64,000 nt of DNA from a gamma proteobacterium HTCC2207 (lineage in GTDB: Bacteria > Pseudomonadota > Gammaproteobacteria > Pseudomonadales > Porticoccaceae), in the NCBI GenBank assembly GCA_000153445.1, contig CH672397.1:416930-480929 (forward strand). The letters run 5' to 3'. The notes beneath the pieces were generated by a model that had not been told where the DNA came from, did no database searches, and saw only the letters and a program-made list of their open reading frames with translations. Positions 1 through 64,000 of the stretch are shown here, one piece after another; position 1 is the stretch's first letter, and every line of letters begins with the position of its first letter. The translations under genes were made by a program, and so were the position numbers.

Positions 1-950
1 TGACAGATTTACCGATTATCGGGTGTGGTGGTGCCAGTAGCGCTGCCGACACGAGAGAATTTATCAATGCCGGCGCTGCAATTGTCGGTATTGGCTCTGC
101 TCTAACCGGTATGACCACAGATGAGATTGGCAGCTACTTCAATCAGCTTGAGTCAGATCTTAGTTTCGATTCGGATAAGGCTGAAGCCCATATTCGCTAC
201 GATATAGATATGGATTATTCGCCAGTGGTACTGGTGGAAAACAAGCGCGTCTGCAACGATATCTGTGTTCTGACCTTTGACCGCAAAGTGAATATTCAAG
301 CCGGTGAGTTTGTTTTCCTCTGGGTGCCAGGCGTTGGTGAAAAGCCCTTCTCTGCTCTAGCCGATGACCCTTTCCAGCTCGCAGTGATCGATGTGGGTAT
401 CTTTACCCATGCACTAATGGATCTCGAGGTAGGCACTGAAGTCTATGTCCGCGGTCCTCACGGCATTCCAGTATCTCCTGCAGAGGATGCCAAGATTATG
501 GCCGTCGCTGGCGGAACCGGTCTGGCTGCGGTTTATCAGCTGGCCAGAGACTTTGGCAATGCTGAAGTGTTCACCGGTGCTCGCACTGCCGAGCGTCTCT
601 ATTATCTCGAAGAGTGTAAAGAGATTGCTCAGGTTCATGTGGCCACTGATGATGGCAGTGAAGGCTTTAAAGGTGTGGTTACCGAGCTGTTGCGCAGCCG
701 TCTTGAAGAGATGGATCAGCAGGAGCTGGATAAGCTGGTTTTCTATAACTGTGGCCCTTCGCCTATGGTGCATGCCGCGGCGAAAGTACAGCGTGAATTC
801 TGTCGCGATGATCAGATCTTTAGTGCGATCGACTATCTGACCAAATGTGGCGTCGGTATCTGTGGAGCCTGTGCCTCACCTGATGGTCGACGTATTTGTG
901 TCGATGGACCGTTTATGCAGGGTACACCAGAGCGGCCAGTCGAGTTATAG
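1..950 (+). CDS. Fused dihydroorotate dehydrogenase (C-terminal end) / PyrK-type electron transfer domain, 5' truncated by the window
   Basis: The reading frame is open from base 3 with no start, so the gene begins left of the window. The first ~36 codons match the C-terminal end of a dihydroorotate dehydrogenase TIM barrel (PIIGCGGASSAADT, then a GAAIVGIGSAL phosphate-binding stretch). They continue in frame, without a stop, into a ferredoxin-reductase-like PyrK module: an FAD-binding barrel, an NAD-binding AVAGGTGLA motif, and a C-terminal [2Fe-2S] ligand set C-X4-C-X2-C-X8-C near CGVGICGAC. In class 1B enzymes PyrD and PyrK are normally separate subunits that oxidise dihydroorotate with NAD in pyrimidine synthesis. 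Here they look like one polypeptide. An ATG at 111 could be taken as the start of a free-standing PyrK, but the coding sequence upstream of it argues against that. Confidence 0.8.
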   Translation, partial: TDLPIIGCGGASSAADTREFINAGAAIVGIGSALTGMTTDEIGSYFNQLESDLSFDSDKAEAHIRYDIDMDYSPVVLVENKRVCNDICVLTFDRKVNIQAGEFVFLWVPGVGEKPFSALADDPFQLAVIDVGIFTHALMDLEVGTEVYVRGPHGIPVSPAEDAKIMAVAGGTGLAAVYQLARDFGNAEVFTGARTAERLYYLEECKEIAQVHVATDDGSEGFKGVVTELLRSRLEEMDQQELDKLVFYNCGPSPMVHAAAKVQREFCRDDQIFSAIDYLTKCGVGICGACASPDGRRICVDGPFMQGTPERPVEL

Positions 951-1099
951 GGTATTGCTTGGTAATTTTTTTATCCCTGCACTCGCCTAATGGGTCATCC
1001 CGACAGAGCGGAGCGATGAGGGATCACGAGATCTCTCACATGCGTTCGAGATGACAGGCTAGAGAATAGAGATGACAAACTGGCATCTTGGCCGCTGGA

Positions 1100-1226
1100 T
1101 AGTCTGTCATCCTGACCGAGATATAGTCTGCCATCCTAAACGAAATATAGTCTGTCATCCTAAGCGAAATATAGTCTGTCATCCTAAGCGAAATATAAAA
1201 TATAGTCTGTCATCCTGAGCGAAGCC
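1100..1226. repeat. Five ~24-bp tandem repeats in the pyrDK-fadB intergenic region
   Basis: The 362-base gap between the pyrDK-like gene and the end of fadB holds no plausible gene. It contains tandem units beginning TAGTCTGTCATCCT at 1100, 1124, 1148, 1172 and 1203. The first four are exactly 24 bp apart; the last is shifted by 7 bp and runs into CGAAGCCGAAGGATCTC. Similar GTCATCC / GAGATGAC halves lie at about 992 and 1050, so the region can fold. The core resembles the TCATCCTGAGCGAAG dispersed motif seen between genes in many bacteria (recollection, not searched). Both flanking genes end here, so the repeats lie in 3' trailers. Confidence 0.85.
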
Positions 1227-1312
1227 GAAGGATCTCTTAACGCTCAACCGCTACCCCAACATCCTGAGCCAAATGCCTAGGATGCCAGGGTTGGTCTTAG
1301 CCGCTAAGCAGT

Positions 1313-3469
1313 CTAATACAATGTTTCACCCTTCGCAGCCATTGCACGCAACGTCTCAGTGGGCCTATACAGCTCACTAATATGCGCATATCTATCACCA
1401 CGATCGCAGACTTCCTGCAGACCAATCTCATCCATCCAGCGGCAAATACCACCGCGGAATGCCGGGAAGCCAACGCCGTATATCAGCGCCATATCCGCTT
1501 CTGCTGGTGAGGCCACAACACCTTCTTCAAGACAGTGAACCATCTCCATCGCCATAGCGATCATCAGGCGATCAACAATCTCGTCTGCATCCACCAATTT
1601 GGCTTCACCGTAGAGATCAGCAAACATTTTTACCACCGTCTCATCGACCGCCTTGCTTGGCTTACCTTTTTCGTTAAGCTCATAGCTGTAGTAGCCTCGG
1701 GCATTTTTTTGACCCAGGCGCTCGGCCTGATAAATTGACTCAGTGGGCCACAGATCAGCCGTTTTCACAAAGCGCTGGGGCAAACCATCGATCATCACTG
1801 GATAGCAGTGATTTATTGTATCTATACCGATCACATCCATCAGATAAGCTGGGCCCATTGGCAGACCCCAACCCTCCATGACCTTGTCTACCTGTTGGAA
1901 ATCAGCCCCTTCAGAAATCATAATTTCCAGACCAAAGAGCATCGCAAAGAGCACGCGATTGACCAAGAAACCCGGACAGTCATTAACCACAATCGGCTTT
2001 TTACCCAAGCCCAGAGCATAGGCACATACTGCAGCTATGGTTTCGTCGGAGGTGTTTTCACCGCGAATAATTTCAACCAAGGGCATCGCGTGAACGGGGT
2101 TAAAGAAGTGCATACCACAGAAGTTTTGCGGACGTTCTAATGACTCGGCAAGGCGATTGATTGAAATGGTTGAGGTGTTTGATGTGATCACTGCGCTGTT
2201 ATCGAGAAGAGCCTCAACCGCTGGCAGCACCATCTTTTTAACCGACTCCAGCTCAACCACAGCTTCAACCAACATATTGCAGGGCGCCACATCGCTGTCT
2301 TCAAGGCTCGGCTTTATTAGGCTAAGAATCTGACCCGCCTTCTCTTCGGTTAATTTGCCGCGCTTAACGCCCTTGGCCAGCAGTTTATTGGCCTCTTGAA
2401 TACCCAGGTCTAAGGCTGGCTGATTAATATCTTTCATTACTACTGAGTAACCGCGAATAGCATTTTGGTAAGCAATACCGCCACCCATAATGCCAGCGCC
2501 AATCACACCGGCAGTTTTTATCTCAGGCAACTTACTCGCCAGGGCTCGGCCGCGGTTTTTCGCCTGTTTCACAATATACTGATCGTTTAGGAACAGACCC
2601 ACCATGGCTCTTGCCTGAGGCGTTTGCGAGACCTCATAAAACGCTTCATTCTCTAGTTTAATCGCTGCATCGCGATGCAGCGTGGCAGCGCTGGATATCA
2701 GCTCAACGACTTTTAGTGGTGCTGGGTAATGCGCCCCCACCTTGCCCATAATGGCACTACGGAAACCGCTGCTAGTGGCCTCCAGCTCCGCATCGGACAT
2801 CGGCAGTGGAGAGGTTTTTTGAGTGCGTCGGGTTTGATAGTCGTGCTCACCGGAAGCCAGTTCTTCAAGCAGTTTAAGAGAGGCTTCACGCAATTGTTCG
2901 GGTTCAGCAATCAGGTCGACGGCACCAGCCTCCAAGGCGGCTTTGGGCCGCTGTTGCTCACCAGATGCAACCCAGTGCACGGCTGTAGAATAGCCAATCA
3001 GGCGCGGCAAGCGCACAGTGCCGCCCCAGCCAGGAAGAATGCCGAGACCGGTTTCAGGTAAACCAACAGCGGCCTTAGAGGAGATCACGCGTGAGTCACA
3101 GGCAAGACAGATTTCAAAGCCACCACCTAGCGCAAAGCCATTAACAGCCGCCACTGATGGATAGGGAAGATCTTCAATTTCAGAAAACAAGCCATTGGCT
3201 ATCTGTGCGCCAGCGATAAAGTCTTCCTTGCTCGCGGTAAACATACCTTTGAACTCAGTGATATCAGCGCCGACCACAAATACCGGTTTAGCACTGCTCA
3301 GCAAAAGGCCCCTGATGCCCGACTGCGCCTTTAGTGTATCCACAGCTTCTCGGAGATCTGCCAGAGTCGCCTGGTTAAATTTATTCACCGACTCGCCCTG
3401 ATTGTCGAACTGAATTTCGGCAAAACCATTGTCGATAAGAGTGAGACTGACTGTCTGTCCTTTATACAT
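1313..3469 (-). CDS. fadB: Fatty acid oxidation complex alpha subunit: enoyl-CoA hydratase / 3-hydroxyacyl-CoA dehydrogenase
   Basis: A 718-residue FadB. The N-terminal crotonase domain (about 1-190) carries both catalytic glutamates, E119 in GGGFEI and E139 in GLPET, at the same numbers as in E. coli FadB. A Rossmann motif GVIGAGIMGGG near residue 320 opens the dehydrogenase half, followed by the catalytic histidine stretch GMHFFNPVHAMPLVE. The enzyme hydrates trans-2-enoyl-CoA and oxidises the 3-hydroxyacyl-CoA with NAD in beta-oxidation. The ATG at 3469 fits the family N-terminus (MYKG) and follows AAGGA; a GTG three codons upstream is less likely. The thiolase partner fadA, usually directly downstream, is absent here. 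Confidence 0.95.
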   Translation of the reverse strand: MYKGQTVSLTLIDNGFAEIQFDNQGESVNKFNQATLADLREAVDTLKAQSGIRGLLLSSAKPVFVVGADITEFKGMFTASKEDFIAGAQIANGLFSEIEDLPYPSVAAVNGFALGGGFEICLACDSRVISSKAAVGLPETGLGILPGWGGTVRLPRLIGYSTAVHWVASGEQQRPKAALEAGAVDLIAEPEQLREASLKLLEELASGEHDYQTRRTQKTSPLPMSDAELEATSSGFRSAIMGKVGAHYPAPLKVVELISSAATLHRDAAIKLENEAFYEVSQTPQARAMVGLFLNDQYIVKQAKNRGRALASKLPEIKTAGVIGAGIMGGGIAYQNAIRGYSVVMKDINQPALDLGIQEANKLLAKGVKRGKLTEEKAGQILSLIKPSLEDSDVAPCNMLVEAVVELESVKKMVLPAVEALLDNSAVITSNTSTISINRLAESLERPQNFCGMHFFNPVHAMPLVEIIRGENTSDETIAAVCAYALGLGKKPIVVNDCPGFLVNRVLFAMLFGLEIMISEGADFQQVDKVMEGWGLPMGPAYLMDVIGIDTINHCYPVMIDGLPQRFVKTADLWPTESIYQAERLGQKNARGYYSYELNEKGKPSKAVDETVVKMFADLYGEAKLVDADEIVDRLMIAMAMEMVHCLEEGVVASPAEADMALIYGVGFPAFRGGICRWMDEIGLQEVCDRGDRYAHISELYRPTETLRAMAAKGETLY

Positions 3470-3588
3470 AGCGATCACTTTTCCTTAGTTCATTATTAGA
3501 GTTGCTGTTTATTCTAGCTTTGTTAACCGGCTAGTCTATGATTTACTGCGACCATACGTATCCAACAATATCGCTTGAGAGAAACCGA

Positions 3589-4983
3589 ATGACATTGCGC
3601 GACAATATGCACCGGGAGCAGCAATCCAAGGCCTTGCTTGAGCAAGCTAAAGCGTTTGCCTATGAATACGCCGACGGTGCCGCGGAGCGCAATGTATTCC
3701 CCTCAAAACAAGCTCTAGCGGATCTCCAGCAGTTTGTGGAAGACCTGCCCGCCGTATCAGGGGATGCCGCCGCTATCTTGCAGCAACTGCATCAATATGG
3801 CTCCCCTGCCACCACTGCTCAAACTGGCGGGCGTTACTTTGGTTTTGTGAATGGCGGTATTTTGCCTGTCACTCTGGCGACCAAGTGGTTAAGTGATTTT
3901 TGGGATCAAAATACTGCGCTCTATGTGATGTCACCCATTGCCTCAAAGCTTGAAGAGATATGTGAGTGCTGGTTAAAGCAATTATTCGGTTTACCTGACA
4001 GCACAGTGGCTGGATTTGTTAGCGGTACCTCCTCGGCGATTGTGTGTGGGTTGGCGGCGGCCCGCTATAGACTATTGCGAAACCAAGACTGGGACTTCAA
4101 TCAGCAGGGCCATAATGGCGCGCCTCCGCTGCGTATAATTTCTGGCCGGCAAACCCATAGCGCTGTCATCAAGGCGGTCGCCCTACTCGGCTTTGGCACA
4201 GACAATATTGAATGGGTTGAGGCTGATGATCAGGGTCGTATTCTCCCCGAGAAGCTTCCCGAACTTGATGCAACCTGCATTATTTTATTACAGGCGGGGA
4301 ACGTCAATTCAGGGTCCTTCGATCCCTATGAAGCAATTTGTGACAGCGCCAATCGTGCTGGTGCCTGGGTCCATATAGATGGTGCCTTTGGGCTCTGGGC
4401 CGGCGGCACAAAGCGGCTCAAACATCTGACTAAGGGAATGGAAAAAGCCCATTCATGGTCTGTGGACGGTCATAAAACCCTCAACACGCCCTATGACAGT
4501 GGCATTTTGTTGTGCCGCGATAGAGATGCGCTGGTTATGGCGCTGCAGGCCTCTGGCTCTTATATCACTTACACCGAGAATCGCGACGGTATGCTCTATA
4601 CCCCAGAGATGTCGCGCCGAGCCAGAGCAGTAGAGCTCTGGGCGGCACTTAAATACTTAGGCGCCGATGGGGTTGATGAGCTGGTTTATGGCATGCACGA
4701 GCGAGCGCTGCAGTTTGCCCATGAGCTCAGGGCCGCAGGCTTCGAAATACGCAATGATGTGGTATTCAATCAGGTTATTGTCGCCCCGGCTGACAATGAT
4801 CTTGAGACCGACAAGATACTCGAGGCCATTCAGGATTCCGGTGAGTGCTGGGTCGGCGGTTCAGTTTGGCAGGGTAAAAAAGTCATTCGTATCAGCGTCT
4901 GCTCCTGGGTGACCAGTGCTGCAGATATCAGTCGCTCAGTGCAGGCATTTGTTGCTGCTCGAACGGCTATTTCTGAAAAATAA
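3589..4983 (+). CDS. PLP-dependent group II decarboxylase / aminotransferase-like enzyme
   Basis: A fold-type I pyridoxal-phosphate enzyme of the group II decarboxylase (glutamate/aromatic amino acid decarboxylase) family. Visible marks are GRYFGFVNGG near the N-terminus, SGTSSAIVCGLAAAR for phosphate binding, HIDGAFGLWAG containing the cofactor-pairing Asp, and SVDGHKTLNTPYDSG with the Schiff-base lysine at about residue 296. The substrate cannot be told from sequence. I chose the ATG at 3589 because GAGA sits just upstream; an in-frame ATG at 3538 would add 17 residues without family character. It diverges from fadB across a short promoter region, and its 3' end overlaps the converging methyltransferase by 17 bp. 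Confidence 0.85.
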   Translation: MTLRDNMHREQQSKALLEQAKAFAYEYADGAAERNVFPSKQALADLQQFVEDLPAVSGDAAAILQQLHQYGSPATTAQTGGRYFGFVNGGILPVTLATKWLSDFWDQNTALYVMSPIASKLEEICECWLKQLFGLPDSTVAGFVSGTSSAIVCGLAAARYRLLRNQDWDFNQQGHNGAPPLRIISGRQTHSAVIKAVALLGFGTDNIEWVEADDQGRILPEKLPELDATCIILLQAGNVNSGSFDPYEAICDSANRAGAWVHIDGAFGLWAGGTKRLKHLTKGMEKAHSWSVDGHKTLNTPYDSGILLCRDRDALVMALQASGSYITYTENRDGMLYTPEMSRRARAVELWAALKYLGADGVDELVYGMHERALQFAHELRAAGFEIRNDVVFNQVIVAPADNDLETDKILEAIQDSGECWVGGSVWQGKKVIRISVCSWVTSAADISRSVQAFVAARTAISEK

Positions 4984-5632
4984 TCACATCTGCACCAATA
5001 AACTCCGGCACACTGCCCCATCGCTGACCTAGAAAGTTAAAGGTCGCTACTGAAAAGAAACTGATATGCGTGGGGTCAGACTTATAGTGCCAGTTGGCGA
5101 ACTTCTCAGGACCGGCAACCAGTTTGGTCATAATGGCCAATTGTCCCCCCGTCCTTAACATTCCCCACAGGCGGTCTAATTCAAATAGCGGGTTGGCCAA
5201 ATGCTCAACCACTTCTGTGGCGGTAATAAAATCGTATTGGCACTCAAGCAGTGCCGGATTATTGGCGTAATAGATATCATAGAGCGCGACGGAGTGGCCT
5301 CGTTCCTCAAGTATTAGAGACAGGCATGGGCCTGGCCCAGATCCAAAATCCAAGCCCTCACTCTGATGCTTAAGCTTTGCCAATAATGGCTCGGCAATTC
5401 GATTGAGGAAATTGCGATAACCCAGATCCTGAGGATCGTTCTCATGGAGATCATACTCAGCCTTCTCCTGCTCGTCGGAGAGGTGAAATTTCTCAGGTAC
5501 AAATACCAGATGACAGCCTAGGCAATGCAAATAGAAGCGCCGTTGATCCCGATGATACTCGACCACCTCAGTGCCCGCGCAAAGAGCGCATTGCGGATAT
5601 TGTTCAGCAGTGGAATTACCGTTGTAAGTCAT
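4967..5632 (-). CDS. Class I SAM-dependent methyltransferase with N-terminal zinc-ribbon-like cysteines
   Basis: About 221 residues. The N-terminus has two Cys pairs (CALC and CLGC about 20 residues apart), a likely zinc ribbon. The methyltransferase core follows: GLDFGSGPGPC for SAM binding, then ATEVVEHLANP and MLRTGGQLAIMT, typical of the Methyltransf_11/23 group. The target is unknown; this layout resembles small bacterial methyltransferases of unassigned substrate. The ATG at 5632 is preferred over a TTG at 5689 that would add 19 residues of poor quality. The gene converges on the PLP enzyme with a 17-bp overlap of coding ends. Confidence 0.75.
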   Translation of the reverse strand: MTYNGNSTAEQYPQCALCAGTEVVEYHRDQRRFYLHCLGCHLVFVPEKFHLSDEQEKAEYDLHENDPQDLGYRNFLNRIAEPLLAKLKHQSEGLDFGSGPGPCLSLILEERGHSVALYDIYYANNPALLECQYDFITATEVVEHLANPLFELDRLWGMLRTGGQLAIMTKLVAGPEKFANWHYKSDPTHISFFSVATFNFLGQRWGSVPEFIGADVIIFQK

Positions 5633-5725
5633 AGTGTTCAAGTCACAATAAGTGTGTAAATACAAGTCTACCCAGAGCCGAGCGCTCAAGGCATAATCCC
5701 GCCCTCACAGAATATATAACGCCGT

Positions 5726-5748
5726 TGTCAGCCAGTTAGTGGCTGACA
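5726..5748. promoter_or_regulatory. Perfect 9-bp inverted repeat upstream of tex
   Basis: TGTCAGCCA (5726-5734), a 5-base spacer, then TGGCTGACA (5740-5748). It ends 33 bases before the tex start codon, where it could be an operator or a 5'-UTR hairpin. It also lies in the divergent promoter region of the methyltransferase gene. There is no T-tract on either strand, so a terminator is unlikely. Confidence 0.55.
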
Positions 5749-5781
5749 GACATTGAATCTACTCATTTTTAAAAGGCCCTT

Positions 5782-8184
5782 ATGCAATCTATTGCCAGTC
5801 GTATCGCCAGTGAACTCCAGGTCGGTGAAAATCAGGTCACCGCCGCCATACAACTGCTGGACGAGGGCGCGACCGTACCTTTTATATCGCGCTATCGCAA
5901 GGAAGTCACCGGTGGGCTCGATGATACACAGATGCGCAGCCTAGAGGAGCGACTCAACTATATTCGAGAGCTTGAGGATCGGCGCAAATCAATTCTCGCG
6001 AGTATCGAGGAACAGGGCAAACTCACGCCAGAATTAAAGCAGGCAATCAATCTAGCTGAGACTAAGACCCGCCTTGAAGATCTGTATCTGCCGTTTAAAG
6101 TTAAACGGCGCACCAAAGGCCAAATTGCCATAGAAGCTGGCCTTGAGCCTCTGGCGGACAGCCTCTACAGCGACCCGTCTCAAAACCCTGAACAAACCGC
6201 TGCAGCATTTGTCAATCCAGAACTGGGTATTGCCGATACCAAAGCGGCTCTAGATGGCGCTAAATTTATTCTTATGGAGCGCTTTAGCGAAGATGCAGAG
6301 CTGCTTGGCAGGCTGCGTCAGTTTATGTCCGATGAGGCCAATATCACTGCTGCATTAGTCAGTGGTAAGGATAAAGAACCAGGTAAGGAACAGGCCGCCG
6401 CAAAGTTTAAAGATTACTTCGAGCACAGTGAGCCACTAAACAGCACCCCTTCTCACCGGGCCCTAGCGATGTTTCGCGCTCGCCGGGAAGGGTTTATCAG
6501 CATTCGAGTGGACCTTATAACTGAAGAGGGTTTAGGCCATCCCTGCGAGAGTATGATCGCCCGTCAGGTCAAGATTGAGAACCTCGGTCGCCCTGCCGAT
6601 GAATGGCTCGCTGAAGTAGTGCGCTGGACTTGGCGCATTAAACTGCACACCCATTTGGAAACCGATTTGCTGGGAAGTCTCCGTGAACGTGCTGACTTGG
6701 ATGCGATTAATGTCTTTTCTATTAACCTAAAGGACTTGATCCTGGCTGCCCCTGCAGGTCAGAAAGCCACCATAGGCTTGGATCCAGGTCTGCGCACTGG
6801 GGTTAAAGTCGCAGTGGTGGACAGCACCGGAAAATTGCTGGATCACACTGCAATTTTCCCCACAGCGCCACAGCGAAAAACCCATGAAGCCGAAGCCATA
6901 CTCACGCATTTCTGTGAGAAATATCAGGTTCAGTTAATCGCGATTGGCAATGGCACCGGTAGCCGAGAGACCGAAAGCTTTGTTCTGGATATGCTAAAAA
7001 ATAACAAAGCGTTAAAAGCTCAAGCGGTCATGGTCAATGAAGCCGGCGCATCGATTTATTCGGCGTCTGAATTTGCCGCCAAAGAATTTCCCGATCTGGA
7101 TGTCACCATTAGAGGTGCCGTTTCTATTGCTCGCCGCCTGCAGGACCCGCTGGCCGAACTGGTTAAAATTGACCCCAAATCCATAGGTGTAGGCCAGTAC
7201 CAACACGATGTCAGTCAGGTAAAACTGGCCCGAAGTCTCGATACCGTTATTGAAGACTGCGTAAATGCCGTGGGTGTAGAGGTGAACACCGCCTCCTCTG
7301 CCTTGCTGCGTCGTGTCTCTGGCCTGAGTCAAACCATAGCTGATAATATTGTCGATTACCGGGATCAGCAGGGAGCGTTTAAAAGTCGTGAACAGCTTAA
7401 GTTAGTGAGCCGGTTTGGCGAGCGCACCTTTGAGCAAGCCGCAGGTTTTTTGCGAATTGCCAATGCTGACAATCCGCTGGACGCTTCAGCGGTACACCCG
7501 GAAACCTACTCAGTGGTTGAGCGCATTGCCGAGGCCAATAAAACGACACAGCAAGCGCTGGTAGGCAATAGCCAACTGCTGCGTAAATTGGACCCAGCAA
7601 ACTATGTGGATACGCAGTTTGGTCTGCCCACTATCACCGACATACTTAGCGAGCTGGATAAGCCCGGCCGCGATCCGCGTCCCGAGTTTAAAACTGCAAC
7701 CTTTAAAGAAGGTATAGAAACGATCAAGGACCTAGCGCCAGCCATGTTGCTCGAGGGCGTTGTCACCAATGTCACCAACTTTGGTGCCTTTGTGGATGTC
7801 GGTGTGCATCAAGACGGTTTGGTGCATATTTCAGCCATCGCTAATCGATTTGTAAAAGACCCCCATGAAGTGGTCAAAACTGGCGATATAGTTAAGGTCA
7901 AAGTGATGGAAGTGGATGTTGCCAGAAAGCGTATAGCCTTAAGTATGCGCATGGATGATGAAGTGACTCCGGCGCATTCTGATACAAAGCCTGGTACAAC
8001 TTCTGGTAAAACGTCCGGTAAAACGCCTGGCAATAAGTCTGATAAAAAGCCAGATGGAAGGTCACGAGGCGGTCCTAAACCGCACCATAAAAACGCCAAG
8101 TCCCAACATCGGTCCCAAGCGCCAAAGCCTCAGGCCAAAGGTAGCATGGCGGCACTGTTTGAAAAGGCCCTTAAGAAGCCATAG
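5782..8184 (+). CDS. tex: Tex-family transcription accessory / S1 RNA-binding protein
   Basis: An 800-residue Tex (YhgF) protein, full family length. The order is an N-terminal helical domain ([19 protein letters not shown]), a YqgF-like RNase H fold ([18 protein letters not shown]), the helix-hairpin-helix region ([18 protein letters not shown], then [20 protein letters not shown]), and an S1 domain ([20 protein letters not shown]). It ends in a basic low-complexity tail of about 75 residues rich in Lys, Gly, Ser and Pro with short repeats ([11 protein letters not shown]). Tex binds nucleic acid and transcription complexes; its exact cellular role is only partly defined. It is preceded by a perfect inverted repeat and followed by the tRNA operon. 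Confidence 0.95.
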
Positions 8185-8313
8185 CGAAACCGGTAAAAGC
8201 CATCAGCAGTGATGAAAATCACGGTGAATTTAGCGCCTCCAGGCCAGAATAAAACTACGCCTTGGGGATTGCTAAAAAGTTAGTAATTATTTGCCGGATA
8301 ATTGTATTTCGCA

Positions 8314-8342
8314 TTGACGGTAACCGGTCCGATCAGTATTAT
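8314..8342 (+). promoter_or_regulatory. Sigma70 promoter of the tRNA operon
   Basis: TTGACG (8314-8319), a 17-base spacer and TATTAT (8337-8342), 36 bases before the first tRNA. The bases after the -10 are GC-rich (GCGCCC), a discriminator typical of stringently controlled stable-RNA promoters. The 193-base gap after tex holds nothing else clear. Confidence 0.75.
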
Positions 8343-8377
8343 GCGCCCTCTCGTAAGAGACCGCATGGTAAGACATT

Positions 8378-8454
8378 CGGGAATTAGCGCAGCCTGGTAG
8401 CGCGCCTGCTTTGGGAGCAGGATGTCGGGGGTTCGAATCCCTCATTCCCGACCA
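8378..8454 (+). tRNA. tRNA-Pro (anticodon UGG)
   Basis: 77 bases with encoded CCA. The acceptor arms CGGGAAT and ATTCCCG pair, the anticodon stem CCTGC/GCAGG encloses the loop TTTGGGA, and the T-arm has GTTCGAATCC. Close to E. coli tRNA-Pro(UGG). Confidence 0.97.
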
Positions 8455-8473
8455 CTTTCCGGCTTTGTAAAAT

Positions 8474-8550
<77 letters not shown>

Positions 8551-8601
8551 TCTTTATCAGATGGGCCCACATGTAGGACTGGTCAAGCAGTAGACCTCAA
8601 T

Positions 8602-8678
8602 GGTGGACGTAGCTCAGTTGGTAGAGCCCCGGATTGTGATTCCGGTGGTCGCGGGTTCAATCCCCGTCGTCCACCCCA
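8602..8678 (+). tRNA. tRNA-His (anticodon GUG)
   Basis: 77 bases with encoded CCA and the encoded extra G at position -1 that is characteristic of tRNA-His. The acceptor GTGGACG pairs with CGTCCAC, and the anticodon loop TTGTGAT sits on CCGGA/TCCGG. Third gene of the tRNA operon. Confidence 0.97.
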
Positions 8679-8828
8679 TTTTGATACGCTCTTGCCACAC
8701 CTTCTTTTTGCACCACTTCTATAAAATTTTCTTATGCTCGATAAAAAAGGTTGCTTTAGTCACTTCCCATGCCTATTTTGATGCCTTTCTCTCACTAAAC
8801 TATTTTATCTATATAAACAGGTCTAAAC

Positions 8829-9674
8829 ATGTCTGCACTGATTCTTGATGGTAAATCTCTCGCCGCTAAAACCGAAGCCGAATTATCTCAACGGGTCGCT
8901 GCCCTTAAAGCGGCCAATAATGGTCAGGCCCCTATTCTGGCAACCATTCTAGTAGGTGGTGATCCCGCATCAGCGACCTATGTAAAGATGAAGCAGAATG
9001 CCTGTAAACGTGTGGGGATGGAATCTATAGCGGTTGAAATGGCCCATGACACCAGCACCGAACAGTTGCTGGCAAAAATTGAAGAGCTGAATAACAATCC
9101 TGACTGTCACGGTATTCTGTTGCAGCATCCAACACCCAAGCAGATAGATGAGCGCGCCTGTTTTGATGCCATTGCTCTGGCCAAAGATGTGGATGGCGTA
9201 ACCTGTCTCGGGTTTGGTCGCATGGCGATGAACGAGGAAGCCTATGGATCAGCTACACCTCAGGGCATTATGCGCATCCTCGAGGGCTACGCTATTGATA
9301 TGTCGGGCAAGCACGCGGTAGTTGTAGGTCGCAGCCCGATTCTTGGCAAGCCGATGGCACTGATGCTCTTAAATGCCAATGCCACAGTGACTATCTGTCA
9401 TTCAAAAACGCAGAACCTTCCAGAACTGATTAAGCAGGCTGATATTCTGGTGGGTGCAGTTGGTCGACCTGAGTTTATTAAAGCCGAGTGGATTAAAGAT
9501 GGCGCCGTAGTAGTGGATGCCGGCTACCATCCTGGTGGCGTCGGCGATATTGAATTGGCGCCATTGGTTGATCGGGTTGCTGCCTATACGCCGGTTCCCG
9601 GTGGTGTTGGGCCAATGACGATTAACACACTGATTCTACAGTCAGTTGCCGCTGCTGAAAAAAGCCTTGGTTAG
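8829..9674 (+). CDS. folD: Bifunctional methylenetetrahydrofolate dehydrogenase / methenyltetrahydrofolate cyclohydrolase
   Basis: A 281-residue FolD, normal length. Seen: the substrate site with [18 protein letters not shown] (catalytic Lys in YVKMK), [22 protein letters not shown], the NADP-binding [17 protein letters not shown], and the C-terminal signature [15 protein letters not shown]. It interconverts 5,10-methylene- and 10-formyl-tetrahydrofolate in one-carbon metabolism. AGG precedes the ATG at suitable distance. The gene lies 150 bases after tRNA-His and may have its own promoter in the AT-rich gap. A clear terminator follows. Confidence 0.97.
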
Positions 9675-9691
9675 AATCAACTGTGTATTAC

Positions 9692-9728
9692 AAAAAGCCA
9701 CTAGCTCTTTGAGAACTAGCGGCTTTTT
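9692..9728 (+). terminator. Rho-independent terminator after folD
   Basis: AAAAAGCC (9692-9699) pairs with GGCTTTTT (9721-9728), with an inner CTAG/CTAG and CTC/GAG stem. The A-run and T-run make it usable from both strands, so it also insulates folD from the converging sulfatase operon. Confidence 0.85.
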
Positions 9729-9802
9729 ATTGGACGGTAAGCGTCTTTTAACGAGTGCGTAGCGTCTTTTAATTAAAAGCCAGGCGGCTTTTGCTAAAGA
9801 AC

Positions 9803-11317
9803 CTAGCGGCTTTCTCGCAAAGCAATCAATTGCTCATGAAGCTCCGCAACAAGCGTTTTAAAGTCTTTATTGTCGGCCAGATTAACAGTCTCTTTGGGGT
9901 CATTTAGGTGATCAAAGAGCATTCGCGCCGTCACTTGGCCCTGCCGATCAAACCACTCTGTCATGGCATAACGATCGGTTTTGATCACATCTGCTGCATG
10001 CCAGCGAGGAAACACAGCAGCTTTGCCAGGAGCGCTGCTATCGAGCAGCTGGCTGCCGAAGCTCTCCCCCTGCAACTGAGGAAGTTTAGGCTTGCCCAAT
10101 AACTCTAGTACAGTCGGAAATATATCGACAAATTCAACCAAACCCTCGGCGATACCGACTCCTGGGTTCAAGCTCGGAGTAAGTTCATTGCTTTTGGATA
10201 GAGGGCTTTTGGATAGGGTGCTTTTAGATAGAGAGTTTTTTAGCAGCCGCCCCATCGGTGATGTATCAGTCAGGGCTGACGGCAACTTAACGATTAGCGG
10301 TGTTCTTGTGGCCACATCAAAGGGCGAATGTTTAACCCACAAACCATGCTCACCAAGACTAAAGCCATGGTCACCGGCGAGAATAACAATAGTATTCTCA
10401 TCGAGATTAAGCTGTTTTAATTTAGTCAGCAGTTTGCCCACCTGAGCGTCCGAGTAACTGACGCTGGCAAGATAGCCATGAACCAGTTTTTTTGCCATCG
10501 CATCAGGCACCGGATGGGGAGACTTTGAAATACCCTCAAACTTGCGTAACTCGCCCCAGCTGTGGATGGCTTCCCGAGGCGCCCCCACTGGCATAAGTGG
10601 ATTGCTGGCAAGATCTATATCCTCTTCGTTATATAAATCCCAGTAACGTAAAGGCACAGTAAAAGGCAGATGAGGCTTTAAAAAACCCACCGCCATAAAG
10701 AAAGGCTGATCACGCTGACTGGCGGACTCCAGGGATGCCATGGCCTGATCGGCAATCATGCCATCAAAGTAATGATTATCCGGCACATCCGCGGCTTCAT
10801 AGGCGGGGCCAGTCCGATCCTTCAGAAAGCTGGCAATGTTTTCCGCGCTTTGATAATTACGGTGCCCTATGCGCTTAATCTTGGCCTTCGGGTTCCAGGG
10901 TGGCGTACTCCAACCTGCTTTAGAATCCTCAGAAAAGTGCAATATCTTACCGATACTTTCGCTGTAGTAGCCCTGTTTTTTGAGATAACCAAATAGCGTT
11001 TCCGCTCCTTTGGCATCTTCATCAATACGTGCTTGATAACCAACAAAGCGTTTTTCCGTCGGTCTGATACCCGACATCATGCTGGCCCTAGACGCACCGC
11101 AGACCGGCACATTGACATAGGCATTGGCAAACACCACAGACTCACGGGCTAGGCTATCTATATTCGGTGATTTAACCGCTGTGCTGCCGTAAGCGCCCAG
11201 TTCTGGGCGCAGATCATCAATCATAATAAACAGCACATTGGCCGGCTTGACGTCACTGGCAACAGCATTACATGCCAGTGACATACCGCACATAAGGATT
11301 GGCAAAATATTTTTCAT
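9803..11317 (-). CDS. Secreted type I sulfatase, iduronate-2-sulfatase-like
   Basis: 504 residues with an N-terminal signal peptide (hydrophobic core ILPILMCGMSLAC, probable cleavage after AVA). FIMIDDLRPELGAYG gives the metal-binding Asp pair. The formylglycine signature is C-G-A-S-R with Cys73, which needs a maturation enzyme encoded elsewhere. Further sulfatase landmarks are FFMAVGFLKPHLPF and ILAGDHGFSLGEHGLWVKH. Overall it resembles the S1_7 iduronate-2-sulfatase group, but specificity cannot be read from sequence. A five-residue repeat block (LSKS units, residues about 361-376) lies in the C-terminal half. It is the last gene of the receptor-GH10-GH3-sulfatase series, 34 bases after the preceding sulfatase. 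Confidence 0.9.
   Translation of the reverse strand: MKNILPILMCGMSLACNAVASDVKPANVLFIMIDDLRPELGAYGSTAVKSPNIDSLARESVVFANAYVNVPVCGASRASMMSGIRPTEKRFVGYQARIDEDAKGAETLFGYLKKQGYYSESIGKILHFSEDSKAGWSTPPWNPKAKIKRIGHRNYQSAENIASFLKDRTGPAYEAADVPDNHYFDGMIADQAMASLESASQRDQPFFMAVGFLKPHLPFTVPLRYWDLYNEEDIDLASNPLMPVGAPREAIHSWGELRKFEGISKSPHPVPDAMAKKLVHGYLASVSYSDAQVGKLLTKLKQLNLDENTIVILAGDHGFSLGEHGLWVKHSPFDVATRTPLIVKLPSALTDTSPMGRLLKNSLSKSTLSKSPLSKSNELTPSLNPGVGIAEGLVEFVDIFPTVLELLGKPKLPQLQGESFGSQLLDSSAPGKAAVFPRWHAADVIKTDRYAMTEWFDRQGQVTARMLFDHLNDPKETVNLADNKDFKTLVAELHEQLIALRESR
10191..10235. repeat. Three 15-bp in-frame tandem repeats in a sulfatase gene
   Basis: Units start at 10191, 10206 and 10221 (CTTTTGGATAG plus four variable bases on the + strand). 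Read on the coding strand they give consecutive LSKS(T/P) pentapeptides. The 15-bp unit keeps frame, so copy-number change would lengthen a surface loop without inactivating the enzyme. Confidence 0.85.
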
Positions 11318-11351
11318 AGAGCAGCCTTTTCCTTTCTATTTTAACGGTTAG

Positions 11352-13016
11352 TTAGTGTGCTGCAGGTTTGCCCTTAGATAGCCCTGCCCTAACCTTATCC
11401 GGCTTCATAAAGTTACGTAGGTCTTGTTCACTGCCATCCCGTAACCATTGCTCTGGGAACTCAGCCGCTTTTGATCGCTCACCTTCACGAAACACTGCAC
11501 CATGACTAAATTTCTCAGTGTAGGGAACACTCAAGCCATCGCGAGAATCCCCTAGGCGAGCAAATAACTTGCTGCGCAGATCGGCGACCACAGCCAAGGA
11601 GTCTGGATCGTGAATCAGATTGTTCATCTCTTTAGGATCTGTGCGCATATCATAGAGTTCTTCGGTATCCCAAAGGCCGTGATAGGTAATAAATTTATAG
11701 TCATCTGTGCGCAGTGCAAAGGTCGTTGGCGTGCTCGGATAATTAAATTCCCAGTAGTATTCATAGAGCAGATCATCGCGCCATTGGCTAGCTGAGTCAC
11801 CCTGCGCCAGAGAATAGAGACTCTCTCCTTCAAATTGCTCGGGAGATTCAACTCCAGCAATATCTAGTATGGTCGGCGCAATATCAATATTGGCGGCTAT
11901 CTCTTTGACCACATGATTGCTCTTTAAGCCATTACCCCAGGCTAAAAGTGGCACCCGCATAGACTCCTCATACGCATTACGCTTATCAATCAGACCGTGC
12001 TCACCAAACATAAAACCATTGTCACCCATCAGCATAACGATAGTGTCGTCGGCATGGCCATTGTCTTCGAGCCACTGAAACAGGCGGCCGAGACTTTCGT
12101 CCACAGCAGAGAGCGCTCGATGGTAGCGCATTTTGTAAGCCTGAACATCCAGTGAGCTGTGATAAGGAAAATCAACGCCGTGCCAGCTATTACGCTGATT
12201 CTTAACCCACATGGGCTTACCCTCGTAATTTTCAGGGGTATCAGCTTGACTATCAGGCACCGGGATGGTTCTGTCGGCATACTGCTCTTTGTGACGTTGC
12301 GCTGGTGCAAAATTTGCGTGTACCGCCTTGTGCGAAAGGTACATAAAGAACGGTTCTTCGCTGTCGCGACTGTCCAGCCAATCCACTGCGTAATCGGTTA
12401 ACTCATCAGTGATATAACCTTTTTGTTTAACAACATCGCCATTGATATTGAGCATGCTCTGCTCACCATTGGGTTTGATTGGATAGTAATGACCCTGACC
12501 GGCAAAGCTCACCCAGTGATCAAAGCCTGGCTGTGGATCATCGAGCCTGCGTCCGGCTGGCGCCAATTCACCCATGTGCCACTTACCGACAAAGGCGGTG
12601 TTGTAGCCGGCCTTTTGCAAGTACTCAGGAAAGAAAATCGTGCCCTCGCGAGGTGGCTTATTATTGTCGACCACGCCGTGGTTGTGCATATATTGGCCGG
12701 TGAGGATCGAAGCGCGACTCGGGGAGCAGAGTGCCGTGGTGACAAAGGCATTCTCAAAGTGGACACCTTCGGCGGCCATACGATCCATGTTCGGCGTATC
12801 TATAACCGGGTTCATAAAACCCAGTTCATCGTAGCGCTGATCATCGGTGAGAACATAGATCACGTTCTTTGGTTTGCTGACTGGTTGAGCACTTTTTTGG
12901 CCTGCGCTGTCGCCGCCCACCTGCGTATCGTTACAAGCAACCAATGCCGAAATCATTATGACTGCAGTCGCTTTACCTATGAGTGTATTTGCCCAATTGC
13001 GTTTAAAACCATTCAT
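11352..13016 (-). CDS. Lipoprotein type I sulfatase (arylsulfatase family)
   Basis: 554 residues. The N-terminus is a lipoprotein signal with lipobox LVAC (Cys28), so the enzyme is probably membrane-anchored, facing the periplasm or surface. VIYVLTDDQRYDELG supplies metal-binding Asp residues. C-S-P-S-R, with Cys97 as the formylglycine precursor, lies in TTALCSPSRASILTGQY. PFFMYLSHKAVHANFAP and MLMGDNGFMFGEHGLIDKR complete the active-site pattern. It resembles N-acetylglucosamine-6-sulfatase-like members, but the substrate is not assignable. AAGGA precedes the start. It lies 48 bases after the GH3 gene in the same predicted operon. Confidence 0.9.
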   Translation of the reverse strand: MNGFKRNWANTLIGKATAVIMISALVACNDTQVGGDSAGQKSAQPVSKPKNVIYVLTDDQRYDELGFMNPVIDTPNMDRMAAEGVHFENAFVTTALCSPSRASILTGQYMHNHGVVDNNKPPREGTIFFPEYLQKAGYNTAFVGKWHMGELAPAGRRLDDPQPGFDHWVSFAGQGHYYPIKPNGEQSMLNINGDVVKQKGYITDELTDYAVDWLDSRDSEEPFFMYLSHKAVHANFAPAQRHKEQYADRTIPVPDSQADTPENYEGKPMWVKNQRNSWHGVDFPYHSSLDVQAYKMRYHRALSAVDESLGRLFQWLEDNGHADDTIVMLMGDNGFMFGEHGLIDKRNAYEESMRVPLLAWGNGLKSNHVVKEIAANIDIAPTILDIAGVESPEQFEGESLYSLAQGDSASQWRDDLLYEYYWEFNYPSTPTTFALRTDDYKFITYHGLWDTEELYDMRTDPKEMNNLIHDPDSLAVVADLRSKLFARLGDSRDGLSVPYTEKFSHGAVFREGERSKAAEFPEQWLRDGSEQDLRNFMKPDKVRAGLSKGKPAAH

Positions 13017-13064
13017 GCATAAATCCTTAATGACTCGTATTCAATTCTGTTTTTGTTTTTAGCA

Positions 13065-15380
13065 TTAGTCTTTAACGCGCAGCTGAATGCTTTTTAGATC
13101 CGCTCCACGAGAAGAAGAACCTACCATCAAGGTGAAGGCTCCGGGCTCGACTACCCACTCCATAGCACGGTTGTAGTAGGCCAACATCTCAGGCTCCAGT
13201 GTAAAACTAACGCGCTTTGATTCGCCGGCTTGCAGATAGATCTTTTCAAACCCCTTTAGCTCTTTAACCGGGCGGGTTATTTCACTGTAATTGTCACGCA
13301 CATAGAGCTGCACCGTTTCATAACCAGCGCGATCGCCGCTATTGGTCACTGTCACAGAGAGATTGGTGTTCTCGGTTTTTTGAATGCTTTTCTTATCCAA
13401 AACTGGCGGAGAGAAAGCAAACTCGGTATAGCTGAGCCCATAACCAAACTCAAACAGATTGCGGGTCGGCGCATCAGCATATTTGTGCTTGTAAGCCGAT
13501 GGCTTGTGGTTATAAATCGCCTGAGTGTGACCGATGCTATAGGGCACAGTGATGGGTAATTTACCGCTGGGGTTAGTCACGCCATAGATAATTTCTGCCA
13601 GCGCCTGCCCGCCCATTGCGCCGGGTTCCCAGGCTTCAATAACAGCAGCACTGTTATCCACGACCCAGGGTTCAGCGATCGGCCGACCATTAACCAAGAC
13701 CACAATCACCGGCGTTCCAGTTGCATGAATAGCCTGCACCAACTCAAGCTGTCTGCCGATAAGATTTATCGACGATCGAGCAACATTTTCGCCAGACGTC
13801 TTGCCTTTTTTGTCGTAGCGCAGGGGATTTTCACCCACCACCACAACCGCTACCTGAGACTGACTGGCGCGTTTGGCTGCGGCGAGAATATCCTCTGTAG
13901 AAAGGTTTTTAACCTGTTTGCCGACATCGTAAAAATCAATATTTTTAGGACTGGCAGCAACCGCTCTAAGACCTTCGAGTACCGTTGTGACATTGTTCTC
14001 AGGCTGTTCCAGCACCCAGTCCCCAAGTATCGTATGGTTGTCAGCATTGGGCCCAGTCACAAAGACTCTGCTATTTTTTTGCAAGGGTAAAATATTATCG
14101 TTATTGGTTAACAGCACGATCGCCTGCCGCGCCATTTCCAATGCAGTTTGTTGATGGGCTGCAGTAAACACCGACTGTTCAATCTGGCTCTCATCGACAT
14201 AGGGATTTTCAAATAATCCGAGACGGAATTTGGCCAGTAGCATTGGGCCTACTGATTCATCTATGCGCGCCTCGGAGAGTCGGCCTTCATTGACCAGCTC
14301 TACCAGCGGCTCAAGAAAATCTGGCCCGTGCATATGCATATCCATTCCCGCATGCACGGTTTGGTAGACCGCCTCTTTTTGGCTGTTGGCAACTCGATGA
14401 AAGGTATGCAAGCGTTCAATGTCCATCCAATCACTTACCACAAAGCCTTTAAAGCCCCACTCTTCGCGTAACACATCATTAAGTAGGTAACGACTGCCGT
14501 GGGCGGGTTCGCCATTGATCTCATTGTGGGCGGCCATAAAGGTAAATACACCCGCGTCGACAGCTCGCTTGAAGGGCGGGAAGAAATCCTGGCGCAGACT
14601 GCGTTCAGAGACATCCATGGGCGATAGGTTAATACCGTTGATCGGATCACCGCCGGCAACCCAGTGCTTGGCGTTAGCAATCACTTTCTGTGGCCCATCA
14701 AAGTCTCTCTGCTGCAGGCCCTCAATCGTCGCCACACCCATTTCAGCCACAAGGAACGGGTCTTCTCCAAAGGTTTCACCCACTCGCCCCCAACGGGGAT
14801 CACGGGCTATATCCACATTCGGTGTAAAGCTCCAGTGGGAGCCGGTGGCACGCATTTCGCGAGCGGTTTCAATACTTGCCTGTTTAACCAGGCCAAGGTT
14901 CCACGAACTAGCCATACTTAGGGGGGCAGGATAAACCGTGGAACCACTGACCATAGCGTTGCCGTGTATCGCATCTATGCCGATTAGCAAAGGGATACCC
15001 AAACGGCTCTGTGCAGCGTGGCGCTGTAATAAGTTGGCTTCAGAGGCGGTCAATACATGAAGAAATGAACCGACTTTGCCGGTCTCGATAAAGGCTGGAA
15101 TCTGTGATGAGTGAAGATCGGGATAGAAACCTTGAGCGTCACTCTTGGCAAGGTCATCAATGGACATCTGCTGCTCTGATTCAGCCGTGTGATCAATACC
15201 CACGTACTGACACATCTGCCCTACCTTTTCCTCTAAAGTCATCCGTGGCAAGAGATCAGCGACCCTCTGCTCAGGGGTTAAACTAGCGTCTAAGTAGGCG
15301 GGCAAAAGTTCGCTGCTGATCGAGGTTAAGGAAACAGTAGAAATCAGTAATCCGGTAAAGCTAAGCAATAATTTTTTCAT
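13065..15380 (-). CDS. Glycoside hydrolase family 3 beta-glycosidase (BglX-like)
   Basis: 771 residues, full GH3 length with an N-terminal signal peptide, so periplasmic. The GH3 N domain carries PLLIGIDAIHGNAMVSG, NVDIARDPRWGRVGETFGED and KHWVAGGDP. The catalytic nucleophile is Asp317 in GFVVSDWMD. The GH3 C domain and a C-terminal fibronectin III-like domain follow (YETVQLYVRDNYSEITRP, then GAFTLMVGSSSR). BglX-type enzymes act as beta-glucosidase or beta-xylosidase; next to a GH10, xylo-oligosaccharides are a reasonable but unproven substrate. It sits 66 bases after the GH10 gene. Confidence 0.92.
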   Translation of the reverse strand: MKKLLLSFTGLLISTVSLTSISSELLPAYLDASLTPEQRVADLLPRMTLEEKVGQMCQYVGIDHTAESEQQMSIDDLAKSDAQGFYPDLHSSQIPAFIETGKVGSFLHVLTASEANLLQRHAAQSRLGIPLLIGIDAIHGNAMVSGSTVYPAPLSMASSWNLGLVKQASIETAREMRATGSHWSFTPNVDIARDPRWGRVGETFGEDPFLVAEMGVATIEGLQQRDFDGPQKVIANAKHWVAGGDPINGINLSPMDVSERSLRQDFFPPFKRAVDAGVFTFMAAHNEINGEPAHGSRYLLNDVLREEWGFKGFVVSDWMDIERLHTFHRVANSQKEAVYQTVHAGMDMHMHGPDFLEPLVELVNEGRLSEARIDESVGPMLLAKFRLGLFENPYVDESQIEQSVFTAAHQQTALEMARQAIVLLTNNDNILPLQKNSRVFVTGPNADNHTILGDWVLEQPENNVTTVLEGLRAVAASPKNIDFYDVGKQVKNLSTEDILAAAKRASQSQVAVVVVGENPLRYDKKGKTSGENVARSSINLIGRQLELVQAIHATGTPVIVVLVNGRPIAEPWVVDNSAAVIEAWEPGAMGGQALAEIIYGVTNPSGKLPITVPYSIGHTQAIYNHKPSAYKHKYADAPTRNLFEFGYGLSYTEFAFSPPVLDKKSIQKTENTNLSVTVTNSGDRAGYETVQLYVRDNYSEITRPVKELKGFEKIYLQAGESKRVSFTLEPEMLAYYNRAMEWVVEPGAFTLMVGSSSRGADLKSIQLRVKD

Positions 15381-15446
15381 GATCGGTGTAAAGGGCCTTA
15401 TTGTTTAATAGGTGTAATCAAAATGGTTTGTTACTGAAGAATTTTT

Positions 15447-16748
15447 TTATGTCAGATTAATCTGTGCATTCACAGTGCCTGACTTCAATGGCACTGCAAA
15501 TGTACCGTTATTAGCCCCGCTCACCCGTAAATGGTAGAGCCCCTTATAGCCGGTAAAATTAACCTCTCCTCGACTATCCGTGAGTAATTCAACCTCGGTA
15601 GACCAGCGTTTGTTAACTAAGTCATGCCACACCTGGCCGTTGGGTTTTAATCGCAGGTTGCGATCAACCAGCGCCGCGTCAGGCTTTGGCACACTGTTTT
15701 TAGCGTATTCAAAAGGTGTCCAGGTAAGCAGTCCGGTCATCTGCGGCTGACTAAAGACAGCCGTCATAAAGTCTTCGGTATAACGTGCCTGAAACTCTAA
15801 ATTAGGCGTTTCAAAATCAAACTCGGTAACCTGCAGCTCGGTATTTAGCGCAGCGAAATCATTCATAATGGAGAGCAGCTCTTGCGGTGCAGTAGGCGCA
15901 AATCCCTTGGGGATATGTGCTTGAAATCCAATCCCTTGAATAGCTGCGCCCTGCTTTAACAGGCCCTCGATATAGTTAAAATAAAACGTCCTGTGGCGCA
16001 CTGAATTTTTAGTCAGCACTCCGTAGTCATTAATGTAACGCTTAACCTCGGGGCGAATCTGCTGCACCTGTTGAAACCAATCGACAGCGACCTCGGGTCC
16101 GAGAATATCCATAAACTCATGACTGCTAAAAGGCTCATTGAGTACATCCCATTCAGTCAGCGGATCGCCATATTGGCTGACCATTTTGTAAATATGATCA
16201 TTGAGTAGTTTACGCAACTGCACTTTGTTACCCGAGTATCTGGCATGTTCTACAGCAGCTCGTTTGAAACCGGGCCAGATTAAACAGTGCCCGCGAACCG
16301 GGATACTGCGCTCTGCACACCAATCCATAAAAGGTCCGATGTACTCACTATTGTTGTCATGGTGCTTCCACTTAAAGGCATTCTCAGGCGTCAATTTGTG
16401 GAACAGCAAATCGCAGTACTCCAAATGACGCTGCCTTATTTCCTCAGGATATGGGCTACCATATAGCCGCCTTAAGCGCGGTGCAGCACCGAAACCAAAA
16501 TTATGACGATAGAGTTTTGCTATAACCGTTTGATTTGTTAACGGCATGCCCGCGGCGTCTGTTACCTTGACATTGAAGCGGCCTTTGCGAAGCGTCTCGA
16601 TGCGCTGCTTGGCCTCTTTTCGCCAACTTGCACTGTCTTCCATACCGGCATAAGAAGCGGTTGCAATAGACAGTGTTTCCGACTGTTTGGCGAACCCTAA
16701 AGACGGCATGGCAGCTGTCACAGCTGATATAAAACGTCGCCTATTCAC
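15447..16748 (-). CDS. Glycoside hydrolase family 10 endo-beta-xylanase-like protein, atypical subgroup
   Basis: 433 residues starting with GTG. The N-terminus MNRRRFIS plus a hydrophobic stretch looks like a twin-arginine signal. A small beta-rich segment (about 57-90) precedes the GH10 barrel. The acid/base is Glu205 in DVLNEP and the nucleophile is Glu309 in QVTEFDF (usually TELD). The usual WH pair in the RGHTLVWH region is replaced by RGHCLIWPG. The barrel is followed by a C-terminal segment of about 60 residues. GH10 enzymes cleave internal beta-1,4-xylosidic links; this subgroup may act on a modified xylan. The gene follows the receptor gene after 117 bases that contain a hairpin. Confidence 0.85.
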   Translation of the reverse strand: MNRRRFISAVTAAMPSLGFAKQSETLSIATASYAGMEDSASWRKEAKQRIETLRKGRFNVKVTDAAGMPLTNQTVIAKLYRHNFGFGAAPRLRRLYGSPYPEEIRQRHLEYCDLLFHKLTPENAFKWKHHDNNSEYIGPFMDWCAERSIPVRGHCLIWPGFKRAAVEHARYSGNKVQLRKLLNDHIYKMVSQYGDPLTEWDVLNEPFSSHEFMDILGPEVAVDWFQQVQQIRPEVKRYINDYGVLTKNSVRHRTFYFNYIEGLLKQGAAIQGIGFQAHIPKGFAPTAPQELLSIMNDFAALNTELQVTEFDFETPNLEFQARYTEDFMTAVFSQPQMTGLLTWTPFEYAKNSVPKPDAALVDRNLRLKPNGQVWHDLVNKRWSTEVELLTDSRGEVNFTGYKGLYHLRVSGANNGTFAVPLKSGTVNAQINLT

Positions 16749-16826
16749 AATTACACTACCACCCGTATCCAGTTAAAGTAAAAGCAGCTCTAAAGTGACC
16801 CTATCTGCATGTTTAAACACTATTCC

Positions 16827-16849
16827 CTCCCAGCAAGGACCGCTGGGAG
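16827..16849 (-). promoter_or_regulatory. Intercistronic hairpin between receptor and GH10 genes
   Basis: CTCCCAGC (16827-16834), a 7-base loop and GCTGGGAG (16842-16849): a perfect 8-bp stem just after the receptor stop codon. No T-tract follows on the minus strand, so it is more likely an mRNA-stabilising or processing hairpin, or a leaky terminator, than a strong terminator. Confidence 0.6.
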
Positions 16850-16865
16850 AGACAGTGTTAGAGCT

Positions 16866-19619
16866 CTAGAACTTGTACCGGAGGCCCAAGGCGTAACGGC
16901 GGCCAAATTCACGATAGGAAATAATCCGTGATTCATCACCAGCAAAGGTGACGGGCTTTTCGTTGGTTAGATTAATCGCCTCTGCGGTCAACGTGAGACC
17001 AGTGTCACCCACCTGATAACTCATGCTGGCATCAACCTGTGAGTAGGCTTTGTGATAGATAGGCAGACCACCAAGGCTCGAAGTAAAGAGTAAAAAGTCA
17101 TCTCGATCGGTATAGGATATACGACCTGAAAAGTCTTCTTTCTCATAGAACAGCACTAGGTTCATGCTCGATTCCGAGAGGCCTTCCAATGGCAGTTCGT
17201 TGCCAAATGGGTCATCTCTACCTGTAGAACTGTCAATCATGGTGTAGTTGAAAATCGTACCTACGCCATCAAAGGGAGCCGGCAGCTGAGTGAAATTCTG
17301 CTGATAGGAGAACTCAAGACCCTGAATAGTAGCGCCTTCACCATTGGAGGGTGCCGTAACCAAATACTGCACCGCATCACCGTTGTCGTCTAATTCAAAC
17401 CCGGGAACAACTTCGCTGAACTGAGTAGATGAAACATAGGAACTGACGTCTTTGTAGAATGCAGCGGTTGAGAGTAATCCACCTTTATTGAAATACCATT
17501 CCAGAGACAGATCGAACTGATCTGCAAGAAAAGGATCAAGATCGGGATTACCACGAGTTGCGGTCTGTGCACCCTGATTGACGTTATAGCCTAAGGTCAA
17601 CTGCTGGAAGCTAGGACGAGACATTACTTTGGCATAACCGCCACGCAGCAAGAGATCATCGTCAAGCACATAGACGACGTTTAAACTCGGCAACACTTCA
17701 GAATAGCTACGTTGGTCGTTGAGTGGTACCAAAGCAGCGCCATCATAGGTATTACTATTACCGTCCTGGTCGGTGCTGACATAGCGCAGACCAAAATTAC
17801 CGCGCAGCTTGTCAGTGGCGAAGGTCGCCATGGCATAGGCTGCAGTAATTTCTTCACTGACATCCCAGTTGCTAATACCGTCCTGCTTGGCTCGAATCAC
17901 CGGGGTACCCAGCTCGCCGTCGGCATCGTAGGAATAGTCTTCCAGAATCATGCTTGCAGAGGGTAGGAACCACGATGAAGGCATGCCGCCCGTAACAGAA
18001 AAGTCGTCTACTGGGAATGTACTGTCGCCAATATAATCCGCCAGAGTACAGCTGTGAGCATCATCGCCACAGGTATTGGATCCTCTATTGTTAACGGAAT
18101 CCACAGCCTTGTACTGACGCTTAGTACGATCGCGGTATTTAGCACCGAACTTTACGCTGGTGATCCAGCTATCATTAATCGTGCGCTCGAAATCCAGCTG
18201 GGCGTACTCTTCTTCGTCAGTATTTTGTAGCACTGCGCGAGACAGATTCTGCCAAACCAGATCGGAGGGGCCAGATACCGCCTCTCCACCAGCCAAGGTA
18301 GCAGCCAAAGTGGAAAATTCAACACCGCGAGTATCATAGGAGACACTGCTCCCCTTTGGGCCAAAAGTGGCAAATAGAGCTGGGTCCTGTTTGCCCTCAC
18401 CCTCGGAAGCGCCCACTCGTGCCGAGACCAACCAATCTTCAGACGTCCAATCTACAGAGAGATTAACCGCATCGGTGGTGTAGTTATATTCACGATCAAA
18501 GGCAGCGACAAAATAGCGCTGATGAAAGGATTTGTTACTCGTACTGTTGGTCACCGCGACAAAATTATCGCCGTCGAGAACGGCACTCTCAATCAAGGTA
18601 TTGCCAACACCACCTGGGGCGTCAGTAAATCTATAGGCACTGTTGCTGGCATGCTCAAAACGGGTTAAGTCAGTCGTCAAATAATCCAACTTAATGTCGA
18701 GGTTGTCCGTGGGTCTATACTGAAAGACAACGTTGAGGCCCGAGCGCTCACGCTCTTCAAGCCGAATATTCTGGCGTAAGTCCTTGGGCATATAACCGTA
18801 GGCAATGCCATCAACCGGTGCAGTCAACTGCGCTGGAGAACCGGCATCGCTTATCTTACCTGTGCTGGCATCAAAGCCAACGTAGCGGTAACCAAAGGAC
18901 TCCAGACTGTCGCGACGAAAAGGTTCCTCTGAATTATTGTAACTGACCAAGACACCTAATTCGCGACCCTGAGAGTCAGTGCTAGAATCGGTATAGAGTA
19001 ATGAATAGTTTTCACCCTCGTCATCGCGCAGATTGTTAAATGACTGCTTGATATTGACTACCGCAGTGCGGTTTTTAAAGTCCAGTGGAGAGCGAGTTTT
19101 GAGGTTAACCGTTCCGCCCAGAGAGCCTTCATCCTGACTGGCCGACGGAGTCTTAAATACCTCGAGGCTCTCAACTAGCTCTGGCGAGATAGTGTTGTAG
19201 TTAAAGCTTCGTGAACCACCGGATACAGAAGTGGTAGAAATGGTTTGGCCATTTACTGTGGCTCGGTTCAATGCCGGTGGCGTGCCGCGAACACTGACTT
19301 CACTGCCCTCGCCTACACCGTCGTTGTCGCCTGCACTGACGTTTGTACCGCGACTAATTTGCACACCGGTAACACGCTGTAGTGACTCGGCGATATTGTG
19401 ATCGGGGAACTTGCCCAGATCCTCTGATGTTACGACCTCAACAAACTCATTTGAGTTACGTTTGCGGTCAATTGATTTTTCAAGACTGGCGCGGACACCG
19501 GTCACTACGACCTCTTCTATATCAGTGTCCTGAGCGATGGACTGATGAGAAAATCCAGACGCCGCTATTACTACACATAGCAGCCTTAATTTAAATGAGC
19601 CATTGGCTAAATTCGACAT
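16866..19619 (-). CDS. TonB-dependent outer membrane receptor
   Basis: 917 residues with a signal peptide ending near SIAQ. A TonB-box-like EEVVVTG is followed by the plug domain (SLEKSIDRKRNSNEF, EDLGKFPDHNIAESLQRVTG, VSVRGTPPALNRATVNGQ). A long 22-strand-type barrel follows, ending in ALGLRYKF with the terminal Phe needed for assembly. The IAESLQRVTGVQISR pattern is the type seen in carbohydrate-locus receptors of Gammaproteobacteria. It would import oligosaccharides across the outer membrane using TonB energy. GGGGA precedes the ATG at good spacing. It is the first gene of the minus-strand GH10-GH3-sulfatase series; no SusD homologue is present, as expected outside Bacteroidota. Confidence 0.95.
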   Translation of the reverse strand: MSNLANGSFKLRLLCVVIAASGFSHQSIAQDTDIEEVVVTGVRASLEKSIDRKRNSNEFVEVVTSEDLGKFPDHNIAESLQRVTGVQISRGTNVSAGDNDGVGEGSEVSVRGTPPALNRATVNGQTISTTSVSGGSRSFNYNTISPELVESLEVFKTPSASQDEGSLGGTVNLKTRSPLDFKNRTAVVNIKQSFNNLRDDEGENYSLLYTDSSTDSQGRELGVLVSYNNSEEPFRRDSLESFGYRYVGFDASTGKISDAGSPAQLTAPVDGIAYGYMPKDLRQNIRLEERERSGLNVVFQYRPTDNLDIKLDYLTTDLTRFEHASNSAYRFTDAPGGVGNTLIESAVLDGDNFVAVTNSTSNKSFHQRYFVAAFDREYNYTTDAVNLSVDWTSEDWLVSARVGASEGEGKQDPALFATFGPKGSSVSYDTRGVEFSTLAATLAGGEAVSGPSDLVWQNLSRAVLQNTDEEEYAQLDFERTINDSWITSVKFGAKYRDRTKRQYKAVDSVNNRGSNTCGDDAHSCTLADYIGDSTFPVDDFSVTGGMPSSWFLPSASMILEDYSYDADGELGTPVIRAKQDGISNWDVSEEITAAYAMATFATDKLRGNFGLRYVSTDQDGNSNTYDGAALVPLNDQRSYSEVLPSLNVVYVLDDDLLLRGGYAKVMSRPSFQQLTLGYNVNQGAQTATRGNPDLDPFLADQFDLSLEWYFNKGGLLSTAAFYKDVSSYVSSTQFSEVVPGFELDDNGDAVQYLVTAPSNGEGATIQGLEFSYQQNFTQLPAPFDGVGTIFNYTMIDSSTGRDDPFGNELPLEGLSESSMNLVLFYEKEDFSGRISYTDRDDFLLFTSSLGGLPIYHKAYSQVDASMSYQVGDTGLTLTAEAINLTNEKPVTFAGDESRIISYREFGRRYALGLRYKF

Positions 19620-19753
19620 TGCAAAATCCCCGATAATTACTAAAATTTATATTTTTATAATTGCTACTATTTCGCTAACTATAATGGCTCTTTGAGTTAT
19701 CTAGAATAATCAGGAATTGCTGAAATGTAGAGTCAGGTAATGGAATTTTTTAC

Positions 19754-19771
19754 TGTAGGGGTTGTCCTACA
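19754..19771. promoter_or_regulatory. Inverted repeat, candidate operator upstream of the receptor gene
   Basis: TGTAGG (19754-19759), six bases, then CCTACA (19766-19771), a perfect dyad 135-152 bases upstream of the receptor start and 25 bases after the response regulator stop. Size and spacing fit a dimeric NarL/LuxR-type regulator site. A weak -10-like TATAGT lies at 19678-19683 on the minus strand without a good -35, consistent with activator dependence. No copy was found upstream of the kinase or the third sulfatase. Confidence 0.45.
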
Positions 19772-19795
19772 AAACCGATAAATAAATCGAAATTC

Positions 19796-20440
19796 TTATA
19801 AAAGTAAACCTGATTTATTGGCATAGAGGATTAGCTCTGCATTGGTTGAAAACCCCATTTTTTGCATTAGCCTTGACCTATGAGTGGCGACAGTTTTAGC
19901 ACTCACCTGCAATTTTTCAGCAATATCTTTTGCTCTTTTACCTGAAGCCAGTTCAAGAAATATTTGATACTCCCGGTCTGAAAGAGACTCATATAGAGAC
20001 AAGTCATCTGCATTAGAAAAGCTACGACTCATAGTATTAGCCAAAAGTCCGCCCACAATTTCATTGATATAGCGCCCACCTGCAGCAGCAGTTTTCACCG
20101 CCTTTATAATCTCTGTCTCTTCAGAATCTTTCGAGATATAGCCTGCTGCGCCAGCCTGAATCAACCTAACAGCGTATTGAGACTCAGGGTAACTGCTCAG
20201 AATCAGCACCGGCAGATGGGGCTTTTCTGACTTAATTTGTTTTAGAACATCGACACCACTGCGGCCAGGCAGACGGATATCCAGTACTACCAGACCCCAG
20301 TCTTGCTTTCGAACCTGCTGCATAGCCTCGATGGCGTCATTGGCCTCACCCAAGACCACCGAACCAAGATGTTCAATGAGCATCTGTTTTAACCCATTTC
20401 TAACTACAGCATGATCGTCAACAAGAAGAATGGATGACAT
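19796..20440 (-). CDS. NarL/FixJ-family response regulator
   Basis: 214 residues. The receiver domain begins ILLVDDHAVVRNG with acidic Asp8-Asp9, the phospho-acceptor is Asp54 in VVLDIRLPG, and the switch and Lys positions are in LILSS and YISKD. The C-terminal LuxR-type helix-turn-helix is LSDREYQIFLELASGKRAKDIAEKLQVSAKTVATHRSRL. It is a DNA-binding partner for the divergently encoded histidine kinase. AGGA precedes the ATG by 6 bases. It is upstream of the receptor gene on the same strand, so it probably controls the polysaccharide genes. Confidence 0.93.
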   Translation of the reverse strand: MSSILLVDDHAVVRNGLKQMLIEHLGSVVLGEANDAIEAMQQVRKQDWGLVVLDIRLPGRSGVDVLKQIKSEKPHLPVLILSSYPESQYAVRLIQAGAAGYISKDSEETEIIKAVKTAAAGGRYINEIVGGLLANTMSRSFSNADDLSLYESLSDREYQIFLELASGKRAKDIAEKLQVSAKTVATHRSRLMQKMGFSTNAELILYANKSGLLL

Positions 20441-20663
20441 TATTTATCCTAGTAAAGGTCATTAAAGATTTTATTTTCCAGCAAAGTAACAGATACTTGC
20501 CGAATCAGGAACCAGAATTAGTTATAAATAGAAAATTTTATTAAAAATCTGGCTATGCTTTTTAAGAGTACTCGATTAACTTTTTATTTTTTTAGTTGAG
20601 TTTATCAGTTCGAAATATAAGCTTGGACTTTAGGCTTGAGATATAAGTTCAATAATGAATATC

Positions 20664-20715
20664 AATCTATAAGAGCAATCCATAAGAGAAATCCATTAAA
20701 TCAATCCATAAAATG
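20664..20715. repeat. Four 13-bp tandem repeats running into the kinase start codon
   Basis: Units AATCTATAAGAGC, AATCCATAAGAGA, AATCCATTAAATC and AATCCATAAAATG start at 20664, 20677, 20690 and 20703. The last three bases of unit 4 are the predicted ATG of the sensor kinase. There is no recognisable Shine-Dalgarno sequence between them. The rest of the 272-base regulator-kinase gap (20441-20712) is very AT-rich and presumably holds both divergent promoters. Confidence 0.8.
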
Positions 20716-22473
20716 AATGAGTCCCAAATGTCGGCACCGCTCCACCTTATCTTCGCATGCCTAACTACCTGCCTTGCCCTCTTGGTTACTGCCTCTGTGG
20801 CCAGCGCAGAAACTCAGGTAGAGCAACCTGCCAATGCCGACAAGCTGGCACTACAATCATCACTCACCGAGGCAGAGCGTAACTGGCTGCGCAAACACCG
20901 AACAATCAGGCACGGTATTATCAGCAACCAAATGCCCTTCGAATATGTAGATGATAATGGCCAGTACCGCGGATTGACTTCAGACTATATCGCCATTATT
21001 AGCGAACAGTTGGATATTAGCTTTGAGCCATCCTTTTTCTCCGACCTAACCACGCTGTCAAAGAATATTAGAGAAAACCGGGTAGACCTAGCCAGCTATC
21101 TGCCCCCGCCACGAGGAAAACTAAGCTACAGTGAATCGGTTATCGAAATGCCCATCGCCCTCTTTGGGCGACAGGATTCTGCGCTAATCGTTGGCATTGA
21201 GTCGATTCGGGATGAGCGCGTAGTCATTGAAAAGCCTTCGAAAGCAGAGCAAATACTTTCTCAATTTTATCCGCAGATTGCGGTTAGCTATGTGGATACG
21301 CCCGCACAGGGTATTCAGGCAGTACTCGCTGGCAATGCCGACATATTTATTCACAATGTTTTTTCCGTTGAATACTACACACGTAAACTGGGGCTCCCGC
21401 CTTTAAAAACCGTGTCTAACACCCCTTATACCTTTGATATTGCATTTGCGGTAACCGAGGACCTCAGGCCCTTTATCCCGATTTTCCAAAAAGTCATCTC
21501 AGGTCTAAGCAAGCGGGAAAGACAGCTAATTTTCGATAAGTGGGTCAATATTGAGGTAACTCGGAAACTCGACCTAAAACGAATAGGACTTTGGGCCGGT
21601 GCTGCCCTACTACTTGTCCTATCGGTATTTCTGGCTATTCTGCGGTGGAACAAAATTCTTCAGGAGAGGGTCGCCTACAGAACCCAAGAGCTTGAATTAT
21701 CAAGCAAAAACTTACGTAGCCTCGCACGCCATATGGATCAGGTGCGAGAGGAGGAAAAGGCCAAGTTAGCTCGTGAGATCCATGATGAGCTCGGGCATAC
21801 TCTGATTTCTCTGACCATGGCTGTGAGGCGACTGAAAAGCACAGCCTTAAAAAACTTTAGTCAGCCGGAGGTAAGCAGCTTTGCAACCCAAAGCTCTTTA
21901 ATACAAAGCTCTTTAATACAAAGCTCTGTAACCCAAAGCTCGCAAACCAAAAGCGCTGAGCTAAACAGTCAATTTGATGAAATTAAAGCCTTGCTGTTAA
22001 AGGCGTCAAGTACCTCTAGGTCTATCATGTCAGATCTGCGGCCCAGTGTTTTAGAAGATCTGGGACTGGCTGCAGCCATAGAGTGGCTGGCCCATGAATT
22101 TGAAATACACCATCAAACTCTGTGTATTGTTCGCGGTGCTCAGCCTCCCGATACGATCTCACCCACCATTGCTATAGCTGTGTTTCGGATCGTTCAAGAG
22201 TCACTGACCAATATCGCCAAACACGCCAAGGCCAAGACGGTTCAAATCAAGCTCAGCAGTGACAATGGTCTGCTTAAAATAGAGATTATTGACGACGGCG
22301 TTGGTCTCCAGTCTGGCTGGGACAATAAAGAAGGCTCATTCGGTTTTCAGGGTATGCGCGAGAGAGCCATGAGTTTCAATGGAGAAATCAGCGTCGCCAA
22401 TGGCAAAAAATCTGGAGTGGTTTTAAGGCTCCAAATTCCCTATCAAAAATCAGACATCGACTCCAGGCACTAA
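20713..22473 (+). CDS. Sensor histidine kinase with periplasmic solute-binding domain
   Basis: 586 residues. A signal/membrane segment (about 11-32) is followed by a family 3 solute-binding-like sensor domain (about 60-280; IRHGIISNQMPFEYVDDNGQ, then GNADIFIHNV). A transmembrane helix IGLWAGAALLLVLSVFLAIL comes next, then a coiled linker and a HisKA_3 dimerisation domain with His357 in REIHDELGHTL. The HATPase domain shows ESLTNIAKHAKA (N box), DDGVG and GFQGMRERA. A 15-bp repeat block adds about 20 residues between the two dimerisation helices. It has no receiver domain, so it should phosphorylate the divergent NarL-type regulator. The start at 20713 lacks a clear ribosome site; ATG 20728 is an alternative. 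Confidence 0.9.
   Translation: MNESQMSAPLHLIFACLTTCLALLVTASVASAETQVEQPANADKLALQSSLTEAERNWLRKHRTIRHGIISNQMPFEYVDDNGQYRGLTSDYIAIISEQLDISFEPSFFSDLTTLSKNIRENRVDLASYLPPPRGKLSYSESVIEMPIALFGRQDSALIVGIESIRDERVVIEKPSKAEQILSQFYPQIAVSYVDTPAQGIQAVLAGNADIFIHNVFSVEYYTRKLGLPPLKTVSNTPYTFDIAFAVTEDLRPFIPIFQKVISGLSKRERQLIFDKWVNIEVTRKLDLKRIGLWAGAALLLVLSVFLAILRWNKILQERVAYRTQELELSSKNLRSLARHMDQVREEEKAKLAREIHDELGHTLISLTMAVRRLKSTALKNFSQPEVSSFATQSSLIQSSLIQSSVTQSSQTKSAELNSQFDEIKALLLKASSTSRSIMSDLRPSVLEDLGLAAAIEWLAHEFEIHHQTLCIVRGAQPPDTISPTIAIAVFRIVQESLTNIAKHAKAKTVQIKLSSDNGLLKIEIIDDGVGLQSGWDNKEGSFGFQGMRERAMSFNGEISVANGKKSGVVLRLQIPYQKSDIDSRH
21889..21948 (+). repeat. Four 15-bp in-frame tandem repeats inside the kinase dimerisation domain
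   Basis: Units of CAAAGCTC plus seven bases begin at 21889, 21904, 21919 and 21934. They encode a Ser/Gln-rich run (QSSLI, QSSLI, QSSVT, QSSQT) at residues about 393-412. The two first units are identical, suggesting a recent slippage duplication. Confidence 0.85.
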
Positions 22474-22549
22474 ATTAGTGCGAAGTAACAATCTTTTGCG
22501 CGCGGGACCATTTAAAGGGGAAACACATCATTCACCAAGGGATCTCTAG

Positions 22550-24193
22550 ATGCGTATTAGATTAACTATGGCGATTCTTTGCCTAGCGCTTGTGCCACTA
22601 ACTACCAATGTACTTGCACAGCAGCGACCGAATATTCTATTGATTATGGCCGAGGATATGAGCGCTAGAGTAGGTGCATTTGGCGATGATGTCGCCGTCA
22701 CACCCAATCTCGATCGTCTCGCCAGCACCAGTATTCGCTATCCCAATACTTTTACTACTGCAGGCGTCTGCGCACCGAGTCGCGCAGCGCATATACTCGC
22801 GGTCCACCAGATGTCGGTGGGCGCACAGCATATGCGCACCCGATCATTTAAGGAGTCGGCCTACCGATCGGTACCACCAGCGCATATCAAAGCCTATCCA
22901 GAATTGTTACGTCGCCAAGGTTATTACACCTTTACCAGCTCTAAGCTCGACTATCAGTTCAGTAATACATCTGCTGGGTCTGGCCCCTTTAGCATCTGGG
23001 ACTACGAAGGTGCGCAACCTACCTGGCAGGGTCGTGCAGAAGGTCAGCCATTTTTTGGTTTCGTGACGCTGACACAAAGCCATGAGCGACAGATGTTCCC
23101 CAATGTTGTCGTGGCAAACAATGCTACAGGGACTCGTAGTCAGGTCGTCAATCCAAACGAAGTTCTAGTGCCACCCTACTACCCCGACCATCCCGCTATT
23201 CGGAGGGATATTGCTCAGCACTACAACAATATTTTTTCCATGGATCAGACGGTTGGCAAATTGCTCCGCCAGCTGGAGGACGATGGCTTGGCCGATAATA
23301 CGATTATTATCTGGACCACCGACCATGGCGATGGCCTGCCCCGAGCCAAGCGTGAAATTTATGACAGTGGTATTAAGGTGCCATTAATTGTGCACTGGCC
23401 CGCAAGCCTTAAGCCTGCAGGCGTGAGCCCTAACAGTATTGATAAAAAGCTGATTAGCTTTGTCGATATAGGACCGAGTGTTTTGACCGTGGCGGGGATC
23501 CAGGTGCCAGACTACATGCATGGCAGTGCTCAGCTAGTGCCAAATGCCAGTCCAGAAAGAGACTATATCTATGCCGCCAAAGACCGTCTCGACGGCTTTA
23601 ACTTTCGCGAGCGCGCAGTGCGCGATGGCCAGTTTAAATACATCAACAACCTGCTCCCAGACAAACCAGGTGCCACACATATTTCGTACCGCGATCAACT
23701 GGCTACCATGCAGGCGCTTTGGCAACATCAAGCTGCAGGCAAGCTGAATGCAGCGCAACGCTTTTGGTTCGAGCCACGCCCAGCGGAAGAGCTTTACGAT
23801 ATAGTCGTAGACCCCCATGAAATTAATAACCTAGCGGATTCTGCCGAACAGGCAGCGACTCTGACGCGAATGAGGAGTGCATTAACAGACTGGCGGGGCG
23901 CGATTGCTGACTACAGCAAGACAGCGGAATTACAGATGGCTAAGGATTTTTGGCCCGATGGAGAGCAGCCGGTCACTCAGGCACCTCGGATCTCAATTAA
24001 TACTGCGGGAACCGCCATCATAGTGCCTTCGGCAGCCAATGATTCAGTTGGATATCGTGTCAATGGCGGCCCCTGGAGACTTTATAGCAAACCTCTGTCA
24101 CTGCCTAAAAACGCCATTTTAGAGGCTAAGTCGGTTCGCTATGGGTGGGCAGAGAGCCAATCAACCCGTGCTTCGCATAGCCTTGGTGATTGA
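22550..24193 (+). CDS. Secreted type I sulfatase with C-terminal beta-sandwich extension
   Basis: 547 residues with a signal peptide (cleavage near VLAQ). NILLIMAEDMSARVGAFGDD carries the metal-binding acids. The formylglycine signature is C-A-P-S-R with Cys74 in TAGVCAPSRAA. IIWTTDHGDGLPRAKREIYDSG and LYDIVVDPHEINNLAD are later sulfatase motifs. It resembles the heparan N-sulfatase-like (S1_8) group, but the substrate is unknown. The last ~70 residues (GYRVNGGPWRLYSKPLSLP) look like a chitobiase-C-type or Fn3-like domain. AAGGGA precedes the ATG. It lies 76 bases after the kinase on the same strand and may be cotranscribed. Tandem repeats span its stop codon. Confidence 0.9.
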   Translation: MRIRLTMAILCLALVPLTTNVLAQQRPNILLIMAEDMSARVGAFGDDVAVTPNLDRLASTSIRYPNTFTTAGVCAPSRAAHILAVHQMSVGAQHMRTRSFKESAYRSVPPAHIKAYPELLRRQGYYTFTSSKLDYQFSNTSAGSGPFSIWDYEGAQPTWQGRAEGQPFFGFVTLTQSHERQMFPNVVVANNATGTRSQVVNPNEVLVPPYYPDHPAIRRDIAQHYNNIFSMDQTVGKLLRQLEDDGLADNTIIIWTTDHGDGLPRAKREIYDSGIKVPLIVHWPASLKPAGVSPNSIDKKLISFVDIGPSVLTVAGIQVPDYMHGSAQLVPNASPERDYIYAAKDRLDGFNFRERAVRDGQFKYINNLLPDKPGATHISYRDQLATMQALWQHQAAGKLNAAQRFWFEPRPAEELYDIVVDPHEINNLADSAEQAATLTRMRSALTDWRGAIADYSKTAELQMAKDFWPDGEQPVTQAPRISINTAGTAIIVPSAANDSVGYRVNGGPWRLYSKPLSLPKNAILEAKSVRYGWAESQSTRASHSLGD

Positions 24194-24245
24194 ATAGCCT
24201 TGGTGATTGAATAGACTTGGTGATTAAATAGCGTTGGTGATTAAT
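24178..24245. repeat. Four 17-bp tandem repeats spanning the sulfatase stop codon
   Basis: TAGCCTTGGTGATTGAA at 24178 and 24195 (identical), then TAGACTTGGTGATTAAA at 24212 and TAGCGTTGGTGATTAAT at 24229. The sulfatase stop TGA (24191-24193) is inside unit 1, so the array lies in the 3' trailer. Confidence 0.85.
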
Positions 24246-24304
24246 GGCCTAAAGCAGTTGTATCAGTACTTTTGGCGTTGAGAATAAAAGGCTTAGATAG
24301 CTCT

Positions 24305-25054
24305 TTACTCACTACTAATTTTTTTAATCATAGCGGCAATAGAATCCCGGGCGTAGGGTTGATTAATCGACCAAACCTGCGCCGCGGTTTCAATCTCCAA
24401 CATCTCTTTATGGCTATTTGTGCCGCCCGCCGTGCGTAAAGTCTCTTTTGTACGCAACAATAGCTCTTTCGGCAAGTCACGAATATTAGCCGTAAATTCA
24501 AAGGCCTCTGCAACCAGATCTTCATTGCTAACGCATTTCCAAGCCAAGCCCTTTTCAACCGCTTCACGACCACTCAATGACTGAGAAAACAGCAACATAC
24601 CAGCCGCGGTATTCCAGTTGACCAACTGTCGCAACATCCACGTATTGCCGCCGCCCGGATGCAGACCCAAGCCAAAGAAACGCGGTTCAAAGCGCGCGGC
24701 TTCAGTGACAATCCGCACATCGCAACCCACTGCCATATTAAAGCCAGCGCCAACAGCTGCGCCATTTACCGCGGCTATGGTGGGTAATTTACAGTTGGCG
24801 ATACTTAAGAAACCACTATAAATCGCCTCCAGAATTTCCTGGTCGGGAATCAAATCACTCAGCTGCCCGCCTGCACAGAACGCACGACCGGTGCCAGTAA
24901 CGATTAAAGCCTTAACCTCTGGGTGCTCCTCCGCTTCAGCCACATACTGGACAATCCGCGCGCAGACCTCGCGGGTCAGCATATTGCGTTTATCGGGGTT
25001 ATTTAAGGTAAGTAACGCCGCATTATCGCGAATTTCAAACAGCACATGTGTCAT
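24305..25054 (-). CDS. Crotonase-family enoyl-CoA hydratase/isomerase lacking both hydratase glutamates
   Basis: 249 residues from the ATG at 25054, which AAGAGA precedes; a longer frame to 25120 adds 22 unconvincing residues. Crotonase landmarks are NNPDKRNML, AFCAGGQLSDL (first oxyanion-hole loop) and AAVNGAAVGAGFNMAVGCDVRI (second). Compared with rat enoyl-CoA hydratase, the E144 position is Asn106 and the E164 position is Phe126, so a standard hydratase reaction is unlikely. An isomerase or another crotonase reaction on an acyl-CoA is more plausible. The gene stands alone between the third sulfatase (convergent) and the glycerophosphodiesterase (divergent). Confidence 0.85.
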   Translation of the reverse strand: MTHVLFEIRDNAALLTLNNPDKRNMLTREVCARIVQYVAEAEEHPEVKALIVTGTGRAFCAGGQLSDLIPDQEILEAIYSGFLSIANCKLPTIAAVNGAAVGAGFNMAVGCDVRIVTEAARFEPRFFGLGLHPGGGNTWMLRQLVNWNTAAGMLLFSQSLSGREAVEKGLAWKCVSNEDLVAEAFEFTANIRDLPKELLLRTKETLRTAGGTNSHKEMLEIETAAQVWSINQPYARDSIAAMIKKISSE

Positions 25055-25224
25055 AGGATAAGTCTCTTTAGAGCGAAAATAGAAGGATAGCACTACAATG
25101 CTTCTATGGCGCAATGCCATAGCCGTTATTCACAAGAAACCATATCGGTTAGCGGCTCAAAGTCATACTATGTAGTCATCGGAAACTGGACATACAATGC
25201 TCTTCAGCAATCTGGAAACCTAAC

Positions 25225-26007
25225 TTGACGCTGCAAAATACAACTCAACAACTCTCGGCCGAGCAGCTTGTGGCCCATCGTGGTCTGCAGGCAACGTACC
25301 CAGAAAACACTGCACTGTCAGTGCAAAAGGCTATTGATGCCGGCGCCTTATTTGTCGAGGTTGATATCCAGCTGAGTCTCGATAAGCAACCTATGGTCTA
25401 TCACGATATAAGCTTAGAGCGGGTCAGCGGTGAGGGTGCTCTGATCTCAGAGCTGAGCTGCAAGGAACTGATGGCACTGCCAGCCTACGAGCCCAAGCGC
25501 CTCGGTAAGCAATTTATCAACGAGACTATTTCTTCCCTGGAAGATGTAGTTAAAATCATCCTGCAGCATCCACAGGTAACATTATTTGTTGAGTTAAAGG
25601 AAGAATCTATCGCCACATTTGGCGCCGAAACAATGTTACAAAATGTCTGCCAAGTGCTTCGGTCAATATCTGATCGCGCCGTATTAATCAGTTTTGACTA
25701 CAGCATTCTTGCCACCGCCAAAGCCAATGGCTGGCCCCAGGTTGGACCTGTATTACTGGAATGGAGTCATATCGACAGTGACGAAATCAACGCTATCGCT
25801 GGCGACTATACTTTTGTTGACTTCAATATTATTCCCGAGACTGAAAATCTGGATAGACTAACGAGTAAACTGGTCGCCTATGAAGTGGGCACCCCAGCAC
25901 TCGCAGTTACCCTGGCAAATCGCGGTGTCGCCCTATTTGAAACCTTTGATATTGCCACCCTACTCACCTCACGGAATACGCACTTCTTAAAATGCCCAAC
26001 AAAATAA
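25225..26007 (+). CDS. Glycerophosphodiester phosphodiesterase
   Basis: 260 residues with a probable TTG start. The GDPD signature is complete: VAHRGLQATYPENT (catalytic His-Arg and the first Glu), then FVEVDIQLSLDKQPMVYHD (Glu, Asp and second His), then FVELKEE later in the barrel. No signal peptide is seen, so it is likely cytoplasmic. It hydrolyses glycerophosphodiesters to sn-glycerol-3-phosphate and an alcohol. The next gene, a GlpD-like oxidase, starts 20 bases downstream and could use that product, so the pair probably forms a phospholipid head-group salvage unit. Confidence 0.9.
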   Translation: MTLQNTTQQLSAEQLVAHRGLQATYPENTALSVQKAIDAGALFVEVDIQLSLDKQPMVYHDISLERVSGEGALISELSCKELMALPAYEPKRLGKQFINETISSLEDVVKIILQHPQVTLFVELKEESIATFGAETMLQNVCQVLRSISDRAVLISFDYSILATAKANGWPQVGPVLLEWSHIDSDEINAIAGDYTFVDFNIIPETENLDRLTSKLVAYEVGTPALAVTLANRGVALFETFDIATLLTSRNTHFLKCPTK

Positions 26008-26027
26008 GTAAAGGATTGACTAATCAT

Positions 26028-27242
26028 ATGGAAAACCCCACGCCACAAACCTACGATCTCTGCGTAATTGGCGGCGGTATCCAAGGAGCTGGTGTAGCCC
26101 AGGCTGCAGCGCTCAGTGGACTCTCGGTAGCGCTTATGGAGAAGAGTGACTGGGGTGCAGGTACGTCTTCCAAATCCAGCAAGCTGATTCACGGCGGCCT
26201 GCGCTATCTGCAGACATTACAAATTGGTCTTGTCTATGAGAGTCTTCGTGAACGCCGTATCCTCCTGGACATTGCGGAAGATATAGTCAAACCCAACTGG
26301 TTCTACCTACCTGTCTATAAAACCGATCTCTTTAAAGCCTGGCAAGTCCGTATCGGACTAATACTCTATCGGCTACTGGCAGGACGAAATAACTTGGCGG
26401 GCTTTAAGCAGTTGCCACGAGAACAATGGCATGAACTTGAGGGTCTAAACACCTCCGACTTAGAATCTGTTTTTATCTATCAAGACGCCCAGACCGACGA
26501 CAAAATATTAACCCAACGAGTAGTCGCCTCTGCCGAACAACATGGCGCCACCCTACTCTCGCCAGCTAAGTTTTTAAGCGCAGAGAAAAACGATAATGGC
26601 TACCTAGTCAGCTTCGCCATAGACGATCAAATCAGCAGCCTACAATGCCGGACACTGGTCAACGCGGCCGGTCCATGGATCAATCGCATAGCCGAAACCA
26701 TCGAACCCAAACCGCCAACAATAGACGTAGATCTGATCAAGGGAACCCACCTAGAATTCACCCAGAAGCTCAGTGAGAAGTGCTTTTATATCGAAGCCAA
26801 ACAGGATCACCGCGCCATTTTTATGCTGCCCTTTAAAGGCGGCACACTGCTGGGCACCACAGAACAATTATTCGAAGGCGACCCCGATGGAGTTGAGCCT
26901 AGCGAAGAAGAAACAGCCTACCTGCTAGAGATAATTCACAGCCATTTCCCGCATTTTAATCACCAGCCAAGCGAATCATGGGCCGGTCTTAGAGTCTTAC
27001 CTGCCAGTGGCAATAACCCTTTCCAGCGCAGCCGTGAAGTACAGTTCGCCAAAACCAATAACTACCTAGCAATCTATGGAGGCAAACTCACAGGTTATCG
27101 CGCCACCGCGGAAAACGCACTGAAAAAAATCTTAAAATCGATGTTACTAGAGGCTAACCAAGCCGAACCATCAGCGCAGATTGGCGCCACTAAAAAGAGA
27201 GATTTCTACAAAATCGGCGATACATCAACGGTTAAAATTTAG
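26028..27242 (+). CDS. FAD-dependent glycerol-3-phosphate dehydrogenase-like protein, short form
   Basis: 404 residues from the ATG at 26028, preceded by AAAGGA; a frame from 25992 would overlap the upstream gene. The N-terminal FAD-binding motif is LCVIGGGIQGAGVAQAAA. Strong GlpD signatures follow: KSDWGAGTSSKSSKLIHGGLRYL in two parts, LVNAAGPWINRIA, FMLPFKGGTLLGTTE and LAIYGGKLTGYRATAENAL. E. coli GlpD is about 500 residues; this protein ends soon after the GGKLTGYR motif and lacks most of the C-terminal helical domain. The reading frame ends cleanly, so this is either a natural short form or a 3' truncation. It would oxidise glycerol-3-phosphate to dihydroxyacetone phosphate at the membrane. 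Confidence 0.85.
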   Translation: MENPTPQTYDLCVIGGGIQGAGVAQAAALSGLSVALMEKSDWGAGTSSKSSKLIHGGLRYLQTLQIGLVYESLRERRILLDIAEDIVKPNWFYLPVYKTDLFKAWQVRIGLILYRLLAGRNNLAGFKQLPREQWHELEGLNTSDLESVFIYQDAQTDDKILTQRVVASAEQHGATLLSPAKFLSAEKNDNGYLVSFAIDDQISSLQCRTLVNAAGPWINRIAETIEPKPPTIDVDLIKGTHLEFTQKLSEKCFYIEAKQDHRAIFMLPFKGGTLLGTTEQLFEGDPDGVEPSEEETAYLLEIIHSHFPHFNHQPSESWAGLRVLPASGNNPFQRSREVQFAKTNNYLAIYGGKLTGYRATAENALKKILKSMLLEANQAEPSAQIGATKKRDFYKIGDTSTVKI

Positions 27243-27567
27243 TCGCGAGTTTCCTCACTGCAAAGAGAATCAAATAGCTCGGAATAAGAACAAAAGCGGC
27301 CATGTAAATATGGCCGGGACCTGTAAATTTCAGGCTTGGTACAGCAAAAATTATGACCATCAAACTCGCGATAAATATGCTTAACCCAGCCCAAGCATAG
27401 TTAAGTTGATAGCCGAAAAGTCTTTCACTCAAACTATATAAGCAGCCGCAGCCTGCAACAATAGCCCCAACAAGCAACATCAGTATCCCAGGGCCAACAG
27501 CGACACCAATCCCACCCCAGACAGCGCCAGCCAAAAGCCAAGTCATAATCAGAAAAATATAGCCCAC
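27232..27567 (-). CDS. Small hydrophobic membrane protein of unknown function
   Basis: 111 residues if started at the GTG at 27567, which has GGAG nine bases upstream; a TTG at 27582 is a less likely start. It is almost entirely hydrophobic with about four membrane-spanning segments (IFLIMTWLLAGAVWGG, GILMLLVGAIVAGCG, AGLSIFIASLMVIIFAV, IYMAAFVLIPSYLILF). I recognise no family. Its 3' end overlaps the converging GlpD-like gene by 11 bp. Codon-level support is modest, but the membrane pattern and ribosome site make it plausible. Confidence 0.5.
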   Translation of the reverse strand: MGYIFLIMTWLLAGAVWGGIGVAVGPGILMLLVGAIVAGCGCLYSLSERLFGYQLNYAWAGLSIFIASLMVIIFAVPSLKFTGPGHIYMAAFVLIPSYLILFAVRKLATKF

Positions 27568-27762
27568 GACGTCGCACTCCAAATGATTAATCTAATCTAT
27601 TAATCATAGAGCCCACCAAAACAAGCAGCGAAAAATCACACGCCGAACTGAGAAATAACAAAGAATATAAAAATATTAACAGACGGGTCATACCGACCAC
27701 GTATGCACCAAACAGAAGAGGTCACCTACTCTCACGAAGAATCCGGCGCCGACATCACCAAG

Positions 27763-27916
27763 AAAGCCTGGCCCTAGCCTTGAGATCAATCAGGCCCCGC
27801 TTATACCTTTTTTGATTTGGTGAAAAAGCGAGGACCTGTTTGAGCGACAGCGAGTTCCGCAGTGTCAGCAAATCATAAAAGGTATGGGGTCGATCTCAAG
27901 GCTAGGGCCAGGCTTT
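27763..27916. repeat. 154-bp palindromic element downstream of cysS
   Basis: Outer arms 27763-27787 and 27892-27916 are perfect 25-base inverted copies (AAAGCCTGGCCCTAGCCTTG and five more bases). Inner arms ATACCTTTTTTGATTTG (27803-27819) and 27869-27885 match at 16 of 17, and CCCC (27795-27798) faces GGGG (27886-27889). The central part contains GCGAGGACCTGTTTGAGCG and GCGAGTTCCGCAG. The structure suggests a non-autonomous mobile palindrome (REP- or MITE-like) or a very strong 3' hairpin 46 bases after cysS. The rest of the 394-base gap (27568-27961) shows nothing else. Confidence 0.8.
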
Positions 27917-27961
27917 CCAGCGCACCCAATCCTAAACCTACCAACACTTAACCAACCCCCA

Positions 27962-29338
27962 CTACCCGCGACGCCACTTAGTTCCTTCACGACTGTCTTC
28001 CAACACCACACCCATCGCCTTCAGCTCCTCACGCACCCCATCGGCCCCAGCGTAATCCTTATCCGCCTTAGCCTGATTGCGCTTAGCAATAAGCACCTCA
28101 ATCTCCTCAGCAGAAATATCACTGCCACCACGAGAATGGGTAAACCACTGTTCCGGATCCTGTTGCAACAGCCCCATCAACCCAGCCACTGCCAACAACC
28201 GACCCTTAGCCTCAGCCAAGGCATCCCCATCAGCAGCATTCATCTCACGAGCAAACTTATGCAACTCACTAATCGCCACAGGCGTATTCAAATCATCTAG
28301 CAGAGCAGCGTAAGCATGAGTATCAGCTATATCGACGGCCGCAGCCTCAATACCCACCTGAGTACGCAAAAACCCATAGATTGCATCCAGAGAACGCCAG
28401 GCACTGTCGAGCAAGTCCTTACCGAAATTCTGTTCAGATCTGTAGTGAGCCGAGAGAATCACATAGCGCAAAACTTCACCCGGGTATTGCTCAAGTAGAT
28501 CATTGACCATACGGAAATTGCCCAGTGACTTGGACATTTTCTCGCCTTCAATATTAATAAAGCCATTGTGCATCCAGACGTTGGCAACTGGTTTGCCATC
28601 ATGGGCACAGCAGCTCTGGGCAATTTCATTCTCATGGTGCGGGAAAATCAAATCCTGACCGCCACCGTGAATATCAATGGACTCACCCAAATGCTTTTCA
28701 ATCATCGCCGAGCACTCCAGATGCCAGCCTGGACGACCGCGACCCCAGGGGCTATCCCAGCCGGGTTCGTCATCGGCTGAAGGTTTCCATAGAATAAAAT
28801 CACCAGCATATTTTTTATAAGAGGCCACTTCAACTCGAGCCCCAGCGAGCATATCGTCCAAGGACCGGCCAGATAGTTTTCCGTAATCCGCCATGGACTG
28901 CACCGCAAATAACACATGCCCCTCAGACTCATAGGCGTGCTCCTTGGCAACCAATCGCGAGATCATATCGGTCATCTCGGGAATATGCTGAGTGGCGTAT
29001 GGCACAATAGTGGGCGGCAGATTATTCAGCGCCTGCATATCGTCAAAATAGGCTTCCGCATAACGGGTCGACAGAACACTTATATCCTCACCCAACTCCG
29101 CAGCGGTCTTCATAATCTTGTCATCAATATCGGTGATATTGCGCGCGTACTGAACATTGGGATAGAGACTCGTCAACAGCCGATAGAGCGTATCAAACAC
29201 CACAGCCGGGCGGGCATTGCCTATATGCACACGGTTGTAGACCGTTGGCCCACAGACATACATAGTTACCCGCTGGCTATCAATGGGCTGGAAAGGCTGC
29301 TTGCTGCAGGTCATGCTGTTGTATAGGGATAAACTCAT
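27962..29338 (-). CDS. cysS: Cysteinyl-tRNA synthetase
   Basis: 458 residues, normal length. The class I motif HIGN appears in [15 protein letters not shown], zinc ligands include Cys in [18 protein letters not shown], and HHENEIAQS. The KMSKS loop is KMSKSLGNF. It charges tRNA-Cys. GAGAG precedes the ATG. It lies 21 bases after glnS on the same strand and is probably cotranscribed with it, with the palindromic element at its 3' end. Confidence 0.97.
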
Positions 29339-29359
29339 ATTTCTCTCTTAAAAAATGTA

Positions 29360-31015
29360 TTAGCGCAGTGCGATGGTACGGTTGAAGACCAATTTTCCAG
29401 CGCTGCTGTGCTTAGCATCAATCGCATAATAGCCCTCACGCTCAAACTGGAAATGCTGGCCAACCTCGGCTCCAGCCAAACCCAGCTCGGCTTTACACTG
29501 CTTAATAATCTGCAGGGAGTCAGGGTTCAGGTGATCTATAAACGACTCCTCCCCCGCATCAGGCGCTGCAACAGTAAATAATTTTTCATAACAATAGAGA
29601 TCACAATCAACCGAGTTAGTCGCCGAAACCCAATGGATAACACCACGGGGACGCACACCCTCCGGGGGATCCTGACCAACAGTACCCGGAATATACGAAC
29701 AGATAAGCTCAATAATCTCGCCAGTCGCATCCTTGAGAACCTCGTCAGCACGGATCACATAGCCACTGCGCAGACGAACATATTCACCGATGACCAGCCG
29801 CTTAAACTTCTTGCGGGACAGTGTGGTGTCTTCATTAAAGTCATTGCGATCGATATAAAGCTCACGAGTAAAGGGTAATTCGCGAGACGGCAAGTCATCA
29901 CGATTGGGATGCCCAGGCGCAACCAACAGTTCCTGCTGGTCTTTTGGATAATTGCTCAGGGTAATCTTCAGCGGATTCAACACACACATGGCGCGACTGG
30001 CGTTGTTATTCAGATCTTCGCGAATAAAGTGTTCAAACTGGGCGACGTCAACAATGCCATCTGTTTTGGCCACTGCCAGACTATCGCAAAACTCACGCAC
30101 CGATGCCGCAGTCACACCACGGCGACGGAGACCCGAAATGGTCGGCATACGGGGATCATTCCAGCCATCAACATGGCCTTCATCCACCAGCTGTTTAAGC
30201 TTGCGCTTGCTGGTCATGGTGTAATTCAGATTCAGGCGACCAAACTCATACTGGCGCGGAATGGAGGGCAGCGGTAGATTGCTGGTAAACCACTCATAGA
30301 GCGGTCGATTAGCTGCAAACTCCAAGGTGCACACGGAATGGGTCACCCCTTCAATGGCATCTTCTTGACCGTGGGCAAAGTCATAGGCCGGATAGATATT
30401 CCACTCATCACCGGTGCGATGATGGGGTATCTTCTTAATGCGATAGATTACCGGGTCGCGCATATTGATATTTGGCGAGCTCATATCGATTTTTGCGCGC
30501 AGGGTCATCGCACCTTCGTCAATGGCACCAACCTTCATCTGCTCAAGTAACTCGAGACTCTTCGCCGCAGGTCGCTCACGGTAGGGACTGTTCTTGCCCA
30601 CTTCAGTTAAGGTGCCGCGATACTCGCGCATCTGCTCGGCGTTTAGCTCGCAGATATAGGCTTTGCCATCGCTAATCAGCTGCTGCGCCCAACTATAAAG
30701 CTGACCGAAGTAATCCGAGGCAAAGCGCGGTTCACCACCCCAGTCAAAACCCAGCCAACGAACATCTTCAATAATCGCCTGAACATATTCGTCATCTTCT
30801 TTTTCAGGGTTAGTGTCATCAAAGCGCAGATTGCAGGTGCCGCCGAACTGCTCGGCGAGACCAAAGTTAAGACAGATCGACTTGGCATGACCTATATGGA
30901 GATAACCGTTGGGCTCAGGCGGAAAGCGTGTCACCACCTCTTTTACACGGCCGGCTTCGAGGTCAGCAGTAATAATTTGCTGGATAAAATTTGTGGGTTT
31001 TTCGATATCAGTCAT
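29360..31015 (-). CDS. glnS: Glutaminyl-tRNA synthetase
   Basis: 551 residues, matching E. coli GlnS in length and order. The HIGH-type motif is RFPPEPNGYLHIGHAKSI, GTCNLRFDDTNPEKE follows, and the second signature is TMTSKRKLKQLV (MSK type). The C-terminal anticodon-binding beta-barrels contain IHWVSATNSVDCDLYCYEKLF. It charges tRNA-Gln directly, so no amidotransferase route is needed. First gene of a glnS-cysS unit, diverging from ppiB. Confidence 0.97.
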   Translation of the reverse strand: MTDIEKPTNFIQQIITADLEAGRVKEVVTRFPPEPNGYLHIGHAKSICLNFGLAEQFGGTCNLRFDDTNPEKEDDEYVQAIIEDVRWLGFDWGGEPRFASDYFGQLYSWAQQLISDGKAYICELNAEQMREYRGTLTEVGKNSPYRERPAAKSLELLEQMKVGAIDEGAMTLRAKIDMSSPNINMRDPVIYRIKKIPHHRTGDEWNIYPAYDFAHGQEDAIEGVTHSVCTLEFAANRPLYEWFTSNLPLPSIPRQYEFGRLNLNYTMTSKRKLKQLVDEGHVDGWNDPRMPTISGLRRRGVTAASVREFCDSLAVAKTDGIVDVAQFEHFIREDLNNNASRAMCVLNPLKITLSNYPKDQQELLVAPGHPNRDDLPSRELPFTRELYIDRNDFNEDTTLSRKKFKRLVIGEYVRLRSGYVIRADEVLKDATGEIIELICSYIPGTVGQDPPEGVRPRGVIHWVSATNSVDCDLYCYEKLFTVAAPDAGEESFIDHLNPDSLQIIKQCKAELGLAGAEVGQHFQFEREGYYAIDAKHSSAGKLVFNRTIALR

Positions 31016-31093
31016 TTAAATAGGTCTGGAGAGAAAAGATGGCCGAGATTATAGCCGCAGCCATAGGCACATCAAACTAAAACGCTTACTAAC

Positions 31094-31120
31094 TCGCCGA
31101 TTAGACTCGGTAATCGGCGA
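31094..31120. promoter_or_regulatory. Perfect 10-bp inverted repeat in the glnS-ppiB divergent region
   Basis: TCGCCGATTA (31094-31103), a 7-base loop and TAATCGGCGA (31111-31120). It sits about 80 bases upstream of the glnS start and 140 bases upstream of the ppiB start. No T-tract flanks it. It may be an operator or a structured leader. Confidence 0.5.
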
Positions 31121-31257
31121 TTAGCTGAAAATAAGTGCAAAAACCCCACCCGCAGAGAGCAAAACTCAAAGATCGGTTTTAATCCTACCCGTTACCCCCT
31201 AAAATGCTGCTTAGCTTTCTAGCACCTAATTCACACAGACTTTTCACAGGAACTCTT

Positions 31258-31767
31258 ATGATTACATTGCGCACCACTCAGGGTGATATCTCCATCGAAC
31301 TGGATTTTGCCAAGGCGCCTAACACTGCTGCCAACTACTTGCAGTACGCTCGCGACGGCTTTTATAACGGCACTATTTTTCACCGCGTGATTCCTGGTTT
31401 TATGGTTCAGGGCGGTGGTATGGACGCAGAGATGAATGAGAAAGAGTCTCGTGAGTCCATCGAAAACGAAGCAGACAATGGCCTGGCCAATGAAATCGGC
31501 ACTCTGGCTATGGCGCGCACTAGCGATCCCCACTCCGCTTCTTCACAGTTTTTTATCAATGTGTCTAACAATGGCTTTCTCAACCACAGTGGCAAAAACA
31601 GCCAGGGTTGGGGCTATGCGGTATTTGGCAAAGTAGTCGAAGGTATGGATGTGGTGAGTGCCATCACTGAAATGGAAACTGGCAGCTCAGGCTACCATCA
31701 AGATGTGCCGGTTGAGACCATTGAAATTACCGAAACGCTAATCAGCGATGCCTACTCTGACAAGTAA
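31258..31767 (+). CDS. ppiB: Cyclophilin-type peptidyl-prolyl cis-trans isomerase B
   Basis: 169 residues from the ATG at 31258, which AGGA precedes; a longer frame from 31204 adds 18 residues with no family match. Cyclophilin motifs: [14 protein letters not shown] with the catalytic Arg, [20 protein letters not shown], and [15 protein letters not shown]. There is no signal peptide, so it is the cytoplasmic form. It catalyses proline isomerisation during folding. lpxH follows 32 bases downstream, the same pairing seen in many Gammaproteobacteria. Confidence 0.95.
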
Positions 31768-31799
31768 GATAAAGTAGGTGATAAAAAGCGAGTAAGTCT

Positions 31800-32546
31800 A
31801 TGTCTGTGCTGTTTATTTCAGATCTTCACCTTGCACCTGAACGCCCGGAAGTTACCCGGGCGTTTTTGTCTTTTCTGCGGGATACTGCTTCCCAATCTGA
31901 GGCGCTTTATATTCTCGGCGATCTGTTTGAGGCCTGGGTTGGGGATGATGATCCCACTGATTTGGCAGCGCAGGTTCAGGCTAGCCTCGGCGAGTTAAGC
32001 AGTTCAGGTGTAAAACTCTACATTCAGCATGGTAATCGCGACTTTTTAATCGGCCGCCGTTTTATCCAACGCTGTGGAGCAATGCTACTTGGCGATGAAC
32101 ATGTTATTCGCTATCAGGGCCAAACTGCCCTTGTGATGCATGGCGACTCCCTGTGCACTGATGATGTGGACTATCAACGCTTTCGCCGCAAAGCGCGCAA
32201 CCCGATCTATAAGTGGTGCCTATCACATTTGCCTTTGAAACGTCGTCAAAAGCTCGCCTCTGACTGGCGCGCCAAAAGCATGTCGGCGAACAGCAATAAG
32301 GCTTCAGCGATTATGGATGTGAATGCGGTCGCAGTGGACGCAGTAATGGCCAAACATCAGGTAGAGGTGCTGATTCACGGTCATACCCATCGTCCCGACC
32401 AGCACCGAGTCAGTCTCGGTCAGCGTATAGTGCTAGGCGATTGGCATGATCTAGGTTGGGTAATCAGTATGCGTGGCGGTGATTTTGCCCTGCAGAGCTT
32501 CGATATTGACGATCCCAATCAAATACTCACCCGTAAACAACAGTAG
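31800..32546 (+). CDS. lpxH: UDP-2,3-diacylglucosamine diphosphatase
   Basis: 248 residues, calcineurin-like phosphoesterase. Metal-binding motifs are FISDLHLAPERP, LGDLFEAWVGDD, QHGNRDFLIGRRF, MHGDSLCTDD and HGHTHRPDQH. It hydrolyses UDP-2,3-diacylglucosamine to lipid X in lipid A synthesis on the inner membrane. The YQRFRRKARNP segment is typical of LpxH and separates it from other phosphoesterases. It follows ppiB closely and is probably cotranscribed. Confidence 0.95.
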   Translation: MSVLFISDLHLAPERPEVTRAFLSFLRDTASQSEALYILGDLFEAWVGDDDPTDLAAQVQASLGELSSSGVKLYIQHGNRDFLIGRRFIQRCGAMLLGDEHVIRYQGQTALVMHGDSLCTDDVDYQRFRRKARNPIYKWCLSHLPLKRRQKLASDWRAKSMSANSNKASAIMDVNAVAVDAVMAKHQVEVLIHGHTHRPDQHRVSLGQRIVLGDWHDLGWVISMRGGDFALQSFDIDDPNQILTRKQQ

Positions 32547-32607
32547 CTTAGCGACTCAAAGCTGATAATATGGTCAAAAATTGTCAGCCTCTTAGGGGGT
32601 CAAAGCT

Positions 32608-32636
32608 GTGACAGCGCGCCTGTGACAGAGTATTAT
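32608..32636 (+). promoter_or_regulatory. Probable sigma70 promoter for the BI-1 family gene
   Basis: GTGACA (32608-32613), a 17-base spacer and TATTAT (32631-32636), 33 bases before the ATG. The -35 lies in the first of two direct CTGTGACAG copies (32606-32614 and 32620-32628), 14 bp apart, which could be a tandem regulator site. Confidence 0.55.
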
Positions 32637-32669
32637 TACGCAACGTTAAATTAGTTAGAGGAAGTAAAA

Positions 32670-33359
32670 ATGGAAACGGACAAGTACAGCGCAAAATCAA
32701 TTTCAGGCAATAGTCAAAGCGGCATTCAAAGCACCGCCCTAGACCCCGCGGTAGTCAAAGTACTGCGCAGCACCTATATGTTACTGGGTGTGACTCTGGC
32801 CTTCAGTGCCATTATGGCTGGCGTTGCTATGGCAATAAATGCCCCTTACTTCGGTCTCTGGACATTACTGCCCTACTTTATCTGCCTTTGGATGACGGAG
32901 AAAAACAAGAACAACTCAATGGGTATAGTGTGGGTTTTTGCCCTGACCGGTTGGATGGGTTTCACTCTTGGGCCAATATTGAACATGTATCTCGCTGTAC
33001 GTGGCGCTGAGCCAATTATGATGGCTCTGGGGTCTACTGCTCTGGTGTTCTTCGCCTCGTCTGCCTATGTGATGACCACGCGTAAAAATCTTAACTTTAT
33101 GACCGGATTCTTGATGACCGGGATGCTGGTTGCGTTTGTCGCTGCGATCGCCAATATCTTCCTGCAAATTCCGGCGCTGGCACTGACGGTAAGCGCGGCC
33201 GTTGCACTGATTTCAACCGGTATGATCATGTGGCAGACCAGCGCCATTATTCATGGTGGCGAGCGTAATTATATCTCCGCCACAGTGACATTATTCGTGA
33301 TGATCTATAACCTGTTCCTCAGCTTGCTGCACCTATTCGGCATGGGCAGCGACGACTAA
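32670..33359 (+). CDS. Bax inhibitor-1 / YccA family membrane protein
   Basis: 229 residues with about seven transmembrane helices (e.g. MLLGVTLAFSAIMAGVAMAI, LGSTALVFFASSAYVMTT, GFLMTGMLVAFVAAIANIFL, TVTLFVMIYNLFLSLLHLFG). Length and pattern match YccA, a BI-1 protein that interacts with and restrains FtsH proteolysis in E. coli; other members are proton-linked calcium channels. AGGAAG precedes the ATG. It appears to have its own promoter and terminator, with tusE and trmA following. Confidence 0.88.
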   Translation: METDKYSAKSISGNSQSGIQSTALDPAVVKVLRSTYMLLGVTLAFSAIMAGVAMAINAPYFGLWTLLPYFICLWMTEKNKNNSMGIVWVFALTGWMGFTLGPILNMYLAVRGAEPIMMALGSTALVFFASSAYVMTTRKNLNFMTGFLMTGMLVAFVAAIANIFLQIPALALTVSAAVALISTGMIMWQTSAIIHGGERNYISATVTLFVMIYNLFLSLLHLFGMGSDD

Positions 33360-33428
33360 CAATAGCTAGAAATACCCGGATAAAAGATATCTAATCGCTA
33401 TCTGGGATATTGTTAAGATAAAATGGAA

Positions 33429-33457
33429 GGCTCCGTTGATTGACGGGGCCTTTTTTT
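33429..33457 (+). terminator. Rho-independent terminator after the BI-1 family gene
   Basis: GGCTCCGT (33429-33436), a 6-base loop and ACGGGGCC (33443-33450), with one G-U pair, followed by seven T residues (33451-33457). Confidence 0.85.
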
Positions 33458-33479
33458 ATTCTTCTGATGACAGCTGACC

Positions 33480-33779
33480 ATGAGTGATAAAAATTATTTG
33501 AACAAGCTAGCGGACTGGTCCTGGGACCAGGCCAGTAATATTGCTGCAGAGGATGCTGTGGAGCTCGAGACCGAGCACCTGCAGGTACTGGATGCGGCTC
33601 GCCGCTTCTATGATCAATACGGCTTTTCACCGTCCATGCGCCCCCTGTGTAAAACCGTAGCCGAGCATTGTGGTCTTGAAAAAGGTCGCAGTATTTATCT
33701 GCTGCAACTGTTTCCCGGCAGTCCAGCTAAGTTAGTGGCCAAATACGCTGGGTTACCCAAGCCAAAAAACTGTATTTGA
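33480..33779 (+). CDS. tusE: TusE / DsrC-family sulfur relay protein
   Basis: 99 residues. DsrC fold markers are WSWDQASNIAAEDAVELETEH, YDQYGFSPSMRPLCKTV and YLLQLFPGSPAKLVAKYAGLPKP. It ends KNCI with the conserved penultimate Cys98 that accepts persulfide. TusE passes sulfur from TusBCD to MnmA for 2-thiouridine at tRNA position 34. No tusBCD genes lie here, so its partners are elsewhere. It starts 22 bases after a terminator and is followed closely by the tRNA methylase trmA, so both genes serve tRNA modification. Confidence 0.92.
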   Translation: MSDKNYLNKLADWSWDQASNIAAEDAVELETEHLQVLDAARRFYDQYGFSPSMRPLCKTVAEHCGLEKGRSIYLLQLFPGSPAKLVAKYAGLPKPKNCI

Positions 33780-33832
33780 TTACCAGATACCACCTTACTG
33801 CTAGCAACACGCCAACAAGAAGCCAAAACCCA

Positions 33833-34936
33833 ATGTCTGATCAAAGTATTGACCCCGCACTCTATCCAGCCGCCCTAAATAACAAGCTTGAGCGCTTTTA
33901 TGGCACTCTCGATGGACTTAGTTTCCCTGAGGTCGAGGTATTTGACTCAGCTGCCAGCGGGTTCCGCATGCGCGCTGAATTCCGAATTTGGCATGAAGAT
34001 GGCGTCGCTCATTACGCCATGAACCGTCCCGGTGAAAAGCGTCCTTATGTGATTAGCGAATTCCCTATTGCTGGCCAATTGATTGGCGAATTGATGACGC
34101 CATTGCTGGCATCAATTAATGCCTCGACAACTCTTAGTCGCAAACTCTTTAGCCTAGAGTTTCTGACGACGCTCAGTGGCGAAGCACTGATTACGTTGAT
34201 CTACCATCGTCCAGTTGACGAGCAGTGGCAGCTGGCCGCTAAGGCGTTAGAAGCAGAACATAGCATTATGGTGATCGGTCGCAGCCGCAAACAAAAGACC
34301 GTGCTCACCCGTGACTATGTTACCGAGTGCCTTACCGTAGACGGTGTGCAGTACCATTATCAGCAGATTGAATCCGGCTTTACCCAACCCAATGCTAAGG
34401 TTAATGAGAAAATGTTGAGTTGGGCCAGCGGCTGCTGCAAGTCGATCGACGATGTTGCTAGCGGCGACTTAGTTGAGCTCTACTGTGGCAATGGCAACTT
34501 TACGGCGGTATTGGCGCAGCACTTTAAGTCGGTACTGGCAACGGAAATCTCGAAGATATCAGTGCGCTCGGCGCAGACTAATTTTGCCCTAAATGATGTG
34601 AATAATGTCACTGTAGTGCGCATGTCTAGTGAGGAGTTTACGCAGGCATTAAACGGTGAACGGCCCTTCCGGCGGCTCAAGGACATTGATCTAAACAGCT
34701 ATGGGTTCTCGACCATTTTTGTGGATCCGCCCCGAGCGGGTCTGGATGAAGGTACGCTACAACTGGCACAGCGCTTTGATAATATTCTCTATATTTCCTG
34801 CAATCCGGAGACCTTGCGCGCCAATCTAGACAGCTTGACTGAAACCCATGACATTGTCCGATCCGCAATATTTGATCAGTTCCCTTGGACTCACCATTTA
34901 GAGAGTGGCGTATTGCTCAAGCGGCGAACTCTGTGA
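33833..34936 (+). CDS. trmA: tRNA (uracil-5-)-methyltransferase
   Basis: 367 residues from the ATG at 33833 (MSDQSIDPALYP); the longer frame to 33776 would start at a TTG overlapping tusE. SAM site: LVELYCGNGNFTAVLA. The conserved TIFVDPPRAGLDE and the catalytic nucleophile Cys in LYISCNPETLRANL are present, and the C-terminus has DQFPWTHHLESG with the base Glu. It makes 5-methyluridine at position 54 of tRNAs. It matches the short TrmA form without a TRAM domain. Its 3' end faces the DUF2489 gene. Confidence 0.95.
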   Translation: MSDQSIDPALYPAALNNKLERFYGTLDGLSFPEVEVFDSAASGFRMRAEFRIWHEDGVAHYAMNRPGEKRPYVISEFPIAGQLIGELMTPLLASINASTTLSRKLFSLEFLTTLSGEALITLIYHRPVDEQWQLAAKALEAEHSIMVIGRSRKQKTVLTRDYVTECLTVDGVQYHYQQIESGFTQPNAKVNEKMLSWASGCCKSIDDVASGDLVELYCGNGNFTAVLAQHFKSVLATEISKISVRSAQTNFALNDVNNVTVVRMSSEEFTQALNGERPFRRLKDIDLNSYGFSTIFVDPPRAGLDEGTLQLAQRFDNILYISCNPETLRANLDSLTETHDIVRSAIFDQFPWTHHLESGVLLKRRTL

Positions 34937-34962
34937 GTCAAGCTGAGAAAAACCGCAAGGAT

Positions 34963-35427
34963 TTAGGCTAAACGGATACTCACCAGTTCTGCAGCACTGG
35001 CCTGAACAAAGTCTCGATAGCTCTGCTCTATGCCCTCGCGCTCTGTATTGAGCCTGCGCTTTTCAGCCTTACCTAGAGCTGCCCAGTCATCCAGTATCGG
35101 AATATGCGCAGTGGCCACAGCCAGCTGCTGAAAAACGCTGAAATGCTGAGCCTCATCGGCACTGAGAAGTATTTGCTGAGACAGCCAAGAAATACGCATT
35201 GCCGCCTCAGTTTCACTCAGATCTTTCTGCACCAGAGCTCGGGCAATAATCTGTACTGACTGACGCGCTTCAGCCTCCTTGTCCTTTAGCTGTTTCTCAA
35301 GCTCTTTTTTACTGCTCTCAAGATGCTGTCGACGGCGATAGAGTTGTACTGCTAGATAAGCCGCATAACTGCCCACAACAAGCAGCAGAATACCCGCCAG
35401 TAGCAGTATCAATTGGTTCGACAACAT
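34963..35427 (-). CDS. DUF2489-family membrane-anchored protein
   Basis: 154 residues. A single N-terminal transmembrane helix (LILLLAGILLLVVGSYAAYL) is followed by a charged coiled-coil stretch (LESSKKELEKQLKDKEAEAR) and a helical domain with IARALVQKDLSETEAAMRIS and VATAHIPILDDWAAL, which I recognise as DUF2489. Function is unknown. It starts only 6 bases after the rmuC stop codon, so the two are cotranscribed. Confidence 0.8.
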   Translation of the reverse strand: MLSNQLILLLAGILLLVVGSYAAYLAVQLYRRRQHLESSKKELEKQLKDKEAEARQSVQIIARALVQKDLSETEAAMRISWLSQQILLSADEAQHFSVFQQLAVATAHIPILDDWAALGKAEKRRLNTEREGIEQSYRDFVQASAAELVSIRLA

Positions 35428-35433
35428 AGCGTT

Positions 35434-36786
35434 TTATTCCTTGTTTTCAGGTTTATTGCTATCTGCTTCGCCTACCACCTTATTGGCAACCAAAGGCAAC
35501 AGAGGGTCCGCATCAAGCATATTGTCGGGCAGGCTCTTTTTCGCCTTAGCACCGAGCTTCTTTAGCTCTTCTGTACGGCGGATAAGGTTGCCCCGACCAC
35601 TTGAGAGACGTTTATGCGCCGTGTCCCAGGCCTCCTGACTTTTTTCGATATGTTTGCCCACCTCGTCGAGAGACTCGATATAGAGTACGAACTGATCATA
35701 GAGGCCACCGGCTTTGTCGGCGATCAACTGAGCGTTAAGATTTTGATCTGCGTAGCGCCAGAGGTTTTTGATTGTTCTTAGGGTTACCATCAATGTGCTG
35801 GGGCTGACTAAAATAATGCCGCGATCATAAGCGTCGCGCATCATCTCAGGGTCGTGATCCAGGGCCAGCATAAAGGCTGATTCTATGGGCACAAAGATCA
35901 ATACAAAATCGAGGCTGTTGACACCCTCGAGCTTTTCATAGTCCTTGCTGCTCAGGCCCTTGATATGAGCACGCAGTGAACTTAGGTGCTGTCGCAGACA
36001 GAGCTTTTTCGACTCTTCGTCTTCGGCGTGAAAATAGCGCTCATAATCCACTAGGCTGACTTTGGCATCGATCACAATATCCCGACCTTCGGGAAGATGG
36101 ACAATCACGTCAGGGTTACGACGCTTGCCTGTCTCGTCCTTTAGCGCGACCTGAGTACTGTACTCGCGGCCATTGGAAAGCCCAGAGTCCTCCAGGAGTT
36201 TTTCGAGAATAAATTCACCCCAGTTACCCTGAGCTTTGTTATCGCCGCGCAGTGCAGTCGCCAGCGACACAGCATCCGCAGAGACCTGCATGGTCTGCTT
36301 TTGCAGCTCGCTGATCTGCCCTACCAGCTTATTGCGCTCGGCATTCTCTTTCTCATAAGCGGATTCAACCTGCTTGCGGAAGTCGCCTATATCGCGGCGC
36401 AATGGGCTGAGAGTGACTTCCATGGCCTCTTTGCTCTGCAGGGAAAATTTAGTCTGCTTTTCGTCAAAGATGCGATTGGCGAGGTTTTCAAACTCGCTAC
36501 TCAGCGTCTTCTTGGCATCGGCCAATAGCGCGATCTGCTCTTGATAGTGATTTTGCTGACTGAGCAACTTCTGCTCAAGGCCGCTATTCAGTGTCAATAA
36601 ATCCCTGCGAACCTCCTCTAACTGCTGTTGTTCGACGATTAACTTGTCGAGCTGCTGCTGAGTGGCAAATTGCTCACGCTCGAGCAGTGCTGTCTTGGCA
36701 CGCAGAATCACCATTGCCAAAATGCCACCGAGAATAAACCCGCCAAGGCCCCAAAAAACTGAAATAACATTAATAGATAATTGCAT
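35434..36786 (-). CDS. rmuC: RmuC-family DNA recombination protein
   Basis: 450 residues. An N-terminal membrane helix (VFWGLGGFILGGILAMVI) is followed by a long coiled coil (about 30-150) rich in Gln, Glu and Leu. The RmuC domain has NWGEFILEKLLEDSGL, RNPDVIVHLPEGRDIVIDAKVSL-type nuclease core residues (DVIVHLP then VIDAKVS) and LVSPSTLMVTLRTI. RmuC limits DNA inversions and rearrangements. It diverges from an exonuclease/helicase pair across 107 bases, so three recombination-related genes are adjacent. Confidence 0.93.
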   Translation of the reverse strand: MQLSINVISVFWGLGGFILGGILAMVILRAKTALLEREQFATQQQLDKLIVEQQQLEEVRRDLLTLNSGLEQKLLSQQNHYQEQIALLADAKKTLSSEFENLANRIFDEKQTKFSLQSKEAMEVTLSPLRRDIGDFRKQVESAYEKENAERNKLVGQISELQKQTMQVSADAVSLATALRGDNKAQGNWGEFILEKLLEDSGLSNGREYSTQVALKDETGKRRNPDVIVHLPEGRDIVIDAKVSLVDYERYFHAEDEESKKLCLRQHLSSLRAHIKGLSSKDYEKLEGVNSLDFVLIFVPIESAFMLALDHDPEMMRDAYDRGIILVSPSTLMVTLRTIKNLWRYADQNLNAQLIADKAGGLYDQFVLYIESLDEVGKHIEKSQEAWDTAHKRLSSGRGNLIRRTEELKKLGAKAKKSLPDNMLDADPLLPLVANKVVGEADSNKPENKE

Positions 36787-36893
36787 GGGGTTATTGTATC
36801 AGTCCGCTGTCAATTGCACCGCTGTTTTGCGATTATAGAACCTGTAAAAAAAGCTTTTATCAAATCACTCACACAGGGAACGTAATACCATCC

Positions 36894-39665
36894 ATGCTGC
36901 CAGCACTTATAGATATCAGCCTCTTCCGTGACGCTATAGAGCGTGACTGCTTGATCCTGACGCCGAATCAACGACTGGCAGCAAAGATCACTCAAGCCTG
37001 GGGCGAGCAGATCAGCGCTGATCTAACTCAAAGCTGTTCCGCCTGGAAACAACCCCGTGTCTATTCGGTGGATCACTGGTTAAGAGCTTGCTGGGACGAG
37101 TTGCAGGATCAAAATCACTCATTGGTTCGTGGCCTAGCTATAGTCGGCACTCAACAGAGTCGCTACTACTGGGAACGAGCGATTGCCGACGATGGCCTCG
37201 AGCAGCCGGTTAACTTTGTCAAGCTGGCTGGCGATACATTAAAGGCATTAGAGAACTGGAACCTTAGGGCTGATCAGGTGCCAGGTGAAAACCCCTCCGT
37301 CGAATACTTTAAACGCTGGAGTGGTCGTTTCGATGAGCTATTGCGGCGCAATAAACTGCTTACCATTCAGCGCAGTTGGCAGCTGGTTGGGCAGGGTTTT
37401 GATTGCTCTGCGCTGAATCGTGAAGCTGAAATTATGGTTTATGGGTTTCAATCTACACCACCGCTACAGGCGGCACTAATCGCCACTGCGAGCAGTCAGG
37501 TTACCCGTCTAGAGTCTGTTAACTCCTCGACCGAAGTGGTGCGGATTGAAGCTGAGGATTCTCCGCAAGAATTACGCTTGGCCGCAAGCTGGGCAGCGCA
37601 GCAGCTAAAGATCAATCCTGAGCAGCGTATAGGTATTGTAGTGCCTGAGCTGAATAGCTCACTGCAGCGGGTCGCGCGAGTGGTCAATGAGGCGCTCAAT
37701 ACCGTCGACAATAATACCAGCCTTGAAAACCCAGACGGCGTCAAGGTTATCGCTAATATCTCTGCCGGCACAGCGCTGCGCGACACGCCAATGGTGCACA
37801 GTGCCCTGCTAATGATTGGCCTGTTAAAAGATAAACGCCCACTCAGTGAATGGTTGCATCTACTCTACTCACCCTACTCCGCATTTGATCAGCTGCCACT
37901 GAGCTTTCGCGCTGACAGTGAAATACAGCTGCGTAAACGCAATCGTTTTGACTTTAGTCTAAGTCAGTTTATTACGGCAGTGACGCCTAAACATAAGAGC
38001 AATGATGACGGTCTTGATAATAAAGACAATCAACTGGATGAATCGGACGCCCTGAACCCATTGAGACATATGCGTGACTATGAGCGCCGCCAAATTAACA
38101 GCCAACAGAGTTTTGCCGCCTGGGGCGAATTCTTTGTCGGCTACCTAACGGATCTCGGCTGGCCCGGCAAACGCACAGCCAACAGTATTGAATATCAACA
38201 GCGCCAACATTGGAATCGACTGTTGGAACAGTTTACCGGCCTCGATAATCTGGGTATTGAAGTGGGTCTTTCTACCGCCTTTAAACATCTGCAACAGCTG
38301 GCACAGGATTCTGTGTTTCATCCACAGACTGCTGACGCGCCGCTGCAGATACTGGGCCTACTCGAGGGATCCGGATTGCGCTTTGATCAGCTCTGGATTG
38401 TCGATATGCACAGCCAGAACTTTCCGGCATCAGTGGCGATTAACCAATTGCTGCCTGCGGAGTTTCAGCGCCTGCATCAAATGCCCCACAGCCTGCCGGA
38501 ACGCGAGCTGGAGATTGCCAATCAACTATTACAGAGTTACAAAAATAATAGTGGCCGTTTAATTGTTAGCCACCCAAAAATACGCGGTGAAGAGCAGCTC
38601 GACCCCAGCCCGCTTATCAGCGACATTCCGCTGGGTAGCCATAAGGTTCTTAATAGCCATAAGCTTTTTGACAGCCCACAGCCCCATCCACCTTGGCTCT
38701 ATCAAGACTATCAGTGTCAGCTACTGGCTGATCAAGCGCCGCCCTACAGCCCGAGATTAGAAACCATTCGCGGCGGCAGCAACTTGCTAAAAAACCAATC
38801 GATCTGCCCCTTTAATGCCTTTGTCACCCATAGGCTAAAAGCTGAGCCGTTAGAGGAGCCCAGCCAGGGTTTGTCGGCCCTGGATCGCGGTTCACTGTTG
38901 CATGAGATCCTTTTTCGCCTCTGGGGCATCTGGAAAACCTCCGCCACATTGCAGGCCCTGAGTGATCAGCAGCTTCAGCAACAGCTGGCTACGACTATTG
39001 AGCAAACTCTCACAGAGTGGGCCCCCCGCCATCCAATTCTTCGCGGCGATCGCTTCCGCGGGCTCGAGCAACAGCGTTTGGAAAAACTCCTGACTCAGTG
39101 GCTCGAAGAAGAAAAGCTGCGCCCGCCCTTTGAAGTGGTGGAATTGGAGAGCAAAAACAGCGTGCGATTTGGCGATCTAGAAATTAACTTGCGCCTAGAT
39201 CGTGTGGATCAGATTGGCGACAAGCTGCTAATTATTGACTACAAGTCCGGCGCCGTAAAAGAATCCAGTTGGAGTGGTACTCGGCCTGTGGATCCTCAGT
39301 TACCTCTCTATGTACTGGCCAGTAATCCCCGCGCCAATGGCTGTGCCTTTGCCCAGATCAAAGGCGGCAAGATCAAGTTTGTCGGCAGTACTGACAGCAA
39401 ATTTTTAGCCAGTGAAAAAGTCACTGGCGATACTGACCTCTCCCAGCAGTGGGCAGAACAGATTGATGCTTGGCAGAGCGCCTTAAGTAATCTCGCCGAT
39501 GAATTTGTTAACGGCCATGCCAGTGTTGAAGTCTACGATCAGACTCAGTTTGGTTATCAGGATTATCTACTGCCATTAAATCGCTGGTCTGAAGAGGCCG
39601 ATATCAATGCCGAAGTGACGGGTTCTATCAATACTACTGGCATTAGCGGAGAGCCCAGCCAATGA
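36894..39665 (+). CDS. AddB-like DNA repair protein with C-terminal PD-(D/E)XK nuclease
   Basis: 923 residues. It begins ILTPNQRLAAKITQAW, resembling the AddB/RecB-nuclease helicase-like fold without a P-loop. The C-terminal nuclease domain runs from about 630 to 860: NQSICPFNAFVTHRL, GSLLHEILFRLWG and the catalytic LRLDRVDQIGDKLLIIDYKSG. It belongs to the family of probable DNA repair proteins found beside an AddA-like helicase in Proteobacteria. It would process double-strand ends with the next gene, whose start overlaps its stop by 4 bases (translational coupling). A duplicated SHK segment at about residues 583-594 is a local repeat. Confidence 0.85.
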   Translation: MLPALIDISLFRDAIERDCLILTPNQRLAAKITQAWGEQISADLTQSCSAWKQPRVYSVDHWLRACWDELQDQNHSLVRGLAIVGTQQSRYYWERAIADDGLEQPVNFVKLAGDTLKALENWNLRADQVPGENPSVEYFKRWSGRFDELLRRNKLLTIQRSWQLVGQGFDCSALNREAEIMVYGFQSTPPLQAALIATASSQVTRLESVNSSTEVVRIEAEDSPQELRLAASWAAQQLKINPEQRIGIVVPELNSSLQRVARVVNEALNTVDNNTSLENPDGVKVIANISAGTALRDTPMVHSALLMIGLLKDKRPLSEWLHLLYSPYSAFDQLPLSFRADSEIQLRKRNRFDFSLSQFITAVTPKHKSNDDGLDNKDNQLDESDALNPLRHMRDYERRQINSQQSFAAWGEFFVGYLTDLGWPGKRTANSIEYQQRQHWNRLLEQFTGLDNLGIEVGLSTAFKHLQQLAQDSVFHPQTADAPLQILGLLEGSGLRFDQLWIVDMHSQNFPASVAINQLLPAEFQRLHQMPHSLPERELEIANQLLQSYKNNSGRLIVSHPKIRGEEQLDPSPLISDIPLGSHKVLNSHKLFDSPQPHPPWLYQDYQCQLLADQAPPYSPRLETIRGGSNLLKNQSICPFNAFVTHRLKAEPLEEPSQGLSALDRGSLLHEILFRLWGIWKTSATLQALSDQQLQQQLATTIEQTLTEWAPRHPILRGDRFRGLEQQRLEKLLTQWLEEEKLRPPFEVVELESKNSVRFGDLEINLRLDRVDQIGDKLLIIDYKSGAVKESSWSGTRPVDPQLPLYVLASNPRANGCAFAQIKGGKIKFVGSTDSKFLASEKVTGDTDLSQQWAEQIDAWQSALSNLADEFVNGHASVEVYDQTQFGYQDYLLPLNRWSEEADINAEVTGSINTTGISGEPSQ

Positions 39666-42600
39666 CTGAGATTGCCGATCTGCAACAGCGCCGCCAAGCG
39701 CTAGATCCCTCCCAGAGCTTTATTGTCTCTGCTCCGGCGGGCTCGGGAAAAACAGGACTCATTACTCAGCGGGTTTTGCGCTTGCTCTGCACTGTGGAAA
39801 ATCCTGAGGAAATTCTTAGCATTACCTTCACCCGCAAAGCCGCGCGCGAGATGGCCAGCCGTATTCACAGTGCACTGCGTCAGGCGGCTTACACGCCGCG
39901 CCCTGACAATGAGTATGAGGCCCAGACCTGGGACTTGGCCGCTGCTGCAGTTGAGCGCAACCGACAGCTGGGTTGGAACCTGTTGGATATGCCCGGCCGT
40001 CTGCGTATTCAAACTATCGATGGTTTCTGCCGCTATATTGCCAGTCAGTTTGCTCTTGAAACCAAATTTGGCCCTATCCCAGAGCCCAGCGAACAGCCGC
40101 AAATTCATTATCAAAGCGCAGCCCGAGCGCTGTTGGATAAAATCGAGGAAGCTGGCCCAGTTGCCGAACAACTGGCTGTAATACTGGTCCACACCGGCAA
40201 TGATATGGCGCGCTGCGAAACCCTGCTCTCAGAATTACTCGGCAAGCGCGAGCAGTGGTTGCCGCTAATTTACGATGCGGGCAAAAACAGTCAGTATTTC
40301 CAGCAGGTCATAGAACAGGTTGTGGCTGATAATCTGCTGGAGCTGGATGAGGCATTACAGCCCGTCGCCGGCGAATTTATCGCGCTAATAGATTTTGCCG
40401 TGCAACATATTGCCCCCAAGGACAACCTTGCCCTAAGCCAGCTAGGCAGCTTTAGCGAACTGCCTGAAATCGGGCTTGAAGGGGTCGCTCAGTGGAAACT
40501 GATCCTCGGTCTACTGGTGACCAAAAGTAATGAGCCACGTAAGACCATTAATGTTAAGCAGGGATTTCCCAGCGATCAAAAAGAGATTAAGGCACGGATC
40601 ATAGTGCTTCTCGACTGGTGTCGTGAGCGCCCTGAACTGAATGAAATTATCGCCAATGTAATGCATCTGCCCGATGCTGAGATCGATCAATCTCAGCAGA
40701 AAATGCTCGATGCCCTAGGTTTTCTGCTGCCGTTATTAGCGGCGCAACTGGATGTAATTTTTCAGCAGCAGGGTCAATGTGATTACCCAGCAATTACCCT
40801 CGCGGCGTTAAATGCCCTGGAACCCGAAGCTGGGGATGGCGTGGTGTCCGATATTACCCTGCGTCTCGACTATCAGTTGCGTCATATTCTAGTAGATGAG
40901 TTTCAGGATACCTCTGCGGCACAGATCAAACTGCTTGAGCAGCTAATAGGCGGCTGGCAGCCGGACGATGGCCGCACACTGTTTTTAGTGGGTGACGCGA
41001 TGCAATCCCTCTATGGTTTTCGCAATGCCAATGTTGGATTGTTTCTCAATGCCCAGCGCCATCCAGTGGGACCCGTTCAGTGTAGACCTCTGACATTAAG
41101 CTCTAACTTTCGCTCCCAGCTAGGCATTATTGAATGGGTCAACAGCGCCTTCACTGACGCTTTCCCGGCCCATGCTGATATTAGCCGCGGCGCTATTCCC
41201 TACTCGCCCTCGGTTGCGGTGAAGGCCGCTGACAATGCACAGTCGGTCAGCTTTCAGGGTTTTTCTGGCGATAATCACAAGCTTGATGAGGCCGCCTATA
41301 TAGCCAAGCTGTGCAGTGATTTGCGCGATCACAAACCAGATGAGTCTATAGCCATACTGGTGCGCGGGCGCGGCCATCTGCGCAGTATTATCCCCGCATT
41401 GCGGGAAGCCAAACTGTTCTGGCAAGCGATTGATATTACGCCACTGGCCAGCAGAATGCCGGTGATTGATCTGCTGTCATTGACCCGCGCCCTGCTTTCA
41501 CCAGCGGATAAAATTGCTTGGTTGGCAGTGTTGCGTGCCCCCTTTTGTGGGCTTAGCCTAGGGGACCTATTAGCTGTGGCCAATAGCCTTGGTGACAATA
41601 AAGAAAATCCCCACAAGCCAAATAATGCGGTATTGGCCCAGCTAATCGAGTTGCTAGGTGTCTCAGCGTCTCAGCTCCATCTCAGCCATCTCAGCCAAGA
41701 TGGCCAGCAATGCCTCCAGCGCATTGTTCCTCTTCTCGAATCCGCCTGGGCCAATCGTGGTCGCACTAATTTGCGTGCGAGCGTCGAACAGCTGTGGATC
41801 GATTTGGGTGGTCCGGCTACGCTTAAAGACAGTGCCGATCTCAGCGACGCCCGCAGCTATTTAGATCTATTGGAGAACTGGCAAACCGGGGCAACAGTTA
41901 GCGACTGGAACAGTTTTAAACTGGCGGTGGACAAACTCTATGCCGCGCCTTCCCCCGATGATGGCGGTTCAGATAATACCGACGGCAGTCAAAAGTCCGT
42001 TATTCAGATTATGACCATTCACAAAGCTAAGGGGCTGGAATTTGACCATGTTATTTTGCCCGGTCTCAGTCGCGGCTCCGGTTCGGATAAAAAGCAATTA
42101 ATGCGCTGGCAACAGCATATAGATGAGCACAGTGATTCCTCATTAATTATGGCGCCACTGGGTGCTCACGATGAGGAAGATGACAGTGTCTACAGTTATC
42201 TAAAGCGTGAAGACAGTCTTAAAACTCGCCTCGAGAGCACTCGCGTTCTCTATGTGGCTGCAACCCGAGCGGTGCGCCGGCTCTATCTCTGCGGTGCGGT
42301 TAAACAACTGAAAAATGGTCAATGGCAACCCACAGGCAAAACCACGTTGTTGACACCGATCTGGAAAAGTATTGAGACCGGTCTGGATCAAGGGCTCTAC
42401 GCGGTGCAACAGAGTGCTACGGAGCTTGCCGATAAGGACAGTAAAGAAGTCCCTAGTTTGCGCCATATTCGGCGTTTGGACGGCCAGTTTCAGTCGCCAC
42501 AGAGACCGGATACTAGTGCCAATCTTGGCACTCCTGAAACCTCTGCCGAAACAGGTAGTGATATTGATAGTAGCCTCTCCAGTCGCGCTCGCTCCATGGG

Positions 42601-43105
42601 TACGGTGTTGCACAGAACCCTCAAACAACTAGCCAATGAGGGTGTCGAGCAGTGGCCTGAGTCACGCATTAGCCAGTTGCCGGCAACTTGGGGCGCTCAG
42701 CTTAAAGAGCTTGGTATGCTCGCCAGACCTGATGAATTAAAAAGTTTACTAGACGCCGTTAACAGCATGCTTGCCGATCAGCGCGGTCGCTGGATTCTGC
42801 AGCATCATGAGCAGGCACAGTGTGAGCAGGCGCTGGGCTATAGATATAGCGATCGCGGCCATGTGGGCACCTCGGTGATTGACAGAACTTTCGTCGAGAA
42901 TGGCACCCGCTGGATTATTGATTACAAACTCTCTCAACCTGCAGAGGGGGAGTCAGAAACGCAATTTATTGTTCGTCAGAGCAGTGCCTACAGCGCCCAA
43001 CTTAGCCATTACGCCAAACTCTATCGCAGCATGCAGGCAAATCCGGTTCACTGTGCTCTGTATTTTCCACAAATCCCCATGTTTATTGAGCTTGAAGCCG
43101 AATAG
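39662..43105 (+). CDS. AddA-like UvrD/Rep-family helicase-nuclease
   Basis: 1147 residues. Superfamily 1 motifs in order: FIVSAPAGSGKTGLITQRVL (Walker A), ILSITFTRKAAREMASRI (Ia), LRIQTIDGFCRYIA, ILVDEFQDTSAAQI (Walker B), FLVGDAMQSLYGFRNANVG (III), LSSNFRSQ (IV), IMTIHKAKGLEFDHVILPGL (V) and LYVAATRAVRRLYL (VI). The C-terminus carries a RecB-type nuclease core (GYRYSDRGHVGTSVIDR, RWIIDYKLSQP). It should unwind and degrade broken DNA ends with the AddB-like partner for recombination, taking the place of RecBCD. Whether this genome also has RecBCD cannot be seen. Confidence 0.9.
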   Translation: MTEIADLQQRRQALDPSQSFIVSAPAGSGKTGLITQRVLRLLCTVENPEEILSITFTRKAAREMASRIHSALRQAAYTPRPDNEYEAQTWDLAAAAVERNRQLGWNLLDMPGRLRIQTIDGFCRYIASQFALETKFGPIPEPSEQPQIHYQSAARALLDKIEEAGPVAEQLAVILVHTGNDMARCETLLSELLGKREQWLPLIYDAGKNSQYFQQVIEQVVADNLLELDEALQPVAGEFIALIDFAVQHIAPKDNLALSQLGSFSELPEIGLEGVAQWKLILGLLVTKSNEPRKTINVKQGFPSDQKEIKARIIVLLDWCRERPELNEIIANVMHLPDAEIDQSQQKMLDALGFLLPLLAAQLDVIFQQQGQCDYPAITLAALNALEPEAGDGVVSDITLRLDYQLRHILVDEFQDTSAAQIKLLEQLIGGWQPDDGRTLFLVGDAMQSLYGFRNANVGLFLNAQRHPVGPVQCRPLTLSSNFRSQLGIIEWVNSAFTDAFPAHADISRGAIPYSPSVAVKAADNAQSVSFQGFSGDNHKLDEAAYIAKLCSDLRDHKPDESIAILVRGRGHLRSIIPALREAKLFWQAIDITPLASRMPVIDLLSLTRALLSPADKIAWLAVLRAPFCGLSLGDLLAVANSLGDNKENPHKPNNAVLAQLIELLGVSASQLHLSHLSQDGQQCLQRIVPLLESAWANRGRTNLRASVEQLWIDLGGPATLKDSADLSDARSYLDLLENWQTGATVSDWNSFKLAVDKLYAAPSPDDGGSDNTDGSQKSVIQIMTIHKAKGLEFDHVILPGLSRGSGSDKKQLMRWQQHIDEHSDSSLIMAPLGAHDEEDDSVYSYLKREDSLKTRLESTRVLYVAATRAVRRLYLCGAVKQLKNGQWQPTGKTTLLTPIWKSIETGLDQGLYAVQQSATELADKDSKEVPSLRHIRRLDGQFQSPQRPDTSANLGTPETSAETGSDIDSSLSSRARSMGTVLHRTLKQLANEGVEQWPESRISQLPATWGAQLKELGMLARPDELKSLLDAVNSMLADQRGRWILQHHEQAQCEQALGYRYSDRGHVGTSVIDRTFVENGTRWIIDYKLSQPAEGESETQFIVRQSSAYSAQLSHYAKLYRSMQANPVHCALYFPQIPMFIELEAE

Positions 43106-43176
43106 CCTTCAAAAGCCAGTAGATTTAAGTACAATGGATGATCTTTCAAAAAACGACATTAGTTAGGAACTTGAGC

Positions 43177-44244
43177 ATGGATTCACAGGCTGTAGAAAAT
43201 ATTAATATCGAACCACCAGTGGTTCTGATTACCCCAGCGGAATTGAAGAGTGAAATCCCGCTGAGTGACAAAGCCCGAGAGGTCATCTCTAAGGGTCGTA
43301 AAAATATCGAGAACATACTAGAGCGCAAAGATCATCGCCTAATGGTTGTAGTGGGTCCCTGCTCTATCCACGATCTTAAGGCCGCTCATGACTATGCCAA
43401 CAGACTCAAAGCCCTAGAAGAGAAAGTCGGCGATACACTGCTGATTGTTATGCGCGTGTATTTTGAAAAGCCCCGCACCACCACCGGTTGGAAAGGCTTG
43501 ATCAACGATCCATTTATGAATGACTCATTTAAGATTACCGATGGTCTGCATATTGGTCGTCAGCTGCTGCACGATATTTTGGAAATTGGCCTGCCCACTG
43601 CCACCGAAGCACTGGATCCCATTTCACCTCAGTATCTGCAAGACTTGATAGCCTGGTCGGCGATTGGTGCACGCACCACAGAATCTCAGACTCACCGAGA
43701 GATGGCCTCTGGCCTGTCCTCGTCTATTGGTTTTAAAAATGGTACCGATGGCAGCTTGACCGTAGCCATCAATGCCTTGCAGTCAGTTTCAAGCCCACAC
43801 CGTTTTTTAGGCATTAATTCAGACGGCAATGTCTCGATTGTTACGACTAAAGGCAATCCCTACGCCCATGTCGTTTTGCGCGGCGGCAATGGCAAGCCTA
43901 ACTATGATTCGGTTAGCGTTTCAATTTGCGAGCAGGAGCTCGTTGCCGCCGGTATCGATGCCAATATCATGGTTGACTGCAGTCACGCCAATTCCAATAA
44001 AGACCACAATCTGCAGCCTTTGGTGCTGGATAATGTTGCCAACCAGATCGTCGAAGGCAATAAGTCAATTATTGGTGTGATGCTGGAGAGTAATATCAAT
44101 GCGGGTAATCAGAAGCTCTCAAGTAATCCAGATGATATGGACTACGGTGTCTCAGTAACTGATGCCTGTATCGACTGGGAAACCACGGAAAGAACATTGA
44201 TCTCAATGGCAGATAAATTACGCGATGTTTTAAAAACCCGCTAA
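43177..44244 (+). CDS. aroF: 3-deoxy-7-phosphoheptulonate synthase (class I, AroF-like)
   Basis: 355 residues from the ATG at 43177, with AGGA nine bases upstream; a frame from 43138 adds 13 residues. Class I DAHP synthase motifs: VVVGPCSIHDLKAAHDYA, MRVYFEKPRTTTGWKGLI, WSAIGARTTESQTHREMASG, HVVLRGGNGKPNYD and MVDCSHANSNKDHNLQP. It condenses phosphoenolpyruvate and erythrose-4-phosphate in the first shikimate step. The VDCSHANSNKD and YGVSVTDACIDWE stretches are closer to E. coli AroF (tyrosine-sensitive) than to AroG, though feedback type is not proven. A terminator follows. Confidence 0.93.
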   Translation: MDSQAVENINIEPPVVLITPAELKSEIPLSDKAREVISKGRKNIENILERKDHRLMVVVGPCSIHDLKAAHDYANRLKALEEKVGDTLLIVMRVYFEKPRTTTGWKGLINDPFMNDSFKITDGLHIGRQLLHDILEIGLPTATEALDPISPQYLQDLIAWSAIGARTTESQTHREMASGLSSSIGFKNGTDGSLTVAINALQSVSSPHRFLGINSDGNVSIVTTKGNPYAHVVLRGGNGKPNYDSVSVSICEQELVAAGIDANIMVDCSHANSNKDHNLQPLVLDNVANQIVEGNKSIIGVMLESNINAGNQKLSSNPDDMDYGVSVTDACIDWETTERTLISMADKLRDVLKTR

Positions 44245-44266
44245 GCTTTTTTGTATTATTGAGTTC

Positions 44267-44303
44267 AAAAAGCCCCTGCTCTGTATAGATCTGGGGCTTT
44301 TTT
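44267..44303 (+). terminator. Rho-independent terminator after the DAHP synthase gene
   Basis: AAAAAGCCCC (44267-44276) pairs with GGGGCTTTTT (44293-44302), ending in six T residues. Confidence 0.9.
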
Positions 44304-44423
44304 ATAGCCGTACCTCTATCACTACATCAGTTCTAGATACCACAGAACGACTCGCCCTAAGCTGCATAACAGGGTATTGTTAAACAAAGTTTATACTCCC
44401 AACCACTAACGTTTAAGAGCACT

Positions 44424-45119
44424 ATGATTAGATTACTGTTACTCGTCGCGATTATCTTTTCAATCTGGTACTGGTGGACAACGGTCACCCGTCTACCCCA
44501 AGAAAAACGCCGTGCGTTTTTGTGGCGCAGCGCCTTTTGGTTGGTACTTGGCGCATCGGTCATGCTGGTAGCGACTGGCCGCATGCACTGGCTTGGCGCT
44601 GGTCTTGCTGTGCTGGTGCCAGTGCTTAAAGGTGCCTTCGCAGTGGGGGTTCGTGCCCTGCCTCTCCTGCAAATGTTAAGCCGCTTCAAAACGAGCCCCT
44701 CGCAATTTCGCACTAAATCATTGGCCGTGGAAGTCAATTTTTCCACCCGCCATATGGATGGTGAAGTGTTAGATGGCGAGTTTGCCGGACGTCGCCTCTC
44801 TGAGCTAAGTGCCGATGAAGCTAAAGTCCTGAGTGACAGTTTGCGTGAGACAGACCGCGAATCCTATGTGTTGTTGCAGGCCTATCTAATGCGCAATGGT
44901 CGTGGCGGTGATGAACAGTCCCAGCAGGATTCCACATCAACGCGCTTTTCTGATTTATCCAATGAAGAGGCGCTGAAAATTTTGGGCCTAGAGCCCGGTG
45001 CCTCTAAAGAAGATATTGGCAAAGCGCATAAGAGACTGATGCAGCGCTTACATCCGGATCGCGGTGGCAGCGATTATCTAGCGGCTAAAATCAATGCGGC
45101 TAAAGATCAGTTGCTCTAA
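44424..45119 (+). CDS. Membrane-anchored J-domain protein
   Basis: 231 residues. Two or three N-terminal membrane segments (LLLLVAIIFSIWYWW; FWLVLGASVMLVAT; LGAGLAVLVPVLKGAFAVG) are followed by a cytoplasmic part and a C-terminal J domain (about 175-231) with ALKILGLEPGASKEDIGKAH and the HPD tripeptide in RLHPDRGGSD. The arrangement, with a membrane anchor at one end and J domain at the other, is like Tim14/Pam18 and some bacterial DjlA/DjlC relatives. It would recruit DnaK to the inner membrane. An ABC exporter gene begins 63 bases downstream. Confidence 0.85.
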   Translation: MIRLLLLVAIIFSIWYWWTTVTRLPQEKRRAFLWRSAFWLVLGASVMLVATGRMHWLGAGLAVLVPVLKGAFAVGVRALPLLQMLSRFKTSPSQFRTKSLAVEVNFSTRHMDGEVLDGEFAGRRLSELSADEAKVLSDSLRETDRESYVLLQAYLMRNGRGGDEQSQQDSTSTRFSDLSNEEALKILGLEPGASKEDIGKAHKRLMQRLHPDRGGSDYLAAKINAAKDQLL

Positions 45120-45182
45120 GCGACGCAGCCGATCCCCAAAATAAAAATGCGGGTATAAGTAACCCGAGAGACTGAGCAACCT

Positions 45183-46997
45183 ATGCGCCACAGGCAAGAC
45201 TTTGATCCTGATAAAAAAATTAACTGGAAACTATTCCAGATTATCTGGCCCTATCTGCTGGAGTATAAGTTTCGCATCGGTTTAGCCGTTGCCTGTCTAG
45301 TGCTGTCTAAAGCCGCCAGTGTATACGGTCCCTTCTTACTGAAAGATATAGTGGATACGCTTAGTCCTGCCGCGAGTTTAGAAAGTGCTCCAAGCCTTCC
45401 CAGTTTTTTAGTCGTGCCTATCGGATTAGTTTTGGCTTATGGGTTTGCGCGCTTTTCGATGATTATTCTCGGCGAGATTCGCGATACGGTCTTTGGTCGC
45501 GTAACTGAACGGGCTATGCGCCGCGTCGGCCTACAAGTATTTATCCATGTGCACAACCTTGATCTCGACTTTCACCTCAATCGTCGCACCGGTGGATTGG
45601 CTCGCGATATAGATCGGGGTACCAGCGGTATCAGCTTTTTGATGCGCTTCTTTGTGTTTAATATTGCCCCCACGTTAATTGAAATTGCGCTGGTTATTGG
45701 CCTGTTGTTCTATAACTACGGCATAGAGTTTGCCGCGATCACTATGGTTTCAGTGGTTATGTATATTCTCTTTTCACTGGTCACCACTGACTGGCGTACC
45801 CAGTTTGTTCGAGAAGCGAATAAAGCTGACTCGGCCGCCAACACCCGATCCATCGACAGCTTGCTAAACTATGAAACGGTTAAATATTTCACCAATGAAA
45901 AATATGAAGCGCGGCTCTATGACCTTGCCCTAGAAGATTGGGAAACAGCTCGGCGTAAAAACCGCCTATCACTGCTTTCCCTTAATGGCGGCCAAGCGCT
46001 GATTATTACCGTCGCCATGACTGCAATGATGTGGCTCGCCGCCCAGCGAGTGACCGATGGCATTATGACTATCGGCGACTTCGTGCTGATCAATGCCTTT
46101 ATGATGCAGCTGTTTATGCCCCTCAACTTTCTCGGCTTTGTCTATCGTGAAATTAAAGGCTCAATGGCCAATATAGAAAATATGTTCGATTTGATGGCGC
46201 TCAGTAGCAAAGTCACCGACCTGGCCGATGCCGCAGAACTAAAAGTGACTCAGGGGCATATTCGCTTCGATCAGATCTGCTTCGACTACCAGTCAGATCG
46301 GCAGATATTAAAAAATATTAGTTTTGATATAAAGCCGGGTGAAAAAGTCGCGATAGTGGGCGCTAGCGGCGCAGGCAAGTCAACATTGGTAAAACTATTA
46401 TTTCGCTTTTACGATCCAACTCAGGGCCGTATTACCATCGACGGTCAGGATATTCGTATGGTTTCTCAGGAATCTCTCCGTGGGGCCATAGGAATAGTGC
46501 CTCAGGACACGGTGCTATTTAACAGCAGCATCTTTGACAATATTCGCTATGGTAAACCTGAGGCCAGCGATGAAGACGTTCATAATGCCATCCGTATGGC
46601 CCACCTAGAGACCTTTATTAAGCAGTTACCGGATGGTGTGAATACCATGGTGGGTGAGCGCGGCTTAAAATTATCCGGTGGCGAAAAGCAGCGTGTAGCC
46701 ATTGCCAGAACCATTCTTAAGCGACCGCCGATTTTACTCTTCGATGAGGCCACCTCGTCACTGGACAGCAAATCAGAGCGCTCTATTTTAGCGGCTCTCC
46801 GAGAAATTGCCGAGGGCCATACCAGCCTGGTTATTGCTCATCGCCTGTCAACTATTGTTGATGCTGACAGGATCGTGGTGCTCGATCAGGGAACCATTGT
46901 CGAGCAGGGAAATCATGAGCAATTGCTAGCCCTTGACGGCCGCTATGCTGACCTCTGGTCTAGCCAGCTTAGATCGACCCAACTAATGCCAGAGTGA
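45183..46997 (+). CDS. ABC transporter, fused permease and ATPase (ATM1/MsbA-like exporter)
   Basis: 604 residues, a half-transporter. The N-terminal six-helix domain (about 30-320) contains RTGGLARDIDRGTSGISFL and VKYFTNEKYEARLYD, the latter pattern typical of ATM1-type mitochondrial/heavy-metal exporters (ABCB7 group). The ATPase domain has GASGAGKSTLVKLLFRFYDP (Walker A), GIVPQDTVLFN (Q-loop), LSGGEKQRVAIART (signature) and PPILLFDEATSSLDS (Walker B). ATM1-type proteins export glutathione-linked sulfur or metal compounds; that assignment is by family only. Confidence 0.9.
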   Translation: MRHRQDFDPDKKINWKLFQIIWPYLLEYKFRIGLAVACLVLSKAASVYGPFLLKDIVDTLSPAASLESAPSLPSFLVVPIGLVLAYGFARFSMIILGEIRDTVFGRVTERAMRRVGLQVFIHVHNLDLDFHLNRRTGGLARDIDRGTSGISFLMRFFVFNIAPTLIEIALVIGLLFYNYGIEFAAITMVSVVMYILFSLVTTDWRTQFVREANKADSAANTRSIDSLLNYETVKYFTNEKYEARLYDLALEDWETARRKNRLSLLSLNGGQALIITVAMTAMMWLAAQRVTDGIMTIGDFVLINAFMMQLFMPLNFLGFVYREIKGSMANIENMFDLMALSSKVTDLADAAELKVTQGHIRFDQICFDYQSDRQILKNISFDIKPGEKVAIVGASGAGKSTLVKLLFRFYDPTQGRITIDGQDIRMVSQESLRGAIGIVPQDTVLFNSSIFDNIRYGKPEASDEDVHNAIRMAHLETFIKQLPDGVNTMVGERGLKLSGGEKQRVAIARTILKRPPILLFDEATSSLDSKSERSILAALREIAEGHTSLVIAHRLSTIVDADRIVVLDQGTIVEQGNHEQLLALDGRYADLWSSQLRSTQLMPE

Positions 46998-47200
46998 TAA
47001 CTCGGCCATTTAAAGAGGGCTCGTTAAAGACAGTCCGTTAAGGAAAGCCAGGTTAAATTCTCCTCTGAGAGCCCTATCGCGGGACCAACCCCTCCCAGTT
47101 CGATTAAAACTGTTAACCAGTTCGCACAATTCATTTCAGACGGTTGCGGTACCTCGGCCAGAGCATAGAATCGCTCCAATCGTAATCAATAAGTGTTGGC

Positions 47201-47905
47201 ATGAGGCTGACAGGCAGCTTAAACGGAATGGGCATCAACGTAAAAAACATAACTCTATCTATCACTAGCGCTGCACTCCTGCTCCTTAGCACTGCAGTCA
47301 TCGCCGCACCAGTCGATATCAGCTATCAGAGTGCTGGGACATCAACCTCCCTTGAAACCAAGAAAAATGGCTCAGTCAATGCTGGGCTCAACGCAATAAC
47401 TGTCGACGGTACCAATAGCCTAGCGGTGAATACCTCCAATAGCAGCATGGCAGGCACCTGGGAAGCTACAGTGAACAATTATGCCGCTGTTCAGGCTGGC
47501 GCGGGAAAATACAACAGTGGCCGCAAGGGCCACGAAAAGTACGCCAAAGCCGGATACCTCTTTAGTCTGTTGGATATCTCCGAGAGCCTTAGCTCCACCG
47601 CCGCAAAATACAATGCACTGGTAAACTACGTTATCTGGGACATTATGGGCGATGTACCGGATCTCAAAAATCGGCGCGATAAGAAATTGGTAAAAGGGTT
47701 AAAGAAAGAAGCAGATGCCAACAAAAAGTTTGACTGGTCGACCACTATGGAGGTTTATACCGCTAATGACCGCGGTACCACCAGAGAGTTCTTTGCAGTG
47801 CTGCCACCTATTGCGACACCTATCCCCAGCGCACTGTTCTTGTTTGGCTCAATGGCCCTTGGGTTGTTTGGCATAGTGACACGAAAAAAGGCTATCACGG
47901 CCTAG
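47201..47905 (+). CDS. Secreted protein with PEP-CTERM-like C-terminal sorting signal
   Basis: 234 residues; an internal ATG at 47228 is an equally good start and gives a cleaner signal peptide (ITLSITSAALLLLSTAVIAA). The mature part has no family I recognise. The last ~25 residues have the tripartite shape of PEP-CTERM/VPLPA-CTERM signals: IATPIPSALFLFG, a hydrophobic helix, and a basic end VTRKKA. Such proteins are cut by an exosortase in the inner membrane and exported, often with exopolysaccharide. No exosortase gene is in the window. A bidirectional terminator follows. The 203-base gap upstream holds a loose inverted AGGGCTC/GAGAGCCCT pair and no gene. Confidence 0.7.
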   Translation: MRLTGSLNGMGINVKNITLSITSAALLLLSTAVIAAPVDISYQSAGTSTSLETKKNGSVNAGLNAITVDGTNSLAVNTSNSSMAGTWEATVNNYAAVQAGAGKYNSGRKGHEKYAKAGYLFSLLDISESLSSTAAKYNALVNYVIWDIMGDVPDLKNRRDKKLVKGLKKEADANKKFDWSTTMEVYTANDRGTTREFFAVLPPIATPIPSALFLFGSMALGLFGIVTRKKAITA

Positions 47906-47973
47906 ACTAACTGGTTAAGCCTCTATCCACTCTTAACTCTGCGATTTACTCAAGAGTTAAATTCGCTCCGAAG

Positions 47974-48005
47974 GCTCCCCCTAACCCATAGGTGGGAGCT
48001 TTTTT
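47974..48005 (+). terminator. Rho-independent terminator after the PEP-CTERM-like gene
   Basis: GCTCCC (47974-47979) pairs with GGGAGC (47994-47999), followed by a run of T (48000-48005). It lies 25 bases from the converging cmoM stop. Confidence 0.75.
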
Positions 48006-48030
48006 AATTCCCAAGCCCTTTTTTAGCCGC

Positions 48031-48813
48031 CTAGCGCGCCACTGAACAGATAAAGTGAATATAGCGACCCAACCATTTAAACGGTTCCTGCACCGAGTGA
48101 CGCAGCTCCATATCGATCACTGCACTGGCATTCTCATGACCACCACGCTGAGTGGTGACATAATCGTGAAAGACTCTTATTCCTGAACTGTAGTCCGTTA
48201 CAAGACCTGCTTGATCAACCCACTCCTGAACAGCCTGAGGTTGCAATGGCTCACCGGGAGTGAGACTTTTAGGGTGTGCGGAAAACTCCCCTTGCAAGAC
48301 ATTGAAGTTACCGCGAATTAAATTGCGATACACCAAAGCATTTTGATTATAAAACGTTAGAGACAATAGACCCTGAGGGCTTAAATACTGCTGCAGATCT
48401 GCAATCAATAGCTCTGGCTCAGCCAACCATTCCATTAATGCATGACTCATCACCAGATCAAATCGCTCGAGGCCTTGGTCTTTGAGTGTTTGGTAAGGTT
48501 GCTGACACCAGATAATTTTATCCATCACCCCTTCTTCCAACGCCAGTTTCTGGGCCACCTCAAGCATCTGCTGGGAGAGGTCGTTATACACCACCTGATG
48601 GCCTAATTTTGCCAGCGCCACAGTCAACTGGCCCAAGCCTCCGCCAATATCAAGGATTCGCAATGGTGCTTGAATCTCTAAGTCAGGGAGCGCAGCCAAG
48701 AGATCGCGCCAGATAACAGCCAGACGAATATCCCCTTTTAGGCCACCGTACACCTTCCGGGCAAACTTCTCGCTCAGATCATCAAAATTTCTATCAACTG
48801 TATTTTTACTCAA
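48031..48813 (-). CDS. cmoM: tRNA 5-carboxymethoxyuridine methyltransferase
   Basis: 260 residues with a TTG start. It aligns with E. coli CmoM (SmtA) over its length: DRNFDDLSEKFARKVYGGLKGDIR at the N-terminus, the SAM motif LRILDIGGGLGQLTVAL, SHALMEWLAEPELL, LLSLTFYNQNALVYRNLIRGNF and the C-terminal RVFHDYVTTQRGG. It methylates cmo5U to mcmo5U at the wobble position of tRNAs. It diverges from dapE. Confidence 0.93.
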   Translation of the reverse strand: MSKNTVDRNFDDLSEKFARKVYGGLKGDIRLAVIWRDLLAALPDLEIQAPLRILDIGGGLGQLTVALAKLGHQVVYNDLSQQMLEVAQKLALEEGVMDKIIWCQQPYQTLKDQGLERFDLVMSHALMEWLAEPELLIADLQQYLSPQGLLSLTFYNQNALVYRNLIRGNFNVLQGEFSAHPKSLTPGEPLQPQAVQEWVDQAGLVTDYSSGIRVFHDYVTTQRGGHENASAVIDMELRHSVQEPFKWLGRYIHFICSVAR

Positions 48814-48945
48814 GCTGGTCTCGCAGAGTCATCGAATGGGTATTACATAATGATTACCGCGATGTTAACTGGAATCTCGCGCCGCAGATATAGCGAAGCG
48901 CGCATTTGCCCTTTACAATAAGCGCCTAATTAGAAGGTCCCCTTT

Positions 48946-50142
48946 ATGTCCCAGTCCAATACCACTCAGTTAACAGGCTCGCAGTTAACGAAGTCTCAGC
49001 TACCCGCTTCTCACACCACAGAAACGGTGCTACTTACCCAAGAGCTAATTCGTCGTCGCTCGGTGACCCCGGATGACAGTGGCTGTCAGGAAGTTATGAT
49101 TGAGCGCCTCGCGGCCATCGGTTTTACGATCGAGCGTCTACGCTTTGGTGATGTGGATAATTTTTGGGCAGTGCGTGGCGACAGCGGGCCCACCCTCTGT
49201 TTCGCCGGACATACAGATGTAGTACCAACTGGGCCTGAAGAAAATTGGCAGCAGGCGCCCTTTGACGCAACCATAGTCGAGGGTCATATAGTGGGTCGCG
49301 GCGCCGCAGATATGAAAGGTTCTCTGGCTGCTATGGTTGTGGCTTGCGAGCGCTTTGTCGCGCTGCACCCCAACCACAGTGGCCGCATCGCCTTTCTTAT
49401 AACAAGCGATGAAGAAGGCATTGCCATCAACGGCACGATTAAAGTGATTCAATTGCTAGAGCAGCGCAACGAGCTGCCAGAATGGTGTTTGATTGGCGAG
49501 CCCTCCAGTACCGCAAAATGTGGTGATGTGGTTAAAAACGGACGCCGTGGCTCCCTTGGCTGCACGCTTACGGTGAAAGGTCAGCAGGGTCATGTGGCCT
49601 ACCCTCACCTGGCCGACAATCCGGTGCACAGAGCCGCGCCCGCTCTCGCCGCGCTGGCCTCTGAGGTTTGGGATAACGGCAATGACTTCTTTCCAGCCAC
49701 CAGCTTTCAGATCTCCAATATCAAGGCTGGCACAGGGGCCACTAATGTTATCCCCGGTGAAATGGAGGTTATCTTCAATTTCCGCTTTTCAACCGAGTTG
49801 ACCGAACAACAGATTATTCAGCGCACGGAAACCCTGCTTGATCAGCATGGACTCAAGTACTCGGCCGACTGGAATCTCAGTGGCCATCCATTCTTAACCT
49901 CCAAGGGCGAGCTAGTGACCGCAACCGTTGAAAGCATCGCTGAAGTCACAGGTATGAATACTGAGCTGTCAACAGCTGGTGGCACCTCTGATGGTCGGTT
50001 TATTGCGCCCCTGGGCGTTCAGGTCATTGAGCTGGGCCCAGTCAACGAAAGTATTCACAAGATTGACGAAAATACTAATATCGACGATCTAAACTGTCTC
50101 ACTGAAATCTACCAGACTATTTTGAGCAAGCTGTTGGCTTGA
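48946..50142 (+). CDS. dapE: Succinyl-diaminopimelate desuccinylase
   Basis: 398 residues, about 22 longer at the N-terminus than E. coli DapE. The extension is a repeat of five-residue units ([15 protein letters not shown]) encoded by 15-bp repeats at 48967-49011; the family match starts at [19 protein letters not shown]. Metal-site residues: FAGHTDVVP (His, Asp), [20 protein letters not shown] (catalytic Glu), GEPSS, and the C-terminal [12 protein letters not shown]. It hydrolyses N-succinyl-LL-diaminopimelate in lysine and peptidoglycan synthesis. AAGG precedes the ATG, so translation probably includes the repeats. An EamA transporter follows after 22 bases. Confidence 0.95.
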
Positions 50143-50164
50143 GGCTTAAGCCAGTGAGTGAAAT

Positions 50165-51058
50165 ATGAACGCTCTCAATAGTGCACTGTACCTCGCAACT
50201 ATATTGATCTGGGGGTCAACTTGGCTGGCAATCACCTACCAGCTCGGCGAAGTAGACCCTCTAGTATCAGTAATCTACCGTATGGCTCTGGCATCGGGAC
50301 TGTTATTTATTTGGTGCTGGCTGCGAGATATTCCACTGCGTATTAGCACCCGAGATCATCGTTTTATGGCTGCCCAGGGCTGTTTTCTGTTTGGTTTGAA
50401 TTACTGGACTATTTATTGGTCGGAGGTCTATCTGCCCAGTGGCTTGGTGGCAGTGATTTTTTCACTGTTAGTCTTTTTTAATATTATCAATGGCAGAATC
50501 TTTCTCAACCACCCAGTGACATTATCAACTGTTGTCGGAGGTCTGATTGGCCTGACAGGCATCTGTATGCTGTTCTATCCAGAGTTTGCCCTGCTCTCTC
50601 ACTCCGAATCCAATTCAAACCCCAACGGCGCTTTGATTGGTTTTGGGCTGGCATTTGTGGCTGTTATCTTTGCATCTCTGGGTAATATTGTGGCGACGCG
50701 CAATGGCAATACGGGTATCTCGGTCTGGGCAATTAATGCTTGGTCAATATTCTATGGCACGGCGATTTTAGCGCTGATCGCCCTTGTCACTGGTGCCGAG
50801 TTCTCATATGGCTCTACGCTGGAATATAGCCTTTCACTGATTTATCTCTCGGTTTTCGGCACTATTTTAGCGTTTGGTGCCTACCTAAAACTATTGATCA
50901 ATATAGGCCCAAGCCGCGCCGGGTACACCTCGCTGATTATTCCTTTTGTGGCAATTATTCTGTCAACTCTGTTTGAAGACTACCAGTGGACTCTGCTCGC
51001 CGCTGGGGGATTTATGTTGGTCGCTCTAGGCAATTATATTGTGTTGAAGCGACGCTAA
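50165..51058 (+). CDS. EamA/DMT-family transporter
   Basis: 297 residues with ten predicted membrane helices in two homologous halves, starting LYLATILIWGSTWLAITYQLG, a typical EamA opening. Later segments include LVAVIFSLLVFFNIINGRI and PSRAGYTSLIIPFVAIILSTLFE, the conserved second-half signature. DMT transporters export metabolites or amino acids; the substrate is unknown. It lies 22 bases after dapE and may be cotranscribed, but that does not identify its cargo. Confidence 0.88.
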   Translation: MNALNSALYLATILIWGSTWLAITYQLGEVDPLVSVIYRMALASGLLFIWCWLRDIPLRISTRDHRFMAAQGCFLFGLNYWTIYWSEVYLPSGLVAVIFSLLVFFNIINGRIFLNHPVTLSTVVGGLIGLTGICMLFYPEFALLSHSESNSNPNGALIGFGLAFVAVIFASLGNIVATRNGNTGISVWAINAWSIFYGTAILALIALVTGAEFSYGSTLEYSLSLIYLSVFGTILAFGAYLKLLINIGPSRAGYTSLIIPFVAIILSTLFEDYQWTLLAAGGFMLVALGNYIVLKRR

Positions 51059-51087
51059 GGCTTAAGGTAAAGCTGCGCAAATCAGTA

Positions 51088-51933
51088 TTAAACAGGCAGC
51101 TTTTTAAGCGCATAAATATCGTAACGAGTGGACTTCCCCTCGAGAGAGTAATTGGGCTTAGTCTCAGCTAAGAACCCGGCTCCTGTAGGACGTTTTACCA
51201 CAACTCGATACTTCGCGACGGCCAAAGCATTGGCTAACAAATCATCAGCATCTGGATCGGCTCCGACAATGGCGTGAAAAGCCTGCATCTGCTTTTTAAC
51301 CTTGGCGGATTTTTTACGCAGCGGAAACATTGGGTCAACATAGACTACATCCGGACGCCACACCTCAGTATCCGAGTCAGGCTGGGTTAATGTAGCCACA
51401 AGGTGACTGAGGTAGCTTACCGAATTGCCCTCCAGCAGGCTGAGCCTGTTGATCACCGCGCTGAGCTCATTGTCCCCCAAATCCAGCTGTTGCTGCCCCG
51501 CTTCTATGCCGCGACTGAGACCATCGGCAAGCAGATTGTGGACAATGGGATTGCGCTCTAGCATTCTCACAGTGCAACCTAGGGAGGCCAGTACAAAACC
51601 ATCTCCGCCCAATCCAGCCGTAACATCTAGTACCTGCGGCGCAAACTTACCAGAAACGCCCACGGCTTTGGCTATAGCCTGACCATTGCCACCGCCGTAA
51701 CGACGTCGGTGGCTGTGCTCAGAACCGGCAAAATCACAGATAATCGAACCATAACCTTTATCCGCAGATGGCCGCAGTGACAGGCCCTGTTCAGTGAACT
51801 CTAAGAGATAGTCATAGTCCTCAGGAGCAACATGCATAGCCAGTGACAGCCTCTTCGCAAGTGCCAGAGCCTGAGCCTCATAGCTGCCTGATTCGTAGGC
51901 AATGCGAATAATAGGAAGGCTGTCTACAGACAT
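51088..51933 (-). CDS. rsmJ: 16S rRNA (guanine(1516)-N(2))-methyltransferase
   Basis: 281 residues from the ATG at 51933, preceded by AGGGA; a TTG frame to 51960 is longer but weaker. RsmJ motifs: GNGQAIAKAVG, VLDVTAGLGGDGFVLASLG (SAM site), RMLERNPIVHNLLADGL, DVVYVDPMFPLRKKSAKVKK and VVVKRPTGAGFLAE. It methylates G1516 of 16S rRNA. Its 3' end converges on the EamA gene. Confidence 0.94.
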   Translation of the reverse strand: MSVDSLPIIRIAYESGSYEAQALALAKRLSLAMHVAPEDYDYLLEFTEQGLSLRPSADKGYGSIICDFAGSEHSHRRRYGGGNGQAIAKAVGVSGKFAPQVLDVTAGLGGDGFVLASLGCTVRMLERNPIVHNLLADGLSRGIEAGQQQLDLGDNELSAVINRLSLLEGNSVSYLSHLVATLTQPDSDTEVWRPDVVYVDPMFPLRKKSAKVKKQMQAFHAIVGADPDADDLLANALAVAKYRVVVKRPTGAGFLAETKPNYSLEGKSTRYDIYALKKLPV

Positions 51934-52102
51934 CGAAAAGTCCCTGAAATAAGCGTACAAAATGTCACAGTGGGTGATCTGTACGGTGGATTAAATAGTT
52001 GCAGCGATTATAGCGTTACAGCGGCATAATCGGGCACCTATAATGCAGTGTTAATCAAGTTGCCCATGTCGCCTATATGCAGAACCCTGATCGGAGTATT
52101 TT

Positions 52103-52564
52103 ATGTCTCTAAGCTATCGCCCTTTTGCCTGTCGTCACCTAATGATGAGCCTTATTTTGAGCCTATTATTGGTGACTGGATGTGATCGCTACACAGTAAC
52201 GCTCAACCAGCAGCCGATCTACACGCCTAAAGTGATCTACAGTGGGTACCAGATTGCTGATCCGGCATTGGCTAGCTGTGTCAAAATCACCCTAACCGAA
52301 GCGAAGATCACTCAACCTGAGCAACTAGAGTTACTTAATTGCAGTTTCGCCGGGATCACTGATCTCTCTGGTATTGAACTTTTTTCACAACTCAAAACAG
52401 TTAATTTAAACAGCAACCAACTCACTGAGATTAAAGCACTGCTATTTTTAGGTGAGTTGCGCCAAGTAAACCTCTCTGAAAATCCATCCATCAGCTGTAC
52501 TGATGTGCGCGCGCTTGGCACTTTACTTAAGGACGCCAGTATCGCAGCGCCAGTCTGTAACTAA
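52103..52564 (+). CDS. Small lipoprotein with leucine-rich-repeat-like segment
   Basis: 153 residues. The lipobox is LVTGC (Cys27), so it should be a lipid-anchored envelope protein. The central part shows two or three leucine-rich-repeat-like turns (ITDLSGIELFSQLKTVNLNSN, then LTEIKALLFLGELRQVNLSEN), and there are several cysteines that could pair. It is too short for a full LRR domain and I cannot name a function. GGAG lies upstream of the ATG. No close partner gene is evident; rsmJ diverges from it. Confidence 0.75.
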   Translation: MSLSYRPFACRHLMMSLILSLLLVTGCDRYTVTLNQQPIYTPKVIYSGYQIADPALASCVKITLTEAKITQPEQLELLNCSFAGITDLSGIELFSQLKTVNLNSNQLTEIKALLFLGELRQVNLSENPSISCTDVRALGTLLKDASIAAPVCN

Positions 52565-53018
52565 TCAGTAAGAGGATAGAGTTTGCGCCCTATAAGGGTG
52601 CAAAAAGATACCCACAAAAGCTGTGGATAACTTTGTGGATGAAATGGCATATGGGCCCACTAAAGGCCCCAAAAGTGGGCCTAACACTTAGATTGATCAT
52701 TTTTTGATCAGATAATAATAGCGTTATAAATCAATGACTTATTGTTTTATAAGCCAAAAATCAATGGGTTACGTGGGTTTTGTAAAATTTATTGTAAAAA
52801 TAACAGCTATCTGTGGAAAAAACCGAAAATAGTTTCGATAAACTGCCGAAAAGAGATTGCAGTGGATAAAAAAATGTTTTAAAGAAGCTGCTCAATTCAT
52901 CTATTTATAGCTATCTTAAACCGCCACACTGAACAATGAATAGAACACCCGATCCTGACCTTAGACGTAAAGCCGCGTCTTGAGCGCTACCAAATGATGT
53001 TTGATCGCTAGAAAACAG
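52565..53018. other. AT-rich noncoding region with DnaA-box-like sites
   Basis: 454 bases without a credible gene between the lipoprotein and the converging hydrolase. GGCCCACT (52654-52661) and AGTGGGCC (52674-52681) form a hairpin. Sites fitting TGTGNAWAA, the inverse DnaA-box consensus, are TGTGGATAA (52622-52630) and TGTGGAAAA (52812-52820). Near matches are TTGTGGATG (52633-52641) and AGTGGATAA (52861-52869). Two TGATCA palindromes lie near 52694-52710. The middle is strongly AT-rich. It may be a DnaA-titration or regulatory site, or chance in AT-rich DNA. Confidence 0.5.
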
Positions 53019-53780
53019 TCAGCTAAGTTCAAGCCAGTCAAAACCTTGCTGCTGACAGGCGTAGTGTAAATTACCACCGCTGTGAATTACCGCTTCGACT
53101 GCACTCTGCACTTTTTCAAGGCTGTTATTTTTCTCGCTGATATGACCAATCACTAACTGTTGCATACGCTGCTGGTCGAGAACCGACAATAGCTGAGCCG
53201 TCTGTTGATTATTGAGATGTCCCCAGGGACCAGCAACACGGTCTTTTAGAAACTCGGGGTAACTGCCGGCATACAACATATCGAGATCGTGATTGGCCTC
53301 AATCAGTAACCCATCGCACTTGGCATACACAGTCTCTATATGCGGCGTTAGGGAACCAACGTCTGTGAGTATTCCAAGTTGATGCTGTTCGCTGTTAAAC
53401 AGGAACTGAACAGGCTCTCGAGCATCATGGGGGACCGGCACAGGGGTTACCCGTAGATCACCAATTTGAAATGCCTGATGACTATCCATAACTTTGAAGG
53501 GGTAATCTCTGCCGCTAGCTTTTCTACTGCGCATACAGCCGGCAGTGACATAGACATCTATAGCGAACTTTGAGGCCAGTGGCACAACCCCTTTCCAGTG
53601 ATCACTGTGCTCGTGGGTGACCAAAATGGCATCAATATTTTCAGGCGTCTTGCCCAACTTGGCGAGTCTTTGAGTAGTGTCGCGAATGGAAAACCCGCAA
53701 TCTACCATCAGACAGGTATCTCGCCATTCGACTAGTGTCGAATTACCTTTGCTACCACTGCCGAGAGATGCAAAACGCAT
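53019..53780 (-). CDS. Metallo-beta-lactamase-fold hydrolase (YycJ/VicX-like)
   Basis: 253 residues. It starts MRFASLGSGSKGNSTLVE, typical of the YycJ/VicX group, and carries the metal-binding VTHEHSDHWKGV. Further ligand positions are in VPVPHDAREPVQFLF, LTDVGSLTPH, LIEANHD and VIGHISEKNNS. Members are predicted nucleases or phosphodiesterases; function in Proteobacteria is not established. It is the last gene after dapA-bamC on the minus strand, 83 bases after bamC. Confidence 0.88.
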   Translation of the reverse strand: MRFASLGSGSKGNSTLVEWRDTCLMVDCGFSIRDTTQRLAKLGKTPENIDAILVTHEHSDHWKGVVPLASKFAIDVYVTAGCMRSRKASGRDYPFKVMDSHQAFQIGDLRVTPVPVPHDAREPVQFLFNSEQHQLGILTDVGSLTPHIETVYAKCDGLLIEANHDLDMLYAGSYPEFLKDRVAGPWGHLNNQQTAQLLSVLDQQRMQQLVIGHISEKNNSLEKVQSAVEAVIHSGGNLHYACQQQGFDWLELS

Positions 53781-53863
53781 AGTATTAATAACCTTTTACG
53801 AGCACGCTTGTAACTACATGCTCTCAGCGACCAACAGTCGCCAAAAGCCAGAGTAAAAGAATA

Positions 53864-54886
53864 TTAAGACATATTGCTACGGAGGATTTTAAGCAGGCGC
53901 AGAGTTTCAGCCTTATTTAGACCCTGCCCTTCCGCACCGACAATACGAATCTCAACATTGGCGCCGACGGTCTGCACCAAAATACGGTAATTTACTTCAA
54001 GAATCTTGTCACTGCCGCCAAACCACCGAGCAAAGAAACCAGGCTCCTCAGTTGTCTCAGGGGTATAGTTAACGTAGATAACCGCCTCAGAACGATTTTG
54101 GTCAATGATGGCAAAGCCGCCGCGATCAGCGGAATAGAGTGTCGACGCCCAGGTTCTGTCGAAACTCAGTTTGGCCATAACAAACGGGTCGGAAATCTCC
54201 GGAATAACCACCTCAACCTTGGCCTCACCACCAATATTCTGAGCAAGCAACGACACTGACGCGGAGTCGGCACTGGCGGCTAAATCACTGGCCAGTAGAG
54301 ACAGCATATCTTTTTCACGTTGGTCATCGTCCGAGGTCTGTGGCCACTGAGCCTGATCTTCCTCGGCACGGGGAGCCTGGTTATGCACTGCAGAAATCTC
54401 GGCGCTGTCTAACTGGACGCCAGGAGAGATCTGAAAGCGAAAGCGATGAGAGTTTTCTTCGTCTGAGTTGAACTTGACCCACACCGTTTCGATTATACCC
54501 TCCGAGCCATCGGCCAGAGCAGCGGGTACGCCACTGCGATTAAGCACATTGCGCACACGCGGCCATATTTCGCTGGGGGGCACATTGATCAACACCCAGC
54601 GGCGTCCTTCAAGGCTTTGAATTTTTACCGACTGTTCAAAGGTATTGACAGAAGCCGGCTGCGGGCGAGGCACGTCAAATTCTACCAACTCAACACTGGC
54701 CACCGGAATTTCGGGAATAGGATAGATCTGCCCGAGAACGTCTTTGTCCATGCCCTGAGGTACTACAGTCACCGCAGTCTCCTCAGCTAGCAAGTAGTCA
54801 TCGCTGCGGTCACGCAGGCCCAACCAACCACAGCCTGTCAAACTGAGAATAACAACTATATTCAGTGCGCTAATCAATCGTTTCAT
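53864..54886 (-). CDS. bamC: Outer membrane assembly lipoprotein BamC
   Basis: 340 residues from the ATG at 54886; the longer frame to 54967 runs back into dapA. The signal peptide ends in the lipobox SLTGC. An unstructured segment (RDRSDDYLLAEE, then YPIPEIP) of the kind that binds BamD in E. coli is followed by two NlpB/DapX helix-grip domains (RRWVLINVPPSEIWPRVRNVL; ILVQTVGANVEIRIV). It is an accessory subunit of the BAM complex that inserts outer membrane proteins. It follows dapA by 37 bases, the same order as in E. coli. Confidence 0.92.
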   Translation of the reverse strand: MKRLISALNIVVILSLTGCGWLGLRDRSDDYLLAEETAVTVVPQGMDKDVLGQIYPIPEIPVASVELVEFDVPRPQPASVNTFEQSVKIQSLEGRRWVLINVPPSEIWPRVRNVLNRSGVPAALADGSEGIIETVWVKFNSDEENSHRFRFQISPGVQLDSAEISAVHNQAPRAEEDQAQWPQTSDDDQREKDMLSLLASDLAASADSASVSLLAQNIGGEAKVEVVIPEISDPFVMAKLSFDRTWASTLYSADRGGFAIIDQNRSEAVIYVNYTPETTEEPGFFARWFGGSDKILEVNYRILVQTVGANVEIRIVGAEGQGLNKAETLRLLKILRSNMS

Positions 54887-54923
54887 CGTTATTGGCAACC
54901 CATCAATTTGGTAAAAATCAGTT

Positions 54924-55802
54924 TTAAATAATTTCGGCGTTCCGCATAGCCGCTCGAACCCTTTCACGGTGCTCTGCGCTCAACGGCGTCATTGGCAATC
55001 GCAACACATTTTCCTGCAAACCCAACTCAGCCACCGCCCACTTAACTGGGATTGGGTTAGCTTCGACAAATAGATCTCGGTGCAGTGCCTCAAGCTTGCG
55101 GTCTAGTTCAGCAGCCAGAGCGGCATCTCCAGCCAGCGCTGCCGCACACATTTGGGACATTAACTTAGGAGCAACATTGGCGGTTACTGAAATGTCACCG
55201 TCACCGCCCAACAAAATGAGCTCTCTGGCCGTGGCATCATCGCCAGAATAAATGGCAAAGCCCTCTCGGCACTGATCAATTAACGTTTTAGCTCGTTCAA
55301 GATCACCTGTGGCTTCTTTTACTCCGACAATATTATCAATTTCACTGAGACGCAGAACCGTCTCTGGCTGCATATCACAAGCGGTACGCCCAGGGACGTT
55401 GTACAGAATTTGATCTATAGCAACAGCCTCAGCAATCGCTTTGTGGTGCAAATATAGACCTTCCTGAGTCGGCTTATTGTAATAGGGGGTCACGAGCAAG
55501 CAGGCATCGGCGCCTGAATCTGCCGCCGCCTGGGTTAAGACAATCGCTTCTCTGGTAGAGTTGGCACCGGTTCCAGCGATAATCGGCAAGCGGCCAGCGG
55601 CTTGCTCCACTATGACGCGGATAACCTGAGCGTGCTCAGCAACACTTAACGTGGCTGATTCACCAGTAGTACCCACCGCCACTATGCTGTTGGTGCCCTG
55701 CTCTATATGCCAATCGACCAGGTGTTTTAGGGCTGACCAATCAACCCCTTGGGTCTCTTGGTGCATGGGCGTGACCAGGGCGACAATGCTTCCGCGAATC
55801 AT
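54924..55802 (-). CDS. dapA: 4-hydroxy-tetrahydrodipicolinate synthase
   Basis: 292 residues, the usual length. It starts [13 protein letters not shown]. Conserved parts: [45 protein letters not shown] (catalytic Tyr), [10 protein letters not shown] (Schiff-base Lys) and [21 protein letters not shown]. It condenses pyruvate with aspartate semialdehyde in lysine and diaminopimelate synthesis. AGGA precedes the ATG. It heads a dapA-bamC unit. dapE lies about 5 kb away on the other strand. Confidence 0.97.
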
Positions 55803-55910
55803 CTACTACTTCCTATTACTGCTATTGGGTGAAAACCACGTCATGGTACTGATGGCTACAGGGCGACACAAGCTAAACCTTTGCCTAAGGTTAGACGGAT
55901 TATGGCGTTA

Positions 55911-56870
55911 CTAGTGGTTGCGACGGCGTTTCTTGCGTGCCGGTAAATTATATAAATCGTCCTCGCCCTCTGGCCGGTTCTTAAAGCGCCGATGAACCCA
56001 TAAATACTGATCCGGCTGTAGCCGAATAAACTTTTCAATAATTTGATTAACTCTGGTGGCATCCACAAGGTCATCCCCTACTGGAAAGTCCTCGAGTGCA
56101 GGGTATACAGTTATCTTGTAGCCCTGAGACCCGGGGAGGCGAATATGACTAAAGGGCACAACTGCGGCACCTGTCTTTTCCGCGAAGCGTGCTGTGGCGT
56201 AAACCGTTGCTGCCTGGACACCAAAAAATGGGGCGAACAGACCCTGACGTAAACCATAGTCTTGATCCGGCCCATACCAGAGGGAGTGCCCGTTTTTTAG
56301 CGCTTTCATAGTTCCACGTACATCGCGACGCTCAAACACAGAGTTCTCGCCAATCGATTGATTGAGTCGCCCTCTGGCTTGTAAAAAATCGTACACAGCA
56401 TTGCCATGAGCGCGATACATACCATCCATTTGCCACTTCGACGACAGCGCTGCAGCGCCAACTTCCAAGCTGGTGTAATGAATTCCAAGAATCATAACAC
56501 CGCGATCTTTGACCGCCTCAAGGTGCTCTAAGCCCTCAAACTGCATCAACTTGCTAAAGCGTTTTTTTGACCACCACCAAGAGATACCCACTTCCATCAC
56601 TGCAATACCAGTGCTGATAAAGTTAGCTCGCAAGAGAGCCCCGCGGTCGATTTCACTCAGTTCGGGAAAACAGATCTCAATATTGCGCCGCGCAATCACT
56701 TTGCGGCGACTGGGGATAGCGTGAAACATCAGACCAATGCCCTTGCCAATAAGCAGTAGCAGAGGAAATGGGAGCAACGTAACCAACCACCAGAACCCAA
56801 AGGCAAACCAAATCAGCCAGTAACGCGGGTGCAATAGCACAGGTCTAAATTGGGTGCCTTTTGAGCTCAT
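55911..56870 (-). CDS. lpxL: Lipid A biosynthesis lauroyl-type acyltransferase (LpxL/HtrB family)
   Basis: 319 residues. An N-terminal membrane helix (WLIWFAFGFWWLVTLLPFPLLLL, shown in part) is followed by the acyltransferase domain with HX4E catalytic motif HYTSLE in GIHYTSLEVG, FERRDVRGTMKAL, LWYGPDQDYG, FFGVQAATVYATARFA and YLWVHRRFKNRPEGE. It transfers an acyl chain from acyl-ACP to Kdo2-lipid IVA at the inner membrane. It matches the LpxL/LpxP group better than LpxM, judged by eye. The C-terminus is unusually basic (ARKKRRRNH). Confidence 0.92.
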   Translation of the reverse strand: MSSKGTQFRPVLLHPRYWLIWFAFGFWWLVTLLPFPLLLLIGKGIGLMFHAIPSRRKVIARRNIEICFPELSEIDRGALLRANFISTGIAVMEVGISWWWSKKRFSKLMQFEGLEHLEAVKDRGVMILGIHYTSLEVGAAALSSKWQMDGMYRAHGNAVYDFLQARGRLNQSIGENSVFERRDVRGTMKALKNGHSLWYGPDQDYGLRQGLFAPFFGVQAATVYATARFAEKTGAAVVPFSHIRLPGSQGYKITVYPALEDFPVGDDLVDATRVNQIIEKFIRLQPDQYLWVHRRFKNRPEGEDDLYNLPARKKRRRNH

Positions 56871-56933
56871 AGGCTATCTGTAGTCCAGTGTGGTTAAGTA
56901 GGTTTGTTTGGCATTAATGCCTGAGTGAGCCTT

Positions 56934-58121
56934 TTACACCAAGTTGTCTATAGGCACGTCAGTGGCCACATCTTGCAGATAGTCAACGCCATCAATACCG
57001 AAGCCAAATAGGGCTAAAAACTCGTCTTTGTAACCGGAAAAATCCGTTAGCTCAGCAAGATTTTCTGTACTGATATTGGCCCAGGCCGCCGCTACTGCAG
57101 CCTGCACCTCATCTCGCAGCTCGAGCTCATCGCAGCGCAGACGACCCTCTTCGTCAGTGCGTGGATCTGCACTGTAAAGGCATTCGGTATACAACCGGTA
57201 AAGCTGTTCAATACAGCCTTCGTGACTGCCATCGCGCTTCATTTCTTTAAACAGCATAGCCAGATACAGCGGCATAATTGGAATAGCCGAACTCGCCTGC
57301 GTCACAACGGCTTTAAGCACGGATACGCGAGCATCGCCACCGGTCACAGCAAGCTTGTCTCGAATGGACAACACACGTTTATCGAGATCTTTCTTGGCTT
57401 GACCAATAGTGCCATCCCAGTACAGATCCCAGGTCATCTTCTCGCCAATATAGGTAAAGGCTGTGGTTTTGGCGCCATCGGCTAACACGCCGGCGTCAGC
57501 CAGCGCATCGATCCACATCTGCCAGTCTTCGCCACCCATCACGGCAACCGTATCCGAGATCTCCTGCTCATTGGCCGCAGACAGGCTAAATTCTTGAATC
57601 GTCTCTTTGTCGGTATTGATACCACGCATACTGATATCTTTACCCACCGGCTTGAGCGTTGAGTTAAATATTTCGCCGGTTTTTGGATGCTGTCGACGGG
57701 GCGCCGCAAGACTGTAGATGACCAAGTCAATCTGACCGAGATCCTGCTTGATGGTCTCGATCGTCTTGGCTTTTATTTCATCGGAGAAGGCGTCGCCATT
57801 GATGCTTTTGGCATAGAGGCCATCTTGCTCAGCATATTTTTGGAATGCTGCAGAGTTGTACCAGCCAGCGGTGCCAGGCTTGGTTTCAGTGCCAGGCTTT
57901 TCAAAGAAGATACCCAGTGTCGAAGCACCACTGCCAAAGGCCGCGGTAATTCGTGCCGCCAAGCCGTAGCCGGTCGAGGAACCAATCACCAACACGCGCT
58001 TTGGCGCTTCAATCGCAGGCTGTGCTTTAATGAAGTTGATTTGGTTTTTAACATTGGCTTCGCAGCCTGCCGGATGGCTGGTAATACACATAAAGCCGCG
58101 GACGCGGGGTTTGATTATCAT
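56934..58121 (-). CDS. fabV: NADH-dependent trans-2-enoyl-ACP/CoA reductase FabV
   Basis: 395 residues, FabV length. Begins [21 protein letters not shown], a family hallmark. The NADH site is [22 protein letters not shown]. Active-site Tyr and Lys are in [27 protein letters not shown]-type sequence ([20 protein letters not shown] region), and [16 protein letters not shown] precedes it. It performs the last step of fatty acid elongation and is a FabI alternative that in other species tolerates triclosan. GGAGA precedes the ATG. Short tandem repeats lie directly upstream. Confidence 0.95.
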
Positions 58122-58144
58122 TCTTGAGTCTCCGTACTGAATTT

Positions 58145-58203
58145 AATCTAGTTAATCTAGTTAATCTAAAAGTTAATCTAAAAGTTAATCTAAAAGCTAA
58201 TCG
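58145..58203. repeat. Tandem repeats in the fabV upstream region
   Basis: Two 9-bp units AATCTAGTT (58145, 58154), then three 12-bp units AATCTAAAAGTT (58163, 58175) and AATCTAAAAGCT (58187), ending AATCG. They begin 24 bases upstream of the fabV start codon and so lie in its leader or promoter. Confidence 0.85.
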
Positions 58204-58315
58204 AATTTTAAGGTCGCAATGATACCCTACTGGCAATCTTTACCCAAAAAAATTCAGTGATAATAATGTAAAAGCCCTTTCCTATTGGAAGCACTCAGAG
58301 CGGATATTTTTGATC

Positions 58316-59497
58316 ATGTTTCGCGGTGACCACGTACAATGGATATTCTGTCCTTGTCGAGTAAACACTTTGAACCCAACGGCCCTCAGCTACCCTTTTT
58401 TGCGCCATGAATTTTTACAGGCACTCGAGGATAGCGGCAGTGCCTGTGATACAAGTGGCTGGTATCCCGTGCACCTCTCACTGCAAAATAGCAATCAAAG
58501 CGAGGAGCATGATCCTACTACCTCCAGTGAAGCAAAAAATGCCGCACTAATGCCTTTGTATGTGAAAACTCATTCAATGGGGGAATATGTTTTTGATCAT
58601 GCCTGGGCCAATGCCTACCATCAGAATGGTTTAGAGTATTACCCTAAATTGGTGACCTCCGTTCCCTTTACCCCATCTACTGGCCCCCGTGTGCGCTCTG
58701 CACAACCGCTAAACCAAGAGGAATGCACTCAACTTATTGACGAGGTGCTTGCTGTCGCAGAGGAAACCGGCTCATCTAGCTGGCACTTTTTATTTCCCTC
58801 AACAGAGCATCGCAGGCTGTTTAATGACCCGCGCCTGTTACAGCGCAGTGGTGTTCAGTACCACTGGCACAATCGCGATTATCAGCACTTCGATGACTTT
58901 CTTGCCAGTATGAACTCGCGCAAACGTAAAATGGTGCGCAAAGAGCGCGCTGACGTTGCGGCACAGGGTATCCGTGTCAGCATCGAGCTCGGCGCAGATA
59001 TCAGCCCAGAGCTCTGGGCTCTGTTCTATCAGCTTTATGAGCGCACCTATGCGAAACGCAATGGCAGCCGCGGCTATTTAACCGAACAATTTTTTACTCA
59101 GATTGCCCGCACCATGCCCGATCAGATAGCCATGGCAGTAGCCTGGCTCGATGACCAGCCAATAGCCTGTGCGCTGTACTTTTTTGATGATGAAACGCTG
59201 TATGGACGCTATTGGGGCAGTGCCGGAGAGTTTTCGTACCTGCACTTTGAGCTTTGCTATTACACCGGCATCGAGTTTGCCATCAGCCGTGGCATAAAGC
59301 GCTATGACGCCGGTGCTCAGGGAGAACATAAAATTGTTCGCGGTTTTGAACCTATCGAAACCTTTTCATTACACTGGATAAAACATCCAGGATTTCGCGA
59401 CGCGATTGCGCGTTTTTTAGTGGAAGAAAAAGGGGGAATTGCGCAACATATAGAACAGGCAACCGCCATGCTACCCTATAAAAAAGCCAGCCAATAA
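58316..59497 (+). CDS. GNAT-fold peptidoglycan-type acyltransferase family protein (COG3146-like)
   Basis: 393 residues from the ATG at 58316. The protein has the FemX/GNAT-like pattern of the COG3146 (DUF482) family: HEFLQALEDSGSA near the start, YVFDHAWANAYHQNGLEYYPKL, STGPRVR, YQHFDDFLASMNSRKRKMVRKER, and a second half with YGRYWGS, LHFELCYYTGIEFAISRGIKR and AGAQGEHKIVRGFEP. Substrate unknown; proteins of this family are predicted N-acyltransferases. It diverges from fabV and converges on gloA. Confidence 0.85.
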   Translation: MFRGDHVQWIFCPCRVNTLNPTALSYPFLRHEFLQALEDSGSACDTSGWYPVHLSLQNSNQSEEHDPTTSSEAKNAALMPLYVKTHSMGEYVFDHAWANAYHQNGLEYYPKLVTSVPFTPSTGPRVRSAQPLNQEECTQLIDEVLAVAEETGSSSWHFLFPSTEHRRLFNDPRLLQRSGVQYHWHNRDYQHFDDFLASMNSRKRKMVRKERADVAAQGIRVSIELGADISPELWALFYQLYERTYAKRNGSRGYLTEQFFTQIARTMPDQIAMAVAWLDDQPIACALYFFDDETLYGRYWGSAGEFSYLHFELCYYTGIEFAISRGIKRYDAGAQGEHKIVRGFEPIETFSLHWIKHPGFRDAIARFLVEEKGGIAQHIEQATAMLPYKKASQ

Positions 59498-59513
59498 AAG
59501 TATTAGCGGATTT

Positions 59514-59969
59514 CTACCAGCTACCAGTATTGTTCATCGATGCCCAAGGTTCCTGAGCGGGCAGCGCCTCACCCTCTTGCAGCAGTTCGATAGAGATATT
59601 GTCAGGGGAGCGCACAAAGGCCATATGGCCATCTCGCGGTGGACGGTTGATCACCACGCCTGCATCCATCAAACGCTGACAGGTGGCATAAATATTATCC
59701 ACCTTGTAAGCCAGATGCCCAAAGTTTCGCCCTTCCCCATAGTGCTCCGGCTCGCCCTGTTCAGGCGGCCAGTTATAGGTTAACTCAATCAGCGGCGCTT
59801 TCGTCTCTTGGGCGTTATCAGCATCGCTGGGTGCGGCGAGAAAAACCAGGGTAAAACGTCCCTTGGGAACTTCATATCTATAGAGTTCTGCCAGACCTAA
59901 GGCAGTGCAATAAAAGGCGAGGGATTTTTCCAGGTCAGTAACCCGTACCATGCTGTGTAAAAATCGCAT
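59514..59969 (-). CDS. gloA: Lactoylglutathione lyase (glyoxalase I)
   Basis: 151 residues. Glyoxalase fold with metal ligands at His5 (FLHSMVRV), Glu in LIELTYNW, His in [12 protein letters not shown] and Glu in [10 protein letters not shown]. It isomerises the methylglyoxal-glutathione hemithioacetal. It matches E. coli GloA with a short C-terminal extension ([15 protein letters not shown]). AGGGA precedes the ATG. It is downstream of aceE-aceF on the same strand, 45 bases after aceF. Confidence 0.93.
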
Positions 59970-60014
59970 TATTTAATCCCTCTCTTTCTATTGGGGTTCT
60001 ATTTGAAAACCTCT

Positions 60015-61721
60015 TTATAAAGCCAGGTAACGAATATCGCTAAGCAGCTTCACCAGATGAGTCATAAAGCGACCGGCATCGCCGCCATTAATGGCACGGT
60101 GATCATAGGACAAAGCCATAGGCAATAACAGGCGAGGAACAAACTCAGCGCCATCCCAGACCGGTTTCATCTGTGATTTGGAGACACCGAGAATACCCAC
60201 TTCCGGAGCATTCACAATCGGGGTAAAGCCATTGCCACCAATCGCACCCAAGCTGGATAAGGTGAAACAACCGCCCTGCATTTCTGCTGGCTTCAACTTA
60301 CCGTCGCGAGCTTTGCCAGCCAGTAGGCTGATCTCAGCAGAAATATCCCAGATGCCTTTTTCATTCACATCGCGGATAACCGGAACGACTAGGCCACGGG
60401 GCGTATCTACCGCCATGCCAACATGGCAGTAATGCTTCTGGATCAAGTTCTGACCATCGGCGGCCAGTGAACGATTAAACTCTGGATTGGCCTCTAGAGC
60501 TGCACCTATAGCTTTAATCAAGAAAGCCACTGGGGTCACTCTCACGCCACGTTTTTCGCCCTCAGCTTTTAGACCTTTGCGGAATGCTTCCAAATCAGTG
60601 ATATCGGCATCATCAAACTGAGTAACATGAGGAACATTTAACCAGTTGCGCTGCATATTAGCTGCAGTGAGCTTCTGTATCTTGCTCATGGGCAGTTCTT
60701 CGATCTGACCGAACTGACTAAAGTCGACGGCTGGAACTACTGGAATACCGCTGCCGCCAGTTGCTGCTGCGGCGGGCGCGTCTTTATTTTTGATTACCTG
60801 CTTAACATAATTACTCACATCGTCTTTGAGGATACGTCCTCTTGGACCAGTGCCAGAAACCTCAGTCAACGCCACACCCAATTCACGAGCGATTAAGCGC
60901 ACCGCTGGACCAGCGTAGACCTGAGCCGCATCACTTGATAAAGCCGGCTCGGCAGCTGCAACAGCGGCTGGCTGTGCTGGCTGACCAGGAGCGGATTGAA
61001 TTGCATCGGCCGCAGCTTCGATAGGAGCTGCCACTGGAGCCGCAGCAGGAGCAACGGGCTTATCGGCTACGGGCTTATCTGTTACGGGCTTTGCTACCAC
61101 CGGGGCCGGCGCATCACCAGCCACTTCAAATAGCGCAACTGCATCACCAGTACCCAGCTTGGCGCCCTCAGCAACAACAATCTCTAACACTTTACCGGAA
61201 TGAGTGGACGGAACATCCATAGTTGCTTTGTCAGACTCAAGAACAATCAGAGTATCGCCTTCGTTGACTTCGTCGCCAACCGCGATGCAGACCTCAATAA
61301 GCTCAACCTTATCATCGCTACCTATATCTGGAACCAGAATCATTTGCTCGGCAGAGCTAGCGGCCGCTACCTGTGGTGCCTGCTCTTGTGCCTGTTCTGT
61401 CGCAACTGCAGCCTCGACTAAAGGCTCATTGGTTACCTGTTCAACTTCCTCAGGCTCTGCCTCAGTCTCAGCTGTGGCTTCATCAGCGACGTCAATTTCA
61501 GCTATAGCATCACCCACTCTGACAGTGGCGCCCTCAGCAACCAGATACTTCACTAGGGCACCTGCGGCTGGGCTAGGAATATCCATTGTCGCTTTGTCGG
61601 ATTCCAAAACCAGCAGCGCATCCTCAACCTCAATACTATCGCCGGGATTTAAACCAAGCTCGATAACCTCTACGGTCTCCGCACCACCAAGATCTGGAAC
61701 TACTATTGTCTGTATTGTCAC
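60015..61721 (-). CDS. aceF: Dihydrolipoamide acetyltransferase, pyruvate dehydrogenase E2
   Basis: 568 residues from the GTG at 61721, which has AAAGGA six bases upstream; a second GTG at 61754 adds 11 residues. Two lipoyl domains each carry LESDKATMD (lipoyl Lys43 in the first). An Ala/Pro/Val linker with short repeats (KPVTDKPVADKP) is followed by the peripheral-subunit binding domain (AVRLIARELGVALTEVSGTG) and the catalytic domain with FTLSSLGAIGGNGFTPI and LSYDHRAINGGDAGRF (catalytic His). E. coli AceF has three lipoyl domains; this has two, within the normal range. It transfers the acetyl group to CoA and follows aceE by 107 bases. Confidence 0.96.
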   Translation of the reverse strand: MTIQTIVVPDLGGAETVEVIELGLNPGDSIEVEDALLVLESDKATMDIPSPAAGALVKYLVAEGATVRVGDAIAEIDVADEATAETEAEPEEVEQVTNEPLVEAAVATEQAQEQAPQVAAASSAEQMILVPDIGSDDKVELIEVCIAVGDEVNEGDTLIVLESDKATMDVPSTHSGKVLEIVVAEGAKLGTGDAVALFEVAGDAPAPVVAKPVTDKPVADKPVAPAAAPVAAPIEAAADAIQSAPGQPAQPAAVAAAEPALSSDAAQVYAGPAVRLIARELGVALTEVSGTGPRGRILKDDVSNYVKQVIKNKDAPAAAATGGSGIPVVPAVDFSQFGQIEELPMSKIQKLTAANMQRNWLNVPHVTQFDDADITDLEAFRKGLKAEGEKRGVRVTPVAFLIKAIGAALEANPEFNRSLAADGQNLIQKHYCHVGMAVDTPRGLVVPVIRDVNEKGIWDISAEISLLAGKARDGKLKPAEMQGGCFTLSSLGAIGGNGFTPIVNAPEVGILGVSKSQMKPVWDGAEFVPRLLLPMALSYDHRAINGGDAGRFMTHLVKLLSDIRYLAL

Positions 61722-61828
61722 ATTGATTCCTTTATTCGTATTTTCCGCTATCACCTAGCATTTTCTACCAGAGCTTATTATTCCAGCCAATTTATTCGGG
61801 CTATCTTATAAGCGCCCTATCCACCATT

Positions 61829-64000
61829 CTAAGCAAACAGCGGATTGGTCTTCTCTGGATCTATACCAAATGATTTTATTGCTTCGCTTACTACCGAGTG
61901 CTTGATAGAACCCTCATCTGCCAGCGACTTAAGCGCAGCAACAGTAATAAAATAACGATCTACTTCAAAGAAGCTACGCAGTGCTTCACGACTATCACTG
62001 CGACCGAAACCATCAGTTCCCAAGACAGTGAGTGGCTTATCGATATATTTACGCATCTGCTCAGCATAGTTTTTCATATAGTCAGTGGCGATAATCACTG
62101 GGCCTTCAGCGCCATCGAGCTGCTCTGACAGGTAAGCTCTTTTTGGCTTGCTCTCAGGGTGCAGCAGATTCCAGCGATCAACTTGCTGACCTTCGCGGGT
62201 CAGTTCGTTAACACTGGTCAAGCTCCAGATATCCGATTCAACCGAATAAGTCTCTTTAAGAATCTGCGCCGCTTCGCGCACTTCATTGAGAATCGTACCC
62301 GCACCCATCAGCTGTACGCGCAACTTAGCTTTACCGCCATGGGAGAACTTGTAGATACCTTTGATGATGCCCTCTTCGGCACCCTCAGGCATAGCCGGCT
62401 GCTTATAATTTTCGTTCATCGTGGTGAGGTAGTAGAAGCAGTTTTCCTTGTCTTCAAACATACGCTTAACACCGTCCTGAACTACAACCGCCAACTCATA
62501 GCTGTAGGTTGCATCATAGCTGCGGCAATTAGGCACAGTGTTGGCCAATATAAGACTGTGACCATCCTGGTGCTGTAAGCCTTCACCGTTCAATGTGGTG
62601 CGACCTGCAGTGGCACCGATCAAGAAGCCGCGGGCCTGACTATCGCCAGCGGCCCAAGCCAGATCGCCAATTCGCTGGAAACCAAACATTGAGTAGAAGA
62701 TATAGAACGGAATCATCGGGCAGCTGCTGGTGCTGTAAGCCGTAGCCAGAGCGATCCAAGCGGACATAGCGCCGGCTTCGTTGATACCCTCTTCGAGAAT
62801 CACGCCCTTCTTGTCTTCTTTGTAGTACATAATTTGCTGGTGATCGTGAGGCACATACTTCTGTCCTTCCGAGGTATAGATACCCAGCTGACGGAACATG
62901 CCTTCCATACCGAAAGTACGTGCTTCGTCTGGAACAATCGGCACAACCGAGCTACCGATGGTTTTATCTTTGATCAACGTCGACAGCACACGGACAAAGG
63001 CCATGGTGGTAGAGATTTCTCTCTCGCCACTGCTCTCCAATTGCTTCTTAAAGGCCGATAACTCAGGCACTTTCATGGCAGTGAAGTCGGCTTTACGCGC
63101 TGGCAGTGAGCCACCCAGAGAGGCGCGACGTCTGCGCATATATTCCAGCTCAGGACTGTCCTCTGGTGGACGGTAGTAGGGAACATTTTGCAGCTGGTCA
63201 TCAGGTACCGGAATGCCGAATCGGTCGCGGAATCCACGCAAGCTATCGATGTCGAGTTTTTTCACCGAGTGAGTGTCGTTGGCCGCTTCTCCTGCACCTC
63301 CGAGGCCGTAGCCTTTAACCGTGTGCGCGAGAATAACCGTTGGCTGACCCTTGTGTGCTGAGGCTTCTGCATAGGCTGCATAAACCTTATACGGATCGTG
63401 ACCGCCGCGATTCAGATACATAATCTGTTCGTCGGTCATGTCCGCTACCAGCTCAAGCAACTCCGGATACTTGCCGAAGAAATGCTCACGGGTATAGGCG
63501 CCACCATTAAACTTGTAATTCTGTAGCTCGCCGTCACAGACTTCGTCCATGCGCTTAACCAGCAAACCTGTAGTATCTTTTTCGATCAGACGATCCCAGT
63601 GACGTCCCCAGACGACCTTGATCACGTTCCAACCAGCACCGCGGAACACACCTTCGAGTTCCTGCATGATTTTACCGTTACCGCGCACAGGACCATCGAG
63701 GCGCTGGAGGTTACAGTTCACCACAAAGGTCAGATTCTCAAGCTGCTCGCGGCCAGCCAGAGAGATTGCGCCCAAGCTTTCCGGCTCATCGCACTCACCA
63801 TCGCCGAGGAACGCCCAGACCTTGCGATCACCACGAGGCGACATGCCGCGGGCAGAAAGGTAGCGCATAACATGCGCCTGATAGATTGCCTGAATCGGAC
63901 CCAGCCCCATAGATACTGTAGGGAACTGCCAGTAATCCGGCATCAACCAGGGGTGTGGGTAGGACGAGAGACCGTCGCCATCGACTTCACGACGGAAGTT
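61829..64000 (-). CDS. aceE: Pyruvate dehydrogenase E1 component, 5' end outside window
   Basis: The last ~723 codons of a homodimeric E1 (full length near 885). The frame is open to the right edge; codons before the first internal Met read REVDGDGLSSYPHPWLMPDY, matching AceE. Thiamine diphosphate/Mg signature: FLGDGECDEPESLGA. Further marks are VVWGRHWDRLI, ILAHTVKGYGLG, ARTFGMEGMFRQLGIY, EGINEAGAMSAW and LGTDGFGRSDSREALR. It decarboxylates pyruvate and reductively acetylates the E2 lipoyl groups. Upstream of aceF in the same transcription direction. Confidence 0.97.
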   Translation of the reverse strand, partial: NFRREVDGDGLSSYPHPWLMPDYWQFPTVSMGLGPIQAIYQAHVMRYLSARGMSPRGDRKVWAFLGDGECDEPESLGAISLAGREQLENLTFVVNCNLQRLDGPVRGNGKIMQELEGVFRGAGWNVIKVVWGRHWDRLIEKDTTGLLVKRMDEVCDGELQNYKFNGGAYTREHFFGKYPELLELVADMTDEQIMYLNRGGHDPYKVYAAYAEASAHKGQPTVILAHTVKGYGLGGAGEAANDTHSVKKLDIDSLRGFRDRFGIPVPDDQLQNVPYYRPPEDSPELEYMRRRRASLGGSLPARKADFTAMKVPELSAFKKQLESSGEREISTTMAFVRVLSTLIKDKTIGSSVVPIVPDEARTFGMEGMFRQLGIYTSEGQKYVPHDHQQIMYYKEDKKGVILEEGINEAGAMSAWIALATAYSTSSCPMIPFYIFYSMFGFQRIGDLAWAAGDSQARGFLIGATAGRTTLNGEGLQHQDGHSLILANTVPNCRSYDATYSYELAVVVQDGVKRMFEDKENCFYYLTTMNENYKQPAMPEGAEEGIIKGIYKFSHGGKAKLRVQLMGAGTILNEVREAAQILKETYSVESDIWSLTSVNELTREGQQVDRWNLLHPESKPKRAYLSEQLDGAEGPVIIATDYMKNYAEQMRKYIDKPLTVLGTDGFGRSDSREALRSFFEVDRYFITVAALKSLADEGSIKHSVVSEAIKSFGIDPEKTNPLFA

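Follow-up and report, generated by a model that had tools for sequence, protein, structure and literature searches.

The window analysed here is a stretch of 64,000 nucleotides from HTCC2207, a SAR92-type bacterium, in which a block of eight open reading frames occupies positions 9803 to 24193, each with the boundaries given in the initial annotation. On the minus strand lie a NarL/LuxR-type response regulator (19796-20440; Response_reg and GerE), a TonB-dependent receptor of the TIGR01782 subfamily (16866-19619; Plug and TonB barrel; 702 bits against a TIGR01782 cut-off of 310), an endo-xylanase-like GH10 enzyme that bears an additional N-terminal domain (15447-16748; PF00331, Glyco_hydro_10, 131 bits), a GH3 exo-glycosidase of the beta-xylosidase/beta-glucosidase type (13065-15380; Glyco_hydro_3, Glyco_hydro_3_C and an Fn3-like domain) and two S1 sulfatases, S1b (11352-13016) and S1a (9803-11317). 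The plus strand carries a sensor histidine kinase (20713-22473; SBP_bac_3, HisKA_3 and HATPase_c) and a further sulfatase, S1c (22550-24193). Domain calls are Pfam matches above curated cut-offs, and together with the reading frames they recovered every component initially proposed, i.e. the receptor, GH10, GH3, three sulfatases, the NarL-type regulator and a kinase with a solute-binding sensor. The site is bordered on the left by folD (8829-9674, plus strand) and on the right by an enoyl-CoA hydratase gene (ECH; 24305-25120, minus strand).

Intergenic gaps in the minus-strand arm are 34, 48, 66, 117 and 176 bp, the kinase and S1c genes are 76 bp apart on the plus strand, and the divergent region between the regulator and kinase genes (20441-20712, assigned to no strand) spans 272 bp. 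Gene order, gap sizes and divergent region are all compatible with the arrangement proposed before, a minus-strand operon plus a divergent kinase-sulfatase arm. Taking the longest reading frames, GH10 and GH3 share 4 bp in two relatives. The spacer between the regulator and receptor genes (19620-19795, minus strand) contains an inverted repeat, TGTAGG-N6-CCTACA (19754-19771), which is retained in all four aligned genomes and is a candidate regulator site. The spacer between the receptor and GH10 genes (16749-16865, minus strand) contains a stem-loop (16824-16852) that might, as a weak suggestion, mark an mRNA end or an attenuator; no compensatory changes were found in it among relatives. Promoter and terminator scans returned 13 sites against 19.6 in shuffles and 7 against 15.2; being below shuffle level, they led us to claim no promoter. 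A 9-mer common to two spacers was discarded, as it was informally judged to be at about chance level.

A search of related marine genomes showed that all eight genes are present in the same order in three SAR92-type genomes, SAR92 H921 (presumably an isolate), SAR92 BACL16 and a Pseudomonadales MAG, indicating that the arrangement is not due to chance. The block is at the same folD-ECH site in one of these relatives and elsewhere in the other two. Exchange is visible at the DNA level, with movement and recombination of the block among species of SAR92.

In the GH10 protein (433 aa, with Glyco_hydro_10 as its only Pfam domain), the acid/base and nucleophile glutamates E205 and E309 are invariant in 16 aligned sequences, window included, as are the glycone-subsite residues N204, H154, W158, Q276, H278 and W343. 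The elements TPENxxKW, GHxLxW, NE, QxH and TE align with the xylanases 4xv0 and 1nq6. The AF2 model has a mean pLDDT of 88.8 and finds 8b73, 7d89 and 7d88 as best Foldseek matches, its predicted fold being closest to the xylanases AcXyn10A and XynA. The best solved relatives of GH3 are 7zb3 (named Beta-xylosidase) and 8c7f (named Xylosidase); it reaches no NCBIfam equivalog cut-off, leaving the enzyme type ambiguous. Export signals were read by eye on the block enzymes, that of GH10 being of the twin-arginine (Tat) type; these signals bear out what had been reported on export, and the GH10 glutamates and sulfatase motifs what had been reported on the catalytic residues of those enzymes.

GH10 and GH3 are common among xylan and glucan enzymes, and some Bacteroidota relatives of the GH10 have no sulfatases nearby, which would suit a plain (arabino)xylan or beta-glucan locus with the sulfatases as incidental neighbours. 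We consider this very improbable, as the block recurs as one unit at different places and S1_7-like sulfatases lie near GH10 in 10 of 10 tree members of its lineage, from three phyla, against 0 of 10 sister rows, in a comparison of stretches of unequal length that includes short contigs and four non-independent rows from the closest SAR92 genomes. The tree omitted L029 (where a longer antisense ORF masks the frame), which has S1_7-like neighbours, the fragments L025 and L035, and G470/L133 (frame lost in pruning), whose stretch gave no sulfatase match.

All three sulfatases match PF00884 over the cut-off (S1a 145, S1b 219 and S1c 129 bits) and carry a C-x-[P/A]-S-R-type motif (CGASR, CSPSR and CAPSR, respectively), the formylglycine signature of S1 enzymes. 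S1b, which has a lipobox (by eye) and whose C97 is invariant in an alignment of six sequences, is nearest to S1_11-type 6-O-sulfatases; its best solved relatives are 7p24 and 5g2v, which we take to be S1_11 members. Its sixth-ranking relative, 7lha, is given as BuS1_11 in PMC9096561. The AF2 model of S1b (mean pLDDT 39.9) was left unused. The best solved relative of S1a is 6hhm (E 2.7e-73), followed by iduronate-2-sulfatase (3.8e-67), and that of S1c is the S1_8A enzyme 9bb9 (E 7.9e-75), so that the labels S1_7, S1_11 and S1_8 are those of nearest solved relatives rather than SulfAtlas assignments. 6HHM is P18_S1_7, described as a 2-sulfo-D-xylose sulfatase in PMC9096561. Thus, S1a and S1c are nearest to families that include known xylose-2-sulfatases, considering that ulvan enzymes of S1_7 and S1_8 take sulfate off xylose-2-sulfate, as stated in PMC9096561 and PMC8360166. 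Two observations weigh against a xylose target: PMC9096561 lists 4-sulfo-galactose as substrate of one S1_7 enzyme, and PMC12549532 describes the solved S1_8 closest to S1c as a galactose-2-sulfatase. Choline sulfatase, an assignment that would have spoken against a glycan locus, was rejected for all three, which score 180, 192 and 121 bits against an NCBIfam TIGR03417 cut-off of 433.

We also looked for the maturation of these enzymes. In the window genome, no formylglycine-generating enzyme with its active-site cysteines was found, the only candidate being a PEGA-FGE protein without both cysteines, and no match to anSME (TIGR03942) was found either, which counts against the sulfated-glycan reading. 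As this genome is 98.58% complete, a missing maturase could be an assembly gap. In two genomes (G026 and G016), S1a is followed by a formylglycine-generating enzyme and a XylE-like symporter (481 bits, below the cut-off of 608), in favour of that reading.

The substrate is best indicated by a diverged sister locus in SAR92 AG-916-D20, at the same site (folD ... GDPD-cysS-glnS). It holds relatives of S1a, S1b, GH3, GH10 and S1c (57% for the latter), along with XylA (TIGR02630, 664 against 533), XylB (TIGR01312, 520 against 380), a GPH symporter (353 against 231), a second, canonical GH10 (325 bits) and a GH43 with a beta-xylosidase C domain. Considering these xylose genes, the second GH10 and the GH43, a sulfated xylan or xylose-rich glycan is the best substrate, and together with the xylose-2-sulfatase families of S1a and S1c they support the sulfated xylan-like target first proposed. 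From the genes present, we regard it as rather likely that the block is a compact utilisation locus for an algal sulfated xylan or a xylose-rich sulfated glycan.

Some observations fit instead a mixed sulfated heteroglycan, such as a sulfated xylogalactan or an ulvan-like polymer, with xylose as just one of its units, S1b acting on a 6-sulfated hexose and a sugar other than xylose feeding the cell. Xylopyranose has no C6, and the proximity of S1b to 6-O-sulfatases counts against xylan. No match to xylose isomerase (TIGR02630) was found in the three block carriers tested, among them the window genome, and each of these has only two IlvD/Edd proteins, hence no additional xylonate dehydratase from this family. 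Of the window genome's two FGGY kinases, by eye, one resembles GlpK and the other adjoins a GlpD-like gene. One Bacteroidota locus of the same GH10 lineage also carries GH29 and GH5. Next to S1c in G026 lies the end of an operon that encodes a TonB receptor and a DgoA-type aldolase (243 bits against a cut-off of 207), and matches to the aldolase (47%) and its neighbour gene (38%; DgoK-like by eye, with no NCBIfam match) exist in the window genome. A galactan reading of this operon was rejected, as it is separate from and convergent with S1c, was seen in only one block context out of four, and has its window-genome relatives elsewhere. An ulvan locus proper was likewise rejected on Pfam content, the block having no lyase or rhamnose genes. 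Against the heteroglycan more generally stand the xylose-centred sister locus and the absence from the block, by Pfam, of ulvan lyase, GH105, GH78 and galactanase. On balance we hold the heteroglycan possible, yet on the unlikely side, and keep the sulfated xylan or xylose-rich glycan as working substrate.

The kinase has a signal, a periplasmic Venus-flytrap (SBP_bac_3) domain (20905-21546), one transmembrane segment (by eye), HisKA_3 and HATPase. Results showed the full set of two-component features, namely the HisKA_3 histidine (H357, invariant in four aligned sequences, window included), the HATPase, a receiver (D54, by eye) and a DNA-binding domain. The regulator is 100%, 97% and 92% identical to those of the three full-block relatives, and most positions of the flytrap domain are invariant across the four aligned kinases. 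The pair could have been carried along, answering another periplasmic signal, such as amino acids, without controlling the locus: the sensor domain falls in the BvgS/EvgS and amino-acid flytrap group, a family whose usual ligands are amino acids or small acids and not glycans, no such kinase is linked to another locus type (L026/L140) within the stretches read, and G431, with sulfatase a adjoining folD, gave no kinase match. We judge this unlikely. The kinase occurs in four of 50 congeners (the fourth carrier, G436, having the same contig number and coordinates as the Pseudomonadales MAG), always with the block, and had no match in the other 46. It also shares one arm with a block sulfatase, and N215, invariant in the four kinases, occupies, as placed by eye, the position of the aspartate by which amino-acid flytraps bind the amino group. 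That the kinase is tied to the locus, as first suggested, is supported by its occurrence.

We infer substrate, sulfate positions, sensing and control as follows. The TonB receptor would bring oligosaccharides into the periplasm, where processing is supported by the export signals. S1a and S1c would strip sulfate, probably 2-O, from xylose residues, and the lipoprotein S1b would take off another sulfate; GH10 could then cleave a beta-xylan chain that is desulfated or retains sparse sulfation, and GH3 would free xylose from chain ends. A breakdown product may bind the kinase flytrap domain, leading to phosphorylation of the NarL-type regulator, which in turn would switch on both arms of the block, the one with the receptor and enzymes and the one with the kinase and S1c.

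SAR92 bacteria are recurrent responders to spring blooms (PMC4829426). For 22 SAR92 species from the North Sea, the accessible part of PMC8371827 lists no xylan cluster, and it assigns such clusters to gammaproteobacteria of other groups. If our interpretation is true, a gammaproteobacterium joins the competitors for a class of glycans ascribed largely to Bacteroidetes, and the GH10 lineage with an S1_7-like neighbour becomes a marker for finding such loci in other phyla. SAR92 H921 would be a named carrier for work on substrate and sensing, and the locus would be one passed between species with its own regulator. A wider proposal, which we make only tentatively, is that this GH10 lineage is specialised for sulfated xylan with S1_7-type sulfatases and common to SAR92, Kiritimatiellota and some Bacteroidota, that the SAR92 cassette travels with its own two-component system, the flytrap having a (sulfated) xylo-oligosaccharide as ligand in place of an amino acid, and that HTCC2207 uses as yet undescribed pathways to mature its sulfatases and to metabolise xylose.

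Kinase-based control has precedents. Emami et al. reportedly found in 2009 that a two-component system regulates xylan degradation in the gammaproteobacterium Cellvibrio japonicus, with no sulfatases involved to our knowledge. Hybrid two-component systems are used in Bacteroides PULs. Such systems control carbohydrate genes through a kinase (PMC10766802); unlike them, the kinase and the NarL-type regulator are here separate proteins, with a flytrap sensor. The combination of S1_7 and S1_8 sulfatases resembles the Formosa agariphila ulvan PUL (P18_S1_7 and P32_S1_8), for which PMC9096561 and PMC8360166 both name D-xylose 2-sulfate as target and differ on the exo and endo roles; unlike that PUL, the block lacks the ulvan lyase, GH105 and GH78. 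The Pseudoalteromonas distincta U2A lambda-carrageenan PUL (PMC12549532) contains the 2-O-sulfatases S1_8A/B/C, and among solved structures S1_8A comes closest to S1c, but the PUL acts on galactose with GH150, GH110 and GH2, in contrast to GH10 and GH3 here. A close parallel is pattern 1 of the sulfated-xylan PULs of marine Bacteroidetes, in which, following Kruger et al. 2019 (PMC6794258), GH10, GH3 and sulfatases are conserved in one locus and sulfated xylan is predicted as substrate. There, the GH10 comes with a sulfatase domain, accompanied by GH3 and two further sulfatases, and a SusC/SusD pair is present; here, all enzymes are separate, GH3 is accompanied by three separate S1 sulfatases, and a single TIGR01782 receptor occurs with no SusD among the eight genes, in a gammaproteobacterial host and with a NarL-type two-component pair. 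The initial remark that this exact combination was not recognised as a described locus holds only in part, since GH10, GH3 and sulfatases were already reported as a conserved pattern in that source. Considering these Bacteroidetes loci, the block is a gammaproteobacterial, two-component-linked and horizontally exchanged variant of what would be the same type of system.

Placement of all eight genes by the initial annotation, as a putative sulfated-polysaccharide locus at 9803-24193, was borne out, with every domain call above its Pfam cut-off. On the minus strand the order, in the sense of transcription, is regulator, TonB receptor, GH10, GH3, sulfatase b and sulfatase a, and on the plus strand the kinase precedes sulfatase c. 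The block is bordered on the left by folD, which ends at 9674, and on the right by an enoyl-CoA hydratase gene (ECH, 24305-25120). We also observed an inverted repeat, TGTAGG-N6-CCTACA, directly after the regulator gene (19754-19771), retained in 4 aligned genomes, and a stem-loop between the receptor and GH10 genes (16824-16852), mostly retained in five sequences without compensatory change.

We looked for the block in relatives. Scanning the named genome contigs gave 130 pattern matches, corresponding to 14 loci, and GH10s 88-92% identical to that of the window were found in SAR92 H921 (L022), SAR92 BACL16 (L023), a Pseudomonadales MAG (L024) and a Porticoccaceae MAG fragment (L025). Counting the window genome, this GH10 was present in 3 of 35 same-genus genomes, with weak partial matches in two same-order genomes, and class-wide in 4 of 369 at E <= 1e-10, the sole other full-length match being 24% identical. 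The kinase was matched in 4 of 50 same-genus genomes at E <= 1e-25, namely the window genome (G000), H921 (G026), BACL16 (G016) and G436, which we counted as one genome with L024 because contig number and coordinates agree. The same search found no kinase match in G431, where sulfatase a (88%) adjoins folD on a contig ending nearby.

We asked what follows folD, matched in 40 of 50 genomes, with 30 loci returned. Sulfatase a follows it in four of these loci (G000, G431, G436 and, at 56%, G025), ECH in 18, two of them after a gap of about 650 bp, and a GDPD-like gene directly in six, neither arrangement being present in the other two. In BACL16 and H921 the block lies at another site, and folD and ECH are adjacent. 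Comparison of the window block with that of H921 revealed two tracts of about 99% DNA identity (10995-15194 and 17894-22693), with single 300-bp windows down to 93%, whereas outside both tracts identity is mostly 78-90%. As folD and ECH are only 75.6% and 74.6% identical between the same genomes, this comparison indicates that the block, mosaic with respect to H921, or parts of it, has recently been exchanged between species. In the Pseudomonadales MAG, the block occupies the window's site and resembles its flanking genes in identity (83-90%), as vertical descent would predict. The locus is real, conserved and mobile.

The strongest evidence on the substrate comes from SAR92 AG-916-D20, which carries, at the site of the window block (between folD and GDPD-cysS-glnS), relatives of sulfatase a (53%), sulfatase b (75%), GH3 (64%), GH10 (53%) and sulfatase c (57%), together with a xylulokinase and a xylose isomerase, both above curated cut-offs. 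Further genes of this locus encode an aldose epimerase, two more sulfatases and two glycoside hydrolases, namely a canonical GH10 and a GH43 with a beta-xylosidase C domain, besides a TonB receptor and a GPH symporter. A 419-aa protein without any Pfam match lies between its sulfatases (L026:1198-2457). A Cellvibrionales contig (L027) keeps the window's order of receptor, GH10, GH3 (37%), sulfatase b (74%) and sulfatase a (59%). The nearest relatives of sulfatase a and sulfatase c are P18_S1_7 and S1_8 enzymes, respectively; in passages of two reviews (PMC9096561, PMC8360166), S1_7 and S1_8 are 2-sulfo-D-xylose sulfatases of ulvan breakdown, and passages of PMC12549532 and PMC9096561 also place galactose sulfatases within both. 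As the enzymes nearest to sulfatase b act on 6-sulfates, this protein does not fit a simple xylan, and a hexose branch or an altered specificity is required. Taken together, we consider with moderate confidence that the substrate is most likely a sulfated xylan-type glycan.

A tree of 27 rows separated 20 GH10s of the block's type from 7 canonical GH10s (support 100/100). Within the former, ten sequences from SAR92, Cellvibrionales SI072, Kiritimatiellales/Pontiella and one Bacteroidota (G558, a long branch) grouped together at 93/88, which does not reach what the tool counts as strong support. Each of these ten GH10s has a sulfatase-a-like gene close by, and none of the ten remaining rows of this type had a sulfatase match within the stretches read. 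The Kiritimatiellales/Pontiella GH10s (L028, L030, L031; 38-40% identical) adjoin several CGPSR sulfatases. Among Bacteroidota, the phylum of the genome carrying L035, 29 of 395 genomes matched at E <= 1e-15, and of nine neighbourhoods read in eight genomes one was sulfatase-rich. The folds closest to the AF2 model of the GH10 (mean pLDDT 88.8) are xylanases (8b73, 7d89, 7d88).

Despite the GH10/GH3 locus, no match to the xylose isomerase profile TIGR02630 was found in the window genome, H921 or BACL16, each of which has two IlvD/Edd proteins and two FGGY kinases; in the window genome, one of these kinases resembles GlpK by eye and the other is encoded next to a GlpD-like gene. This genome (2.63 Mb, 6 contigs, 98.58% complete) contains ten PF00884 genes, three inside the block (eleven matches, two being pieces of sulfatase c). 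Motif reading of these ten recovered the sulfatase cysteine motif in eight, and did not find it in those of loci L007 and L008. The active site of the formylglycine-generating enzyme contains two cysteines; both are present in the H921 enzyme, and no such enzyme bearing both was found in the window genome, where the sole PF03781 protein, a PEGA-FGE of 690 aa (C2:299701), lacks them. The alternative maturase anSME was found in none of the five genomes searched. The window organism may therefore have a maturase of another kind and another route for xylose, or the maturation and xylose genes may fall in assembly gaps. Downstream of the block, H921 and BACL16 encode a formylglycine-generating enzyme and a XylE-like symporter, the latter with a 96% relative elsewhere in the window genome. 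Another stretch of that genome (L139, C5:817901-837800) matches both a DgoA-type aldolase of H921 (47%) and the gene next to it there (38%).

The periplasmic domain of the kinase has matches in the flytrap domains of BvgS and EvgS and in that of an EAL protein (7ejg), and between residues ~125 and 285 most positions are invariant among the 4 aligned genomes. Since N215, placed by eye, occupies what we take to be the position of the aspartate holding the amino group in amino-acid flytraps, it points away from an amino-acid ligand, without naming a ligand. The regulator is 92-100% identical in the three other carriers, and control of the locus by this two-component pair seems to us quite probable.

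In the SAR92 and sulfated-xylan literature (sulfatase, GH10, TonB, PUL), covered by title, abstract start or passages, we found no description of this locus. Passages of PMC8371827 report xylan clusters with sulfatases from a single UBA7434 species and others, lacking sulfatases, from three Alteromonadaceae, and give none for SAR92. In conclusion, as the sulfated-xylan locus pattern of Bacteroidetes has already been reported (PMC6794258), the block is of a known kind, and its novelty is that of a variant with its own two-component pair.
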